NCBI RefSeq assembly: GCF_023573145.1
Contig: NZ_CP097636.1
Span: forward strand, 1,426,001-1,490,000
Direction of reading: 5' to 3'
Length of the DNA stretch: 64,000 bases
From: Aquincola tertiaricarbonis
GTDB taxonomy: Bacteria > Pseudomonadota > Gammaproteobacteria > Burkholderiales > Burkholderiaceae_C
Below the pieces are notes generated by a model. It did not search any database. It was not told the origin of the DNA and was given only the letters and a program-made list of their open reading frames with translations. Both the position numbers and the translations under genes were made by a program. Below are positions 1 through 64,000 of the stretch, piece after piece. How positions within the stretch are numbered: position 1 is the first letter of the stretch; every line of letters begins with the position of its first letter.

Positions 1-529
1 GCCCGGTGGGGTTGAGCAGCAGCAGCCGCTCCACCCGCGCCGGCGCCAGGCTGGCCACCTGCAGCGCCACCTCGCCCCCCAGCCCATTGCCCACCAGCTG
101 CACCCGTGGCAGCTTGAGCTGGTCCATCACCGCCAGCACCAGCCGTGCGCTGGTGGTGGGCCGGTAGTCGGCCTGCGGTTGCGGCCCGGTGAGGCCGGCG
201 CCGGGCAGGTCCAGGCTGATCACCCGCCGCTGGCGCGCCAGCCGTGGCGCCCAGGCCTGCCAGGTGTGCAGGCTGCTGCCCACGTCGTGCAGCAGCAGCA
301 CCGGCAGCGGGTCCTGTGCATTGCCTTCATCGCGCAGGTGCAGCAACTGCTCACCCAGTTCGAGGAACTGCGACGGCGGCGGCGCCCAGCGCGCCACCAG
401 GCTTTCAACCGGGCGCTCGGGCGCGCGGCTCAAGGACACCGCCAGCGCGGTGGCGATCAACAGGCCGCCGACCAGGCGCAGCAGCCAGCGGCTGAGGCCG
501 TCGTCGTCCTCGGCCGCGCGGCGGGTCAC
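1..529 (-). CDS. alpha/beta-hydrolase-fold protein, 3' truncated by window edge
   Basis: The GTG start overlaps the trhO stop by 4 bp (GTGA), so the two genes are translationally coupled. About 176 residues are visible. There is an N-terminal membrane anchor (around residues 13-32, WLLRLVGGLLIATALAVSL) and then an alpha/beta-hydrolase core with the pieces LLLHDVGSSLHTW, VISLDLPGAGLTG and LVGNGLGGEVAL. In active family members the last motif is G-N-S-x-G-G with the nucleophilic serine. Here the serine codon reads GGG (Gly), and the usual oxyanion-region HG is HD. The fold call is firm. Catalytic activity is doubtful and the substrate is unknown. The C-terminal half, with the histidine of the triad, lies outside the window. 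Confidence 0.75.
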   Translation of the reverse strand, partial: MTRRAAEDDDGLSRWLLRLVGGLLIATALAVSLSRAPERPVESLVARWAPPPSQFLELGEQLLHLRDEGNAQDPLPVLLLHDVGSSLHTWQAWAPRLARQRRVISLDLPGAGLTGPQPQADYRPTTSARLVLAVMDQLKLPRVQLVGNGLGGEVALQVASLAPARVERLLLLNPTG

Positions 530-1305
530 GGGGCGGCGGTGGCCGCCGAGGCGGCAGGCGCGAGGGTGGCGTCCAGCAGCTCGCGCTCGTCGAACACGAA
601 GCAGCCGCCCCGCCAGTGCGGCGCACCGTCGGTCTCCTCGAAGTACTTCAGGATGCCGCCTTCCAGCTGGTAGACGTGCTGCACGCCGGCTTCCTGCATG
701 GCCAGCGCGGCCTTCTCGCAGCGGATGCCGCCGGTGCAGTAGCTCACCACCGTCTTGCCGGCCAGCTCGGCCGCATGGGCCGCCAGGGCCTTCGGAAAGT
801 CGCTGAAGCGGCGCAGCTCCCAGTCGATGGCGTGCTCGAAGGCGCCGGCCTTCACCTCGAAGGCGTTGCGGGTGTCCAGCATCACCACCGGGCGGCCGTC
901 GTCGTCGCTGCCCTGGTCCAGCCAGCGGGCCAGGGTGCGCGCCGGCACCGAGGGCGCACGCCGTTCCTCGGGGCGGATGGCGGGCTGGTTCATGCGGATG
1001 ATCTCGCGCTTGACCTTGACCAGCAGCCGCCGGAAAGGCGTCTTTTCGCTGAAGCTTTCCTTGTGTGCCAGGTCGGCGAAACGCGGGTCGGCGCGCAGCT
1101 GCGCGAGCCAGCCGCGCAGGCCTTCGACGGGGCCGGCGACGAACAGGTTGATACCTTCTTCCGCCAGCAGCACGGTGCCCTTGATGCCGAGGCTGGCCGC
1201 GGCTTCATGCAGGCGGTCGCGCAGCACCGGCAGGTCGTCCAGGGTGACGAACTTGTAGGCCGAGGCGTTGAGGATGGAGGGGGTGGAAGGCTGCACGGCG
1301 GGCAT
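526..1305 (-). CDS. trhO: tRNA uridine(34) hydroxylase, rhodanese family (UPF0176)
   Basis: A 259-residue protein of the TrhO/YceA family, which performs oxygen-dependent hydroxylation of tRNA wobble uridine to ho5U. It has an N-terminal ferredoxin-like domain (SAYKFVTLDDL, KGTVLLAEEGINLFVAG) and a rhodanese domain with LDTRNAFEVKAGAF and the active-site loop VSYCTGGIRCEKAA. The start MPAVQPS is chosen because the family N-terminus begins shortly after it. The open frame runs far upstream, but that part lies antisense inside dnaE and is not coding. Only 30 bp separate this start from the divergent dnaE start, so the promoters must overlap the opposite coding regions. The gene is followed by the hydrolase gene with a 4-bp overlap. 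Confidence 0.93.
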   Translation of the reverse strand: MPAVQPSTPSILNASAYKFVTLDDLPVLRDRLHEAAASLGIKGTVLLAEEGINLFVAGPVEGLRGWLAQLRADPRFADLAHKESFSEKTPFRRLLVKVKREIIRMNQPAIRPEERRAPSVPARTLARWLDQGSDDDGRPVVMLDTRNAFEVKAGAFEHAIDWELRRFSDFPKALAAHAAELAGKTVVSYCTGGIRCEKAALAMQEAGVQHVYQLEGGILKYFEETDGAPHWRGGCFVFDERELLDATLAPAASAATAAP

Positions 1306-1335
1306 TCTAGGAGGGCCGCTGCCTACAATCCCGCG

Positions 1336-4300
1336 ATGCCTTTTGTCCACCTTCGCATCCATACCGAGTTTTCCGTCGTCGACGGCACCCTGCGCATCGA
1401 CGAGGCGGCCCAGGGCGCCAAGCGGGACGGGCAGGTGGCCCTGGGCATCAGCGACCTGTCCAACCTGTTCGGCACGGTCAAGTTCTATTCGGCCTGCCGC
1501 AAGGCCGGCGTCAAGCCGCTGATCGGCGTGGACGTGTGGATGGAGCCCGAGCCCGGCGAAAAGCAGCCCAGCCGGCTGCTGCTGATCGCGCAGGATGCGC
1601 AGGGTTACCTGAACATCAACCAGCTGCTGTCGCGTGCCTGGACGGGCAACACCCAGCGCGCCCAGGCCTGGGTCAAGTGGGCCTGGCTGCAGGAGTTGTC
1701 GGCGGGGCTGATCGCGCTGTCGGGCGCCGATGCCGGCGCGGTGGGGCAGGCGCTGCTGGCCGGCGACGATGCCCGCGCGGATGCGCTGGCCCAGCGCTTC
1801 TCGGCCGCTTTCCCGGGCCGCTTCTACATCGAGCTGCAACGCGCCGGCCTGCCCACCAACGAGCCGCATGTGCGCGTGGCGGTGCCGCTGGCGGCGCGGC
1901 TGGGGCTGCCGGTGGTGGCCACCCACCCGGTGCAGTTCAACACGGCCGAGGACTACGAGGCGCACGAGGCCCGCGTGTGCATCGCCGAAGGTGAGACGCT
2001 GGCCAATCCGCGCCGCGTCAAGCGCTTTTCGCGTGAGCAGTACTTCAAGCCGCAGGCCGAGATGGAGGCGCTGTTCGCCGACATTCCCAGCGCGCTGGCC
2101 AACACGCTGCGCATCGCGCAGCGCTGCAACCTGAGCCTGGTGCTGGGCAAGCCGCGGCTGCCCGACTTTCCCACGCCGGGCGGCATCCCGATCGAGCAGC
2201 ACTTCCGCGCCGCCTCGCTGGAAGGCCTGGAACAGCGGCTGCTGCAGCTCTACCCCGATGCAGCCAAGCGTGATGCCGAACGGCCGCGCTACGTGGAGCG
2301 GCTCAACTTCGAGATCGACGTCATCCTGAAGATGGGCTTTCCGGGCTATTTCCTGATCGTGTCGGACTTCATCACCTGGGCCAAGAACAACGGCTGCCCG
2401 GTGGGGCCGGGCCGGGGCTCGGGCGCCGGCTCGCTGGTGGCCTATGCGCTGTCGATCACCGACCTCGACCCGCTGCGCTACAACCTGCTGTTCGAGCGCT
2501 TCCTGAACCCCGAGCGGGTGTCGATGCCCGACTTCGACATCGACTTCTGCCAGGGCAACCGCGACCGGGTGATCGACTACGTCAAGCAGAAGTACGGGCT
2601 GGACGCGGTGAGCCAGATCGCCACCTTCGGCACCATGGCGGCCAAGGCCGCGCTGCGCGACGTGGGCCGCGTGCTGGGCATGGGCTATGGCCATGTCGAC
2701 TCCATCGCCAAGCTGATTCCGGCGCCGCCTGGCAAGACGGTGACGCTGGCCAAGGTGCCGGAGAACCCCGACGGCGGCGTGATCTACGCCCGCAAGGAAG
2801 CGCCTGAGCTGGAACAGCGCGAAGCCGCCGAAGAGGAAGTCGCCGCGCTGCTGGACCTGGCTGCGCGCGTGGAAGGCATGGTGCGCAACATCGGCATGCA
2901 CGCCGGTGGCGTGCTGATCGCGCCGGGCAAGATCACCGACTTCTGCCCGCTGTACCAGCAGCCGGGCAGCGAATCGGCCGTCAGCCAGTACGACAAGGAC
3001 GACGTCGAGGCCATCGGCCTGGTGAAGTTCGACTTCCTGGGCCTGGCCACGCTCACCATCCTGGAGACGGCCAAGGAATTCATCATGCGCCGGCATCCTT
3101 CGCAGAAGGACTTCGCGTACGAGAAGATTCCGCTGGACGATGCGCGTGCCTACAAGCTGTTCTCCGACGGCCTGACCGAGTCGGTGTTCCAGTTCGAATC
3201 ACCCGGCATGCAGCGCATGCTGCGCGATGCCCGGCCCAGCGTGTTCGAGGACATCATCGCGCTGGTGGCGCTGTACCGGCCGGGCCCGATGGACCTGATT
3301 CCCAGCTTCTGCGCCCGCAAGCACGGGCGTGAGGAGGTGGTGTACCCGCACAAGCTGCTGGAAGGCGTGCTCGCCGAGACCTACGGCGTGATGATCTACC
3401 AGGAGCAGGTGATGCAGTCGGCCCAGGTGCTGGGCGGCTACTCGCTCGGCGGCGCCGACCTGCTGCGCCGGGCCATGGGCAAGAAGAAGCCCGAGGAGAT
3501 GGCCAAGCACCGCGAGATCTTCCGCGAGGGCGCGGCCGCCAAGGGCATCGACGGCAAGACCGCCGACGAAGTCTTCGACCTGATGGAGAAGTTCGCAGGC
3601 TACGGCTTCAACAAGAGCCATGCCGCCGCCTACGCCCTGCTGGCCTACCACACGGCCTGGCTGAAGGTGCACTACACGGCCGAGTTTTTCGCGGCCAACA
3701 TGTGCATCGAAACCGACGACACCGACAAGCTCAAGGTGTTGCTCAACGATGCGCAAACGCACTTCGGCATCCGCTTCGAGCCGCCTGACGTCAACAGCGG
3801 CACCTACCGCTTCGAACCCATCGACGACAAGACCGTGCGCTACGGCCTGGGCGCCATCAAGGGCACCGGCCAGGGCGCGATCGAGGCCATCGTCGCCGCG
3901 CGCGAGCAGGGCGGTCCGTTCCGCAGCCTGTTCGACTTCTGCGCCCGCGTGGACCGCCAGCGCATCAACAAGCGCGTGGTGGAAGCACTGATCAAGGCCG
4001 GTGCCTTCGACAAGCTGCACGCCGACCGCGCCAGCACGCTGGCCAGCGTGAGCCTGGCGCTGGACTGGGCCGACAGCCAGGCCGCGCATGCCGACCAGGG
4101 CGGCCTGTTCGACTTCGACGATGCCCACGGCAGCAGCACGCAGGAGCCGCCGCTGGTGGCCGCCGAGCCGTGGAGCGTGAAGGAGCGGCTGACGCTGGAA
4201 AAGACCGCCATCGGCTTCTACCTCTCGGGCCACATGTTCGACCAGAGCGAAGCCGAGGTGCGCCAGTTCGTGCGCCGCGAGGTGGCCGACCTGGCCGACA

Positions 4301-4848
4301 GCCGCGACCCGCAGGTGGTGGCCGGCATCGTCGGCGACCTGCGCATCATCAACGGCAACCGCGGCCGCGTGGCCATCTTCAAGCTCGACGACAAGAGCGG
4401 CTTCATCGAGGCCGTGGCCGACGAGAAGACGCTGGACGCCCACAAGGAACTGCTGCGCGACGACGAGCTGCTGATCATCCAGGGCCGGGTGCAGCCCGAC
4501 CGCTTCAGCGGCGGCCTGCGGCTGAACGTGCAGCAGGTGTGGGACCTGCCCACCGCGCGCTGCCGCTTCGGCCGCTACCTGCAGGTGGTGCTGGGCAACG
4601 CCGGGCTGGAGGCGTTGCCGCCGCTGGCCGCGGTGGTGCAGGAGTTTCCGGCGCGCCGCCTGGTGACCGAAGAAGGCGAGCAGCTGCAAGGCCTGCCGGT
4701 GCGCCTGGCGCTCCAGCGCGAGCAGGCGGTGGGCGTGGTCGACCTGGGGGACGCCGGCAAGTTCTTCCCCAGCGATGCGGCGCTGGACCGATGGCTGCGC
4801 AGCGTGCCGGGCGGTGCCACCGTGGTGTACGAGGCCGAAACCACCTGA
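1336..4848 (+). CDS. dnaE: DNA polymerase III alpha subunit
   Basis: A 1170-residue protein, the normal length for the replicative polymerase. It carries an N-terminal PHP domain (FVHLRIHTEFSVVDGTLRID), the polymerase catalytic motif MPDFDIDFCQGNRD near residue 398 with the two metal-binding Asp, the fingers region (YNLLFERFLNPERVSMPDFD, GPGRGSGAGSLVAYA), and FAGYGFNKSHAAAYALLAYH. Near residue 920 is a beta-clamp binding motif, QGGLFDFDD. An OB fold follows (VAGIVGDLRIINGNRGR). The start is ATG at MPFVHLR because the family begins there, although the frame is open further upstream. It is divergent from trhO. The gene has no partner directly downstream in the same operon. Confidence 0.98.
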   Translation: MPFVHLRIHTEFSVVDGTLRIDEAAQGAKRDGQVALGISDLSNLFGTVKFYSACRKAGVKPLIGVDVWMEPEPGEKQPSRLLLIAQDAQGYLNINQLLSRAWTGNTQRAQAWVKWAWLQELSAGLIALSGADAGAVGQALLAGDDARADALAQRFSAAFPGRFYIELQRAGLPTNEPHVRVAVPLAARLGLPVVATHPVQFNTAEDYEAHEARVCIAEGETLANPRRVKRFSREQYFKPQAEMEALFADIPSALANTLRIAQRCNLSLVLGKPRLPDFPTPGGIPIEQHFRAASLEGLEQRLLQLYPDAAKRDAERPRYVERLNFEIDVILKMGFPGYFLIVSDFITWAKNNGCPVGPGRGSGAGSLVAYALSITDLDPLRYNLLFERFLNPERVSMPDFDIDFCQGNRDRVIDYVKQKYGLDAVSQIATFGTMAAKAALRDVGRVLGMGYGHVDSIAKLIPAPPGKTVTLAKVPENPDGGVIYARKEAPELEQREAAEEEVAALLDLAARVEGMVRNIGMHAGGVLIAPGKITDFCPLYQQPGSESAVSQYDKDDVEAIGLVKFDFLGLATLTILETAKEFIMRRHPSQKDFAYEKIPLDDARAYKLFSDGLTESVFQFESPGMQRMLRDARPSVFEDIIALVALYRPGPMDLIPSFCARKHGREEVVYPHKLLEGVLAETYGVMIYQEQVMQSAQVLGGYSLGGADLLRRAMGKKKPEEMAKHREIFREGAAAKGIDGKTADEVFDLMEKFAGYGFNKSHAAAYALLAYHTAWLKVHYTAEFFAANMCIETDDTDKLKVLLNDAQTHFGIRFEPPDVNSGTYRFEPIDDKTVRYGLGAIKGTGQGAIEAIVAAREQGGPFRSLFDFCARVDRQRINKRVVEALIKAGAFDKLHADRASTLASVSLALDWADSQAAHADQGGLFDFDDAHGSSTQEPPLVAAEPWSVKERLTLEKTAIGFYLSGHMFDQSEAEVRQFVRREVADLADSRDPQVVAGIVGDLRIINGNRGRVAIFKLDDKSGFIEAVADEKTLDAHKELLRDDELLIIQGRVQPDRFSGGLRLNVQQVWDLPTARCRFGRYLQVVLGNAGLEALPPLAAVVQEFPARRLVTEEGEQLQGLPVRLALQREQAVGVVDLGDAGKFFPSDAALDRWLRSVPGGATVVYEAETT

Positions 4849-4917
4849 ATGCACGGGCCCGGTCAGCGCGGGCACGGCCTTGGCCGTTAGGCGCTGGTGA
4901 TCAACCTGGACCCTCTC

Positions 4918-5373
4918 ATGAACAAGCGACTCGCCCGTGGGGCCGCCGCACTGGCTGCGGTGGCCGCCATCGGCTTCACCCCGGCCCACGCCGCAGATGT
5001 TGGCGTGTCCATCAACATCAGCCAACCCGGTGTGTATGGCCGGGTGGACATCGGCCAGTTTCCGCAACCCCAGGTGGTGTATGCCCAGCCCGTGTGGGTG
5101 AAGCCGGTGCCGCAGGCGCCCCGGCCCGCGCCGGTGTACCTGTGGGTGCCGCCCGGGCACCAGAAGAACTGGTCCAAGCATTGCAGCCGCTACAACGCCT
5201 GCGGCGTGCCGGTGTACTTCGTGCGGGACGACTGGTACCACCAGCATGTGGACCGGCGGCAGGAGCGTCGGGACGACAGGCGCGACGATCGCCGGGATGA
5301 CCACCGCGGCGGCCATGGCGATGGCCACCCCGGAAAAGGGCACGGCCATGGCAGAGGCCATGGCCGTGACTGA
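4918..5373 (+). CDS. exported protein with Asp/Arg- and Gly/His-rich tail
   Basis: A 151-residue protein that I cannot assign to a function. A clear signal peptide (MNKRLARGAAALAAVAAIGF, cut near AHA-AD) precedes a region with VGVSINISQPGVYGRVDIGQ and WVPPGHQKNWSKHCSRYNAC, features shared by small periplasmic proteins of Burkholderiales. The C-terminus is low complexity: repeated RRDDRRDD followed by HGDGHPGKGHGHGRGHG, which could bind metal ions (inference). An in-frame GTG lies 21 bp upstream, but the ATG gives the proper signal peptide. The gene stands alone, downstream of dnaE and before an intergenic repeat. Confidence 0.75.
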   Translation: MNKRLARGAAALAAVAAIGFTPAHAADVGVSINISQPGVYGRVDIGQFPQPQVVYAQPVWVKPVPQAPRPAPVYLWVPPGHQKNWSKHCSRYNACGVPVYFVRDDWYHQHVDRRQERRDDRRDDRRDDHRGGHGDGHPGKGHGHGRGHGRD

Positions 5374-5374
5374 C

Positions 5375-5445
5375 GCGCCCCCGAGCTCGCTGCGCTCGCA
5401 TCCCCCCAAGGGGGAGCTCAGTCCCTAGGGGCGGCCCGGCGGGAC
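5375..5445. repeat. dispersed intergenic repeat, copy 1
   Basis: A 71-bp sequence with the blocks CCCCCGAGCTCGCTGCGCTCG, CCCCCCAAGGGGG and GGGGCGGCCCGGCGGG. It occurs again in inverted orientation near 14226-14296, where most of the same blocks line up in the same order. Both copies sit just after a gene end, and the second touches a terminator. Such GAGCTCGCT(C/G)CGCTCG...CCCCCAAGGGGG elements look like a dispersed palindromic family, with a possible role in 3' mRNA folding (inference). Confidence 0.7.
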
Positions 5446-5456
5446 TGATCAACTAC

Positions 5457-5795
5457 TTACTTCTTCTCGCTCTTCTTCTCGGTCGCCGGCTTGGCCTTCT
5501 CGGCGGGCGCGGTGCCGGCAGCGTAGACCGCACCGTTGACCGTCAGGCCCTCGGCCGACAGCTTGCCGGCCTTGGCCGGGCCGATGCCTTGCACGCGGTC
5601 GATCAGATCGTTCCAGTCCTTGAAGGGCGCGGTCTTGCGCGCTTCCAGCAGGCGGTTGGACATCGACGGCCCGATGCCCTTGACGGACTCGAGTTGGGCC
5701 TGGTCGGCCTTGTTGACGTCGGTGGCCGCGAAGGCCAAGCTGGACAGCAGGGCGGCAGCAACGGCGACGAAGGTGGTCTTGACGGAAGAGAACAT
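5457..5795 (-). CDS. ComEA-family helix-hairpin-helix protein
   Basis: A 112-residue exported DNA-binding protein. It has a signal peptide (MFSSVKTTFVAVAAALLSSL, AFA cleavage) and then a tandem helix-hairpin-helix of ComEA type: VNKADQAQLESVKGIGPSMS and WNDLIDRVQGIGPAKAGKL. The tail is Ala/Lys/Glu-rich (TAPAEKAKPATEKKSEKK). The start is supported by AAGGAG 8 nt upstream. The frame is open further upstream, but that extension carries no domain and would bury the signal peptide. ComEA proteins bind DNA in the periplasm during natural uptake. The domain match supports DNA binding, while a role in competence is inference. Confidence 0.85.
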   Translation of the reverse strand: MFSSVKTTFVAVAAALLSSLAFAATDVNKADQAQLESVKGIGPSMSNRLLEARKTAPFKDWNDLIDRVQGIGPAKAGKLSAEGLTVNGAVYAAGTAPAEKAKPATEKKSEKK

Positions 5796-5982
5796 GGAAG
5801 GGCTCCTTGGGGATGATGAGCCGTGACGCACGGCGGGCTCGGGCGCATTCTTCGGACGCTGCCGCGCGTTGCACATCCTGCTGAAGAGGCCCCCCGCAGG
5901 AGGCCGGGAGCCCCGGCTATGATTCACGTTCTTACGACCTTCCGGGCTTGACAGCGTGCGCCCCCAAGCCGCTGTAGTGCCG

Positions 5983-7017
5983 ATGCCGCCCTCCGAACCG
6001 CGTTCCTCCCGCCCCTACACCGCCGTGCTCCACCAGTTCGTGGGCATTGGCGATCTCGTCTGGCACCTCCCTTACTTCGAAGCCGTGGCCCGCGACAGCG
6101 CCGGTGGCCAGGTGGCCGTCATCGCGTCGCCCACCACCTTTGCACGCCAGCTGCTCGAAGGCCTGCCCTGGGTGGCCGAGGTGATCGATTTCGACCGCCG
6201 GCCGCGCCGCAGTGAAGGCCGCCAGGGGCGGCACGCGGGCGTGGCCGGGCTGTTCCGCATGGGCCGCGAATTGCGCGACAAGCGCTTCGAGCGCATCGTG
6301 CTGTTCTCCGGTCATCCCAACCGCGGCTTCGTGGCCTGGCTGGCCGGCATTCCGCAGCGGCTGGGCTATGGCACCGGCTGGCTGCAGCGGCGCTTTCTCA
6401 CCACGCCGCCCTACATCCAGCGCTACGAAGGGCCCTCGGTCTCGGTGTTCAACGAGGCGGCCAGCTACGCCATCGCGCATGGCTGGTGCAGCCAGCGACT
6501 GGTGCCCAAGATCCAGGCCCGCCCGGTGGCGCTGGACGACATGCGCCAACGGCTGGCCAGCCTGCCACGGCCGCTGTATGCCTTTGCCATCGGCACCTCG
6601 GAGCCGTTCAAGCAATGGGGCCAGGCCCGTTATGCCGAGCTGGCCACGCGGCTGATCGAGCGCGGCTGCGGCGTGGTGTTGCTGGGCGGCCCGGGTGAAA
6701 CCCAGCTGGCCGAGGCCATCGTGGCCGACGTGCCGGCAGGGCTGCGGCACGGCATCCGCGCTGAAACCCAGCAGACCATCCAGCACACCGTGGCGGCCTT
6801 GCGGCTGGCCGATGGCTGCGTGGGCAACGACACCGGCGTTACCAACATGGCCGTGGCCTGCGACCTGCCCACCTTCGTGCTGCTCGGCAAGCGCCCGCTG
6901 CTCGACCTGGACCCGCTGATGCACATGTTGCGCGGCCCCTCGCTGGACACCATCGGCGTGCAGGACGTGCTGTCGATGATGCAGGCGCAACAGGCGCCGG
7001 GTTTCGCCGCCGCGTGA
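5983..7017 (+). CDS. glycosyltransferase family 9 (heptosyltransferase-like)
   Basis: About 344 residues of GT9 fold. The N-terminal Rossmann part has VLHQFVGIGDLVWHLPYFEA, which matches the loop where heptosyltransferases bind the acceptor. The C-terminal nucleotide-sugar part has FAIGTSEPFKQWGQARYAEL, VVLLGGPGETQLAEAI and GNDTGVTNMAVACDLPTFVL, the typical D-[ST]-G-x-x-[HN] region. The usual His after the DTG motif is Asn here. A GTG 27 bp upstream is an alternative start. The gene overlaps the next one by 4 bp. It is convergent with the LPS operon and probably adds a core or O-antigen sugar (inference). Confidence 0.8.
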   Translation: MPPSEPRSSRPYTAVLHQFVGIGDLVWHLPYFEAVARDSAGGQVAVIASPTTFARQLLEGLPWVAEVIDFDRRPRRSEGRQGRHAGVAGLFRMGRELRDKRFERIVLFSGHPNRGFVAWLAGIPQRLGYGTGWLQRRFLTTPPYIQRYEGPSVSVFNEAASYAIAHGWCSQRLVPKIQARPVALDDMRQRLASLPRPLYAFAIGTSEPFKQWGQARYAELATRLIERGCGVVLLGGPGETQLAEAIVADVPAGLRHGIRAETQQTIQHTVAALRLADGCVGNDTGVTNMAVACDLPTFVLLGKRPLLDLDPLMHMLRGPSLDTIGVQDVLSMMQAQQAPGFAAA

Positions 7018-7868
7018 ACATGCCGGCGGCCACCTGGCGAGTGGATGCCTCGCGCCTGCGCCTGGGCGACCGCATGGCGCTGGCCTGGTGGGCGCAGCGC
7101 CGGCGGCTGGACGAAGGCCTGCGCTTTGCGGTGATCGACCGTGCGGCGCAATCGGGTGCACCGGTGTTCGACCTGCCGCTGCACTTTCCGCTGAGCTTCG
7201 AGCCTGATGAAGGCCGGGCGCTGCCGGACTGGGACACGGGCAACCTCTGGCTCACCGTCACGAATGCGTTCGCGCGGCAGCCGCAGGCCGGGCAGTTCGA
7301 GCATGTGCCGCCCGCGGTGCTCAGCCAGGCGCAGCAGTTGCGCGCGGGCCGCAGCAGCGTCGGCCCCCGCGTGCTGATGCATGTGCTGGACGACGCGCCC
7401 TACAACAAGGCGCGCAACTGGCAGCGGCCGCAGGCGCTGGCGCTGGCGGCGCGGCTGCAGCAGGCGGGTTGCGAGGTGGTGCTGCTCAATCCATCGCCGG
7501 GGCGGTTCCTCGGCGGGCTGGACCGCATGCTGGCCGAGATGCTGGCCTGCGATGCCTTCATCGGCGGCGACACCGGGCCCAGCCACGTGTTTTCGATGCT
7601 GTGCGCCGACAAGCCGCAACTGGCCATCTACCCCGACATGGCGCGCGACCAGCGCAAGTTTGCGGCCGAACAGCTGGCCCTGGGCCTGCCGCTGCCGTGG
7701 AGCAGCCTGCCCAAACGGCCCGACCTGGCCCTGCTGACGCTGCGCGCCGGCCGCCAGTGGGTGCGCCAGGGCTGGCGCTGGCGTTATGAGCGGGTGGGCC
7801 GCTTCGACCCGGTGCAGGCGGCCGACCAGCTGCTGCCGCTGCTGGCGTCGCCGCTTGGCCGCGTCTAG
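7014..7868 (+). CDS. GT9-related glycosyltransferase-like protein
   Basis: A 284-residue protein starting at GTG within a GTGA overlap with the preceding GT9 gene, so the two are co-translated. The N-terminal half is divergent. The C-terminal half has ARLQQAGCEVVLLNPSPGRF and LACDAFIGGDTGPSHVFSML, the nucleotide-sugar loop of the heptosyltransferase family with D-T-G-P-S-H. The canonical N-terminal P-loop-like GDxx motif is not obvious, so it may be a degenerate or specialised family member. It ends one base before the stop of the convergent GT4 gene. Confidence 0.7.
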   Translation: MNMPAATWRVDASRLRLGDRMALAWWAQRRRLDEGLRFAVIDRAAQSGAPVFDLPLHFPLSFEPDEGRALPDWDTGNLWLTVTNAFARQPQAGQFEHVPPAVLSQAQQLRAGRSSVGPRVLMHVLDDAPYNKARNWQRPQALALAARLQQAGCEVVLLNPSPGRFLGGLDRMLAEMLACDAFIGGDTGPSHVFSMLCADKPQLAIYPDMARDQRKFAAEQLALGLPLPWSSLPKRPDLALLTLRAGRQWVRQGWRWRYERVGRFDPVQAADQLLPLLASPLGRV

Positions 7869-8972
7869 CTAGCGCCCGCGGCGCGCCAGCACCTCGCGGT
7901 ACACGGCCAGGTTGCCTTCCACCATCGAGCGGGTCGAGAAGCCGTCCAGCACCCATTGCCGCGCGGCCTGGCCGTAACGCTCGCGCAGCGGCGCGTCGCC
8001 CAGCAGCTGGATCAGCGCCGCGGCCAGCGCGGGCGCGTCGCCTGGCGTCACCAGTTCACCGGTGTGGCCGGGCTGCACGATCTCGGGGATGCCGCCCGCC
8101 CGCGTGGCCACGATGGGCACGCCACACGAAGCCGCCTGCAGCAGCGACACGCCCAGGCCTTCCGTGGCCGCCGGGTGCACCACCAGGTCGAGGCTGGGCA
8201 TCACCCGGTGCAGGTCGTCGCGGAAGCCGCCGAACAGCACGCTGGCCTGCAGGCCGCGCTCGGCCACGAGCTGCTTCAGCGGTGCTTCCTGCGGACCCTG
8301 GCCGAGGAAGATGACCTTGGTGTTCGGGTGTCGCGCCAGCACCGCCGGCATCGCGTCCACCAGCACACGGTGGCCCTTGCGCGGGATGAACTGCGCGATC
8401 AGCGCCACCGCCAGGTCGCCGGGCTGCAGGCCGAACTGGGCGTCGAACCAGGCCCGGTCGCTGTCGCGCGGCGCGTTGGGCTGGTAGCGCTCGGTGTCCA
8501 CCGCTGAATGCACGCACACCACCTGGTCGGGCGGCACGCCTTCGCTCAACAGCACGTTGCGGATGCCGTGCGAGATGGCCACCACCTTGTCGTACAGCGG
8601 GTACTTCCAGCGCACGACCCAGCGCCGCTCGCGGTTGTCGACGCGGCGGCTGTGCACCACCGGCACGCCCTCGCTGCGCGCGGCCAGGGCACCCCACACG
8701 TCGGTACCGAAGCGGGCATGCAGGTGCACCATGTCGGGCTGCACCTGGCGGATCAGCTGGCGCAGCCGCCACCAGGTGAACACGTCCACGTCGCCCTTCA
8801 TCGGCAGCTCGTGCACGGCGGCATGCGCGGCGGCGGCCGTGCCGATGGCGGCGCCGGTGCGGCAGGCCAGGTGGTTCTCATGGCCGCGCTGGGCCAGGCC
8901 CCGCATCAGCAGCACCGCCTGCAGCGCGCCGCCATACAGGTGGCGGCCCGACTCGACGTGCAGCACCTTCAT
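7869..8972 (-). CDS. glycosyltransferase family 4
   Basis: A 367-residue GT-B enzyme. N-terminal part: MKVLHVESGRHLYGGALQAV and MVHLHARFGTDVWGALAAR. C-terminal part: VALIAQFIPRKGHRVLVDAM, KVIFLGQGPQEAPLKQL and the E-x7-E donor-binding segment VVHPAATEGLGVSLLQAAS. It is the last gene of the minus-strand LPS operon, joined to the GT9 gene by an ATGA overlap. It likely adds a sugar to the LPS core. Donor and acceptor cannot be read from sequence. The frame is open upstream, but the start at MKVLHVE is fixed by the family N-terminus and the coupled stop. Confidence 0.88.
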   Translation of the reverse strand: MKVLHVESGRHLYGGALQAVLLMRGLAQRGHENHLACRTGAAIGTAAAAHAAVHELPMKGDVDVFTWWRLRQLIRQVQPDMVHLHARFGTDVWGALAARSEGVPVVHSRRVDNRERRWVVRWKYPLYDKVVAISHGIRNVLLSEGVPPDQVVCVHSAVDTERYQPNAPRDSDRAWFDAQFGLQPGDLAVALIAQFIPRKGHRVLVDAMPAVLARHPNTKVIFLGQGPQEAPLKQLVAERGLQASVLFGGFRDDLHRVMPSLDLVVHPAATEGLGVSLLQAASCGVPIVATRAGGIPEIVQPGHTGELVTPGDAPALAAALIQLLGDAPLRERYGQAARQWVLDGFSTRSMVEGNLAVYREVLARRGR

Positions 8973-10033
8973 GGCGCGGCGGCCAGCAACTGCTGGGCGG
9001 TGGCAAAAACGTGGTCGACGGTGTGGGCTCGCATGCAGTCGAATCGCCCGCCGCAAGTGGGGTTGCGCTTGCACGGCGAGCAGGGCAGGGGTTCGTAGAG
9101 GATGGCGGTGCGCGGCGAATCCGCGTCCCGGTAAGGTCGGGTCGAGCCGAACAGCGCGACGGTGGGTATGCGGAAGGCGCTGCCCGCGTGGGTGAGCCCG
9201 GTGTCCACGCCCACCAGCAGCGCCGCATGCGAAATCAAGGCCACGCTTTCGGGCAGCTTGAGCTGGCCCGCGAGGTTGATGGCCGAAGGCGCGGCCTGCG
9301 TGATGCGCGCGGCCGCCGCCTGGTCGGCCGGGCCGCCCAGCAGCACCGGCGTGATGCCGTGCATGGCCAGCCGCTCGGCCAGCGCAGCCCAGCGGTCTTC
9401 GAACCAGTGCTTCTGCGGCCGGGTGGTGAAGGGGCACAGCACCGCGAACGGCGGCAGCACCTTGCGCCCGGCCAACGCATCCAGTGCGCGGCGGTGGGTG
9501 GCCTGGTCGAAGCGCAGGTCGAGCCGATAGGCTTCGTCCGCCGCGCCCAGGTGGCGGGCCAGCGCGCGGTATTCGGCGCCGATGCGCGGGTCGGCGCCCT
9601 TGGCAGGCACCAGCCGCTCGGTGGCCAGCCACTGGCCACCTTCACGCGGCAGCAGGCCCACCCGGCGCGGCGCGCCGCTGAGCCAGGCCCACAGCGCGCT
9701 CTTGAGCAGGCCTTGCGCATCCAGCGCCAGCGTGAAGCGGCGGCTGCGCAATTGCGCGCGCAACTCGCGCAGCGCGCGCCACAGCGCGCCGTAGCGCCGC
9801 TCGCGCCACAGCTGCTGCCACTGCGGGCGCTGCCAGACGATGACTTCGTCGAGGCCCGGATGCTCGTGCAACAGCGGTGCGGCGGCCGGCTCGGTGAGCC
9901 AGGCGATGTGGGCGTCGGGGTAGCGGCTGCGCAGCGAAGGAATCAGGCCGGAGGCCATCATCACGTCGCCCAGCGCCGACAGCCGCACGATCAGGATGCG
10001 TTGTGGCGCTTCGGCCACCCCGGGGTTCGTCAC
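8969..10033 (-). CDS. lipopolysaccharide heptosyltransferase, GT9
   Basis: A 354-residue ADP-heptose:LPS heptosyltransferase-family protein, WaaC/WaaF type. N-terminus: ILIVRLSALGDVMMASGLIP. C-terminal donor site: VLCPFTTRPQKHWFEDRWAA, PVLLGGPADQAAAARI and LVGVDTGLTHAGSAFRIPTV, followed by a cysteine cluster CSPCKRNPTCGGRFDCM that is common in betaproteobacterial WaaC-like proteins. The start is GTG in a GTGA overlap with gmhB. Its place directly after the ADP-heptose genes supports heptose transfer to the Kdo-lipid A inner core. Which heptose it adds is not decided. Confidence 0.88.
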   Translation of the reverse strand: MTNPGVAEAPQRILIVRLSALGDVMMASGLIPSLRSRYPDAHIAWLTEPAAAPLLHEHPGLDEVIVWQRPQWQQLWRERRYGALWRALRELRAQLRSRRFTLALDAQGLLKSALWAWLSGAPRRVGLLPREGGQWLATERLVPAKGADPRIGAEYRALARHLGAADEAYRLDLRFDQATHRRALDALAGRKVLPPFAVLCPFTTRPQKHWFEDRWAALAERLAMHGITPVLLGGPADQAAAARITQAAPSAINLAGQLKLPESVALISHAALLVGVDTGLTHAGSAFRIPTVALFGSTRPYRDADSPRTAILYEPLPCSPCKRNPTCGGRFDCMRAHTVDHVFATAQQLLAAAP

Positions 10034-10599
10034 GGGGCAGGGCAGGCCGGCTGGGCCAGCGCATGGGCCACGGCTTCGGCCAGGTCGGCGTGCACGCTGT
10101 CGGCCAGCGCGGCGTCTGCGGCCGACAGCGCGTGCCCCGACTGCACCAGCATCACGCGGCCCACGCCGGCGCTGCGGCCGGCTTCGGCGTCGGAGCCCTT
10201 GTCGCCGACCAGCAGCGAATCGGCCAGCGACAGGCCCAGCTCACGCTGCGCGCGCAGCACCATGCCGGGCGCGGGCTTGCGGCAGTCGCAGTCCACGGCC
10301 AGCGCGGGCACGCTGCCGCCCGGGTGGTGCGGGCAGTGGTATGTGGCGGCCAGTGGCACGCCTTGCTCGGCCAAGTGCTGGGTGAGTTGGTGCGTGAGCG
10401 CCTGGTACTGCGCCTCGGTGTACATGCCGCGCGCCAGGCCCGACTGGTTGGTGATGACCACCAGCGCATAACCGGCCTCGTGCAGCCGGCGCATCGCCTC
10501 GATGCTGCCGGGCACGAACTCGAACGCGTCCCAGGTGTGCACATAGCCGTGCTCGACGTTGATGACGCCGTCACGGTCGAGGAAGGCGGCGCGCTTCAT
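10030..10599 (-). CDS. gmhB: D-glycero-beta-D-manno-heptose 1,7-bisphosphate 7-phosphatase
   Basis: A 189-residue HAD-superfamily phosphatase that removes the 7-phosphate in ADP-heptose synthesis. Motif I is AAFLDRDGVIN, motif II is VVITNQSGLARG, the structural zinc loop is YHCPHHPGGS followed by CDCRKPAPGM, and the metal-binding Asp lies in LLVGDKGSDAEAG. The length matches the family. Coupling is by ATGA with rfaE2 upstream and GTGA with the GT9 gene downstream, inside the complete set gmhA-rfaE1-rfaE2-gmhB. Confidence 0.95.
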   Translation of the reverse strand: MKRAAFLDRDGVINVEHGYVHTWDAFEFVPGSIEAMRRLHEAGYALVVITNQSGLARGMYTEAQYQALTHQLTQHLAEQGVPLAATYHCPHHPGGSVPALAVDCDCRKPAPGMVLRAQRELGLSLADSLLVGDKGSDAEAGRSAGVGRVMLVQSGHALSAADAALADSVHADLAEAVAHALAQPACPAP

Positions 10600-11080
10600 G
10601 CGGGCTTACCGCCGGCCATGCGTTGCACGATCCGGGTGGTGCTGTAGCCATCGACGAACGGGATGGCCAACGAGCGGCCGCCCCAGCTGCGCACCAGGGC
10701 TGTTTCGGCCAGCTTCTCCATGTCGTAGTCGCCGCCCTTGACGTAGCAGTCGGGCCGCACGCGAGCCAGCAGCTCCACCGGCGTGGGCTCGTCGAAGAAG
10801 GTGACCAGCGCCACCGAGCCCAGCCCGGCGATCACCAGCGCGCGGTCCAGTTCAGTATTGATCGGCCGCTCGGGCCCTTTGCCCAGGCCGCGGGCCGAAC
10901 GGTCGGTGTTGAGTGCGACGATGAGCGAAGCCCCCAGCTGCGAAGCCTGGTGCAGGTACTGCACATGGCCGCGGTGCAGCAGGTCGAACACGCCGTTGGT
11001 GAACACCCAGGGCCGCGGCAGGGACGCCAGCCGCTGGGGCAGGTGATCGGGCATGCAGATCTTGTCCTGTGGGTCGATGT

Positions 11081-11084
<4 letters not shown>
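10596..11084 (-). CDS. rfaE2: D-glycero-beta-D-manno-heptose 1-phosphate adenylyltransferase
   Basis: A 162-residue nucleotidyltransferase that makes ADP-D,D-heptose from heptose 1-phosphate. It has the HxGH-type motif TNGVFDLLHRGHVQYLHQA, the ALNTDRSARGLGKGPERPIN segment, VKGGDYDMEKL, and the ISSTxxI-like end motif YSTTRIVQRM. In enterobacteria this domain is fused to the kinase as HldE. Here the two are separate genes overlapping by 4 bp (ATGA), which is usual in Burkholderiales. The first residues before MPDHLPQRL are weakly conserved, so a slightly later start is possible. Confidence 0.94.
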
Positions 11085-12120
<1,036 letters not shown>

Positions 12121-12124
<4 letters not shown>

Positions 12125-12690
12125 GCTATCCCCAGCTTCTGCTCGATCAGCCCGCACAGCGTGTGGATCACCAGGATGTGCACTTCCTGGATGCGGGCGG
12201 TGACCTCGCTGGGCGCGACGATGGCCATGTCGCTCTCGGCCAGCAGCGGGCCGCCGTCGCGGCCCAGCAGGCCCACCACCTTGGCGCCGGCCTCACGCGC
12301 GGCGGCGGCGGCCTTGCGCACGTTGGGCGAGCGGCCCGAGGTGCTGATGCCGATGAAGCAGTCACCCGGCCGGGCCAGCGCCTCGGTCTGGCGCGCGAAC
12401 ACGTCGTCGAAGCCGTAGTCGTTGCCGATGCAGGTGAGGGCCGAGCTGTCGGTGGACAGCGCGATGGCCGCCAGCGGCTTGCGGTCCTTGATGAAGCGGC
12501 CGGTCAGCTCGGAGGCGAAATGCTGTGCATCGGCGGCCGAGCCGCCATTGCCGCACACCAGCAGCTTGTTGCCGGCCAGCAGCACCGCGGCCAGCAGGCT
12601 GCCGACGCGCTCGACATCGGCTTCGATGGCCGGCAGCTTGCGCATCACCTCGAGGTGCTGCTCGACGTTGTCCAGGAAAAGCGAGGCCAT
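12121..12690 (-). CDS. gmhA: sedoheptulose-7-phosphate isomerase
   Basis: A 189-residue SIS-domain enzyme and the first step of ADP-heptose synthesis. Motifs: KLLVCGNGGSAADAQHFASE, TGRFIKDRKPLAAIALSTDS, NDYGFDDVFARQTEAL, GISTSGRSPNVRKAA, and a final helix with QEVHILVIHTLCGLIEQ, which holds metal-binding His and Gln/Glu. The length is typical. It lies 13 bp downstream of lapB and overlaps rfaE1 by ATGA, so LPS regulation and heptose synthesis are co-transcribed. Confidence 0.95.
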
Positions 12691-12703
12691 CAGTGGGGGC
12701 CTT

Positions 12704-13858
12704 TCATTGATCGTCCAGCCGCTGCGGTGGGAAGCTGTCCCAGCTCAGGCAGGCAGGGCATTGCCAAAAATAGTGCTGCGCCTCGAAACCACAAGCGGCG
12801 CAACGGTAACGGTGCAGGGGCTTGGCGGCCTGTTCCACCGCCTGCCGCAGGCCGGTGCGGGCGGGCTCGCCCCAGGGCGCGGGCGGCAGCTGCATCAGCG
12901 CAGTGGCCGCGGCGATGGAGGGATGCAGCGCCAGGTGCTGGGCCATGCGCTGCACCGCGTCGGCCTCGTGGCCCGGCGGGTCCAGCAGCGCCAGTGCCTG
13001 CAGCAGCTCCAGGCTGGGGTGGCGCTCATACAGGCCTTGCAGCATCACGCGGGCGGTGTCGGCCTGCTGGCTGGCCAGCGCGCTGCGTGCCCAGTCACGG
13101 GCGATCAGGCCGAAGGTGGCCGGATGGCGTGCGCGCAGGTCGTTCCACACCTGCACCGCGTCGGCATGGCGGCCGGCGCGGGCCAGCCGCTGGCCGGCCA
13201 GCACCAGCGGGCGCGGCGCGGTGGGCAGCGCGGCCATGGCGCGCTGCAGGCAGTTCTCCGCCTCTTCGGGCTGGCCGCGTTCGTCGCTTTCGATGGCCAG
13301 CTCGCACCAGTAGTGCGCGATGCGCGAAGCGAAGGAGCCGGTGCCGCCTTTCTCAAGCTTGGCCGCCATGTCGGCGGCGGCGCGCCAGTCGCGCGAGCGC
13401 TCGTGCAGCGACAGCAGCGCCAGCCGCGCCTCGGTCTCGAAGGGGGTGCCCTCCAGCGCCCGGTAGGCTTCTTCGGCGCGGTCGAACAGGCCCGCCTTCA
13501 TGAAGTCCTGCGCCAGCGCGTACTGCGCCCGTTCGCGGTCGGCCTGCGGCAGGTCGCCGCGGTTCAGCAGGTGTTGGTGCACCCGTACCGCCCGCTCGAA
13601 CTCGCCGCGGCGGCGGAACAGGTTGCCCAGCGCGAAGTGCAGTTCCGAGGTGTCGGGGTCGTTCTGCACCGCCTCGATGAAGGCGTCGATGGCCTTGTCG
13701 TGCTGCTCGTTCAGCAGCAGGTTCAGGCCCTTGAAGTAGGCCTTGGGTGAATCGCGTTGCTCACGCCGCCATTGGCGCAGGTCGAAGCGCGAAGCCGCCC
13801 AGCCGAGGGCGAACATCACCGGCAGGCCGAGCAGCAGCCACTGCAGGTCAAAGTCCAT
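12704..13858 (-). CDS. lapB: LPS assembly/regulatory protein LapB (YciM)
   Basis: A 384-residue membrane-anchored TPR protein. One N-terminal transmembrane helix (LQWLLLGLPVMFALGWAASR) is followed by TPR repeats (YFKGLNLLLNEQHDKAIDAF, ELHFALGNLFRRRGEFERAV) and a C-terminal rubredoxin-like zinc site, YRCAACGF...WQCPACLSW. LapB recruits LpxC to FtsH for degradation and so limits LPS synthesis. It overlaps lapA by 11 bp and is followed by gmhA. The lapAB pair next to ihfB and rpsA is a conserved proteobacterial arrangement. Confidence 0.93.
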   Translation of the reverse strand: MDFDLQWLLLGLPVMFALGWAASRFDLRQWRREQRDSPKAYFKGLNLLLNEQHDKAIDAFIEAVQNDPDTSELHFALGNLFRRRGEFERAVRVHQHLLNRGDLPQADRERAQYALAQDFMKAGLFDRAEEAYRALEGTPFETEARLALLSLHERSRDWRAAADMAAKLEKGGTGSFASRIAHYWCELAIESDERGQPEEAENCLQRAMAALPTAPRPLVLAGQRLARAGRHADAVQVWNDLRARHPATFGLIARDWARSALASQQADTARVMLQGLYERHPSLELLQALALLDPPGHEADAVQRMAQHLALHPSIAAATALMQLPPAPWGEPARTGLRQAVEQAAKPLHRYRCAACGFEAQHYFWQCPACLSWDSFPPQRLDDQ

Positions 13859-14168
13859 CGCGCGGGGGGTGCTCAGGCAGGAAGTCGGACGGCGGCGGCA
13901 CCACGGCCGGTGCGGCGGCGGGCACGGGGGCCACGGGCTCTGGCGTCACGCGGCGGGCGACGCGGCGGTGGCGCCACCAGCTGGGCACCATGGCCAGCAC
14001 GCCGATGGCACAGCCGGCCGCGAAGGCGATCAACACGATGATGACCATCGGCGCCCGCCATTCCACGCCGAAGAACCAGCGCACCGCGGCCTCCTGCTGG
14101 TTGTTCAGCGCAAAGGCGAAGAGGGCGAAGAAGACGAAGGCTCTGACGAGCCAGACGAGAAAGCGCAT
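13848..14168 (-). CDS. lapA: LPS assembly protein A domain protein (LapA/YciS)
   Basis: A 106-residue inner-membrane protein with two transmembrane segments (FLVWLVRAFVFFALFAFALN and MVIIVLIAFAAGCAIGVLAM) separated by the NNQQEAAVRWFFGVEW motif of the LapA family, which has the consensus N-x-x-x-V. The C-terminal tail is Pro/Ala-rich and longer than in E. coli. It is the first gene of the LPS operon and overlaps lapB by 11 bp. It lies about 180 bp downstream of the ihfB stop, beyond a strong terminator. Confidence 0.9.
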   Translation of the reverse strand: MRFLVWLVRAFVFFALFAFALNNQQEAAVRWFFGVEWRAPMVIIVLIAFAAGCAIGVLAMVPSWWRHRRVARRVTPEPVAPVPAAAPAVVPPPSDFLPEHPPRDGL

Positions 14169-14225
14169 GGCCGGCGGATTCTAGCCACGCACCTTTCGGG
14201 CGCATGGGGCAGTTGGTTGCATACC

Positions 14226-14296
14226 CGCCCGCCGGGCCGCCCCAAGGGCGGGTGCGCCCCCTTGGGGGGCAGCGAGCGGAGCGAGCTTGGGGGCAC
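14226..14296. repeat. dispersed intergenic repeat, copy 2 (inverted)
   Basis: The reverse complement of this block matches the repeat at 5375-5445 through its whole length: GAGCTCGCT, CGCTCGC, CCCCCCAAGGGGG and GGGGCGGCCCGGCGGG in the same order, with an extra CCGCCC-type block in the middle. It lies between the ihfB terminator and the lapA promoter region. No coding capacity is evident. Confidence 0.7.
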
Positions 14297-14298
14297 TA

Positions 14299-14329
14299 CA
14301 AAAACAAACACGGCCCTTGGGCCGTGTTT
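14299..14329 (-). terminator. rho-independent terminator after ihfB
   Basis: A perfect palindrome, AAACACGGCC-CTTG-GGCCGTGTTT, at 14306-14329. On the minus strand it is followed by a T-rich run (complement of 14299-14305). It lies 20 bp after the ihfB stop and separates the rpsA-ihfB unit from lapA-lapB. Confidence 0.85.
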
Positions 14330-14349
14330 CGTGTTCAGAACGGGGTATG

Positions 14350-14688
14350 TCAGGCGCGCAGGGTTTCCGGGTCGTCCTTCGTGTCCGCCGGGGTGTGGTC
14401 CAGCGGCACGTTGGCGTCCACGGCTTCGCGCAGGGCCTTGCCGGGCTTGAAGTGCGGCACCAGCTTCTCAGGAATCACCACCTGCTCGCCGCTGCGAGGG
14501 TTGCGGCCCACGCGCGGCGGCCGGCGGTTGATCGAGAAGCTGCCGAAGCCGCGGATCTCGATGCGGTGCCCGCGCGCCAGGGCGTCGGACATCGCGTCGA
14601 GCATGGTCTTCACGGCGAACTCGGTGTCGCGTTGCGTCAGCTGGCCGAAACGTTCAGCCAGTGCCGCCACGAGGTCGGACCGGGTCAT
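14350..14688 (-). CDS. ihfB: integration host factor subunit beta
   Basis: A 112-residue DNA-bending protein of the HU/IHF family. It begins [20 protein letters not shown] and contains [20 protein letters not shown] and [20 protein letters not shown], the intercalating-proline arm and the body of IHF-beta. An acidic C-terminal tail ([16 protein letters not shown]) extends beyond the E. coli length of 94. It lies 28 bp after rpsA, as in most proteobacteria, and forms a heterodimer with IHF-alpha encoded elsewhere. Confidence 0.96.
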
Positions 14689-14716
14689 GCGCGAAACACC
14701 AGGCGGCCGTCAGGCA

Positions 14717-16432
<1,716 letters not shown>

Positions 16433-16591
16433 GGAGTTTCCTGGAGCCGGCCGAGGAGAGGAGAGAGATCGGAGCGATCTGCAAGAGGGGCCGGCGGAGC
16501 GTGCAACAGGTGTTGCGGTTACGTTGAACAAACCGCCGCCCGGCGCAGCTGTGCGCTGCTGGTGGGCGACGGCACCCTGAAAGCCTGCCGG

Positions 16592-18607
16592 CTAGATGCC
16601 GAAAGGCGTGCGTTGCTCCCACCAACCCAGCACCTGGGCCACGGATTCATCCACGGTCTGGGCAGAGTTGTCGAGGAGCAGCGCGTCTTCAGCGGGTTGC
16701 AGCGGTGCGATGGCCCGGGTACGGTCCCGGGCGTCGCGTGCTTCCAAATCCGCGCGAAGGTCGTCGATATTAGACGATATTCCCTTGGAAATCAATTGCT
16801 TATGCCGCCGCTCCGCCCGTGTGGCGGGGCTGGCGGTCAGGAACACCTTCAGCGCGGCGTCCGGAAAGATCACCGTGCCCATGTCGCGGCCGTCGGCCAC
16901 CAGCCCCGGCGGGCGGCGGAACGAGACCTGCAGCGCATACAGCGCAGCACGCACGTCGCCCAGCGCCGAGATCTTGGACGCGCGGCTGCCCACGTCCTCA
17001 CGGCGCAGCTGGTCGCTCACCTCCTCACCGTCGAGGAAGAGGCGAGGGCCGTCGAAGCGCAGCCTGAGCTTGCTGATGAGGGCGGCGATGCCGGGTCCGT
17101 CGGTATCCGCCACGCCCTGGCGCAGCGAAGCCAGCGCTGCCACACGGTACAGCGAGCCCGAGTCCAGGAAGTGGTAGCCCAGCGAAGCCGCCAGCGTGCT
17201 GGCCAGCGTGCCCTTGCCGGAGGCAGTGGGCCCATCGATGGTGATCACCGGCACCAGGTCGTGGTGGGTGTGCGCCAGCTGGAAGAGGGCCTCGAAGTAG
17301 TCCGGGAAAGTCTTGCCCACGCACTGCGGATCGAGAATGCGCACCGGCACGCCGTTGAAGGCGGCCAGCGACAGGCACATCGCCATCCGGTGGTCGTCGT
17401 AGGTGTGGATGGCGGCCGGCTGCCAGGCCTGCGGCGGCCGCACCTCGATGAAGTCGGCACCTTCCTCCACCTGCGCGCCCACCTTGCGCAGTTCGATGGC
17501 CATCGCGGCGATGCGGTCGGTTTCCTTCACGCGCCAGCTGGCGATGTTGGTCAGGCGGGTGGGGCCGTCGGCGTACAGCGCCATCACCGCCAGCGTCATC
17601 GCCGCATCGGGGATGTGGTTGCAGTCGAGCGTGATGGCGCGCAGCGGCCAGGCGCCGCGGCGCACCTCGATGCGGTTGGCCTCCATGCGCACGTCGGCGC
17701 CCATGGCCACCGCCGCTTCGACGAAGCGCACGTCACCCTGGATGGAGGCGCTGCCAACGCCTTCGATGAGCACGGGCGCATCCACCGCGGCGATGGCGCC
17801 CAGCGCCACGAAGTACGAGGCCGACGAGGCATCGCCTTCCACGTGCACGGCGCCCGGCGAACGGTAGCGGCTGCCGGCGGGGACGGTGAAGCGCTGCCAG
17901 CCGTCGCGTTGCACGGTGATGCCGAAGCGGGCGAGCAGGTTGAGCGTGATCTCGACGTAGGGTTTGGAGATCAGCTCCCCGTCCACCTCGATCACGATGT
18001 CGGTGCCCGGCGCTTCGCCCTGGCCGCTGCTGGCCAGCGGCAGGGCCAGCAGCAGCGCGGTGAGGAACTGGCTGGACACATCGCCGCGCACCCGCACCGG
18101 CGCGCCGGTGGCCAGTTGGCCCTGCGGCTGGCCGGCCAGCCGCAGCGGCGGGTAGCCGTCGTTGCCCAGGTACTGGATGTCGCAGCCGAGCTGCCGCAAT
18201 GCGTCTACCAGGTCGCCGATCGGCCGTTCATGCATGCGAGCGACGCCGCTGAGCTCGAACTGGCCGCCCTGCGTGGCCGCCAGCACTGCCAGCGCGGCGG
18301 CCAGCGGCCGCATCGCGGTGCCGGCGTTGCCAAGGAACAGCGAGGCCTGCTGCACCGACAGGCGGCCGCCGATGCCGGTGATGCGCAGCGCGCCACCTTC
18401 ATGCGCCAGGTCGCAGCCCAGGTTACGCAGCGCCTCGATCATCACCCGCGTGTCGTCGGAATCGAGCAGGTCGTGCACCAGCGTGCTGCCTTCGGCCAGG
18501 CCGGCCAGCAGCAGCACCCGGTTGGAGATGCTCTTGGAGCCGGGCAGGCGGATCTGGCCCGAGGCCTTGGTCAGCGGGGGCAGGTCGAGGAAAGGAATGG
18601 CGAACAC
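16592..18607 (-). CDS. aroA-cmk: fused EPSP synthase and cytidylate kinase
   Basis: One 671-residue reading frame with two enzymes. Residues 1 to about 440 are 3-phosphoshikimate 1-carboxyvinyltransferase (shikimate pathway): [40 protein letters not shown] and [14 protein letters not shown]. From about residue 450 to the end is CMP kinase: [20 protein letters not shown] (P-loop), [36 protein letters not shown] and [20 protein letters not shown]. In most bacteria these are adjacent genes. The fusion is seen in some Burkholderiales. No stop or internal start signal separates the halves. It sits between tyrA and rpsA. Confidence 0.96.
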
Positions 18608-18647
18608 GAACGCGGCGGTGGGGAGTGCGGTGAAAGGATAAGCGCCC

Positions 18648-19550
18648 TCAGCGCAGCGGCGGCACGGCGGGCGCTGCGGAGGGGCGGGGGCTGTTCATCT
18701 GCCAGGCGGCGCGCCCCTCGGACGCGCTGCGGATCAGGTCTTCCAGCGCCTCGGCATTGCCGGAGCGCATCACATGCTCCAGCGCTTCCAGCGCATGGCG
18801 GAAACGCATCGACTGCTTGAGCGTCTCTTCGCGGTTGGCCAGCAGGATATCGCGCCAGATCGTCGGATCGCTGGCGGCGATGCGGGTGAAATCCCGGAAG
18901 CCCGGTCCAGCCAGGGACAGGAACTCGTCGCCGCCGGGCTGCTTGGCCACCGCGTTGTAGAAGGCGAACGCCAGCAGGTGGGGCAGGTGGCTGACGGCGG
19001 CCAGCGCCGCATCGTGGCTGTCGGGCGACATGCGGATCACCTGTGCGCCGATGGCGGTCCAGGTGTCGGCAGCCTTCTGCAGCAGCAGGGCGTCGGTTTG
19101 CGGCAGCGGCGTCAGGATGACCTGGCGGCCGGTGTAGAGGTCGGCGTCGGCGTGGTGGACGCCGGCCTTTTCCTTGCCGGCGATCGGGTGTGCCGGCACG
19201 AAGCCGCTGATGCGCTCTTTCAGCACACGGCGGGCGGCGTCCACCACGTCGCGCTTGGTGGAGCCCACGTCCATGATCAGCACCTCCGGCTCCACCAGGT
19301 GGCGGATGGCCTTGAAGGTAGATTCGGTGGCGGCCACCGGCACTGCCAGCAGCACGATGTCGGAGCCGGCCACCGCCAGCAGCGCCGATTCGGCCGCTGT
19401 GTCGATGACGCCGGCGCGCCGCGCGCGTTCGGTGGTGGAGGGCGACTTGCTGTAGCCCACCACGTGCTTGACCAGGCCGGCGCGCTTGAGCGCCAGTGCG
19501 AACGAGCCGCCCATGAGGCCGCAGCCGATGAGGCCCAGTTGCTGGAACAT
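18648..19550 (-). CDS. tyrA: prephenate dehydrogenase
   Basis: A 300-residue NAD(P)-dependent enzyme of tyrosine synthesis. The N-terminal dinucleotide fold is [20 protein letters not shown]. Further motifs are [39 protein letters not shown] (catalytic His region) and [19 protein letters not shown]. The start at MFQQLG fits the family. A GTG two codons upstream is possible, and the longer open frame lies antisense in pheA. It begins 9 bp after the pheA stop and is followed by aroA-cmk, making an aromatic amino acid operon. Confidence 0.93.
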
Positions 19551-19558
19551 GGGCACGC

Positions 19559-20665
19559 TCAGTGGCTGTCCAGCGGGTAGGTGCCCAGCACCTTGAAGAA
19601 GTCGCAGACCTCGCGCAGCTCCTTCATGGCCGAGGCCACCGGCGGATCTTCCGGATGGCCCTGCAGGTCGATGTAGAAGTAGTACTCCCACTGGCCCGAG
19701 CGCGCGGGCCGCGACTCGAAGCGTGTCATCGACACGCCGTGGTGCTTCAGCGGCACCAGCATGTCGTGCACCGCACCCGGCCGGTTGACCACCGACACCA
19801 CCAGACTGGTGCAGTCGTGGCCGGAACGGCCGGGCTGCGGGTGGCGGTCGGGGTGGGTCACCACCGCGAAGCGCGTGCGGTTGTGTGCATCGTCCTGGAT
19901 CGCGCGGCCGACCACGTGCAGGCCGTACTGGCTGGCTGCGCGCTCACTGGCGATGCCGGCCAGCTTGGTATCGAGCCCCGCCAGGCGCGCGCCTTCGGCA
20001 TTGCTGGATACGGGTCGCCGTTCCACGTGCGGCAGGTGGTTGCTGAGCCAGCCGTGGCACTGCGCCAGCGCCTGCGGGTGGGCGCACACGGCCTCGATGC
20101 CCTCCAGCGAATCGACGCCGCGCAGCAGGTTGTGCCGCACCATCAGGCTGGTCTCGCCGATGATGAAGAGCGGCGTGGTGAGGAAGAGGTCGAGCGAGCG
20201 CGTGACCACGCCCTCGTTCGAGTTCTCGACCGGCACCACGCCGAAGTCGGCCGCGCCGGAGGTGGTGACGTGGAACACCTCATCGGCATTCGCGCAGGGC
20301 ACCCGCACGATGGAGCTGCCGAAGTAGCCCAGCGCCGCCTCTTCGCTGAAGGTGCCGGCCGGGCCCATGTAGGCCACCCGCATCGGTGTTTCCAGCGAGC
20401 GGCAAGCCGACATGATCTCGCGCCAGATCGGCGCCACGCTGTCCGAGCGCAACGGCCCGGCGTTGATGCGCTTGAGCCCGTCGATCACCTGCGCCTCGCG
20501 CTCGGGGCGGAAAACCACCGAGCCTTCCTTCTTCTTGAGCTCGCCCACCGCCAGCGCCAGCGCGGCACGGCGGTTCAGCAGCGACAGCAGATCGCGGTCG
20601 AGTGCATCGATCTGGTGGCGCAGGGCCAGCAGGTCGGGCGGATTGGGTGCGGCGGGCTCGGACAT
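19559..20665 (-). CDS. pheA: bifunctional chorismate mutase / prephenate dehydratase
   Basis: A 368-residue phenylalanine-pathway enzyme. The N-terminal AroQ chorismate mutase domain has LLALRHQIDALDRDLLSLLN and REAQVIDGLKR. The prephenate dehydratase domain starts at MRVAYMGPAGTFSEEAALGY, with VPVENSNEGVVTRSLDL and the catalytic TRF motif in DAHNRTRFAVV. The C-terminal ACT domain has SLVVSVVNRPGAVHDMLVPL and MTRFESRPARSG, whose ESRP motif binds Phe for feedback control. It lies 29 bp after the DUF2059 gene. In related genomes serC usually precedes pheA, but here serC is about 24 kb away. Confidence 0.95.
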   Translation of the reverse strand: MSEPAAPNPPDLLALRHQIDALDRDLLSLLNRRAALALAVGELKKKEGSVVFRPEREAQVIDGLKRINAGPLRSDSVAPIWREIMSACRSLETPMRVAYMGPAGTFSEEAALGYFGSSIVRVPCANADEVFHVTTSGAADFGVVPVENSNEGVVTRSLDLFLTTPLFIIGETSLMVRHNLLRGVDSLEGIEAVCAHPQALAQCHGWLSNHLPHVERRPVSSNAEGARLAGLDTKLAGIASERAASQYGLHVVGRAIQDDAHNRTRFAVVTHPDRHPQPGRSGHDCTSLVVSVVNRPGAVHDMLVPLKHHGVSMTRFESRPARSGQWEYYFYIDLQGHPEDPPVASAMKELREVCDFFKVLGTYPLDSH

Positions 20666-20694
20666 GGCACAGGCGAACGGACGGGGGAGACGGT

Positions 20695-21263
20695 TTACTT
20701 GGCGCCGCTGGCCTTGCCGGCCGGCTTGCTGGCGTCGGTGGCCGCGGGCTGCGGGATGCCCAGCGTGCTGCGCACCTTGTTCTGCAGTGCCTGCAGCTTG
20801 GGGTCGAGCACCGGCGCCGCATCGGCGATCAGCTTCTGGGTGAAGCCGTTCTGGATCTCGGGCATCAGCTGCTGGTACTTCTTGTTGACCGGCGATTCCA
20901 GCCAGGCCAGCAGCTGCTTCAGCTCGTCGTCGGTGAACTTCTCTTCCAGCTGCGCGCCCAGGGTGCTGGGGGCCAGCTTGTTGGCACGGTCACGCAGCAC
21001 CGGCACCGCCTCGTCGACGAACTTGCGCACGTCGGCCTCGATCTGCTTGCCGGTGGCTTCGCGCTTGTCGGCCGGCAGCTGCTGCAGCGCGCTGCCCGCG
21101 GCCTGCATCATCTGCACGGCGGGGCGTTCGGCGATGCTGCGCGCTACGTTCTCGATCGCCGGCTGCTGGGCCGCCAGGATCTTGTCGACCAGTTGCTTCT
21201 TGGTCTGCGCGTGCGCGCCGACGGAGGCGACCACCAGGGCCGCCACCAGCAGGGTTCTCTTCA

Positions 21264-21264
<1 letters not shown>
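20695..21264 (-). CDS. exported DUF2059-type protein
   Basis: A 189-residue protein with a signal peptide (MKRTLLVAALVVASVGAHAQ). The helical body contains ELKQLLAWLESPVNKKYQQL and MPEIQNGFTQKLIADAA, matching the DUF2059 pattern in which a conserved F/W-x-S-P-x-G/N-x-K turn is typical. The tail is Ala/Lys-rich. The function is unknown. Its start shares one base with the gyrA stop (TGATG), so it is translationally coupled to gyrase A and sits in the place often taken by serC. Confidence 0.8.
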
Positions 21265-23900
<2,636 letters not shown>

Positions 23901-24081
23901 GAGGGCGGCAAACGCGGGCGGCGCGCGAGCGCCGTGACCTGTGGGGTGTGAGACCGCGGATTCTAAGCGGCAGTCCTTTGTCGCTCGAACGCAACACAGG
24001 TGTTACCTGCCGGCCGGGCAATTGCCAAAATGGGGCCAGCCGAGCGCCGTATGGCACAATCCTTCGCGTCGGTGGTGGCGC

Positions 24082-24111
24082 TTGACAAACAAGGCGCTTG
24101 CCAAGTTATAC
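24082..24111 (+). promoter_or_regulatory. sigma-70-like promoter for the OmpA-family gene
   Basis: TTGACA at 24082-24087 and TTATAC at 24106-24111 are 18 bp apart, about 58 bp upstream of the ATG at 24169. The -35 is a perfect consensus. The downstream leader is AT-richer than its surroundings and leads to a strong ribosome site. Confidence 0.65.
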
Positions 24112-24168
24112 GCTTCCGAATTTGGACGTTACGCAGCACAACTGCGGCTTTCCTTGAGAGGAGAATCA

Positions 24169-24822
24169 ATGAAGAAACTGAACACCGTGGCGGTGCTGTT
24201 CGCATCGGTCGCGCTCGCCGCTCCGCTGTCGACGGCCTTCGCCCAAGCGCAGACGAACGACAACTGGCGCGCTTCCGACGGCACCGTTTGGAAGAACGGC
24301 ACCAACGAACTGTGCTGGCGCGATGCCAACTGGACCCCCGCCACGGCGGATCCGCGTTGCGACGGCGCCCTGAAGCCGCCCGCCCCGGCTCCGGCCCCGG
24401 CTCCGGCTGCTGCCCCCGCTCCGGCTCCCGCACCGGCTCCGGCCGTCGTGCCGGCTGCTCCGGTCAGCGAAAAGGTCACCTACGCTGCTGACACCTTCTT
24501 CGACTTCGACAAGTCGACCCTGAAGCCGGAAGCCCGCGCCAAGCTGGACGACCTGGTCAGCAAGACCGGCGGCATCAACCTGGAAGTCATCATCGCCGTG
24601 GGTCACACCGACTCCGTCGGCAGCGATGCCTACAACCAGAAGCTGTCGGTGCGCCGCGCCGAAGCCGTGAAGACCTACCTGGTCTCCAAGGGCATCGAGA
24701 AGAACCGCGTCTACACCGAAGGCAAGGGCGAAAAGCAGCCCGTCGCCGATAACAAGACCGCCGAAGGCCGCGCCAAGAACCGCCGCGTGGAAATCGAAGT
24801 GGTCGGCACCCGCAATAAGTAA
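24169..24822 (+). CDS. OmpA-family outer membrane protein with Pro/Ala linker
   Basis: A 217-residue protein. The signal peptide (MKKLNTVAVLFASVALAAPL, AFA-QA) is followed by a short domain NWRASDGTVWKNGTNELCWR with two cysteines (LCWRD...DPRCDG). Then comes a low-complexity PAPAPAPAPAAAPAPAPA linker and an OmpA C-terminal peptidoglycan-binding domain: TFFDFDKSTLKPEARAKLDD, VGHTDSVGSDAYNQKLSVRR and EGRAKNRRVEIEV. It lacks an eight-strand barrel, so it is an OmpA-like periplasmic or outer-membrane-associated protein of the short Burkholderiales type. The start follows GAGAGGAG. Its position between gyrA and ubiG is conserved in the order. Confidence 0.92.
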   Translation: MKKLNTVAVLFASVALAAPLSTAFAQAQTNDNWRASDGTVWKNGTNELCWRDANWTPATADPRCDGALKPPAPAPAPAPAAAPAPAPAPAPAVVPAAPVSEKVTYAADTFFDFDKSTLKPEARAKLDDLVSKTGGINLEVIIAVGHTDSVGSDAYNQKLSVRRAEAVKTYLVSKGIEKNRVYTEGKGEKQPVADNKTAEGRAKNRRVEIEVVGTRNK

Positions 24823-24843
24823 TCGGTCCTCCGATTTCTCAGC

Positions 24844-24865
24844 AAACCCCGCTCCGGCGGGGTTT
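24844..24865 (+). terminator. rho-independent terminator after the OmpA-family gene
   Basis: Perfect hairpin AAACCCCGC-TCCG-GCGGGGTTT, 21 bp after the stop codon, followed by GTCATTTGT. It separates the OmpA gene from ubiG. Confidence 0.8.
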
Positions 24866-24915
24866 GTCATTTGTGCGGCAAGTATCTCCAAATGGCCCGC
24901 GGTAGGATGTCGCCC

Positions 24916-25620
24916 ATGATGAATGCCGATCCCCAAGAACTGGCGAAATTCAGTGAACTGGCCCACCGCTGGTGGGACCCGGAGAGCGAGTTCCGGCCGC
25001 TGCACCAGATCAACCCGTTGCGCCTGGGCTGGATCGAGCAGCAGGTGCCGGTGGCTGGCAAACGTGTGCTCGACGTCGGCTGCGGCGGCGGCATCCTGGC
25101 CGAGGCGATGGCCCAGCGCGGCGCCAAGGTGCTGGGCATCGACCTGGCCGACAAGCCGCTGAAGGTGGCACAGCTGCATGCGATGGAGACTGGCGTCACC
25201 GGCGTCGAGTACCGCGAGGTGTCGGCCGAAACGCTGGCGGCCGAGCAGCCGGGCAGCTTCGATGTCGTCACCTGCATGGAGATGCTCGAACACGTGCCCG
25301 ATCCGTCGTCGGTGGTGCGCGCGGTCACCGCCCTGGTCAAACCGGGGGGCTGGGCCTTCTTCTCCACCATCAACCGCAACCCGAAGTCGTTCCTCTTCGC
25401 CATCGTCGGCGCGGAGCACATCCTCAAGCTGCTGCCCAAGGGCACGCACGAATACGCCAAGTTCATCCGCCCGAGCGAACTGGCACGCTGGTGCCGCGAC
25501 AGCGGCCTGACCATCGGCGAGACCCAGGGCATGCAGTACAACCCGCTGACGCGCCGCTATTGGCTGTCGGGCGACACCAGCGTCAACTACCTGGTGGCCT
25601 GCCGGAAGCCGGGGGCATGA
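24916..25620 (+). CDS. ubiG: ubiquinone biosynthesis O-methyltransferase
   Basis: A 234-residue SAM-dependent methyltransferase for both O-methylations in ubiquinone synthesis. The N-terminus [20 protein letters not shown] is diagnostic of UbiG. SAM motif I is [19 protein letters not shown], and [14 protein letters not shown] and [20 protein letters not shown] follow. Two adjacent ATGs (24916, 24919) are equally good starts, and the open frame before them has no conserved residues. It overlaps gph by ATGA. Confidence 0.95.
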
Positions 25621-26294
25621 GCGCCGAGTCGCGCGCCGGCATCCAGGCGGTGCTGTTCGACCTGGACGGCACGCTGATCGACAGCGCGCCCGACCTGGCC
25701 GGTGCCGCCAATCGGCTGCGCGAACAGCGCGGTCTGCCGCCGGTGCCGTATGCCCAGCTGCGGCCGCTGGTGGGCACCGGGGCCCGCGGCATGATCGGCG
25801 GGGCCTTCGGCATCGGTCCGGGCGACGCTGAATTCGAGACCCTGCGTGACGAATTCCTCGCCATTTACGAGCGCAGCCTGTTGCAGCAGACCGCCGTGTT
25901 CACCGAGATGGTGCCGGTGCTGCAGGCGCTGGAAGCCGCCGGCCTGCCTTGGGGCATCGTGACCAACAAGGCCGAGCGCTTCACCCATCCCGTGGTGCAG
26001 GGCCTGGGTCTGGACCAGCGTGCGGGCGCGGTGGTGTGTGGTGACACCACGCCGCATGCCAAGCCGCATCCGGCGCCGCTGCTGGAGGCGGCCCGCCGCA
26101 TCGGCATGGCGCCCGAGACCTGCGTGTACGTGGGCGACGACCTGCGCGACGTGCAGGCTGGCCGCGCCGCCGGCATGGCCACGCTGGCCGCTGCCTGGGG
26201 CTACCTGGGGCAGGGCGAAGCGATCGAGGCCTGGGGCGCCGATGCGTTGCTCGATTCTCCGGGCCAGCTCTTGAAATGGTTGCGGCTGGCTTAA
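25617..26294 (+). CDS. gph: phosphoglycolate phosphatase-type HAD hydrolase
   Basis: A 225-residue HAD hydrolase coupled to ubiG by ATGA. Motif I is [20 protein letters not shown], motif II is [13 protein letters not shown], the motif III lysine is in [15 protein letters not shown], and motif IV is [20 protein letters not shown]. It hydrolyses 2-phosphoglycolate or related small phosphates. The ubiG-gph order is common in Burkholderiales, where the gene is sometimes called mupP-like, so a role as an N-acetylmuramate 6-phosphate phosphatase is an alternative. Confidence 0.9.
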
Positions 26295-26297
26295 ACT
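26271..26297 (+). promoter_or_regulatory. probable ssrA promoter
   Basis: TTGAAA at 26271-26276 and TAAACT at 26292-26297 (15-bp spacer, shorter than ideal) lie just before the tmRNA 5' end at 26308 and overlap the last codons of gph. The position relative to the start of the tmRNA acceptor stem is right. Confidence 0.45.
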
Positions 26298-26307
26298 ACC
26301 GTGTTCT

Positions 26308-26680
26308 GGGGCCGACCTGGTTTCGACGTGGGTACGGATCCGGCGCAGGGCATGCCGAGCACCAGTTCGCTCGTAAAACCACTGGAAACAAAGTAACTGC
26401 GAACGACGAACGTTTCGCCCTCGCCGCTTAACACCGGTGAGCCTCTCAACGGTTGGCCAATGGGCCGGGTTGAAGATCGCAAGATCCTAGACTGAGAGGT
26501 CATTCACATTGGCTGGTTCTGAGCCGGGTCACTCGGTTCAGGACGAGATCTAGTGACTGGCGTGAAGGGTAGCGTGCTGCTGCGCGACCTCAGCGTGAGA
26601 CTCCAAATCAGCCAGCTACGCATGTAGAACTGTCCGGTGATGGTTCGCGGACGGGGGTTCGATTCCCCCCGGCTCCACCA
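26308..26680 (+). ncRNA. ssrA: transfer-messenger RNA (tmRNA)
   Basis: A one-piece tmRNA that rescues stalled ribosomes. The 5' GGGGCCG pairs with CGGCTCC before the 3' terminal ACCA, and GGTTCGATTCCCC is the T-arm. The resume codon GCG at 26399 begins a tag reading frame that encodes ANDERFALAA and ends at TAA 26429-26431, the betaproteobacterial type of degradation tag. The upstream GUAAC sequence before the resume codon is present. The 3' end is the integration target of the island that follows, and integration leaves the mature sequence intact. Confidence 0.97.
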
Positions 26681-26687
26681 GATCACC
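26667..26687. other. attL (tmRNA 3' end)
   Basis: CCCCGGCTCCACCAGATCACC spans the last 14 bases of tmRNA and 7 bases beyond. The same string, minus one T, recurs at 38728-38747. These are the left and right core attachment sites of the island. Confidence 0.88.
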
Positions 26688-26711
26688 TTCCGCTGGCTTC
26701 CGCCAGCGTCC

Positions 26712-26747
26712 AAAGACCTAAGCGCGACAAGCACTTAGGTCTTTTTT
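26712..26747 (+). terminator. island-encoded terminator directly after ssrA
   Basis: AAAGACCTAAG at 26712-26722 pairs with CTTAGGTCTTT (from 26734), followed by a T run ending near 26747. It lies about 30 bp past the tmRNA 3' end, inside the island, and appears to replace the original ssrA terminator now found beyond attR. Confidence 0.85.
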
Positions 26748-26760
26748 CTTGTCCGCCGAA

Positions 26761-26851
26761 GTGCAGTAACTTCCGCTGGCTTCCGGCTCGCGGTGCAGTA
26801 ACTTCCGCAGTAACCGCACAATGGGCGCTCTGACCCCTCGAAAGTTACTGC
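26761..26851. promoter_or_regulatory. left integrase arm-type sites
   Basis: The motif CAGTAACTT occurs at 26764-26772 and 26796-26804 (both inside GTGCAGTAACTTCCG), as CAGTAACCG at 26808-26816, and inverted as AAGTTACTG at 26842-26850, touching the integrase ATG at 26852. Two direct copies of CAGTAACTT lie near the right end (38647-38667). The placement on both flanks is that expected for arm-binding sites of P4-type integrases. The copy at the start codon suggests the integrase represses its own gene. Confidence 0.7.
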
Positions 26852-28147
26852 ATGGCCCGCCAGCTCATCCCCGGTGACGTCACCCTGCGCAGCATCAAGC
26901 CTGGGGACGGGCGCAAGCGCATCAACGATGGCAATGGCCTGTACCTGCTGCTGTTCGTGAAGGGCGGCGCGCACGGCTGGCGCTTCGACTACTCGCTGCA
27001 AGGCACACGCAAGACGCTGAGCCTTGGCACCTACCCGGCAACCGGCCTGGCCGAGGCCCGCCGCAAGGCCGAGGAGGCGCGCGCGCTGGTCGCCAAGGGG
27101 GTAGACCCCAGCGAGGCCCGCAAGGCGTCCAAGGCCGAGGCCGAGCGGCAGCGCGAAACGCAGAAGCGGGCCGAGGCTGGCTTGCCGGCGGCCGATAGCT
27201 TCGAGGCGGTGGCCCGTGAGTGGCTGGCCCGGGTGCACGCGGCCAAGGTCAGCGAGGGGCACGCCGATCGCACGCGCATCCGCCTGGAACAGGAGGTGTT
27301 CCCGTGGCTGGGCCCGCGGCGCATCGCCGAGCTGAAGGCGCCCGACCTGCTGGCCTGCCTGCGCCGCGTGGAAGCCCGCGGGGCGCTGGAAACCGCTCAC
27401 CGCGTCAAGCAGGCCTGCGGCCAGGTGTTCCGCTACGGCATCGCCACGGGCCGCTGTGAGCGCGACGTGGCCGCCGATCTGCGTGATGCCCTTGCACCGG
27501 TCCACGTGACCCACCACGCGGCCATCACGGACCCGGTGCGGGTGGGTGAGCTGCTGCGCGCCATCGAGGCGTACAAGGGCCACGGCACCACGCGGGCCGC
27601 GCTGCAGCTCGCGCCGCTGGTCTTCCTGCGGCCGGGCGAGTTGCGCCAGGCCGAGTGGTCGGAGTTCGACCTTGATGCCGGCGTGTGGACCATCCCGGGC
27701 AGCCGCATGAAGCGGACCAAGCAGGCCAAGGTGAGCGGCGGTGCGCACCTGGTGCCGCTGTGCCGCCAGGCGGTGGCCATCCTGCGCGACCTGCAGCCGC
27801 TCACGGGCGCCGGCCGCTACGTGTTCCCCAACCTGCGCACGCGCGACCGGCCCATGTCCGATGCCGCGGTGCTGGCCGCGCTGCGGCGCATGGGCTTCCC
27901 GCGTGACGAGATGACCGGCCACGGCTTCCGGGCGATGGCCAGGACGATGCTGGCCGAGCGCCTGGGCGTGGATGAATCGGTGGTGGAAGCGCAGCTCGCC
28001 CACGCGGTGCGCGACAGCCTGGGGCGTGCGTACAACCGCACCGAGTTCGTCGACCAGCGGCGCCAGATGATGCAGACGTGGGCCGACTACCTGGACCGCC
28101 TGCGCAAGGGTGCCGAGGTGGTGGCCTTGCCCGCGCGCACGGCCTGA
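26852..28147 (+). CDS. tyrosine-type site-specific integrase (P4 family)
   Basis: A 431-residue integrase. The N-terminal arm-binding DUF4102 domain has DGRKRINDGNGLYLLLFVKG and GTRKTLSLGTYPATGLAEAR. A core-binding domain follows at about 110-215, then the catalytic domain with Arg in LAPLVFLRPGELRQAEWSEF, the H-x-x-R box GHGFRAMARTMLAERLG, and the nucleophilic Tyr in LGRAYNRTEFVDQRRQMM. Length and domain order match P4-like integrases, which often use tRNA or tmRNA genes. It sits 172 bp after ssrA, pointing into the island. Confidence 0.95.
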   Translation: MARQLIPGDVTLRSIKPGDGRKRINDGNGLYLLLFVKGGAHGWRFDYSLQGTRKTLSLGTYPATGLAEARRKAEEARALVAKGVDPSEARKASKAEAERQRETQKRAEAGLPAADSFEAVAREWLARVHAAKVSEGHADRTRIRLEQEVFPWLGPRRIAELKAPDLLACLRRVEARGALETAHRVKQACGQVFRYGIATGRCERDVAADLRDALAPVHVTHHAAITDPVRVGELLRAIEAYKGHGTTRAALQLAPLVFLRPGELRQAEWSEFDLDAGVWTIPGSRMKRTKQAKVSGGAHLVPLCRQAVAILRDLQPLTGAGRYVFPNLRTRDRPMSDAAVLAALRRMGFPRDEMTGHGFRAMARTMLAERLGVDESVVEAQLAHAVRDSLGRAYNRTEFVDQRRQMMQTWADYLDRLRKGAEVVALPARTA

Positions 28148-28172
28148 AGGAAGGGCCACCCGCTGCACCGCT

Positions 28173-28202
28173 CGCCCGGCCTTGTGCCGGGCGTTGTCCT
28201 TC
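28173..28202 (+). terminator. possible terminator after the integrase
   Basis: CGCCCGGC-CTTGT-GCCGGGCG hairpin (28173-28193) followed by TTGTCCTT, 26 bp after the integrase stop. The stem is strong but the T tract is weak. Confidence 0.45.
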
Positions 28203-28236
28203 TGATCGTCTGTGCCTGGGCGGCGGCGCTGCCTAT

Positions 28237-28275
28237 GCAGATGCCCGCCCAGACCGCAGATGCCCGCCCAGACCG
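28237..28275. repeat. 19-bp tandem duplication
   Basis: GCAGATGCCCGCCCAGACC occurs twice head-to-tail, both copies ending in the shared G. Two units only. Confidence 0.85.
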
Positions 28276-28620
28276 GCTGCAGGCCGGTGAGGGTGCGCGG
28301 CGGCGGCGGCCGGCGGTAGGGGGTACCTCTTCGCGCTGGCCAAGGCTGCCGGTGGTTCCAGACAACGCGGATCGATCAGCAGAAAAAACCGCGCGGATGC
28401 ATCAACGGGGCGGGGCGCGGGGACTGGCGGGCTTTGGCTGCAGGGCAATCGGCCGCAAACCCGCATGAACACTAGGTTCGCGGGGTGAGCCGACCGCGGC
28501 CCGGATGGCGGGGACAGTGGCGGGGCAGGGATGGGGACACGGGGACAGAGAGAGGAGAGAACTCTTCCCATTCCCATGGCTTTCTCGCCTGGCTGGCCAG
28601 CTCGGGCGCCAGGTGGGCGG

Positions 28621-28775
28621 GGGGTGCCAAAGTCTGGACGGCCCCTGCGACGGACCGAGCCTGCCGCCTTTTTTCTGCGCACGCAGGTTTCCATGGGGTG
28701 GGGGGGTCAAAAGTCTGGAAGCGGCCCCGGTAGGACCGAGCAGCAGGCAAATTTTTGTGCGCGGGTTATTTGGGG
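28621..28775. repeat. imperfect 80-bp tandem repeat pair
   Basis: Unit 1 (28621-28700) and unit 2 (28702-28775) share in order a G run, AAAGTCTGGA, GGCCCC, GGACCGAGC, a TTTTT run, TGCGC and a TT-rich end, with small gaps. AAAGTCTGGA lies at 28629 and 28710. Noncoding, unknown role. Confidence 0.65.
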
Positions 28776-29090
28776 GGAGGGGGTATCCCAGGGCGCACCC
28801 GCCCGGGCCAGGATGAACGCCAGCGCACGACCTTGCGGCCTTCGATCCGACGCGACTCCCATGGGTCTTCAGCCCTTCATCACTGGGGCTGCGAGCCGCA
28901 CTTCCCCGGAAATTGGGCGCGAGAAGACTGCCCCGATGCCCAGGCCTTCGCGGCGGTGGCTTGGCATCGTGGCGATGCACTACGATGACCACGCACCGCG
29001 CAGCGGGCCGCTGATCACGGCCCGAAGCCCGGACGCCCCGCCCGGGGCGCGGTGCCTTCGTCGGCGGGGCCTGTGCGGCGCGGGGGCTGT

Positions 29091-29882
29091 ATGGATGAAT
29101 TCAAGTCGCTTCACTACGAAGGCGACCACGGAAAGCTGGTGTGCGAGGCCGGCAACCTTTGCAGTGTTGCGGACTTGGTCAGGGCAGAGATGCACTTCAA
29201 CCGCACGCCACTGCGGCCGGCTGTTCGGTCGGTGCTGGACAAGTTGGAGGGGCAAAGCGCCGTGCGGGTCTATGTGACTCAGCCGCGCGACTACGCCGTG
29301 TTGGTGCCTGCCACCATCGAGGACGAAGACCGGCGGGGCGTGTCTGCAAGTGGCAGGGCATCAACCGCGCGGTCCGTGACGCGCGCAAGTCTGCTTGAGC
29401 GAGTGCGGCGGCACTGGCTACGGGACGACATGACCGAAGATGGCCTGCACTTCCGGTCAGAGATTTGGGGTGGGCAGCTTGCGATGCTCATTGACGATGC
29501 GAGTGATCTGGGGTTGCTCGAATGCATGTTGGCCGCCGACGGGTCTGCTGCGGCCTGCCCTGCCGAGTCCTCCGGTGCCTTGTCGAACTGTCAGCCCTTG
29601 GGAGGCGCCTGGCCCCATCAGCAAGGCGCAGCGTGGACGCATGCCGAGCGGGACGCCATGTTCAAGATGCGCCACCTTGAAGGCCTTTCGGACCAGCAGA
29701 TAGCGGACACGGCCGGCTGCACGCGGCAACTCGTTGCCCAGCAGATCGGCGCCAAGCACGACTGGAAGCGCAAAGACTGGGAGGGCGGCGCACGCGGCTG
29801 GGCGCCAACGCCGGCCCTTCTCGCTGAGTGCAAGTTGGAGCCGCAGCCCTTGCAGGCGGTGAGCAAGGCCCTCAGCGCCTGA
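29091..29882 (+). CDS. unknown island protein with possible C-terminal HTH
   Basis: A 263-residue protein not recognised as a known family. It starts MDEFKSLHYEGDHGKLVCEA. The middle contains RASLLERVRRHWLRDDMTED and an acidic, Ala-rich part. The C-terminal third has DAMFKMRHLEGLSDQQIADT followed by AGCTRQLVAQQIGAKHDWKR, which reads like a helix-turn-helix that tests for a target sequence. Its GC content at third positions is lower than that of the core genes, consistent with island origin. It is the first gene after the gene-free block and stands about 190 bp before alpA. Confidence 0.6.
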   Translation: MDEFKSLHYEGDHGKLVCEAGNLCSVADLVRAEMHFNRTPLRPAVRSVLDKLEGQSAVRVYVTQPRDYAVLVPATIEDEDRRGVSASGRASTARSVTRASLLERVRRHWLRDDMTEDGLHFRSEIWGGQLAMLIDDASDLGLLECMLAADGSAAACPAESSGALSNCQPLGGAWPHQQGAAWTHAERDAMFKMRHLEGLSDQQIADTAGCTRQLVAQQIGAKHDWKRKDWEGGARGWAPTPALLAECKLEPQPLQAVSKALSA

Positions 29883-30070
29883 TCCTTGGGCCTGCCTCTG
29901 CTACGGCACCGGCGCAGCGTCTGCAAGGCCGCTGCAAGTGGCTGCAAGGGCACCCCAGTTCGCATGATCTGCCCAGGCTCGTTGGAGCCTCGGCGGGTGC
30001 GTAAAGGTCTTATGCGGTCTTGATGGCAAGGCCGGCCAGCACTCCCGAAACCACTTCGGAGAGTGAAGGC

Positions 30071-30322
30071 ATGCAGCTGGCCACCGTCAACCGTCCCCAG
30101 ATCCCCCGTGATCGCCTGATTCGCCTGCCCGAGGTGGAGCGGGTCACGGGCTGCAAAAAGTCCACCATCTACCTGCTGATGAAGCGCGGGGAGTTCCCGC
30201 GCTGTGTGCAGATCACGCCGCGCATGGTGGCCTGGCCAGAGTCGGCGGTGCTGCAGTTCGTGCAGGACCGCATCGCCGCCGCCGCCGCCCAGCAGCCCGG
30301 CGAAGGCGTGGCGGCTGCATGA
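30071..30322 (+). CDS. alpA: AlpA-family phage transcriptional regulator
   Basis: An 83-residue MerR-like winged-helix protein of the AlpA family: RDRLIRLPEVERVTGCKKST followed by IYLLMKRGEFPRCVQITPRM and VAWPESAVLQFVQDR, the complete consensus of the family (L-x-E-V-x-x-x-x-G-x-S/K-x-x-x-I-Y, F-P-x-x-V, W-x-x-x-E/A-V). AlpA activates integrase or excision genes in cryptic prophages and satellites. The ATG with GAGTGAAGG upstream is preferred to an ATG/TTG pair 48-51 bp earlier. It overlaps the next gene by ATGA. Confidence 0.9.
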   Translation: MQLATVNRPQIPRDRLIRLPEVERVTGCKKSTIYLLMKRGEFPRCVQITPRMVAWPESAVLQFVQDRIAAAAAQQPGEGVAAA

Positions 30323-30858
30323 AGGCTGCTGACAACGCCCTGCTGCCCCTCTTCGCCGCCTGGCTCAAGCGCCAGGAAGCGGTCGGGCGCTTGCCCTGGT
30401 GCAGTCAGCCCGAAGCGGGGCACCTGGTGCTGGCCGGCAACTGCATCGGCGTTCGCGCCGCCCGCATGCCTGGCAGCGATGACCCGGAAAGCGACGTGCT
30501 GGACTTCAGCGCCGCCGCCGCCGCTGCGTCGGTGGATCACCACTGCGCGGTGTTGCTGCCTTCGGCGCTGCTGGCCTTCGTTGCGAGCGCTGCGGGCATC
30601 CCCGCTGGCTGGGTGGGTTCGGTGCGCAACGTGTCGCAGGCCCTGGCCCCGCTGCTGAGCTGCGGCGCTGTGCGTGCCTGGCGCAGCGATGAGCGCCCCT
30701 TGTCGGGCATGCCGCTGGTACCGGTGTTGCTGTTCTCGCAGCTGCAGCCGCAAGCGTATGTGGTGCGGCTGCACGGACCCGGCTCCATCGCGGCATGGGC
30801 GCATGCCGGCGTGGGTGCGGCAGCGGGGCGCTCGATGCTTGCCGAAGGGCTGGACTGA
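30319..30858 (+). CDS. unknown island protein, paralogue A
   Basis: A 179-residue protein with no recognised domain. It overlaps alpA by ATGA and shares the TGATG junction with its paralogue downstream. Features common to both are an N-terminal LxxWLxxQEAVGRLPW, a CIGVRA/CVGVRA strand, the HHCAVLLPSALLAFVAS segment, VRNVSQALAPLLSCGAVRAW, and a final VLLFSQLQPQAYVVRLHGP strand. The pattern looks like a compact alpha/beta fold. Co-expression with the AlpA regulator is likely. No function can be given. Confidence 0.7.
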   Translation: MKAADNALLPLFAAWLKRQEAVGRLPWCSQPEAGHLVLAGNCIGVRAARMPGSDDPESDVLDFSAAAAAASVDHHCAVLLPSALLAFVASAAGIPAGWVGSVRNVSQALAPLLSCGAVRAWRSDERPLSGMPLVPVLLFSQLQPQAYVVRLHGPGSIAAWAHAGVGAAAGRSMLAEGLD

Positions 30859-31409
30859 TGTACAGCCCCAGTACACCACCGGTGAGCGCCGAGCACGCGG
30901 CGCTGCTGGACCGCCTCACGTGCTGGCTGCGCCTGCACGCGGATGCCGGCCGGCTGCCTTGGGTGGTGGACCCTGCCGCCTCCGAGGCTGTCGTGCGGGG
31001 CCACTGCGTGGGCGTGCGCGCCACGTTTCCCGCAGAGGCGGGGCGCATCGTCTTCGGCCTGGCGGCGGACCATCCTGGCCGCCGGCACTGCGTCGCGCTG
31101 CTGCCCACGGCGCTGGCTGCCTTCCTGGCGGCCGATGTGGGGCGTTCTGCGGCCTGGCACGGCACGCGGGCCGACATCGCCGCCGCGCTGCAGCCTCTTC
31201 TTGAGCGGGGCTTTGTGCTGCGTTTCCCCGAGCGTCTGCTCGTGGACGACGTGGGCCTGCCCACGGCGGCAGCCCGGGTGCTCTTCGCCCAGGAACCACG
31301 CGGCTTCGTGCTGCCGCTGGGCGCCCCGCGCGGCCTGGTGCTGGGCGATGGTGCTGACGTACCGCCAGCAGCGGCAGCACGGCCATCCGTGGGTGGTGGC
31401 GCGGCATGA
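30858..31409 (+). CDS. unknown island protein, paralogue B
   Basis: A 183-residue protein starting in a TGATG junction with paralogue A. Matching segments are LTCWLRLHADAGRLPWVVDP, HCVGVRATFP, RRHCVALLPTALAAFLAADV, TRADIAAALQPLLERGFVLR and ARVLFAQEPRGFVLPLGAPR. The last part with APRGLVLGDGADVPP is specific to B. The two genes appear to be an old tandem duplication. The C4-like RNA begins 85 bp after its stop. Confidence 0.7.
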   Translation: MYSPSTPPVSAEHAALLDRLTCWLRLHADAGRLPWVVDPAASEAVVRGHCVGVRATFPAEAGRIVFGLAADHPGRRHCVALLPTALAAFLAADVGRSAAWHGTRADIAAALQPLLERGFVLRFPERLLVDDVGLPTAAARVLFAQEPRGFVLPLGAPRGLVLGDGADVPPAAAARPSVGGGAA

Positions 31410-31494
31410 GGCGCATGCACCAGGCGGTGCCCGCCGCCAGCAGCTCGGGTGCCGACGCTTTGCCCTGGCGCTCCGCGGTGCTACATTCCGCTCG

Positions 31495-31567
31495 CCCCTG
31501 GGTGACAGGGGTCGGGTGTGGAAACCCGGTAAACGAAGGCGCGCGGCCGCCTCAAGAGCGGCCTTTT
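31495..31567 (+). ncRNA. C4-like antisense RNA with terminator
   Basis: Three hairpins follow each other: CCCCTG-GGTGA-CAGGGG (31495-31511), CGGGT-GTGGAA-ACCCG (31513-31528) and GGCCGC-CTCAAGA-GCGGCC-TTTT (31545-31567), the last being a rho-independent terminator. The segment 31518-31539 is complementary to 31643-31662 in the downstream leader: 19 of 20 target positions can pair, with a 2-nt bulge. This architecture is that of C4 antisense RNAs, which block expression of the following operon in P1/P7 and P4-like elements. The 5' end is unknown and may lie up to about 30 nt upstream. Confidence 0.7.
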
Positions 31568-31570
31568 CTT

Positions 31571-31735
31571 TGCGCGTCAGATCGCCTGTCGGCGTCCTGT
31601 TCAAGGGCGGCCCGGGCGGGGAGGCCTTCGGGCCTGCCGGTTCCTTCGTTCCGGTTTTCCACCCCCGCTTTGGGCCGCCACCCCCGTGTGGAAACGGGGG
31701 CGGCGGTTGTGTACCGCAACGAAGGAGCCGACAAC
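31571..31735 (+). promoter_or_regulatory. leader targeted by the C4-like RNA
   Basis: A 165-bp gene-free leader between the RNA terminator and the next ATG. It carries the antisense target CCTTCGTTCCGGTTTTCCAC (31643-31662), a short CCTGTC block (31585-31590) complementary to GACAGG in hairpin 1, and a strong hairpin CCCCCG-TGTGGAAA-CGGGGG (31681-31700). The loop of that hairpin repeats GTGTGGAAA of the RNA, so local pairing with the target can be exchanged for pairing with the RNA. The ribosome site GAAGGAG follows. Confidence 0.55.
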
Positions 31736-32083
31736 ATGGCTGGTCCGACCCTGGGCGCAACCGCGCCCGTGCAGACGTCTGCACCCTCGCAGCGTCCCCT
31801 GATCCGCATCCCCGAAACCACCCGCACGCGCCGCAACCACGGCGTGTTTCTGCTGGGCAATGAGCTGGCCAGCGTCTACAGCTCGCGCCGCCAGGCCGGC
31901 GGCCTGGGCGTGACGATGGCGCTGGGCGAAGGCTCGATGGTGCTCACCAGCAGCATGACCGCCGCCCAGGCCCGCGCCATGGCCCGGGCGCTGATCGCCG
32001 CGGCCGATGCCGCCGAAACCGTGTTGCGGCCCGTGGCCGCCATCGCCGCCGCCAGCACCGGCGTGACGCGAGGTGCAGCATGA
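31736..32083 (+). CDS. unknown small island protein, first gene under C4-like control
   Basis: A 115-residue protein starting at ATG after GAAGGAG. The central part RRNHGVFLLGNELASVYSSR followed by RQAGGLGVTMALGEGSMVLT looks like a small beta-rich domain. The N-terminus is Pro/Thr-rich and the C-terminus Ala-rich helical. I do not recognise it. It is the first gene of a chain in which each gene overlaps the next by a few bases up to the P-loop gene, so its translation likely controls the chain. Confidence 0.65.
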   Translation: MAGPTLGATAPVQTSAPSQRPLIRIPETTRTRRNHGVFLLGNELASVYSSRRQAGGLGVTMALGEGSMVLTSSMTAAQARAMARALIAAADAAETVLRPVAAIAAASTGVTRGAA

Positions 32084-32601
32084 AGGCCATCGACGCGAAG
32101 CCGGTGAGCTGCATTCCTGGTGCATCGGAAGGGGCTGACCTCAGCCTCACCGTGGTCGCCATGGGCTATGACCTGTGGGAAGGCACATCAGCCCAACTTG
32201 CAGCCGAGGGGCTGATTCCTGCGGGCTTCGAGTGGCCATCGCGCGACCAGTGGAAGGGCTGGACTGCTGGGCCTATGCACTACCTGCTGCACCGGCGCAA
32301 GCCGCACGGCTTCAAGGGGCCGCGCCGGGCGTGGATGGAGCTGGATCACTGGCGCTTGCGGCGCACCTTGGCCACGCATCGCAATGACGCGTTTTTCCAC
32401 GCCCGGCTGCACGAGGCGAGGCAAGAGCTGGCATGCCTGGAATGGGGGCAAACCGCGCAGGGCCGAGAAGCGTTCAGGCGCTGGCTGCAGGCCGGTGATG
32501 ACCGGGCCTTCCAGCGGTTCCTCAAGGCCGCGCTGCCGGCGCGTGGCGCGCGGCGCGGTCAGGTGGCAACCGGCCGAGCTGGCAAAGGTGGCCAGCCATG
32601 A
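32080..32601 (+). CDS. unknown island protein
   Basis: A 173-residue protein overlapping its neighbours by ATGA on both sides. It contains EWPSRDQWKGWTAGPMHYLL and HRRKPHGFKGPRRAWMELDH, with many Trp, Arg and His residues, then a helical part ARLHEARQELACLEWGQTAQ. The basic and aromatic character suits nucleic-acid binding (inference). No family recognised. Confidence 0.65.
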   Translation: MKAIDAKPVSCIPGASEGADLSLTVVAMGYDLWEGTSAQLAAEGLIPAGFEWPSRDQWKGWTAGPMHYLLHRRKPHGFKGPRRAWMELDHWRLRRTLATHRNDAFFHARLHEARQELACLEWGQTAQGREAFRRWLQAGDDRAFQRFLKAALPARGARRGQVATGRAGKGGQP

Positions 32602-33086
32602 GCACGAACACCGCGCAAGTCGTGGCGCTGCCGGGTGCAGTACTGCAGCCCGTGGTCAACCACCGCGGCCGCGGCCCGCTGCCGCGTGGCATTGGCCGCC
32701 TCGATCACGCCCGCCGCGCACGCCGGGCCCAGCTCATGGCGGCTGAGTTCGCGGCCGGCGCTGCCGCCAAGAAACAGGCCGAAGCGGCGGCCTTCTGGCG
32801 CGCCTCTATCGAGCTTGCCCAGGAGGAAGCCGACGAACAGGCCGAGCTGCTGGCCCTGCCCGCCCTGGCGCTGGTGGCACTGGTGCGCAGCCGCGCCGCT
32901 GAGCGGCTGCAGGCCGCCCGCCACAAGGCCGACAAGGCGCACGCGGCCCTGGCGGCGCTGCAGCCGCAGCAGGCCTGCAGCCAGGCCGCGCCGCTGCCGT
33001 TGGGCACGGTGGGGCCTGTGTCCCGCAGCACCAGTGCCGCCGCCGATGACCGCCGCAGCCTGGTTGCCGAGGGGGTTCGGTCATGA
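32598..33086 (+). CDS. unknown island protein, Ala-rich coiled coil
   Basis: A 162-residue protein. A central long helix (ARRAQLMAAEFAAGAAAKKQ, AEAAAFWRASIELAQEEADE, RAAERLQAARHKADKAHAAL) probably forms a coiled coil. The ends are low-complexity. ATGA overlaps on both sides place it in the same translational chain. No function assigned. Confidence 0.6.
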   Translation: MSTNTAQVVALPGAVLQPVVNHRGRGPLPRGIGRLDHARRARRAQLMAAEFAAGAAAKKQAEAAAFWRASIELAQEEADEQAELLALPALALVALVRSRAAERLQAARHKADKAHAALAALQPQQACSQAAPLPLGTVGPVSRSTSAAADDRRSLVAEGVRS

Positions 33087-33466
33087 GCATCAAGCACTGT
33101 GAACTGAGCAGTACCTTGCCATCACTCCTGGCCGGCCTGGTGGACCGCGCGGCCGACAACCTCACGCATGGCGAGCTGCAGCACCTGGCCAGCTTCAGCG
33201 AGGTGGCGCACATGCAGATCCAGCGGCTGGGCTGTGTGGCCGAAGGCGTGGCCCTGCTGGTGCAGAACGATGCGCAGGCGGCCACACCGGCCGGCAACTT
33301 CCAAACGCCTGAATCCGTCTCGCTGCTGCTGCTGGCGCTGGCCGACATGGCGGCGCAGGCCGATGCGCTGCTGACCATGGGCCAGCATGCCGAAGGCGTG
33401 ATGGAGTCGCGGGCCATGCCCGCCGCGGCTACGGCGCGGCGGCCTGGCAAGGGAGCGGCGCATTGA
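33083..33466 (+). CDS. unknown island protein, helical
   Basis: A 127-residue helical protein: LLAGLVDRAADNLTHGELQH, then HMQIQRLGCVAEGVALLVQN and SVSLLLLALADMAAQADALL. It resembles the short DUF3077-type or four-helix phage proteins in size only. It starts at ATG in ATGA and overlaps the next gene through TTGA. Confidence 0.6.
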   Translation: MSIKHCELSSTLPSLLAGLVDRAADNLTHGELQHLASFSEVAHMQIQRLGCVAEGVALLVQNDAQAATPAGNFQTPESVSLLLLALADMAAQADALLTMGQHAEGVMESRAMPAAATARRPGKGAAH

Positions 33467-33798
33467 ACCCGGCCCGCTGCATCAAGGCCGAGCACGTGCT
33501 GCTGGCGCTGGTGGCGCGCCGCGCCAACCCGTCTTGCCGTTGGGCCGCGATGGCCGATCACCACTGGACGGCCCGCGAGTGCTGGCGCCGCGACCTTGGC
33601 CCGACGACCGTGCACGCGCGGCCGCCGGCACTCACGCCCATGCAGCGCGGCAGCCTGCATCGGGCCATCCGCCGGCAGTACCTGGTCGAAGGCCTGCGCG
33701 GCATCCGCAAGACCTTCGGCACCACGCTGCGTGCCGTGGTGGCTGAACCGGCCCACGTGGTGCCCGACGGGCGCATGGCTGCCACAGGAGAACGCTGA
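33463..33798 (+). CDS. unknown island protein with TTG start
   Basis: A 111-residue basic protein whose only suitable start is TTG inside a TTGA overlap. It contains YLVEGLRGIRKTFGTTLRAV and many Arg and His. Rare starts within coupled overlaps are usual for such chains. It shares one base (TGATG) with the P-loop gene that follows. No family recognised. Confidence 0.55.
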   Translation: MNPARCIKAEHVLLALVARRANPSCRWAAMADHHWTARECWRRDLGPTTVHARPPALTPMQRGSLHRAIRRQYLVEGLRGIRKTFGTTLRAVVAEPAHVVPDGRMAATGER

Positions 33799-34328
33799 TG
33801 GACTTCAACGTAACGCGGGACCAGCTTCACCCGCGGTGGCTCACGCCGCCGCGCTGCAAGGTGCACTTGGTGTGCGGTGCTCCGGGCAGCGGCAAGAGCA
33901 CCCACGTGGCCACCCACCGCCAGCCCGGGGATACGGTCATCGACGTGGATGAGATCCTGGCCGAACTGGCGGGCTTGCCCCTCTACGTGGGCGACAAGGC
34001 GCAGTGGCTGGGGGCGGCCATCGATGAACGCAACCGCCGGCTGCAGGCCCTGGCCGCGCAGCCGGCCGACCACGTGGCCTGGTTCATCGTCGGCGCTGCC
34101 GACCCGGCGGCCTGCCAGTGGTGGGCCGTGAAGCTGCGCACGCGGTCCATCGTGGTCATCCACACGCCGCGCCGTGAATGCCTGGCCCGCATCGCGGCCG
34201 ACCCTCGCCGGGCGCACTGCCAGGCCGAGCACATCGCGGCCGTGAACTACTGGTTCGACGCCAGGGAAAGAGCTTGGAGCGCTGCGCAGCAGCGGGCTGA
34301 GCGAGACAGCCGCCGCAGCGACTGGTGA
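33798..34328 (+). CDS. P-loop kinase/ATPase-like protein
   Basis: A 176-residue protein with Walker A in VHLVCGAPGSGKSTHVATHR (about residues 22-41), a short Asp-rich strand DTVIDVDEILAELAG typical of polynucleotide-kinase-like AAA_33 proteins, the strand IVVIHTPRRECLARIAADPR in the place of the lid Arg residues, and a Trp/Arg-rich C-terminus. The substrate could be an RNA or DNA 5' end or a small molecule. Its position is directly upstream of the primase remnant, at the end of the coupled chain. Confidence 0.75.
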   Translation: MDFNVTRDQLHPRWLTPPRCKVHLVCGAPGSGKSTHVATHRQPGDTVIDVDEILAELAGLPLYVGDKAQWLGAAIDERNRRLQALAAQPADHVAWFIVGAADPAACQWWAVKLRTRSIVVIHTPRRECLARIAADPRRAHCQAEHIAAVNYWFDARERAWSAAQQRAERDSRRSDW

Positions 34329-34356
34329 ACGCGCGCAGGCGCACCTGAAGGACTCC

Positions 34357-36777
34357 ATGACACGCACTGCGCACCAGCGCCCCACCGTTCCCCGCGTCAT
34401 CACCGCTGAGCTGGTGCGTGAAGCGCTTTCGTTCGTGCCGCCCGATGTCGACCGCGAAACCTGGGCGCGCGTGGGCATGGCCATCAAGTCCGAGCTGGGC
34501 GAGGCGGGGCAAGAACTGTTCATGGACTGGTCGGCCCGCGGCCAGGCCTTCGCGGCGGCCGATGCCCATGCGCAACGCTGCCGGCGAGCTGCTGAACCTG
34601 CAGCGGGTGCTGCCCCAGCGGCCGCGCGACGGCAGCCCGGAAAAACGCTTTCTGGCCGGTGGCCGCAAGACCGGGCTGTTGCACTGGATCGGCCAGCCTG
34701 AGGGCGCCCCGCTGTTGTTGCTGGCCGAGGGCTACGCCACCGCGGCCAGCCTGCACGAAGCCACGGAGCGGCCCGTGGCGGTGTGCTTCGACGCCGGCAA
34801 CCTGGTGCACGTGGCCAAGGCCTTGGGCGAGCGGTTCCCCGGCGTGCCGCAACTGGTGTGCGGTGACGATGACCGCGACACGCAGGACCGCAGCGGCAAG
34901 AACCCGGGCCGCGACAAGGCCGCCAGCGCGGCCCGCGCCGCCAGGGCGCTGCAGTCCCCGGCCGCAACCGTGTTCCCCGTAGGCCTACCGGAAGGCGGCA
35001 GCGACTTCAACGACCTGGCCGCCGCTGCTGGAGGTGAGGTGGTGCGCGACGTGGTGGAGCGCGCCGCCGCTGCGCTGCTGGCCGGCAAGGCGCCGCCGCC
35101 GGTTGAGCCTGCGGCCGATGCTGCGGATGCGCCGCCGGCCGCACGGACGGGGCCTACGCTGCGCGTTCTGCCTGGTGGCAAGGGCAAGGGTGCGGCCGAG
35201 GCTTCGGGCGGCTCTGGCGGCCGCGGTGCTGGGCGTGGCCGCGACGGTGGGGCCGGCGCCGATGGTGAGGACGACGACGACGGCGGCGGCGGGGAACCGC
35301 CGACCTTCGCTGACCCGTTCTTCGTGGATGACCACGGCGTGTGGCACGTGGCCCGCGATGCCGAGGGGAACGAGAAAAAGCCGGTGTGGATCTGCGCTCC
35401 GCTGCACGTGACTGCGCGCACCCGGGCCGACGATGCGAACGGGTGGGGCAACCTCTTGGAGTTCACCGACCCGGACGGCAATGCCAAGGTGTGGGCCATG
35501 CCGGCGGCGATGCTGAGCGGGGAGGGAAGCGAGTGGGCCGGCCGGCTGCGGGACATGGGCCTGCGCATGGCGCCGGGCACGCGGCCGCGCAACCTCCTGG
35601 CGCAGTACATCGACACGCGCCAGCTCAGCGAGCGTGTGACATGCACCGACCGCGTGGGCTGGCACGGCGGCGTCTACGTGCTGCCCAGTGGCTGCATCGG
35701 TGGCGATGGCGAAAGCCGGCGCTACGTGTTCCAGAGCGAAAGCGGCATGGAAGACACCTTCCGCCGGCACGGCACGCTGCAGCAGTGGCAAGAGCGGGTC
35801 GGCGCGCTGTGCGTCGGCAACTCGCGGCTGCTGTTCGCGGTGAGCTGTGCGCTGGCCGGCCCGATGCTGCGGCCGGCCGAGGTGGAAAGCGGTGGCTTTC
35901 ACTTCCGGGGTGAATCCAGCCAGGGCAAGACCACGGCCCTGAAGGTGGCCACCAGCGTGTGGGGCCGGCCGAGCTACATGCAGCGCTGGCGCACCACCGA
36001 TAACGCGCTGGAAGCCACGGCGGTGCAGCACTGCGACTGCACCCTGATCCTCGATGAGTTCGGCCAGCTGGACCCGCGTGTTGCCGGGGATGTTTCCTAC
36101 ATGTTAGCCAACGATCAAGAGAAGGGCCGGGCCACCCGCGGCGGGCTCAGCCGCAAGCGCCGCACCTGGCGGCTGCTGTTCCTGTCGTCGGGTGAAGTGT
36201 CCCTGGCGCAGCACATGGAGCTGGCAGCGAAGATGCCGCGCGCTGGCCAGGAAGTGCGCATGCTCGATATCCCCTTGGATGCCGGCGTGGGCATGGGCGG
36301 CTTGGAGCAGCTGCACGGCCTGGACCGGCCCGCCGAGCTGGCCGACGCCATCACCAGCGCGGCCGCGAAGTTCTACGGCGCTGCGGGCCGGGCCTGGCTC
36401 GAATGGGCGGCCGCCCACTTCGACACGCTGACCACCGCGCCGGCACCCCGCTGCGCATGGGCTTCAAGCGCATGGTCGATGGCGAGGGCGAGCCGGTGAA
36501 GATCGACGCGGCCACCGAGTACATCGACAAGCGCAGCACCGAAGAAAGCCGCGCGGTGACGAACTCGCTGGTGGAGTACATGGTGCTGCCCGAAGCCTTC
36601 AAGCGTGAGATGTGCAAGGGCTTCGACCACAACGCGGTGGCCGCCATCCTGCGCGCCGCCGGCCACCTGCGCACCGATGGCCAGCGCTTCACGAACCGCG
36701 TTCGCCTGCCCGGGATGGGGAAGGTGGCGGTCTACCACTTCAAGCCCTCGATCTTCACCACCGAAGGAGACGACTGA
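34357..36777 (+). pseudogene. P4-alpha-like primase/helicase (DUF927), broken by two frame changes
   Basis: The start after GAAGGA gives a PriCT-type N-terminus in frame 1 (LVREALSFVPPDVDRETWAR, VGMAIKSELGEAGQELFMDW). Near 34560 homology jumps to frame 2 with the Toprim-like part PMRNAAGELLNLQRVLP and LLLAEGYATAASLHEATERP. The DUF927 helicase follows, with Walker A FRGESSQGKTTALKVATSVW and Walker B CTLILDEFGQLD. Near 36440 it returns to frame 1 (GFKRMVDGEGEP, YMVLPEAFKREMCKGFDHNA). Segments usually present between these parts are missing at both junctions, so two internal deletions are likely. They restore the original frame at the end, and the intact centre could still be made as a 34418-36499 product only with a foreign N-terminus. 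Confidence 0.85.
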
Positions 36778-36778
36778 T

Positions 36779-37162
36779 ATGCCCATGGCTGCCCCCAAGC
36801 CCTGTGCGCACCCGGGCTGCGGCCAGCTGGTGCGCGATGGCACCAGCCGCTGCAGTGCCCACAAGGTGCGCCCCGGCAGCTTTGCTGATGCGGGCCGTGG
36901 TACGCGCCAGGAACGCGGCTACGGCGCGGCCTGGGATCGCCTGCGGCGGCGCATCCTGGTGCGCGATGGCGGGCTGTGCCAGCCCTGCCTACAGGCCGGC
37001 CACACCACCGCGGCGCAGGCGGTCGACCACATCGTGAACAAGGCGACATGGCGCCGGCGCCATGGCTCGCTGAAGGGCTGCGACGACGAGGGCAATCTGC
37101 AGTCCATCTGCAACGACTGCCACCGCCAGAAGACCGACCGTGAGAAGCGGGGTGAGGCATGA
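36779..37162 (+). CDS. HNH endonuclease, phage packaging type
   Basis: A 127-residue HNH nuclease. The N-terminus has PCAHPGCGQLVRDGTSRCSA with two Cys pairs, ERGYGAAWDRLRRRILVRDG and LCQPCLQAGHTTAAQAVDHI (the first His of HNH). The end is DDEGNLQSICNDCHRQKTDR, with Asn, Cys pair and His. In lambdoid phages and capsid-forming satellites this gene stands directly before terminase. Here no terminase follows. The ATG lies one base after the primase stop. Confidence 0.92.
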   Translation: MPMAAPKPCAHPGCGQLVRDGTSRCSAHKVRPGSFADAGRGTRQERGYGAAWDRLRRRILVRDGGLCQPCLQAGHTTAAQAVDHIVNKATWRRRHGSLKGCDDEGNLQSICNDCHRQKTDREKRGEA

Positions 37163-37509
37163 GCGGCCCCAGTCGCCTGGGGCGCAAGGTCACCTGGCGG
37201 CCGCGGGGCGAGGTGCGCCAGGCCATCGGTGCGGCTGCGCAGGCGTACATGGCCGAGGGCCAGCCGGCCACCATCCGAGAGCTGGCAGCGCGGGCTGGCG
37301 TCGGGCTGATCGCAGCCCAGCAGTGCGTGTCCAACATGCTGCGGGCCGGCGAGCTGGCCGCCACGGGCACGAAGGCGATGCCGGGCGTCAAGCGTCCCGT
37401 GCTGCTGCTGGTGCCCGTCGCCGCGGTGGCTGCCAGTGAACCCGCCGGCCGCGACCTGGGCCGGCTGCTGGCCGGATGGTCGGCCAAGGTGCGACCGCCT
37501 CGCACGTGA
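37159..37509 (+). CDS. small winged-helix-like DNA-binding protein
   Basis: A 116-residue protein overlapping the HNH gene by ATGA. YMAEGQPATIRELAARAGVG and LIAAQQCVSNMLRAGELAAT read as a winged helix. The C-terminal part VLLLVPVAAVAASEPAGRDL is hydrophobic to amphipathic. Perhaps a regulator or a divergent small-terminase-like protein. No firm assignment. Confidence 0.6.
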   Translation: MSGPSRLGRKVTWRPRGEVRQAIGAAAQAYMAEGQPATIRELAARAGVGLIAAQQCVSNMLRAGELAATGTKAMPGVKRPVLLLVPVAAVAASEPAGRDLGRLLAGWSAKVRPPRT

Positions 37510-37625
37510 ATCGCACGCGGCCCGGCGGCGAGCCAGGGCCGCGAAGCTGCGGGGGCAAGCGCGCCTCCCGCAACACGGCCCGACGTGGGAACGGCCCGGG
37601 CCTCAACCAGCAGATCTACCCGTGA
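37506..37625 (+). CDS. possible 39-residue open frame, remnant or leader
   Basis: A GTG in a GTGA overlap with the preceding gene opens a short basic frame (KRASRNTARRGNG, ending GLNQQIYP). The overlap follows the pattern of the operon, but the sequence has no known match. It may be the start of a packaging gene whose rest was lost. Confidence 0.3.
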   Translation: MNRTRPGGEPGPRSCGGKRASRNTARRGNGPGLNQQIYP

Positions 37626-38361
37626 GGCGCCTGGCAAAGCGCCGGAGCGGGGTTCGCGGCGCATCTGGACATGCACTGCAGGTGCGCTGCCCTGCGGCTG
37701 TGGTGCGCTACCCCTGGTGCTCGCGGGCACCTGTCCCGCGCCGGCTCGGCGGTGAGCACTGGGCGCTTACCCAGTTCAAAATGAAATCTACATTTTGAGA
37801 ACTGCCGCTTCGTGGTTGCCCGCCCTTTCGCCGCTGGGCGGGGCCGCGAGGCGGTGCCCGGCCCGTGCGCGGCAGTGAACAGGTGTAGACGAAACTGGCA
37901 GCTTCCTTGCGCACGTGTCCCCGCGTGAAGGGCTGCCGGGGACGCGCGCCGGCCGGGTGGGGACAGCAGAAATCTAGGATTCATGCGGGCTAGCGGGCAG
38001 CGTCCCCGCTGCCCCGCAGTCCCCGCCACCAAAAAGGGTAAGTCGAAATGCGTTGCGGGATCGTGCTGGCGGTGCATCTCGGCCGGCTGTGGATAACTTT
38101 TGCAGCGACTCTACATTTTGAGGAAATGGCGCGGGGTTAGAGTTGCTCAAAAATGCGGCATCGGGCTGCAGGCCGCATGAATGCTTGCTTTGCGGCCGAT
38201 GGGGGTGTGCACAACCGGGCAGCGCGAGTGCTGGACAACGGGCGTTATGTAAAACATATGTCGATAAAACGCGCTGCTTTGTCTACATAGAGTAGTGTTG
38301 TACACTGCGCACCTGCGCAGCGCCGGGGCGGTGCTGCAGTCACCCGAAGAGAAGGAAGACC
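37626..38361. other. gene-free right block, probable origin and control region
   Basis: No credible gene lies in this block. It has a perfect reverse DnaA box, TGTGGATAA (38088-38096), and an inverted repeat TCAAAATG-AAATCTA-CATTTTGA at 37775-37798. TCTACATTTTGAG is repeated at 37787-37799 and 38110-38122, with a weaker inverted copy near 38147. CCGCATGAA/TTCATGCGG motifs lie at 37980 and 38172, and an AT-rich tract at 38245-38310 leads into a promoter. P4-type elements carry their cis replication region with alpha-binding repeats near one end, and this block fits that place. Confidence 0.5.
38279..38306 (+). promoter_or_regulatory. promoter for the Cro/CI-like gene
   Basis: TTGTCT (38279-38284) and TACACT (38301-38306) with a 16-bp spacer that contains CTACATAGAGTAG, a short dyad suited to a repressor. 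It lies 55 bp before the ATG and follows an AT-rich tract in an otherwise GC-rich sequence. Confidence 0.5.
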
Positions 38362-38652
38362 ATGACCCCTGCCGAGTTCGATGCAGCCTTGGCTGAGCTG
38401 CGATGGAAGGCCGCCGACTTCACCAGGCGCACGGGCCTGGTGCCTAACACCGCCTGGCGGTGGCGCAAGGGCACCACGCCGATTCCCGAATGGGTGCCTG
38501 AGTACCTGGGCATGGCCTTGGAGATCCAGCGGCTGCATGCCCGCTTCGTCGCGCCGCTGCGTGGCGCGGCTGCGCCGGCTGCTGATCCTGGTGCTGATGA
38601 TGAGGCGGCAGAGGCGCCAGAAACGGGGAGTCGCGGCGCGTCCTTACAGTAA
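38362..38652 (+). CDS. Cro/CI-type helix-turn-helix regulator
   Basis: A 96-residue protein. MTPAEFDAALAELRWKAADF followed by TRRTGLVPNTAWRWRKGTTP is a phage-type HTH, and IPEWVPEYLGMALEIQRLHA is the following helix. The tail is acidic and low-complexity. The start has GAGAAGGAAG upstream. It is the last gene of the island, and its final codons overlap the first right arm-type site (CAGTAA), so integrase binding and this gene are physically linked. Confidence 0.8.
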   Translation: MTPAEFDAALAELRWKAADFTRRTGLVPNTAWRWRKGTTPIPEWVPEYLGMALEIQRLHARFVAPLRGAAAPAADPGADDEAAEAPETGSRGASLQ

Positions 38653-38667
38653 CTTTGTCAGTAACTT
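38647..38667. promoter_or_regulatory. right integrase arm-type sites
   Basis: Two direct copies of CAGTAACTT (38647-38655, 38659-38667) match the left-arm motif near the integrase. They lie 61 bp inside attR. Confidence 0.65.
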
Positions 38668-38727
38668 GATCGGCGTTCCGGCCGTGAATCTTTGTGAATC
38701 AATGACTTAGCGGCGATGTTGGAGTGA

Positions 38728-38747
38728 CCCCGGCCCACCAGATCACC
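38728..38747. other. attR of the ssrA island
   Basis: CCCCGGCCCACCAGATCACC repeats the tmRNA 3' end and its flank (26667-26687) with one T missing in the acceptor-stem part. It marks the right edge of the island. Confidence 0.88.
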
Positions 38748-38787
38748 AAAAAAAAGCCCCGACCGGCGACGGTTCGGGGTTTTTTCT
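38748..38787 (+). terminator. original ssrA terminator displaced beyond attR
   Basis: An A run, then AAGCCCCGA and TTCGGGGTTTTTT form a strong hairpin with a long T tract, directly after attR. Before integration this would have lain immediately after the tmRNA, so it is most simply the native ssrA terminator. Confidence 0.85.
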
Positions 38788-38868
38788 TGCCCGTTGCCGG
38801 CCCGCCGTCCTTGCGGGAATCCAAAGATGGACTAGTATTGGCTCCATGTCTAGATCCGGATCCACAGC

Positions 38869-39294
38869 GTGACTGCTCTGCCTGCTTCCCAAGCCAGCGT
38901 CTCGCTGGACCATGTCACCGAGCAGCAGATGTCCGCCGCCGGCCTGCGGGCCTTCGAGCGCATCGCGGCCCTGTGGGGCCTGTCGGTGGATGAGCAACTG
39001 GTGCTGCTGGGCAGCCCGGGCCGGTCCACGCTGTTTGCCTGGCGCAAGCAGCCCGAGAAGGCGCATCTGTCGCGCGACACGCTGGAGCGGCTGTCCAACC
39101 TGCTGGGCATTTACAAGGCTTTGCAGATACTGCTGCCCGACCCCGCTGCGGCCGATGCCTGGGTGCGGCGGCCCAACACGGCAGCACCGTTCGGCGGGCG
39201 CAGTGCGCTGCAGCGCATGCTGGCCGGCAACATGAGCGACCTGTCCGCGGTGCGCCAGTACCTGGATGCCGTGCGCGGAGGTGGATGGTCGTGA
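38869..39294 (+). CDS. Xre/MbcA/ParS-type antitoxin
   Basis: A 141-residue antitoxin of the DUF2384 class. QMSAAGLRAFERIAALWGLS and VDEQLVLLGSPGRSTLFAWR form the N-terminal HTH, HLSRDTLERLSNLLGIYKAL links to the toxin-binding domain, and WVRRPNTAAPFGGRSALQRM followed by the YLDAVRGGGW end completes the family signature. The start is GTG, just after a tiny upstream frame (ATG 38846) whose stop overlaps it. The gene overlaps the RES toxin, as these pairs always do. CTAG-containing sequence upstream (38830-38855) may be the operator. Confidence 0.88.
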   Translation: MTALPASQASVSLDHVTEQQMSAAGLRAFERIAALWGLSVDEQLVLLGSPGRSTLFAWRKQPEKAHLSRDTLERLSNLLGIYKALQILLPDPAAADAWVRRPNTAAPFGGRSALQRMLAGNMSDLSAVRQYLDAVRGGGWS

Positions 39295-39962
39295 CCGCCG
39301 TACGCCGGGTCCGTTGGGCGCAGGCCTGCCGGATCGTGCCGACGCGCCATCCGTCGGTCTACCTGTTCGACCGCGTGGCCAGCCCCGACGACTTCGATGC
39401 GCTGTATGCGCTGGAAGCGATGACCAACGACCGCGTGCGCGACGAAGTGGGCCAGATCCAGCTGGTGCCGCCGGCCGACCGCATCTTCGGCCCTGGCACC
39501 GGGCCCATCATGGCGGCCTTCACGCACCTCAATCCATTGGGCAGCCGATTTTCCGATGGCAGCTTCGGCGTGTTCTACGCGGCGGCCGACCGCGCCACCG
39601 CGGTGGCCGAGACGCGCTACCACCATGGCCGCTTTTTGGCCGCCACCGCGCAGGGGCCCATGCACCTGTCGATGCGGCTGTACAAGGTGACCATCGACGC
39701 CCGCCTGCACGACCTGCGGCCCGAGGATGCGGTGCCCGCGGCCGTGTACCACCCCGACGACTATGGCGCCTCGCAGGCCCTGGGCCGCCGGCTGCACGAC
39801 GAAGGCTCGGCCGGCGTGGCCTACCGCAGCGTGCGCCATCCGGGTGGCCAGTGCGTGGGCCTGTTCAAGCCGCAAGGCGCGCGGGCCTGCGTGCATGCGG
39901 CGGTGCTGCTGTACGCGTGGAACGGCCAGGCCTTCACCGACGTGTACGAGAAGGTGGAATGA
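39285..39962 (+). CDS. RES-domain toxin (NAD+-degrading family)
   Basis: A 225-residue toxin. RVRWAQACRIVPTRHPSVYL opens the domain, and NPLGSRFSDGSFGVFYAAAD with RATAVAETRYHHGRF holds the conserved Arg, Tyr and Glu. The C-terminal YRSVRHPGGQCVGLFKPQGA matches the end of RES domains with Ser and Pro. MbcT-type members consume NAD+ when the antitoxin is lost. Starts at 39285 (ATG) or 39291 (GTG) both overlap the antitoxin gene. Next comes a DUF1624 gene with ATGA overlap. The pair lies 120 bp outside the satellite. Confidence 0.88.
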   Translation: MVVTAVRRVRWAQACRIVPTRHPSVYLFDRVASPDDFDALYALEAMTNDRVRDEVGQIQLVPPADRIFGPGTGPIMAAFTHLNPLGSRFSDGSFGVFYAAADRATAVAETRYHHGRFLAATAQGPMHLSMRLYKVTIDARLHDLRPEDAVPAAVYHPDDYGASQALGRRLHDEGSAGVAYRSVRHPGGQCVGLFKPQGARACVHAAVLLYAWNGQAFTDVYEKVE

Positions 39963-40708
39963 GCACGCTGCCGGTGACAGCGCCGCGCTTCGAGCGGCTG
40001 GACGCGCTGCGCGGCGCGGCCATGGTGTGGATGATGGGCTTCCACCTGTGCTTTGACCTGCAGCAGTTCCGGCTCATCGCGCCGCAGAACTTCTACGAAG
40101 ACCCGTTCTGGACGGTGCAGCGCAGCCTGATCGTCAGCCTGTTTCTGCTGTGCGCCGGCGCTGGCCAGGCAGTGGCGCTGGTGCAGGCGCAGCCGGCCGG
40201 CCGCTTCTGGCGGCGCTGGGCGCAGGTGCTGGTGTGCGCGCTGCTGGTGTCGGCCGGCTCGGCCTGGATGTTTCCGCGCAGCTGGATCAGCTTTGGCGTG
40301 CTGCACGGCATGGCGGTGATGCTGCTGCTGGTGCGCTTCGGCCTGCCGCGCCGCGTGCTGGGCCGCGGCGGCACGCCCCTGCTGCTGCTGGGCGTGGGCG
40401 CGGTGCTGGTGGCCCTGCCGCTGGGGGTGCAGCACCCGTTCTTCGACAGCCGCTGGACCAACTGGGTGGGCCTGGTGACCCGCAAGCCCGCTACCGAAGA
40501 CTACGTGCCGCTGCTGCCCTGGCTGGGCGTGATGCTGTGGGGCCTGGCCGTGATGCTGTGGGCCATGGGCCGCCGCGCGGCGTGGCTGGCGTTGCCGGTG
40601 CCGCCAGCACTGCGCCCGCTGGTGCTGCTGGGGCGCTGGCCGCTGACGGTGTACATGCTGCACCAGCCGCTCTTCATCGGTGTGCTGACCTTCTTCACGC
40701 GGGCTTGA
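39959..40708 (+). CDS. DUF1624 / heparan-alpha-glucosaminide N-acetyltransferase-like membrane protein
   Basis: A 249-residue integral membrane protein with about seven transmembrane helices. [20 protein letters not shown] and [10 protein letters not shown] are the N-terminal DUF1624 signature, [20 protein letters not shown] is similar to the central conserved loop, and the final [20 protein letters not shown] is typical. It may acylate a periplasmic sugar, but the substrate is not known. It is coupled to the RES toxin gene by ATGA, which probably reflects insertion of the toxin-antitoxin pair ahead of a housekeeping gene. Confidence 0.85.
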
Positions 40709-40788
40709 CGCAGGGCAAGGCGCCCGCGGTGCGCGCTGCCCATACTGGCTTCATCCGCCCTCGGGGGCGGTGCCAAGGAGAAGCCACG

Positions 40789-41211
40789 ATGAAGATCCTG
40801 ATTGCCGCCGATGGCAGCCCGTTCACCAAGCGCATGCTGGGTTATCTGGCCGCGCACGACGAGTGGCTGGGCAAGCACCACCAGTACACCGTGCTGACGG
40901 TGCATGCGCCGCTGCCGCCGCATGCCGCTTCGGCCGTCGGCCGCGAGGCCTGCGACCGCTACTACCAGGAAGAAGCCGCCGCCGTGCTAGAGCCGGTGCG
41001 CAAGTTCTTTGCGCAGCAGGGCCTGGAGGGGCAGTTCCAGTCCAAGGTGGGCGCAGTGGCAGCCACCATCGCCGAGACGGCCGACCATGGCGGCTTCGAC
41101 CTGGTGCTGATGGGCTCGCACGGCCATGGCTCGCTGGCCACGCTGGTGCTGGGGTCGGTCACGTCCAAGGTGCTGAGTCTGACCAAGACGCCGGTGCTGG
41201 TCGTCAAGTAG
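40789..41211 (+). CDS. universal stress protein, UspA family
   Basis: A 140-residue single UspA domain: [20 protein letters not shown] at the start and [20 protein letters not shown], the ATP-binding G-x2-G-x9-G-S pattern, then [27 protein letters not shown] second UspA protein is found at 44189. The two are not close relatives. Confidence 0.9.
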
Positions 41212-41261
41212 GCCGCAGGCCGGGCGGTGGGGCAGGGCCGCCGGGGCCGTACCATGCGCGC

Positions 41262-41999
41262 ATGAGTTCCAAGGTCCTGTTCGGCTTCCATGCCGTCACC
41301 GTGCGCTTGAAGACGGCTCCGTCGTCGATCAGCGAAATCCATGTCGATGGCAGCCGCCGCGACGCCCGCATGCGCCAGTTCGTCGAACGCGCGAAGGCGG
41401 CCGGCGTCAAGCTGGTCGACAGCGACGACGAGCGCCTGTCGCGCATCGGCGGCACCACCCGCCACCAGGGCGTGGTGGCCAAGGTCAGCCCACTGCCGCA
41501 GCAGCACAGCCTGGACGACGTGCTCGACCAGGTGGACGGCCCGCCGCTGGTGCTGGTGCTGGACGGCGTGACCGACCCGCACAACCTGGGCGCCTGCCTG
41601 CGCGTGGCCGATGGCGCCGGCGCCCATGCCGTGGTGGCCCCGCGCGACCATGCCGTGGGCCTGAATGCCACGGTGGCCAAGGTGGCCAGCGGCGCGGCCG
41701 AGACCGTGCCCTACCTGATGGTGACCAACCTGGCCCGCACGCTGAACGAACTGAAGGACCGCGGCCTGCAGATCGTCGGCACCAGCGACGATGCCGAGCA
41801 GACGCTGTACGACGTCGACTTCACCGGCCCGGTGGCGCTGGTGCTGGGCGCCGAAGGCCCGGGCATGCGCCAGCTCACCCGCAAGACCTGCGACCTGCTG
41901 GTGCGCATTCCGATGCGCGGCGCGGTGGAAAGCCTGAACGTCTCGGTGGCCTCGGGCGTGTGCCTGTACGAGGCCCTGCGCCAGCGTGGCGGCGCCTGA
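41262..41999 (+). CDS. rlmB: 23S rRNA (guanosine(2251)-2'-O)-methyltransferase
   Basis: A 245-residue SPOUT methyltransferase. The substrate-binding N-terminal domain has [20 protein letters not shown], and the catalytic knot has [29 protein letters not shown] [36 protein letters not shown] and [20 protein letters not shown]. It modifies G2251 in the 23S P loop. It overlaps the sirtuin gene by 14 bp. Confidence 0.94.
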
Positions 42000-42744
42000 C
42001 GAAGCGGCCGTCCAACGGCTGCGCCCGCGCCTGGCGCGGGCCGAGCGGGTGTGCGTGCTCACCGGCGCCGGCATGAGCGCCGAGAGCGGCATTCCGACGT
42101 TTCGCGACGCGCAGTCGGGCCTGTGGGCCCGCTACGACCCGATGCAGCTGGCCAGCGAGGCCGGCTTTCGCGCCGACCCCGGCCTCGTGTGGGACTGGTA
42201 CCAGCAGCGGCGCGAAGGCGTGCGCCGCGCGCAGCCGAATGCCGGGCACCTGGCGCTGGCCGAGTTCGCCCGCCGCCGCCCCGACGTGCTGACGCTGGTG
42301 ACGCAGAACGTGGACGACCTGCACCAGCGCGCCGGCCTGGACGGCGTGCTGCGCCTGCATGGCGACATCCTGCAGGACCGCTGGCTGGCACCCAGCCGGC
42401 ATGCCAACGGCTGCCACGCCGATCCGCAGCAGCCCGGCCGGCCGCCGGCCTGCACGGTGTGCGGCAACCTGATGCGGCCCGGCGTGGTGTGGTTCGGCGA
42501 GGCCTTGCCCGCCGAGGTGCTGCAGCAGGCCGAAGCCGCCGCACGCCAGGCGCAGGTGATGCTGGTGGTGGGCACTTCGGGCGCCGTGTGGCCGGCGGCC
42601 GGTCTGGCTGCGTTGGCCCGGCGCGGCGGCGCGCACGTGGTCATCGTCAACCCGCAGGCCACCGAGATCGACGGCGATGCCGACGAGCACCTGGCGGGCA
42701 CCGCGGCCGAGCTGCTGCCGCGACTGCTGGCGCCGGTGGCCTGA
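41986..42744 (+). CDS. cobB: Sir2-family NAD-dependent protein deacylase
   Basis: A 252-residue sirtuin with GTG start, overlapping rlmB by 14 bp. Motifs are [40 protein letters not shown] with the catalytic His, [12 protein letters not shown] and [14 protein letters not shown]. The Tyr-x-x-Arg pair of class III enzymes that select succinyl or malonyl lysine is seen in [11 protein letters not shown]. The zinc site is odd: only three cysteines (ANGC and CTVC) remain where four are usual, as the first CxxC has become ADRW-like sequence. Deacylation is likely, but zinc binding needs a substitute ligand. Confidence 0.88.
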
Positions 42745-42767
42745 AGCGCTCAGCGCCGACCGCCGGA

Positions 42768-43379
42768 TCAGGGCTGCAGCCGCCCCACCTCCTGCAGCGT
42801 GCCGTCGGGCCGCTTCTTCAGCACCACCATCTCGCCCGACGAGGTGTTGACGCCCGCCAGCGCCTGGATGTTGACCTGGTGCGTCACCGCCAGCAGCACG
42901 CCGGGGCCGCGCCAGTCGGCGATCACCCGGCGTGCCTGGGCCGTGATCTCGTCGCCCTTGGCATCTTCAGGGAAGATGCTGGCGAAGGCCGGATGCGCCT
43001 GCACCGGCCCCACGCCCAGCAGCCGCGCGGTTTCCAGGCAGCGGCACCAGGCCGAGCTGAGCACCCGGCCCACCGGCACGCCGGCTTCGCGCAGGCGCTG
43101 GCCCAGGGCGCGTGCGTCGGCGCGGCCTTCGTCGTTGAGGTTGCGCTGGGTGCTGCAGTCGTCGATCTTGAAGCCTGCCGGGTCGCCGACACCGGGCGCT
43201 CGCGCATGGCGCATCAGCACGATGGTGCCGGGCTCGCGCAGCGCGGCCATCACGGCGGCGCTGGCGCCCTGGGCCTGGGCATGGCCCAGGCCGGGGAGCA
43301 GGCTGGTGGCCAGCAGCAGCGCGGCCAGCAGCCGGCGGCGCGGGCCGCGGTCGGCGGCGGGTACGGCGGACTTGGTCAT
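42768..43379 (-). CDS. exported histidine phosphatase family protein
   Basis: A 203-residue protein. Signal peptide RRLLAALLLATSLLPGLGHA, RHG-type motif IVLMRHARAPG (Arg-His of the phosphohistidine loop), RVLSSAWCRCLETARLLGVG and VLLAVTHQVNIQALAGVN with the second catalytic His. The periplasmic substrate is unknown. The frame is open for 84 bp before the start, but the signal peptide marks MTKSAVP. Divergent from upp. Confidence 0.86.
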   Translation of the reverse strand: MTKSAVPAADRGPRRRLLAALLLATSLLPGLGHAQAQGASAAVMAALREPGTIVLMRHARAPGVGDPAGFKIDDCSTQRNLNDEGRADARALGQRLREAGVPVGRVLSSAWCRCLETARLLGVGPVQAHPAFASIFPEDAKGDEITAQARRVIADWRGPGVLLAVTHQVNIQALAGVNTSSGEMVVLKKRPDGTLQEVGRLQP

Positions 43380-43483
43380 GCCGCGCAGCGTAGGGCCGTC
43401 GGCATGGCCGCATCGGCACGTGGGACATGGCGGGCCCGCTGACGCCGCGGCGGCGCTTGGCACGAAGCTGGCTAAGCCGGTCC

Positions 43484-44125
43484 ATGCCCGTCATCCAGAT
43501 CACCCATCCGCTGGTGCGCCACAAGATCGGCCTGCTGCGCGAGGCCGGCATCACCACCCGCGACTTTCGCGCCATCACCCAGGAGCTGGCGCGCCTGCTG
43601 GCCTATGAAGCCACGGCCGACTTTCCGCTGCAGCCGGTGACGCTCCAATGCTGGAGCGGCCCGGTGCAGGTGGAGCAGATCCAGGGCCGCAAGGTGACGG
43701 TGGTGCCCATCCTGCGGGCCGGCCTGGGCATGCTGGACGGCGTGCTGGACATCGTGCCCGGCGCCAAGGTGAGCGTGGTGGGCCTGTCGCGCAACCACGA
43801 GACGCTGCAGCCCGAGCGCTACTTCGAAAAGTTCGTCGGCCACCTGGAGCAGCGCACCGCCATCATCATCGACCCGATGCTGGCCACCGCCGGCTCCATG
43901 ATCGCCACCGCCCAGCTGCTGAAGGACCGCGGCTGCACCGACGTGCGGGCGCTGGTGCTGGTGGCCGCCCCCGAAGGCGTGGCTGCGCTCCAGGCCGCCC
44001 ACCCCGACGTGCGCTGCTGGACCGCCGCCATCGACAGCCACCTGGACGCCAACGGCTACATCATCCCCGGCCTGGGCGACGCGGGCGACAAGCTCTTCGG
44101 CACCAAGCACGACGACACGGTGTAG
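43484..44125 (+). CDS. upp: uracil phosphoribosyltransferase
   Basis: A 213-residue enzyme that makes UMP from uracil and [24 protein letters not shown] at the N-terminus, [19 protein letters not shown], and the PRPP motif [20 protein letters not shown], with [16 protein letters not shown] and the uracil-binding end [16 protein letters not shown], are all present. Confidence 0.96.
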
Positions 44126-44188
44126 ACCCGCAGCACGGCCTGCCCAGGCGCTGGCAAGATGGGCCGTGTCCGTGCTGTGGAGGCCGCC

Positions 44189-44656
44189 ATGCGCATCCTG
44201 CTGCCCGTCGATGGTTCCGAGCGATCGCTCGATGCGGTCCGCCATGGCCTGCGCCTGGTGAGCGCCGGTCTGCAAGCCCGTTTCCTGCTGCTCAACGTGC
44301 AGGAACCCACCCACCTGTACGAGGTGCTGCTGCTGCGCGATGCGCAGGCCCGCACCGAGGCCGCGCGCCAGGCCGGCGAAAACGCGCTGCGGTCGGCGCA
44401 GGCGCTGCTGGAGGCCGCCGGGCTGGACTACGAGGTGGAGATCGTCACCGGCGATCCGGCGCAGCAGATCGTGGAGGTGGCCGAGCGTGAGCCCTGCGAC
44501 GCCATCGTGATGGGCACCTTCGGTCATGGCGCGCTGGCCGACGCGCTGGTGGGCTCGGTCTCGCAGGAGGTGCTGCAGCATGCGGGTGTGCCGGTGACGG
44601 TGGTGCGCCATGCGGCGCCCGAGGAGCCCGTGCCCGACGAGCCCGTGCCCGAGTAG
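44189..44656 (+). CDS. universal stress protein, UspA family
   Basis: A 155-residue UspA protein: [40 protein letters not shown] followed by [19 protein letters not shown], with the ATP-binding G-x2-G-x9-G/S motif complete. The tail is a PVPDEPVPE repeat. RBS GGAGG. It lies between upp and serC, apparently in its own unit. Confidence 0.9.
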
Positions 44657-44720
44657 ACGGCGGCGCAGGCGCTATCCTCGCGGGCTTACCCGCACGAAGC
44701 CCCCCTGGAGCTGCTTTTCC

Positions 44721-45803
44721 ATGACACGCGTTTTCAACTTCAGCGCCGGCCCCGCCGCCCTTCCTGAACCGGTGCTGCAACAGGCGGCCGCCGAGATGAG
44801 CGACTGGCGCGGTTCGGGCATGTCCGTCATGGAGATGAGCCACCGCGGCAAGGAGTTCATGAGCATCCTGGCCGAGACCAAGGCGCTGCTGATCGAGCTG
44901 CTGAACATCCCCGCCAATTACAAGGTGCTGTTCATGCAGGGCGGGGCGCTGGGCCAGAACGCCATCCTGCCGATGAACCTGCTGCGGGGCCGCAACAGTG
45001 CCGACTACGTGCACACCGGCGAATGGTCGAAGAAGTCGATCGAAGAGGCCGGCAAGTACTGCCGCGTGCGCGTGGCCGCCACGGCCGAGGCCAGCCGCTT
45101 CACCCATGTGCCGCCGCAAGGCAGCTGGGACATCGACCCCCACGCCGCCTACGTGCACATCTGCTCCAACGAAACCATCGGCGGCGTGGAATACCACTGG
45201 ACGCCCGACACCGGCGACGTGCCGCTGGTGGCCGACATGTCGAGCAACATCCTCAGCAAGCCGGTGGACGTGAGCCGCTACGGCCTGATCTACGCCGGTG
45301 CGCAGAAGAACATCGGCCCGGCCGGGCTGACGCTGGTCATCGTGCGCGAAGACCTGCTGGGCAGTGCGCTGCCCATCACGCCACAGGTGTTCGACTACCA
45401 GCACCTGGCCGCCAACGATTCGATGATCAACACGCCGCCCACCTATGCGATCTATATCGCGGGGCTGGTGTTCCAGTGGATCAAGGACCAGGGCGGCCTG
45501 GAAGGCATGGCCCGCCTCAACCAGGCCAAGGCCGGTCTGCTGTACGACACGCTGGACGCCAGCGGCTTCTACACCAGCCCGGTGGCGCGCGAAGACCGCT
45601 CACGGATGAACGTGCCCTTCCGCCTGCCCGACCCGGCGCTGGACGCCGAGTTCCTGAAGGGCGCCGAGGCCCGCGGCATGGTGCAGCTCAAGGGCCACCG
45701 CGTGGTGGGCGGCATGCGCGCGTCGATCTACAACGCGGTGCCGATGGCCGCGGTGCAGGCGCTGGTGGCGTACATGAAGGAGTTCGAGGCGAAGCACGGC
45801 TGA
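44721..45803 (+). CDS. serC: phosphoserine aminotransferase
   Basis: A 360-residue class V aminotransferase for serine and pyridoxal 5'-phosphate synthesis: [64 protein letters not shown], and the PLP lysine in [18 protein letters not shown]. In related genomes serC normally lies between gyrA and pheA, but here a DUF2059 gene is in that place and serC is alone between a uspA and an IclR gene. Confidence 0.96.
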
Positions 45804-45824
45804 GGATGGTTCCCCGAGCCCGCT

Positions 45825-46673
45825 TCACGTTTTGATTTGCAGCAACCGCGCGATGTCCCGCGCGGCCTGCAGCAGGCGCGGCAAGAACTGCTCGATCATG
45901 GCCTCCGGCGGCGTGCGGTTGGCCTGGCCGCTGATGTTCAGCGCGGCGATGGTGCGGCCGGTGCGGTCGACGATGGGCGCAGCCAGCGAGACCAGGCCTT
46001 CCTCCAGTTCCTGGTTCACCAGGCACCAGCCCTGGCGGCGGGTTTCTTCCACCAGGCCCAGCAGCGTGGGCAAATCGGTCACGGTGCGTGAGGTGAAGGC
46101 CGTGCGCTCGCGCAGCGACAGCCGGGCGCGCACCTCGTCCGCCGGCAGGCCGGCCAGCAGCACCCGGCCCATCGAGGTGCAGTAGGCCGGCAGCCGGCTG
46201 CCGATGCCCAGGTGGATGCGCATGATCTTGTGCGTGGGCACCCGCAGCACGTACACCAGTTCGGCGCCGTCCAGCACCGCGGCTGAGCAGCTTTCCTTGA
46301 CCTCGGCCACCAGCGTTTCCATCACCGGCTCGGCCAGGTTCCACAGCGGCAGCGACGACAGGTAGGCGAAGCCCAGGTCCAGGATCTTGGGCGTCAGCCG
46401 GAACTGCCGGCCCTGCGCCTCCACGTAGCCCAGGCCTTCCAGCGTGAGCAGGATGCGCCGCGCGCCGGCGCGGGTGAGGCCGGTGCGGCCGGCCACTTCG
46501 CTCAGCGTCTGGCTGGGCGCTTCGGCGCTGAACGAGCGGATGACCGCCAGCCCGCGCGCGAACGACTGCACATAGGTATCACCCGGCGTAGGGCCGGGCT
46601 TGGGGCTCGCTTCGGCCGGCGGCGGGTCGGGCGTGTCGGAGGACGACAGGGCAGGGGACGGCAGGGCGGTCAT
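45825..46673 (-). CDS. IclR-family transcriptional regulator (PcaR/PobR type)
   Basis: A 282-residue regulator. The winged helix is [20 protein letters not shown] followed by [20 protein letters not shown], with [20 protein letters not shown]. The ligand domain has [20 protein letters not shown] and [20 protein letters not shown], characteristic of the PcaR/PcaU/PobR branch that senses aromatic acids. No aromatic catabolic genes are near, so the target is unknown. Convergent with serC. Confidence 0.9.
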
Positions 46674-46754
46674 CGGGGCGCATTATCGGCAGCGCCGCTT
46701 GGGTACCATCGCGCCCGTTTCAACCACCTCTTGCCAGAGACAGGAGCCAGCACC

Positions 46755-47570
46755 ATGGCCATGGACGTCGTCGACTACGAGATCAAGGGCGCCGAAATGC
46801 AGTTCGTCGAGGTCGAACTCGACCCCGGCGAAGCCGCCATCGGCGAAGCCGGCAGCATGATGTTCATGGACGCCGGCATCGGCATGGACACCGTGTTCGG
46901 TGACGGCTCCAAGAACCAGGGCGGCTTCTTCGGCAAGCTGCTGGGCGCCGGCAAGCGGCTGGTGACGGGCGAATCGCTGTTCACCACCATCTACACCAAC
47001 GAAAGCAGCGTCAAGCGCCGCATCGCCTTCGCTTCGCCGTACCCCGGCAAGATCATGGCGATGGACCTGAGCCGCCTGGGCGGCACGCTGATCTGCCAGA
47101 AGGACGCCTTCCTGTGCGCCGCGCGCGGCGTGTCGCTGGGCATCGCGCTGCAGCAGAAGCTGTCGGTCGGCTTCTTCGGCGGCGAGGGCTTCATCATGCA
47201 GAAGCTGGACGGCGACGGCATGGCCTTCGTGCATGCCGGCGGCACCGTGGTCAAGCGCGAGCTGCAGCACGGCGAAACCCTGCTGGTGGACACCGGCTGC
47301 GTGGTGGCCTATACGCCCAACGTCAGCTTCGAGATCCAGTACGTCGGCAAGATCAAGACCGCGCTGTTCGGCGGTGAAGGCCTGTTCTTCGCCAAGCTCA
47401 CCGGCCCCGGCACGGTGTGGATGCAGAGCCTGCCGCTGTCGCGCCTGGCCTCGCGCATCTTCGCGGCGGCGCCGCAGCGCGGTGGCTCGCGTGAAGAAGG
47501 CTCCATCCTGGGCGGCGTGGCCGCAGGCGGCCTGCTGGGCGGCATCCTGGGGGGTGGCGACGACGATTGA
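46755..47570 (+). CDS. AIM24 / TIGR00266 family protein
   Basis: A 271-residue beta-rich protein: [80 protein letters not shown], and the C-terminal [20 protein letters not shown] with a Gly-rich end. The family is widespread and its biochemical function is not established. The start has AGGAG. The last bases overlap a longer frame of the next gene, but that gene probably starts at 47690. Confidence 0.88.
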
Positions 47571-47689
47571 GCCTGCGTTGCGCGCCGGTAAACCTGCAAA
47601 GCGGCCGGCCTCTGCGCGGCTGCCGACCGCCACCCGCGCCTTACACTAGCGGGTTGCAAACAGGCACCCCTGCGTGGGGTGGTGGGCGT

Positions 47690-48823
47690 GTGAAAGTGAC
47701 TGATTTCACCTTGCCGCTGAACCGGCGCAAGGTGCTGGCGGCGGGCACCGCGGCCAGCGTGGCGGCCGTGGGCGGTTTCTGGGCGCGTGCGGGGCATGCG
47801 CAAGCGCGGCCCGAGGCCAAGGCGGACAGCAAGCCGGCACCAGCCGTGCCGGCAACCGCACAGGCCCCGGCGACGCCGCAGGGGCTGGGGCCGGGCACCG
47901 GCAGCGGGCCCATCCTGGTGCTCAATTCGCTGGACGCCAACGTCAGCGTGATCGACCCCACCACCTTCACCGAGATCCGGCGCCTGCCCACCGGCAAGGA
48001 GCCGCACCACCTCTACCTCACGCCCGACGAGAAGTCGATCGTGGTGGCCAATGCGCTGAGCGATTCGCTCACCTTCATCGACCCGGCCACCGGCCTCGTG
48101 CAGCGCACGGTCACGGACATCATCGATCCGTACCACCTGCGCTTCTCGCCGGACATGAAGTGGTTCGTCACCGCGGCCAACCGGCTCAACCACATCGACC
48201 TGTACCGCTGGCAGCCGGCCAATGCCGCGCAGCCGCTGGCGCTGGTCAAGCGGGTGCCGGCCAGCCGCACGCCCAGCCACCTGTCCATCGACAGCCGCAG
48301 CACCGTCATCTATTCGTCGATGCAGGACAGCGACGAGCTGATGGCCATCGACATCGCCACCCAGACGCCGCGCTGGAAGATCGGCATCGGCAAGATGCCG
48401 GCCGACGTGTTTCTGACCGCCGACGACCGCACGCTGCTGGTGGCGCTGACGGGTGACGAATTCGTCGAGTGCTACGACGTCTCGGGCGCCCAGCCCAAGC
48501 TGGTCAAGCGCATCAAGACGGCGGCCGGCGCCCATGCCTTCCGGGCGCGGGGCGACCGCCGCCACCTGTTCGTCAGCAACCGGGTGGCCAACACCATCAG
48601 CCTGATCGACACCCACACGCTGACGGTGGTGGAGCACTACCCGGCGCCCGGCGGCCCCGATTGCATGGAGATGCTGAACGACGGCCGCACGCTGCTGGTC
48701 ACCTCGCGCTGGGCGCGCAAGCTGACCTTCATCGACATCACCCGGCGCGAGGTGGTGCGGCAGGTGCCGGTGGGCAAGTCGCCGCACGGTGTGTGGACGC
48801 TGGCACATGCGGGCCGCATCTAG
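47690..48823 (+). CDS. exported YVTN-type beta-propeller protein
   Basis: A 377-residue protein. The N-terminus NRRKVLAAGTAASVAAVGGF is a twin-arginine-like signal peptide. The propeller repeats are SVIDPTTFTEIRRLPTGKEP, HHLYLTPDEKSIVVANALSD, SHLSIDSRSTVIYSSMQDSD and TISLIDTHTLTVVEHYPAPG. These act in binding or as electron-transfer partners in other families, but the role here is unclear. GTG at 47690 is preferred to longer frames. It overlaps the deacetylase gene by 17 bp. Confidence 0.83.
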   Translation: MKVTDFTLPLNRRKVLAAGTAASVAAVGGFWARAGHAQARPEAKADSKPAPAVPATAQAPATPQGLGPGTGSGPILVLNSLDANVSVIDPTTFTEIRRLPTGKEPHHLYLTPDEKSIVVANALSDSLTFIDPATGLVQRTVTDIIDPYHLRFSPDMKWFVTAANRLNHIDLYRWQPANAAQPLALVKRVPASRTPSHLSIDSRSTVIYSSMQDSDELMAIDIATQTPRWKIGIGKMPADVFLTADDRTLLVALTGDEFVECYDVSGAQPKLVKRIKTAAGAHAFRARGDRRHLFVSNRVANTISLIDTHTLTVVEHYPAPGGPDCMEMLNDGRTLLVTSRWARKLTFIDITRREVVRQVPVGKSPHGVWTLAHAGRI

Positions 48824-49613
48824 CGTCGCTCTGGCGCTGGCCCCGGCCCTGGCGGGCCTGTGCCCCGCGCTGGCGGCCGCACCCGCCGCCGCCGCACCGG
48901 CGACCTGCGACAAGCCGGTCTACCTCACCTTCGACACCGGCCACATGGGCGTGGCTCCGCTGATTGCGGACGTGCTCAAGCGCCACCAGGTCAAGGTCAC
49001 CTTCTTTCTGGCCAACGAGCGCACCCGCACCGACGGCAGCAGCCTGGACGACGAATGGGCGCCCTGGTGGAAGGCGCGGGCGGCCGAGGGCCATGCCTTC
49101 GGCTCCCACACCTGGGACCACCTGGTGTGGCAGGCCGACACGGCCGCCGGCCTGCGCCTGCGGCCCACGGCCGGGCCCGATGCCGGCAAGACGCTGACGC
49201 TGACACCCGCCCAGTACTGCGACGAGCTGCGCCGGCCGGCGCAGCGCTTCCAGGCCATGACCGGCCAGGCGATGCTGCCGCTGTTCCGCGCGCCCGCCGG
49301 CCGCACCTCGCCGGCCTTGCTGGCGGCGGCCCAGGCCTGCGGCTTCACCCACGTGGGCTGGTCGCCGGCCGGCTTCCTGGGCGACGAACTGCCCAGCGAC
49401 AAGTACCCCAACGACCAACTGCTGGCGCAGGCGCTGCAGAAGGTGAAGCCGGGCGACATCCTGCTGGCGCACCTGGGCATCTGGTCGCGGCAAGATCCGT
49501 GGGCGCCCGCGGTGCTGGAGCCGCTGATCACCGGGCTGCAGGCCCGTGGCCTGTGCTTCGCCACCCTGCGTGAACACCCCTTGTATGGCCGGGCTGCCGC
49601 CCCGGCGCGTTGA
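48807..49613 (+). CDS. exported polysaccharide deacetylase (NodB homology)
   Basis: A 268-residue protein. Signal peptide ASSVALALAPALAGLCPALA, then PVYLTFDTGHMGVAPLIADV (the family has TFDDG; the second Asp is Thr here), the metal-binding GSHTWDHLVW (H-x3-H) and LFRAPAGRTSPALLAAAQAC with the catalytic RAP motif. The last part VKPGDILLAHLGIWSRQDPW follows the usual leucine-histidine motif. Coupled to the propeller gene by overlap, so the two probably act on the same envelope polymer. Confidence 0.86.
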   Translation: MRAASSVALALAPALAGLCPALAAAPAAAAPATCDKPVYLTFDTGHMGVAPLIADVLKRHQVKVTFFLANERTRTDGSSLDDEWAPWWKARAAEGHAFGSHTWDHLVWQADTAAGLRLRPTAGPDAGKTLTLTPAQYCDELRRPAQRFQAMTGQAMLPLFRAPAGRTSPALLAAAQACGFTHVGWSPAGFLGDELPSDKYPNDQLLAQALQKVKPGDILLAHLGIWSRQDPWAPAVLEPLITGLQARGLCFATLREHPLYGRAAAPAR

Positions 49614-49620
49614 ACCCGAC

Positions 49621-50592
49621 ATGAGCGTGATCGAGCCTTTCGTGGATGCCTTCGGAACCGCCCAGCAGTGGCTGTTCGAGCAGGTGGTACAGCCCGCGAT
49701 GTACACGCTGGGCATGGCCAACCTGCTGGAAGACGCTTTCGAGGCCACCGGCTGGCTGCTGGCCGGCCTGCTGCAGATCCTGGTGATGGTGACGCTGCTG
49801 CGCGCACTGGAACGCTGGCGCCCGGTGGAGCCGGTGACCGACCGCGCCGCGGTGCGTGTGGACATGCTCTACACCTTCATCCACCGGCTGGGCTTGTTCC
49901 GCGTGGCCCTGTTCTTCACGCTGCAGCCGGTGTGGGACGCCAGCATCGGCTGGTTGCGGCTGCACGGCCTGCCCACCTTCCAGCTGGACAACCTGTGGCC
50001 CGGCGTCACCGACGTGGCCTGGGTGTCCTTCGTGCTGTACCTGCTGCTGTTCGACCTGGTGGGTTATGCGCTGCACCGCGCGCAGCACCAGTTCGACTGG
50101 TGGTGGCAGCTGCATGCGCTGCACCACAGCCAGCGGCAGATGACGCTGTGGAGCGACAACCGCAACCACCTGCTGGACGACGTGATCCACGACAGCGTGT
50201 TCGTGCTGGTGGGGCTGGCGGTGGGCATTCCGCCGGGGCAGTTCGTCGCGGTGGTGCTGATCATGCAGCTGGTGGAAAGCCTGTCGCATGCCAACGTGCG
50301 GCTGAACTTCGGCCGCATCGGCGACCGGCTGCTGGTCAGCCCGCGCTTCCACCGCGTGCACCATGCCATCGGCATCGGCCATGAATCGCACGGCGCCGGC
50401 ACGCTGGGCGGACACAACTTCGCGGTGCTGTTCCCGGTGTGGGACCTGCTGTTCCGCACTGCGGCCTACGACCGGCCGATCGAGCCCACCGGCATCCGCG
50501 ACCAGTTGCCCGAAGAGGGTGGGCGCGACTACGGCCGCGGTTTCTGGTCGCAGCAATGGCGCGGGCTGCAACGGCTGGCCGGCCGGCATTGA
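49621..50592 (+). CDS. sterol desaturase/fatty acid hydroxylase family membrane protein
   Basis: A 323-residue membrane protein. Four to five helices and the diiron histidine motifs HRAQH, HALHHS, HANVR-type NVRLNFG and FHRVHHA. Start ATG right after the deacetylase stop, with 7 bp between. The likely chemistry is oxygen-dependent hydroxylation or desaturation of a lipid, of which the substrate is not known. Confidence 0.88.
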   Translation: MSVIEPFVDAFGTAQQWLFEQVVQPAMYTLGMANLLEDAFEATGWLLAGLLQILVMVTLLRALERWRPVEPVTDRAAVRVDMLYTFIHRLGLFRVALFFTLQPVWDASIGWLRLHGLPTFQLDNLWPGVTDVAWVSFVLYLLLFDLVGYALHRAQHQFDWWWQLHALHHSQRQMTLWSDNRNHLLDDVIHDSVFVLVGLAVGIPPGQFVAVVLIMQLVESLSHANVRLNFGRIGDRLLVSPRFHRVHHAIGIGHESHGAGTLGGHNFAVLFPVWDLLFRTAAYDRPIEPTGIRDQLPEEGGRDYGRGFWSQQWRGLQRLAGRH

Positions 50593-50602
50593 AGGGATGG
50601 GC

Positions 50603-51532
50603 ATGAGAGACCTGATCGACGCCTTCTGGCGCGCCACCGCGTACTGCCTGCATCCGCGGGTCATTGTGCTGTCGCTGCTGCCGCTGCTGCTGGTGGGCGC
50701 GCTCACCTTCGCCGCCGGCTGGTTCTTCTATGAAGCCGCCATCGACGGTGTGCGCGCCACGATGGAGGGCTGGCTGCTGACCAGCGCCTTCCTGCAGTGG
50801 CTCGATTCGATGGGCGCGCAGGGCTTTCGCGCGGTGCTGGCGCCGATGATCGTGGTGGCGCTGGCCGTGCCGGTGATCGTGCTGCTGTCGCTGGTGCTGG
50901 TGGCCTTGATGATGACGCCGGCCCTGGTGAGCCTGGTTGCGCGCCGGCGCTTTCCGATGCTGGAGCGCAAGCACGGCGCGGGGCTGGCCAGCTCGGTGGC
51001 CTTCTCGCTGGGCCACACGCTGCTGGCGCTGCTGCTGCTGGCCGGCAGCGTGCCGCTGTGGCTGATTCCGCCGCTGGTGCTGGTGATCCCGCCGCTGATC
51101 TGGGGCTGGCTCACCTACCGCGTGATGGCCTTCGATGCGCTGTCCGACCATGCCAGCGCCGACGAGCGCCGGCTGCTGCTGCGCCAGCACCGCTGGCCGC
51201 TGATGACCATCGGCGTGGTGTGCGGCTACCTGGGCGCCGCGCCCTCGCTGCTGTGGGCGGTGAGCGCCATCACGCTGGTGCTGGCGCCCATCCTCATCGT
51301 GGCGTCGGTGTGGCTGTACACGCTGGTGTTCGCCTTCTCGTCGCTGTGGTTCACCCACTATGGCCTGGCCGCGCTGCAGCGGCTGCGCATGGCGGGCACC
51401 ACCGGCCCGGCCACTGGGCCCGTGGTGGTGGTGGACGCCGTGCCGCCGGTGCCCGACCTGCGCAGCCCGCCGCCCCCGGCGCTGCCGCCTTCTTCGCCTC
51501 CTTCTTCGTCCTCTCCGGAGCGTTTGTCATGA
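50603..51532 (+). CDS. EI24-domain integral membrane protein
   Basis: A 309-residue protein with at least six membrane helices. MRDLIDAFWRATAYCLHPRV is the N-terminal EI24/CysZ-like segment, with VIVLLSLVLVALMMTPALVS, ALVSLVARRRFPMLERKHG and VLVIPPLIWGWLTYRVMAFD. The C-terminus is a Pro/Ser-rich tail. CysZ-type members are sulfate channels and the rest are unknown. The ATG 6 bp upstream is also possible, but GAAGGG is better spaced from 50603. Overlap with the next gene is ATGA. Confidence 0.8.
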   Translation: MRDLIDAFWRATAYCLHPRVIVLSLLPLLLVGALTFAAGWFFYEAAIDGVRATMEGWLLTSAFLQWLDSMGAQGFRAVLAPMIVVALAVPVIVLLSLVLVALMMTPALVSLVARRRFPMLERKHGAGLASSVAFSLGHTLLALLLLAGSVPLWLIPPLVLVIPPLIWGWLTYRVMAFDALSDHASADERRLLLRQHRWPLMTIGVVCGYLGAAPSLLWAVSAITLVLAPILIVASVWLYTLVFAFSSLWFTHYGLAALQRLRMAGTTGPATGPVVVVDAVPPVPDLRSPPPPALPPSSPPSSSSPERLS

Positions 51533-52323
51533 ACTTCGGCCTCATCATCGTCGGCGACGAAATCCTCTCGGGCAAGCGCCAGGACAAGCACCTGGCCAAG
51601 GTCATCGAGCTGCTGTCGGCCCGTGGCCTGTCGCTGGCCTGGGCACGTTACGTGGGCGACGACCGCGAGCGCATGACCGCCACGCTGCGCGACGCCTTCG
51701 CCAGCGGCGACGTGGTGTTCAGCTGCGGCGGCATCGGCGCCACGCCCGACGACCACACCCGCCAGGCCGCCGCCGCGGCGCTGGGCGTGCCGCTGGTGCT
51801 GCACCCCGAGGCCAAGGCGCTGATCCAGGAGCGCATGCGCGACGTGGCCGTCGAGCAGGGCACACCCTACGAACCCGACCGCTCCGACAACGTGCATCGC
51901 CTCAACATGGGCGTGTTCCCCGAAGGCGCGGCCATCATCCCCAACCCGTACAACAAGATCCCGGGCTTCAGCGTGGGCGAGGTGCACTTCGTGCCCGGAT
52001 TCCCGGTGATGGCGCATCCGATGATCGAGTCGCTGCTGGACGGCCGCTATGCCGCGTTGCACGGCAGCCACCGGCAGGTGGAGCAGTCGGTCATCGTCTT
52101 CGGCGGCATGGAGGCCACGCTCACGCCGCTGATGGAAGCGGTGGAGCAGGAGCACCCGGGCATCAAGGTGTTCAGCCTGCCCAGCGTCGACCACCCGCAG
52201 TACGGCCGCCACATCGAGCTGGGCGTCAAGGGCGCCGCCGCCCTGGTGCCGGCGGCCTATGCACGCCTGCTGTCGGCCCTGCGCGCGATGCAGGTGACAC
52301 TGGGCCCGGAAATGGTGCGCTGA
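51529..52323 (+). CDS. molybdopterin-binding (MoaB/CinA N-terminal) domain protein
   Basis: A 264-residue protein: FGLIIVGDEILSGKRQDKHL, RYVGDDRERMTATLRDAFAS, VVFSCGGIGATPDDHTRQAA and NPYNKIPGFSVGEVHFVPGF make the MoCF-binding fold of the competence-damage-inducible CinA N-terminus. The C-terminal half is shortened relative to CinA and lacks its deamidase domain. It is coupled to the EI24 gene by ATGA. The function is uncertain. Confidence 0.87.
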   Translation: MNFGLIIVGDEILSGKRQDKHLAKVIELLSARGLSLAWARYVGDDRERMTATLRDAFASGDVVFSCGGIGATPDDHTRQAAAAALGVPLVLHPEAKALIQERMRDVAVEQGTPYEPDRSDNVHRLNMGVFPEGAAIIPNPYNKIPGFSVGEVHFVPGFPVMAHPMIESLLDGRYAALHGSHRQVEQSVIVFGGMEATLTPLMEAVEQEHPGIKVFSLPSVDHPQYGRHIELGVKGAAALVPAAYARLLSALRAMQVTLGPEMVR

Positions 52324-52543
52324 GCCGCGACCCGAATGCGCCTGCCTGGTGCGTTGCAGTGCACCAAGTTGGCGTTCAACCGCCCCGGAACCGGTAAGAT
52401 TCCGCGGGCACACTTTCTGCTAATTTTGCGTGCGCCTTTTTGGGGCTTGGCAGCCGGCGTACCCGGGCTGCCTTTCAATTCCCCGATCTGCCGTTTCGCT
52501 CCCCTAAAACCACCCCAGACCAGCGCCCGCTAGGAGATTCCTG

Positions 52544-53959
52544 ATGGCAAAGACTGTCGCCGACGTGATGACCATGGTGAAGGAAAACGAAGTCAAGTTC
52601 GTTGACTTCCGCTTCACCGACACCCGCGGCAAGGAACAGCACGTTACGGTTCCCATCTCGCACTTCGACGAAGACAAGTTCACTTCCGGCCACGCCTTCG
52701 ACGGCTCGTCGATCGCCGGCTGGAAGGGCATCGAAGCCTCCGACATGCTGCTGATGCCGGACCCGAACACGGCCAACATCGACCCGTTCTTCGAAGAGCC
52801 GACGGTCATCCTGACCTGCGACGTGCTGGAGCCCGCCGACGGCAAGGCCTACGAGCGCGACCCGCGTTCGCTGGCCAAGCGCGCCGAGGCCTACCTGAAG
52901 TCTTCGGGCCTGGGCGACACCGCCTTCTTCGGCCCCGAGCCCGAATTCTTCGTCTTCGACAGCGTGCGCTGGCAAGTCGACATGTCCGGCTGCTTCGTCA
53001 AGATCGAGTCGGAAGAAGGCGCCTGGAGCACCGGCAAGGACTACGAGCACGGCAACTCCGGCTACCGTCCCACCGTCAAGGGCGGCTACTTCCCCACCCC
53101 CCCGGTCGACTCGGGCCAGGACCTGCGCTCGGAAATGAGCCTGATCCTCGAATCGCTGGGCATCCCGGTCGAAGTGCACCACCACGAAGTGGCCAACGCC
53201 GGCCAGATGGAGCTGGGCACCAAGTTCAGCACGCTGCTGCAACGCGCCGACTGGTGCCAGCTGCAGAAGTACGTGATGCAGAACGTGGCCCGCAGCTACG
53301 GCAAGACCCTGACCTTCATGCCCAAGCCCATCGTGGGCGACAACGGCTCGGGCATGCACGTGCACCAGTCGGTCTGGAAGGACGGCAAGAACCTGTTCGC
53401 CGGTGACGGCTACGCCGGCCTGAGCGAATTCGCGCTGTACTACATCGGCGGCATCATCAAGCACGGCCGCGCGCTGAACGCGATCACCAACCCGACCACC
53501 AACAGCTACAAGCGCCTGGTGCCGGGCTTCGAAGCCCCGGTGAAGCTGGCCTACTCGGCCAAGAACCGCTCGGCCTCGATCCGCATCCCGTTCGTCGCCA
53601 ACCCGAAGGGCCGCCGCATCGAAGCGCGCTTCCCGGACCCCATGGCCAACCCGTACCTGGCCTTCTCGGCCCTGCTGATGGCGGGCCTGGACGGCGTGGA
53701 AAACAAGATCCATCCGGGCGAAGCCGCCTCGAAGGACCTGTACCACCTGCCGCCGGAAGAGGACAAGCTGATCCCGACCGTGTGCCACAGCCTGGACCAG
53801 GCGCTGGAATACCTGGACAAGGACCGCGAGTTCCTGACCAAGGGCGGCGTGTTCACCGACTCGTACATCGACGCCTACATCGACCTGAAGATGCAGGAAG
53901 TGCAGCGCTTCCGCATGACGACGCACCCGGTCGAGTTCGACATGTACTACAGCCTGTAA
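52544..53959 (+). CDS. glnA: glutamine synthetase type I
   Basis: A 471-residue enzyme for ammonia assimilation: [89 protein letters not shown], and the adenylylation site DLYHLPPEE near residue 398 (Tyr). The start follows TAGGAG. The 220-bp leader (52324-52543) shows no clear NtrC pair: a GCAC-led half site at 52361 is broken on one side. Nitrogen regulators ntrBC follow one gene later. Confidence 0.97.
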
Positions 53960-53980
53960 GTCCCTCGGGGCTTACAACGA

Positions 53981-54008
53981 AGGGACGGCCTCGGCCGTCC
54001 CTTTTCGT
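53981..54008 (+). terminator. rho-independent terminator after glnA
   Basis: AGGGACGGCC-TCG-GCCGTCCCTTTT hairpin with a T run, 22 bp after the glnA stop. It makes the downstream ntrBC expression partly independent of glnA. Confidence 0.88.
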
Positions 54009-54081
54009 TTCCGTTGAACGCCGCTTGGGCCCCAAGGCCGCTGCCGCACAATCAAAGCTCCGATTCTTGGAGATTCGCTGC

Positions 54082-54588
54082 ATGACGCTTCGTCGATGGC
54101 TGGTGACGGTGTTGCTGGCCGGCACAGCCCCCGCCTGGGCGCAGACCACCACGGTCTACCGCTGCCCTGGTCCGCCGGTGCTGTACACCGACCAACTCAG
54201 CCCGCGCGAGGCGCAGGACCGCGGTTGCCGCACCATCGAAAGCGCGCCCGTCACGGTGATGCAGACCAAGCCGCGCCCGGTGCCGGCGCCCGCGGGCGGC
54301 AGCCCCGGGGCCTCGGCCCAGCGCAGCGGTGAAGGGCGGGTCGACCCTGCCGAGCAGCGCGCCCGCGACGCCGATGCGCGCCGCATCCTCGAAGCCGAGC
54401 TCAAGAAGGAACAGGAGCGACTGGCAGCCATGAAGCTGGAATTCAACAACGGCCAGCCCGAGCGGCAGGGCAACGAACGGAACTACCAGCGCTACCTCGA
54501 CCGCGTGGACGAGATGCGCACCGCCATCCAGCGCAAGGAAGGCGACATCGAGGCCATCCGACGCGAGCTGTCGCGCCTGCCGCAATGA
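54082..54588 (+). CDS. exported DUF4124-like protein
   Basis: A 168-residue protein with signal peptide (RRWLVTVLLAGTAPAWAQ), a short N-terminal motif TTVYRCPGPPVLYTDQLSPR with a conserved Cys typical of DUF4124, a low-complexity middle and a long C-terminal helix LEAELKKEQERLAAMKLEFN ending RRELSRLPQ. A gene of this type between glnA and ntrB is common in Burkholderiales. It overlaps ntrB by ATGA. Confidence 0.78.
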   Translation: MTLRRWLVTVLLAGTAPAWAQTTTVYRCPGPPVLYTDQLSPREAQDRGCRTIESAPVTVMQTKPRPVPAPAGGSPGASAQRSGEGRVDPAEQRARDADARRILEAELKKEQERLAAMKLEFNNGQPERQGNERNYQRYLDRVDEMRTAIQRKEGDIEAIRRELSRLPQ

Positions 54589-55670
54589 AGGCGCCCGCAC
54601 ATCCGTCGTCGATCCACTTCGACACCTTCGACCTGCTGGCCACGATGATCGCCGTGGCCCGGCCCACCGGCGAATGCCTGTTCGCCAACGCCAGCTTCGA
54701 GCAGGTGATGGGCCTGTCGCGCCGCACGCTGCAGCGCGGCTCGCTGCTGGACTGCTTTGTCGAGCCGCAGCAGCTGCGCGACACGCTGCTGGCCGTGGCC
54801 CGCAACGACTACGCGACCGGCCGCTTTGAGGCGGCGCTGCGCCGCCAGCCCAACGTGCACCTGGAGCCGATGCCGGTGCACGTCATCGTGAACCAGATCG
54901 ACGGCGAGAGCGAGCGCGTGCTGGTGGAAGTGATCGAGATCGAGCAGCAGACCCGCCACGACCGCGAGGAGCGCACGCTGGGCCAGGTGCAGGCCAACAA
55001 GGAGCTGATCCGCAACCTGGCGCACGAGATCAAGAACCCGCTGGGCGGCATCCGCGGCGCGGCGCAGCTGCTGGAAATGGAGCTGGAATCCAAGGAGCTG
55101 ACCGAGTACACCCAGGTCATCGTGCAGGAGGCCGACCGCCTGCAGGCCCTGGTGGACCGGCTGCTGGCGCCGCACCGGCGGCCGCACGTGGTCAGCGACG
55201 TCAACATCCACGAGGTGTGCGAGCGGGTGCGGGCGCTGATCACCGCGGAGTTTCCGCGCGGGCTGACGATCGAGCGCGACTACGACATCTCCATCCCCGA
55301 ATTCCGCGGCGACCGCGAGCAGCTGATCCAGGCGGTGCTCAACATCGCGCACAACGCGGCCCAGGCGCTGCACGAGCGCATCCAGGCGGGCGATGCCTGC
55401 ATCTGGCTGCGCACCCGGATCGCGCGGCAGATCACCATCGGCAAGCACCGCTTCCGGCTGGCACTTGAATTGCATATCGAAGACAACGGCCCGGGAGTCC
55501 CGGAGTCCATCAGCGATCGCATCTTCTACCCGCTGGTATCGGGTCGCGATGGCGGATCGGGCTTGGGGCTCACCTTGGCGCAAACCTTCGTGCAGCAGCA
55601 CCAGGGCACGATCGAATGCGACAGCGTTCCGGGGCGGACGGTGTTCAAGATCGTGATCCCGCTGCCGTGA
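54585..55670 (+). CDS. ntrB: nitrogen regulation sensor histidine kinase NtrB (GlnL)
   Basis: A 361-residue kinase. N-terminal PAS domain with VARPTGECLFANASFEQVMG, H box ELIRNLAHEIKNPLGGIRGA, N box REQLIQAVLNIAHNAAQALH, G boxes HIEDNGPGVPESIS and GRDGGSGLGLTLAQTFVQQH. It is autophosphorylated and passes phosphate to NtrC under nitrogen limitation, as controlled by PII. It is soluble, as no membrane segment is seen. Coupled to the DUF4124 gene. Confidence 0.96.
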   Translation: MKAPAHPSSIHFDTFDLLATMIAVARPTGECLFANASFEQVMGLSRRTLQRGSLLDCFVEPQQLRDTLLAVARNDYATGRFEAALRRQPNVHLEPMPVHVIVNQIDGESERVLVEVIEIEQQTRHDREERTLGQVQANKELIRNLAHEIKNPLGGIRGAAQLLEMELESKELTEYTQVIVQEADRLQALVDRLLAPHRRPHVVSDVNIHEVCERVRALITAEFPRGLTIERDYDISIPEFRGDREQLIQAVLNIAHNAAQALHERIQAGDACIWLRTRIARQITIGKHRFRLALELHIEDNGPGVPESISDRIFYPLVSGRDGGSGLGLTLAQTFVQQHQGTIECDSVPGRTVFKIVIPLP

Positions 55671-55701
55671 TCACACCGCCTTAGAAAGCTATTCCGCGCG
55701 C

Positions 55702-57384
55702 ATGAAACCCATCTGGATCGTCGACGACGACCAATCCATCCGCTTCGTCCTCGAGAAGGCGCTGGCCCGAGAGCAGTTCGCCGTGCGCAGCTTCTCCAAC
55801 CCGCGCGATGTGCTCAGCGCGCTGGATGAAGAAGCGCCGCAGGTGCTGGTCAGCGACATCCGCATGCCGGGCGGCTCGGGCATCGAGCTGCTGACCAAGG
55901 TCAAGGCCCGCCACCCGGGGCTGCCGGTCATCATCATGACCGCCTACTCCGACCTGGACAGCGCGGTGTCGGCCTTCCAGGGCGGTGCCTTCGAGTACCT
56001 GCCCAAGCCCTTCGACGTGCCCAAGGCGGTGGAGCTGATCCGCCGCGCGGTCGACGAGAGCATGCGCGAGTCGGTGATCGACGAGCGCCAGGCCGAGATG
56101 CCCGAGATGCTGGGCCAGGCGCCGGCGATGCAGGACGTGTTCCGCGCCATCGGCCGGCTGAGCCAGAGCAACGTCACGGTGATGATCACCGGCGAAAGCG
56201 GCTCGGGCAAGGAGCTGGTGGCCCGCGCGCTGCACAAGCACAGCCCGCGCGGCAACGGCCCCTTCGTGGCCATCAACACCGCCGCCATCCCGAAAGACCT
56301 GCTGGAAAGCGAGCTGTTCGGCCATGAGCGCGGCGCCTTCACCGGCGCCCAGACCATGCGCCGCGGCCGCTTCGAGCAGGCCGACGGCGGCACGCTGTTC
56401 CTCGACGAAATCGGCGACATGCCCTTCGACCTGCAGACCCGCCTGCTGCGGGTGCTGAGCGACGGGCAGTTCTACCGCGTGGGCGGCCACCAGCCGCTCA
56501 AGAGCAACGTGCGCGTGATCGCCGCCACTCACCAGAACCTGGAGGAGCGGGTCAAGCAGGGTGTGTTCCGCGAAGACTTGTTCCACCGCCTCAACGTGAT
56601 CCGGCTGCGGCTGCCGGCGCTGCGCGAGCGGCGCGAGGACGTGCCCGCGCTCACCCGCTTTTTCCTGCAAAAGAGCGCCAAGGAACTGGGCGTGGAAGCC
56701 AAGCGCATCACCGATGCCGCGCTGGAACGCCTGATGGGCTTCGACTTCCCCGGCAACGTGCGCCAGCTGGAAAACGTGTGCCACTGGCTCACGGTGATGG
56801 CGCCGGCCCAGGTGGTGGAAGCCAAGGACCTGCCGCCCGAGCTGCTGGCCGTGGCGCCCAGCGTGGCGCCTTCGTTGCCGGTGGCCAGCGAGCCGGCCGC
56901 GCCCGCCGCGCTGCCGGTGGAGCCTGCCGTGTCGGCGGGTGGCCTGCCCGCCAGCCTTGCCGAACCGGCATCGCCGGGCGGCAGCAGCCTGTCCAGCCAT
57001 GGTGCGGCGCCGGCATCGGCCGCCGAAGCGGCGGGCGCTTACGGCGGCCTGCCGACCGGTGGTTTGTCGCCCGCCGGCTCCGGCCAGGCCATCGGCGGTT
57101 TCGGCGGGCTGGGTGGCCTCGGCGGCCTGCCCGGCACGGCGGCCGGCAGCGGCGGCGCAGCCGGCCCGCGGCCCTGGCTGGTCGATCTGGAGCGGGAAGC
57201 CCGCCAGCTGCTGGAATCCGGCTCGCCCGAGGTATGGGACACGCTGACCCGCCAGTTCGAGGGCCAGCTGATCCACACCGCGCTCGACATCACCCGCGGC
57301 CGCCGCATCGAAGCGGCGCACAAGCTGGGCATCGGCCGCAACACCATCACCCGCAAGATCCAGGAACTGGGCCTGGACGACTAG
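55702..57384 (+). CDS. ntrC: nitrogen regulation response regulator NtrC with long linker
   Basis: A 560-residue sigma-54 activator. Receiver domain: [20 protein letters not shown], with Asp at about 54 and Lys in [12 protein letters not shown]+ domain: [20 protein letters not shown] (Walker A), GAFTGA motif in [20 protein letters not shown], and [11 protein letters not shown] (Walker B). The C-terminal Fis HTH is [20 protein letters not shown]. Family members are about 470 residues. The excess is an Ala/Gly/Ser/Pro linker (about residues 395-490) between AAA+ and HTH, which may affect spacing on DNA. Confidence 0.96.
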
Positions 57385-57469
57385 GCGCCGGCGCCGCGCG
57401 AGCGCCCAGGCTCAAGCTGCACGGCCCGTCGGCCGATACCTCCGGGATCTTTCCCGATTGAGGTCGGCC

Positions 57470-59020
57470 GTGCAGTCGTTGAATCGCCTTCGCTTGTCCC
57501 ACAAGCTCTGGGCCGCCATGCTCTGCCTGCAGTTGCTGCTGGTGGCCGCCGGTGCCATGGGCCTGATGCGCTCTTTCGCGATGGCCCGTGAGGCGGCGCA
57601 GGTGGAAGCCTCGCTGTCCCGGCTGGCCGAGCGGGCGGTGCAATGGAAGGCGGCGGCCGATGCGGCCGCCATCCGCACCATCGCCGGCGCCATCGGCGCC
57701 GACCCGGCGGTGGCGGGTTGGTTCAAGGATGCGGTGGCCGCCGATCCGCAGCGCATCGCGGCGCTGCGCGACGAAGTGCTGGGTCTGGCCACCTCGCCGG
57801 AAGACAAAGCCATCAGCGACCGCGTGCGTGCGCTGGGGCAGACGCTGGACGCGGTGAACGAACGTATCCGCCAGGCCACCAGCGCGGGCGACCCATCGGC
57901 GGTGGAGGAGCTGGTCAAGCAGCAGTACGAACCCGCCACCAAGGCCTACGTGGCCGGCATCGACGAATTCGCGGCCTGGCAGGTGCAGCGCGGCCAGCAG
58001 GCCTTGCAGGCGGCCGAGGAACAGCGCCGTGCGCTGGCCTGGCAGCTGGCGGGTGGCGCGGTGGCGGTGCTGATGCTGTCGGCCGTGGCCGGCGCGCTGC
58101 TGGCCCGCGGCATCCAGCGACCGCTCGACGAGGCGGTGAAGGCTGCCGACGCCATCGCCCAGGGCGACCTCACTCGCGCGATAGCCACCACCCGCGAAGA
58201 CGAATTCGGCGCGCTGATGCGCGCGCTGCACCACATGAACGGCGCGCTCTCCGCCATGGTGGGCAGCGTGCGCGCCTCCACCGGTGGGCTGGAACAGGCC
58301 TCGTCGGAGATTGCCGCCGGCAATGCCGACCTGTCGCTGCGCACCGAGCAGGCGGCCAGCAACCTGCAGCACACCGCCAGCAGCATGGAGCAGCTGACCG
58401 GCACCGTGCACCAGAGCGCGGAGGCCGCCAGCCTGGCCAACCAGCTGGCGCATTCGGCGGCCGAGGTGGCGCAGCGCGGTGGCAGCGTCGTGGGCCAGGT
58501 GGTGGACACGATGCAGGAGATCCAGGCCAGCTCGCGCAGGATCGCCGACATCATCGGCACCATCGACGGCATCGCGTTCCAGACCAACATCCTCGCGCTC
58601 AATGCCGCGGTGGAGGCGGCCCGCGCCGGTGAGCAGGGCCGCGGCTTCGCGGTGGTGGCCAGCGAGGTGCGCGGCCTGGCCCAACGCTCCGGCGAGGCCG
58701 CGCGTGAGATCCGCAGCCTGATCGGCAGCAGCGTCGAGCGGGTGGAGTCGGGCACGCGGCTGGTGGACGACGCCGGCCGCACGATGCAGGAGATCGTCTC
58801 CAGCGTGCAGCGCGTGGCCGACACCATCGGTGCCATCACCGCATCGGCGGCCGAGCAAAGCCAGGGCATCGGCGAGATCAGCCAGGCCGTCAGCCACCTC
58901 GATCACATGACCCAGCAGAACGCTGCGCTGGTGGAGCAATCCGCCGCCGCCGCGGAAAGCCTCAAGACGCAGGCCGTGAGCCTGTCGAACGCCGTCTCGC
59001 GCTTCCGAGTCAACGCCTGA
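57470..59020 (+). CDS. methyl-accepting chemotaxis protein 1
   Basis: A 516-residue MCP. An N-terminal helix ([20 protein letters not shown]), a periplasmic sensor of about 155 residues, a second helix ([20 protein letters not shown]), HAMP and a signalling domain with [20 protein letters not shown] followed by [20 protein letters not shown]. No C-terminal CheR-binding pentapeptide. Start is GTG 57470 or TTG 57458, both weak. It is a close relative of the next MCP (same layout and matching signalling domain), so a tandem duplication is likely. Confidence 0.9.
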
Positions 59021-59054
59021 GGCCGACCCTTTCCCATCCCGTGAGGAGACATTG

Positions 59055-60602
59055 ATGAAATTCGAGAACCTGCGCCTGTCCGGCAAGCTGTGGGGCGTGG
59101 TGGGCACCGTCCAGCTGGTGATGCTGGTGGGTGCCGGCATCGCGCTGCACCAGGCCACCAGCATCGCCGACGATGCGCTGGACGAGCAGGCGCGCCATCA
59201 TGAGCTGGTGGAGCAATCGGTGATGTGGAAGGGGCTGACCGAGACTGCGGTGGCGCGCACCCAGGCCGCCATCGTCAGCAGCGACCCGACGGTCAACGAG
59301 ATGTTCAAGGAGAACATCGCCAAGGACGCGCCCTTCATCACCAAGCTGCGTGAGTCGCTGATGAAGAAGGCCGATTCGCCCGAGGACAAGAAGCTGGCCC
59401 CGGTGCTGGCCGCCCAGGGCAAGGCCGTGCTGGCCACCAGCGCCAAGGCGCGTGAGGCGGCCGCCACCGGCAACCGCGAACAGGTGCTGGCCATCGTCAA
59501 GAACGAGTACCAGCCGGCCGTGGCCGCCTACCTGGCCAGCATCGGCGAGTTCGGCCAGCTGCAGCGCCGCAAGGCCGAAGCCGCAGAGGCCGCGGCCGAG
59601 GCCGCCCGCAGCCGCGTGCACCTGATCGCCGGCAGCCTGGCGCTGCTGACGGTGGTGCTGGGCGGCCTGGCCACCGCCATGCTGGTGCGCAGCATCCAGC
59701 GCCCGCTGGACGAGGCGGTGCAGACGGCCCATGCCATCGCCGGCGGCGACCTGACCCGCCACATCGACACCCACCGCGGCGACGAGATCGGCGCACTGAT
59801 GAAGGCCTTGCGCCACATGAACGATGCGCTGGCCGGCATGGTGGGCAGCGTGCGCCAGTCCACCGACAGCATCCAGCTGGCCTCCACCGAGATCGCCAGC
59901 GGCAATGCCGACCTCTCGATGCGCACCGAGCAGACCGCCAGCAACCTGCAGCAGACCGCGAGCAGCATGGAGCAGCTCACCGGCACCGTGCGCCAGAGCG
60001 CCGACGCCGCCAGCACCGCCAACCAGCTGGCCCACTCCGCCGCCCAGGTGGCCCAGCGCGGCGGGGATGTGGTCACGCAGGTGGTCTCCACCATGGACGA
60101 CATCCAGGCCAGCTCCAAGAAGATCGCCGACATCATCGGCACCATCGACGGCATCGCCTTCCAGACCAACATCCTGGCCTTGAATGCGGCAGTGGAAGCC
60201 GCGCGTGCGGGCGAGCAGGGTCGCGGCTTTGCCGTGGTGGCCGGTGAGGTGCGCAGCCTGGCGCAGCGCAGCGCCGAGGCCGCCAAGGAGATCAAGAGCC
60301 TGATCGGCGCCAGCGTCGAACGGGTGGAATCGGGCAGCCGCCTGGTGGGCGACGCCGGCCGCACGATGAGCGAGATCGTGGCCAGTGTGCAGCGGGTCTC
60401 GGACATCATCGGCGAGATCACCGCCTCGGCCGCCGAGCAGAGCCAGGGCATCGGCGAGGTGAACACCGCCGTCACCCAGCTCGACCAGATGACGCAGCAG
60501 AACGCCGCACTGGTGGAGCAATCGGCCGCCGCGGCCGAGAGCCTGAAGTCGCAGGCCGAGCAATTGGCCGGCGTGGTGCAGCGCTTCCGCACCGCAGCCT
60601 GA
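59055..60602 (+). CDS. methyl-accepting chemotaxis protein 2
   Basis: A 515-residue MCP with the same layout: first helix [20 protein letters not shown], periplasmic part, second helix [24 protein letters not shown] and a signalling domain [32 protein letters not shown] [20 protein letters not shown]. Start ATG follows GAGGAG. A short ETL-like adaptor tail is absent. It lies 34 bp after its paralogue, so the pair is one operon. Confidence 0.92.
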
Positions 60603-60630
60603 AGCCGCAGGGCCGCGCCCCGCGGCCCGC

Positions 60631-61044
60631 TCAGCTGTGGCTGAGCACGTACTGGCGGATGGCCAGCCGCGCCGGCGTGGCCAGCGCCAGGAACTGCACG
60701 CCGATGCGGCATTGCGCACCGACGAGGCTGGCGAACACCACCCGCACCTTGGCCGTCACGGCCAGGCAGCGCTTCGGGTCCTCGGGATGAGGCACCGACA
60801 AGGCCAGGTCCATCACCTGGCCCATCGGCAGGCTGGCCGGGGCCAGCAGGCCCACGCCGCCTTCGGACACGTCGCACACGGTGATGGGGATGATGCCGCC
60901 CCCCTTGTTCAACAGCCGTGCGGGCCAGTTGGCGCGGGCGCGCCGGTGGCGACGCAGCTCGGCGGCGGTTTCGGTGTGCCCGGTGCGGGTGCCGAAGGCG
61001 CCGGCCGAGGTGCCCGGCCGGGTGGGGGAGAGGGGAGGGGTCAT
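60631..61044 (-). CDS. PilZ-domain protein
   Basis: A 137-residue protein. PilZ motif: AELRRHRRARANWPARLLNK (RRxxR c-di-GMP box), then VCDVSEGGVGLLAPASLPMG (D/N-x-S-x-x-G). It likely links cyclic di-GMP to motility in the adjacent chemotaxis cluster (inference). Convergent with the MCP pair and divergent from the PAS-MCP. An in-frame GTG six bases upstream is a possible start. Confidence 0.84.
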   Translation of the reverse strand: MTPPLSPTRPGTSAGAFGTRTGHTETAAELRRHRRARANWPARLLNKGGGIIPITVCDVSEGGVGLLAPASLPMGQVMDLALSVPHPEDPKRCLAVTAKVRVVFASLVGAQCRIGVQFLALATPARLAIRQYVLSHS

Positions 61045-61207
61045 CGACACTGCCTGATGGGACTGCTGGCGCGTTATCGGCTGCCCCTGGGCCGGCTTGC
61101 GCGTTGTTTGATGTGCTTACTCACACATCGGGCCTCAACGTTCGATAGGGGTGGACGATAAGGCTGGGACGACCGGCGCTGTTTGCCGGCGCCCCTTGAA
61201 GGCCAAC

Positions 61208-62917
61208 GTGTCCCAGCAGTACCCCACCTCCCCCGACATCGCTTTTGCCGAGGGCGTGTTCGCCGCCCTCAACAAGATCCAGGCTCTGATCTCCTTCGAC
61301 CTGACCGGTCATGTGACCGAAGTCAACGACGTCTTTCTGAAGGTGATGGGCTACACGCGCGAGGAGGTGCTGGGCCGCCACCACCGCATCTTCTGTGAGC
61401 CGACCTATGCCCGCAGTGCCGAGTACGCGGCCTTCTGGCAGATCCTGGGTTCGGGCCAGACGCACACCGGCGAATTCATGCGGCTGACCAGCGACGGCCG
61501 GCCGGTGTGGCTGCAGGCCTCGTACAACCCGGTGTACGACACCGCCGGCACCCTGGTGGGCGTGGTGAAGTTCGCCACCGACGTGACGGCGGCCAAGGCC
61601 CTTGGCGCCGACGTGGCCAGCCGCATGCAGGCCCTCAACCGCGTGCAGGCGGTGATCGAGTTCGACCTCACCGGCAAGGTGCTCACGGCCAACGACAACT
61701 TCCTGCGCACCTTCGGCTATGCGCTGGACGAAGTGGTGGGTCAGCACCACCGCATCTTCTGCGAGCCGGCCTTCGCACGCTCGCCCGAGTACGCCGCCTT
61801 CTGGGAACGGCTGGGCCGCGGCGAGTTCAATGCCGGCGAGTACCGGCGGCTGTCGAAGGACGGCAAGCCGGTGTGGATCCAGGCCTCGTACAACCCGATC
61901 TTCGATGCGGCCGGCCGGCCGCTGAAGGTCGTCAAGTTCGCCACCGACGTGACGCAGGAGCGCCTGACCACGGCCGAGGCGCAGTCCAAGCTGGAGGCCA
62001 TCGGCCGCTCGCAGGCGGTGATCGAGTTCGACATGCGCGGCAACATCCTCAGCGCCAACGCCAACTTCCTGCGGGCGGTGGGCTACACGCTGGACGAGGT
62101 GCTGGGCCAGCACCATGCGATGTTCTGTGATGCCGAGTTCGTGAAGTCGCGCGAGTACCGCGACTTCTGGTCGGACCTGAACGACGGCCAGTTCCAGATG
62201 GGCCGCTTCCAGCGCGTGGGCAAGCACGGCGCCGAGGTGTGGATCCAGGCCACCTACAACCCCATCCTGGGCCTGGACGGCAAGCCGTACAAGGTCGTGA
62301 AGTTCGCGATGGAGATCACCGCGCAGGTCAACCGCGAGCAGTCCATCGCCAACAACGTGGCGGCCATCTCGGGCGTGATGGACGGCCTGTCCGGCTCCAT
62401 CACCCGCATCGTCGAAGGCTCGCAGGAATCGACCGACCTGGCCAGCCGCACCCAGCGCGAGGCCGATGACGGCAGCCAGCTGCTGCAGCGCTCGCGCGAG
62501 TCCATCATCGCCATCCAATCGTCTTCGCAGGGCATCACCGAGATCATCGACACCATCAGCGAGATCGCCGGCCAGACCCACCTGCTGGCTTTCAATGCGG
62601 CCATCGAGGCGGCCCGTGCCGGTGACCATGGCGTGGGCTTCTCGGTGGTGGCCGAGGAGGTGCGCAAGCTGGCCGAGAAGTCGGCCCGCGCCACGCGTGA
62701 GATCTCCAAGCTGATCAACGAGACCGTGATGCGCGTGGGCGAGGGCGGCCGCCTGTCGCAGGAGGTGGAGCAGGCGTTCGCGCGCATCCAGCGTTCAGTC
62801 AACGACACCACCGCGTCGATCCAGAAGATCCACGGCGCCACCACCGAGCAGGCCACCGCCACGCAGAACGTGACCAGCCTGCTGCTGGACCTGCAGATCT
62901 CGTCTCACAACGCCTGA
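61208..62917 (+). CDS. triple-PAS methyl-accepting chemotaxis protein
   Basis: A 569-residue soluble MCP without membrane helices. Three PAS repeats: [20 protein letters not shown] and [40 protein letters not shown] and [40 protein letters not shown] and [20 protein letters not shown]. Each ends in VKFA(T/M)(D/E)(V/I)T. A signalling domain with [20 protein letters not shown] and [20 protein letters not shown] follows. The GTG at 61151 adds 19 residues. Start at 61208 is chosen from GAAGG spacing. The likely ligand is intracellular redox or aromatic compounds (Aer/PAS type), inference. Confidence 0.88.
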
Positions 62918-62919
62918 GC

Positions 62920-64000
62920 GTGGACACCCGCCACGCCCCACCGCCGGCGCGTGCCGCCCGCGGCAATACGCAGGTCTATGCCCTGGTGAGGGCGCAGGGC
63001 CGCACCGTGGCCATCGCCAGCGAAGGCGTGCGCCAGGCCGTGCCACGCCCCGCCGCACTGGCCGGCCTGCCGCGCCGCGCCGGCGCGCTCGAGGGCATGA
63101 TGACCCTGGACCGCCAGGTGCTGCCGGTGGTGAGCCTGGCGGCCTGGCTGGCGCCCGCGGCGGATGCGGACCCCGACCCGCCTGATGACGGCCTGGTGCT
63201 GCTGCTGCAGCAGGGCGAGGCGCGCATCGGCCTGGCCATCGAGGCCGTGGTGGGCGTGCGCCGCCTGCCGGCCGACCAGGCGCGCCGTCTGTGCCATGAC
63301 GACCGGCCCGACGAGCTGTTCCACAGCGCCGCCGTGTTCGGTTCGGACGATAGCGCCACGCCCATCCTGGACCCGCAGCGGCTGATGGCGCTGGCCGGCA
63401 CCTGGGTGGCTGAAGCCGGGCCGGTGGCCGACGCTGGGCCCGCCGAAGCAGGCGCCGGGCCTTCCGCCGCTGGCCCCGGCGCCCCGGCCCAGGCGGGATC
63501 GCGCTGGGCCTGCTTTCGCATCGGCGATGCCGCCATCGGCCTGCCGGCCGCGCACGTGGGCGAGCTGCTGCGCCCGCTGCCGCTGCGCAAGGAACTGCTG
63601 AGCCACGACGGTGTGCGCGGCCTGTGCGAATGGCGAGGCCGGCTGGTGCCGGTGGTCGACCTGTGTGGTGCCCTGCAGGCGCTGCCCGATGGCGCGTCGC
63701 CGGCCTGGTGGTGCATCGTCTGCGTCGGCGATCGGGCCATCGGCCTGATGGTGCAGGAGGTGCTGCCGTTGGCCCAACTGGCCGACGATGCGGCGCCGGC
63801 GCCCACCGAGGCGCACGCGCTGGTCAACCGCCGCCTGGTGCAGGGCGAGGGCCTGCTGCAGCTGATCGACGTCGAGGCCTTGATGCAGCGTTATGGCGAA
63901 ACCGCGATCAGCATGGGGCCGTCTACCACCCAGCGCCGCCACGGTACCGGAGCTCCCGCACCGGCCTACATGGTGTTCGAGGCGGGCGGCCCGTTCGCGG
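62920..64000 (+). CDS. multi-CheW-domain protein, truncated by window edge
   Basis: About 360 codons are visible from GTG at 62920, 2 bp after the PAS-MCP stop, with no stop before the edge. The first CheW-like domain has VYALVRAQGRTVAIASEGVR and MMTLDRQVLPVVSLAAWLAP. A Pro/Ala/Gly linker follows, then a second domain with WACFRIGDAAIGLPAAHVGE and WRGRLVPVVDLCGALQAL. The text YMVFEAGGPFA at the edge opens a third domain. Tandem CheW proteins couple receptors to CheA. The C-terminus is outside the window. Confidence 0.85.
   Translation, partial: MDTRHAPPPARAARGNTQVYALVRAQGRTVAIASEGVRQAVPRPAALAGLPRRAGALEGMMTLDRQVLPVVSLAAWLAPAADADPDPPDDGLVLLLQQGEARIGLAIEAVVGVRRLPADQARRLCHDDRPDELFHSAAVFGSDDSATPILDPQRLMALAGTWVAEAGPVADAGPAEAGAGPSAAGPGAPAQAGSRWACFRIGDAAIGLPAAHVGELLRPLPLRKELLSHDGVRGLCEWRGRLVPVVDLCGALQALPDGASPAWWCIVCVGDRAIGLMVQEVLPLAQLADDAAPAPTEAHALVNRRLVQGEGLLQLIDVEALMQRYGETAISMGPSTTQRRHGTGAPAPAYMVFEAGGPFA

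Follow-up and report, generated by a model that had tools for sequence, protein, structure and literature searches.

Within the window, as we call the whole 64,000-nt stretch of DNA that was analysed, positions 31495 to 31735 hold a set of hairpins and mutually complementary segments in front of a chain of genes. Which of these segments is the regulatory RNA, what does it pair with, and what does it control? Our answer, to which we assign a probability of about 0.9, is that the window holds a complete C4/CI immunity module, and that this module silences the replication operon of a satellite-like island of P4 type. The features on which this answer is built are collected in Table 1.

Table 1. 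Features of the C4 module and of the surrounding island, by position in the window.
Feature	Positions	Strand	Basis or remark
attL, tmRNA 3' end, 13-bp core CCACCAGATCACC	26668-26687	+	17/20 identity to attR
Tyrosine integrase	26852-28147	+	domain search
AlpA-type regulator	30020-30322	+	PF05930
Probable promoter, TTGCCC-16 nt-TACATT	31460-31487 (-10 at 31482-31487)	+	spacing like P1c4
IsrK/seqA-like RNA: hairpin 1, a1 hairpin, b1, intrinsic terminator	31494-31568	+	below-gathering isrK match
a1 target box GTGGAAA	31518-31524	+	exact complement of C4 a' (31656-31662)
b1 target box AACGAAGG	31532-31539	+	exact complement of C4 b' (31643-31650)
Rho-independent terminator, 6-bp GC stem then TTTTCTTT	31545-31570	+	terminator scan; folds alone
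Possible anti-Shine-Dalgarno element CCTGTCGGCGTCC, directly 5' of C4	31585-31597	+	pairs with 31724-31733
C4 antisense RNA, predicted mature 77-nt form	31606-31682	+	ends transferred by position from P1 C4 record
C4 b' loop core CCTTCGTT	31643-31650	+	pairs with b1/b2
C4 a' core TTTCCAC	31656-31662	+	pairs with a1/a2
a2 target box GTGGAAA, within hairpin 31681-31700	31688-31694	+	complement of C4 a'
b2 target box AACGAAGG, extended to AACGAAGGAG with G-U pair	31718-31727 (core 31718-31725)	+	overlaps ORF1 Shine-Dalgarno
ORF1, 115 aa, first gene under predicted C4 control	31736-32083	+	stop overlaps next start (ATGA)
ORF2-ORF6, each start overlapping previous stop (4 nt; last 1 nt)	32080-34328	+	ORF5 start would be TTG
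P4-alpha-like primase region (PriCT_2, Toprim_3, DUF927)	34357-36777	+	pieces searched apart
attR	38728-38747	+	17/20 identity to attL

The C4 RNA and its target boxes

The Rfam model of the C4 RNA (RF01695) matches 31600-31685 on the plus strand over its full length, with 71.9 bits against a gathering threshold of 45 (E 4.7e-12). This segment, with a GC content of 73%, is a C4 antisense RNA. The sequence-only reading had proposed C4-like control and named a covariance search with this model as a check; a C4 RNA is indeed present, but with the roles swapped. What had been taken for the leader is the antisense RNA, and 31495-31567, which had been taken for the antisense RNA, is the a1/b1 target with its terminator. 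The complementarity itself is as described: 31518-31539 (22 nt) and 31643-31662 (20 nt) form 19 of 20 pairs, interrupted by a single C/A mismatch and by a bulged TA (2 nt). The structures were also rightly seen, since the fold of 31495-31572 consists of hairpin 1, the hairpin with a1 and a terminator hairpin, and the hairpin at 31681-31700 carries the loop GTGTGGAAA, a sequence with no copies on either strand of the window other than those at 31516 and 31686. A further b box, at 31718 over the Shine-Dalgarno sequence, had been missed. With the parts list so corrected, an experiment would probe the right 77 nt.

The a' and b' segments of the C4 RNA are complementary to a2 and b2, and b2, which lies at the ribosome-binding site, forms a complementary run of 10 nt with b' when G-U pairs are allowed. 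The duplex of C4 positions 31641-31666 with the a1/b1 region has an energy of -34.1 kcal/mol, which none of 1000 dinucleotide shuffles reached (mean -21.0, sd 3.1), and that with the a2/b2 region has -31.2 kcal/mol, reached by 8 of 1000 (mean -21.9). When the window was scanned on both strands in 6394 segments of 65 nt at steps of 20 nt, nine were at -34.1 kcal/mol or better: three on the complement of C4 itself, two at each of two unrelated places and two on a1/b1. The energy of a2/b2 was equalled by 16 segments and is less exceptional than that of a1/b1, so energy alone would not prove a2.

Upstream of a1, the promoter scanner called no promoter; the candidate in Table 1 fits 8 of 12 consensus positions, which is under the threshold. 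Its TACATT lies 36 nt 5' of a1, and the annotated -10 box of P1c4 in P1, TATAGT, lies 37 nt 5' of a1. A -10-like box within 50 nt 5' of a1 is found in 24 of 53 loci, against a shuffle mean of 6.0. With a permissive Rfam threshold, isrK (RF01394) matches 31494-31568 with 43.2 bits, under its gathering threshold of 50, and c4-a1b1 (RF03163) matches 31481-31532 with 39.0 bits, under 46.7. By analogy with the known systems, 31494-31568 is expected to yield a short terminated transcript. The terminator scan places a stem at 31545-31563; this match is weak alone, because shuffles give 0.5 such hits on average.

The layout is that of the immI locus of P1 (c4-icd-ant), which belongs to the same Rfam family and is annotated in the order a1, b1, C4 (77 nt), a2, b2 and ORF. 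In both, the -10 box stands at nearly the same distance from a1, a2 follows within a few nucleotides 3' of C4 and b2 lies just upstream of the ORF start; the icd stop and the ant start overlap by 4 nt, as ORF1 and ORF2 of the window do. The two differ in that the operon of the window is one of replication with a primase rather than icd-ant, and in that its isrK-type match is better (35.1 bits in P1) and its a1b1 match poorer (51 bits in P1). The C4 score is 68.8 bits in P1. The CI/seqA/seqC region of P4 is of the same family, with an isrK/seqA match upstream, and scores 74.9 bits for C4, 60.8 for isrK and 44.1 for c4-a1b1, the last again under gathering. Thus, the C4 and isrK scores of the window fall between those of P1 and P4, and its a1b1 score is under both.

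Matched boxes in other C4 loci

In the family search, C4 was found in 33 of 250 genomes (26 of 141 genera), and in the order search in 55 of 399 genomes (38 of 159 genera), with four genomes common to both lists; the 14 control genomes gave no C4 in either search. We take the bacterial family of the window, including the relative Methylibium rhizosphaerae, to be betaproteobacteria. We read 31 of the 63 family C4 places, with the window's own C4 and the further copy in its genome included, together with 28 new order loci. The loci were the best-scoring ones, one per genome except for the window's own, and those on the minus strand were reverse-complemented.

The boxes change together with the RNA. 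An exact a1 is present in 29 of the 31 family loci, an exact a2 in 28, and both match their own C4 in 27 (window included), although 13 distinct a' 7-mers occur; the four that fail one test or the other are L015, L018, L026 and L028. When targets were swapped among the family loci 1000 times, at most 10 exact a1 and at most 10 exact a2 were obtained, and no swap reached any of the four totals (exact a1, exact a2, b1 run, b2 run). The mean complementary runs are 6.9 nt for b1 and 7.0 nt for b2, versus 3.7 and 3.4 nt in non-cognate pairs. Against this reading, 3 (a1) and 10 (a2) of 838 non-cognate pairs with a different a' are exact as well. The permutations ignore the relatedness of the loci, but so large a variety of boxes in related loci speaks against simple inheritance. 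The compensatory changes that the sequence-only reading had named as a further check are therefore seen. As the a' TTTCCAC occurs once among the 31 family loci, matched changes were needed at three sites, and because the three sites change together in most loci read, the a box behaves as an immunity code. A looser rule, by which any 7-mer in the 3' part of C4 was accepted, was applied to the family and order loci with P1 and P4: both boxes are exact in 52 of 61, compared with at most 11 of 61 in swaps and a shuffle mean of 0.08. Nine of the 61 fail, P4 among them because its a1 lies outside the searched stretch. The loci form a naturally rewired set in which the a-box code is open to swapping tests.

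The same genome has a second C4 (G000:C2:2438210-2438304), directly 5' of a P22_AR_N antirepressor gene (L032 11577-12304, minus strand), with the a' CCGCCAA versus TTTCCAC here. Thus, one host contains C4 loci of two types, antirepressor and replication, whose codes differ, and the two probably do not cross-regulate. Where first ORFs were scanned singly, two of five were of antirepressor type (P22_AR_N, Phage_pRha) and three gave no match. A Pfam/PHROG scan of ORF1 and 82 ORFs 3' of C4 in 20 loci, chosen by a GC3 rule that skipped some first ORFs, found primases in 3 members and antirepressors in up to 3 among the matches listed (the 25 commonest families out of 86 and 157).

The idea that C4 generally accompanies DUF927 primases was considered and rejected: by hand count, a DUF927 match lies within 10 kb 3' on the same contig and strand at just 5 of the 63 C4 places, and C4 is so placed at 5 of 36 DUF927 places. 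A Toprim_3 search was too unspecific. Four genomes (G038, G322, G346 and G555) have 9 to 12 C4 matches each, those of G038 within 2.7 Mb.

C4 has been described from Proteobacteria and phages, and c4-a1b1 from gammaproteobacteria and phages (Weinberg et al. 2010, PMC2864571); the occurrence of C4 in Burkholderiales is stated in PMC5320573, citing Weinberg et al. 2010, and Mycetohabitans chromids carry C4 RNAs (PMC12696581). The locus of the window is therefore a further example and not a new class: it joins the known C4/CI switch, now on satellite-like islands in the window's bacterial family. A survey of P4-like satellites deals with Enterobacterales, and the word 'antisense' is absent from its main text (PMC8628076).

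The ORF1 operon and its island

The homologues of ORF1 form 41 protein clusters (at 90%). ORF1 itself falls into no family of Pfam, PHROG or NCBIfam at E 0.001, and ORF2-ORF5 have no match in these collections at E 0.1. ORF6 (33798-34328) is an AAA_33 P-loop protein, for which the best PHROG is labelled terminase small subunit (E 6.7e-30). None of ORF1-ORF6 matches an antirepressor, the kind of target that a P1-type immI operon would encode. The operon had been called unrecognised, and for ORF1-ORF5 this holds; the chain leads, however, to a PriCT/Toprim/DUF927 primase region that starts 29 nt past the end of ORF6 (34328) and stands behind an AlpA gene, in P4 order. As overlapping starts run through ORF2-ORF6, a block at ORF1 could silence the whole chain by coupling.

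Among 60 related genomes, ORF1 gave three matches, the window itself and two weak ones with internal stops. The database homologues P0003, P0006 and P0018 have N-terminal extensions. That of P0006 is the longest (~65 residues) and resembles, by eye, the translation of the window through C4, so that some of these starts appear to have been called too early. The cI CDS of the P4 record suggests an ORF that runs through C4 in the frame of ORF1, but no clear sign that such an ORF is conserved was seen. Of 58 loci, 40 have the ORF1 frame open through C4, against 28 and 34 for the remaining two frames; open frames are no proof of a nested ORF, because GC-rich sequence may explain them.

The island is ~12.06 kb long and lies in ssrA. 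It encodes, in order, the integrase, a 276-aa ORF, AlpA, two unknown ORFs, the C4 module, ORF1-ORF6, the primase region, an HNH protein and smaller ORFs; integrase, AlpA and primase thus stand in P4 order around a CI module. P4 likewise has the AlpA-type ORF88 before its CI region and small genes and alpha after it, and the integrase, AlpA and Toprim pieces of the island match P4 at 36, 42 and 33% identity. Unlike P4, the island is inserted at the tmRNA gene, has HNH and P-loop genes, lacks clear signs that a nested ORF through C4 is conserved and gives no Psu or Sid match among the ORFs scanned. The search for the capsid-hijacking genes psu, sid and delta used the Pfam names that we presumed to count as these genes and found no match at E 0.1 in 16 island ORFs or pieces, the ORF at 38362 being scanned with NCBIfam only.

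Several minor features were seen in and beside the island. Near the C-terminus of the 276-aa protein (29052-29882) lies a weak match of sigma-70 region 4 type, and the ORF at 37159-37509, the last before a gap, weakly matches a Ren-like exclusion PHROG (E 0.001). An ~850-nt stretch without a clear gene follows before attR; it holds the only plus-strand copies of CTACATTTTGAG, at 37788 and 38111, repeats that are possibly part of a replication origin. Directly outside attR, at 38869-39962, lies a pair of an Xre/MbcA/ParS-type antitoxin and a RES-domain toxin.

Relatives with an ORF1 homologue keep the central arrangement. In Methylibium rhizosphaerae C1-9 (L056), an island adjoining a tRNA-Phe gene contains integrase, AlpA, an isrK match under gathering (41.4 bits), C4, ORF1 and primase. 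An ORF1 relative is encoded in two viral contigs (L090 and L091), and both (2 of 2) have C4 directly upstream and a primase downstream, with isrK matches below gathering; L090 gave no AlpA match, and its integrase is encoded downstream on the opposite strand. In the three relatives with an ORF1 homologue, the a boxes differ from those of the window at each of the three places. In L090, a protein encoded at 782-3424, upstream of the C4 island, resembles, by eye, a phage tail tape-measure protein. Beside tRNA-Ser genes of Rhizobacter sp. Root1238 lie two islands (L057, L058) that have integrase, AlpA and primase and no C4 at E 1e-4, so C4 is a replaceable part and not essential to such islands; between integrase and AlpA they have matches to PtaRNA1/SymR-like antitoxin RNAs, one PtaRNA1 above gathering. 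Phage records showed no DNA similarity to 31300-33800 at E 1e-5, and no match to the DUF927 piece of the island was confirmed in viral contigs. In plasmid records 85 matched parts of 30800-37600, and among the eight plasmid matches listed two Mycetohabitans records cover ~31506-31733 at 69.7%.

Modes of control and a candidate third layer

What the sequences show is the RNA family, the six boxes with their order and their co-evolution across genomes, the overlapping ORFs and the setting in an island; processing, repression, termination and titration are modelled here on P1, P4 and Gifsy-1. One promoter, with a transcription start near 31494, would transcribe the a1/b1 hairpin RNA, the terminator, C4 and the operon, and cutting of the read-through transcripts would release a C4 RNA of ~77 nt. 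The 5' end of C4 is processed by RNase P at a GGW motif, and C4-derived sRNAs of Acinetobacter baumannii show apparent RNase P-like processing in RNA-seq (PMC5320573); the predicted site in the window reads GGC, as in two RNAs of that study. These sRNAs share the C4 fold and have variable a' and b'; they occur in many copies in a single genome with host targets proposed (PMC5320573), whereas here one island copy has its own targets. In the lowest-energy fold of the whole leader a1/b1 is paired with C4 in cis, so C4 must be released to act in trans. Its b' and a' would then pair with b2 and a2, and since b2 overlaps the Shine-Dalgarno sequence, ORF1 and the coupled chain towards the primase would stay untranslated. 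For C4 RNAs, b' has been described as partially occluding ribosome-binding sites and a' as giving specificity (PMC5320573).

A second level would lie upstream. By pairing with a1/b1 of newly made transcripts, C4 should promote termination at 31545-31570, and the short a1/b1 RNA might in return titrate C4. In P4-like phages, SeqA is structurally homologous to IsrK, and in Gifsy-1 the short IsrK RNA activates its own read-through mRNA, acting in trans on its own locus (PMC4825925). Compared by description, not by sequence, IsrK/STnc1160-anrP of Gifsy-1 shares with the window a short a1/b1 RNA with a terminator, a CI-like stable RNA downstream and a read-through operon; it differs in that its short RNA activates orf45-anrP (PMC4825925), the target here being ORF1. 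The window has the parts for both a translation block and termination, of which the translation block appears the surer level.

It is possible, if on balance doubtful, that control is mainly transcriptional, in which case C4 drives termination by binding a1/b1, and it matters little that b2 overlaps the Shine-Dalgarno sequence. P4 CI is reported to cause termination through seqA and seqC (PMC4825925), an intrinsic terminator lies 3' of b1 here, and a strict rule, applied to the stretch from a1/b1 to C4, finds a terminator-like stem and T run in 20 of 31 family loci (shuffle mean 0.85) and 9 of 28 order loci (shuffle mean 1.0). By this rule, however, 11 of the 31 family loci and 19 of the 28 order loci have no terminator. 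Moreover, b2 overlaps the Shine-Dalgarno sequence in 22 of the 30 family loci with a recognised start, the b2 run being 1-5 nt off in six of the other eight and absent in two, and its pairing to C4 is conserved; termination alone needs neither.

We consider it unlikely that the module is a decayed, inactive relic with a pairing that survives by recency. The primase region is spread over three reading frames (PriCT_2; Toprim with DUF927; a C-terminal piece), so the island may be decaying, and four other C4-linked DUF927 genes as well as that of L090 are single frames of 927-1139 codons. The split primase is a pseudogene or a sequencing error. All six boxes are nevertheless intact and matched, around an a' found in no other of the family loci read. 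A little less probable still is that 31495-31567 is itself the antisense RNA and acts on the leader at 31643-31662. Their complementarity is real and symmetrical, and the homologous IsrK does act in trans (PMC4825925); but the C4 model falls on the other partner, the P1 record marks both a1/b1 and a2/b2 as sites targeted by C4 (putative ones in the case of a1 and b1), and the Gifsy-1 short RNA activates, unlike the repression by C4 (PMC4825925). The GC content of the C4 match, the terminator-like hits in shuffles and the 16 segments equalling a2/b2 might suggest a chance structure in GC-rich DNA, a reading of negligible probability that is ruled out by the covariance-model score, the shuffle tests and the swap tests.

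The C4/CI module as we read it has one feature that was least expected, an arm just 5' of C4 that appears able to pair with the same Shine-Dalgarno sequence as b2, and for which the support is moderate and mixed. The arm includes CCTGTC (31585), which the sequence-only reading had paired with GACAGG (31504) of hairpin 1. That pairing is at chance level, 115 of 1000 shuffles being as good, and the two words occur 19 and 16 times on the plus strand of the window. The CCTGTC block pairs better with the Shine-Dalgarno region 31724-31733, where CCTGTCGGCGTCC can pair with GGAGCCGACA at the ORF1 start (-21.3 kcal/mol; 11 of 1000 shuffles as good). This helix is absent from the lowest-energy fold of the whole leader.

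Across 56 loci, three without a recognised start having been dropped, none of 2000 swaps reached the cognate mean; by group, the counts were 0 of 2000 for 30 family loci and 6 of 2000 for 26 order loci. The position of the arm gave the best mean energy among the offsets tried. Matched changes of arm and Shine-Dalgarno sequence were seen by eye in L004, L018, L024 and L025, and in L101 of another set, and pairing is poor in L009 (-4.0), L020 (-5.0) and L010 (-5.7). In 21 distinct loci of two close groups there was no signal of covariation (538 of 5000 swaps as good), because the core GGCTCC/GGAGCC hardly varies; these loci pair better than shuffles (-12.9 vs -9.3). Of 57 loci in the close set, 29 were parsed, 28 with a start and 21 distinct, and the set is a selected one because 27 pattern places failed.

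More tentatively than for control by termination, we suggest, while rather doubting it, that C4 modules carry a third control layer, in which the arm sequesters the ORF1 start in cis in uncut transcripts and the switch is self-timed by RNase P. If so, cutting out C4 would detach the arm from the mRNA, the step that makes the repressor would also open its target, and the ORF1 start would then depend on free C4 alone. With such an arm, a textbook antisense system would have one step more. We found no description of it in the papers cited here and claim no priority. P1 shows the arm (-10.5 kcal/mol), and P4 shows it weakly (-9.2).
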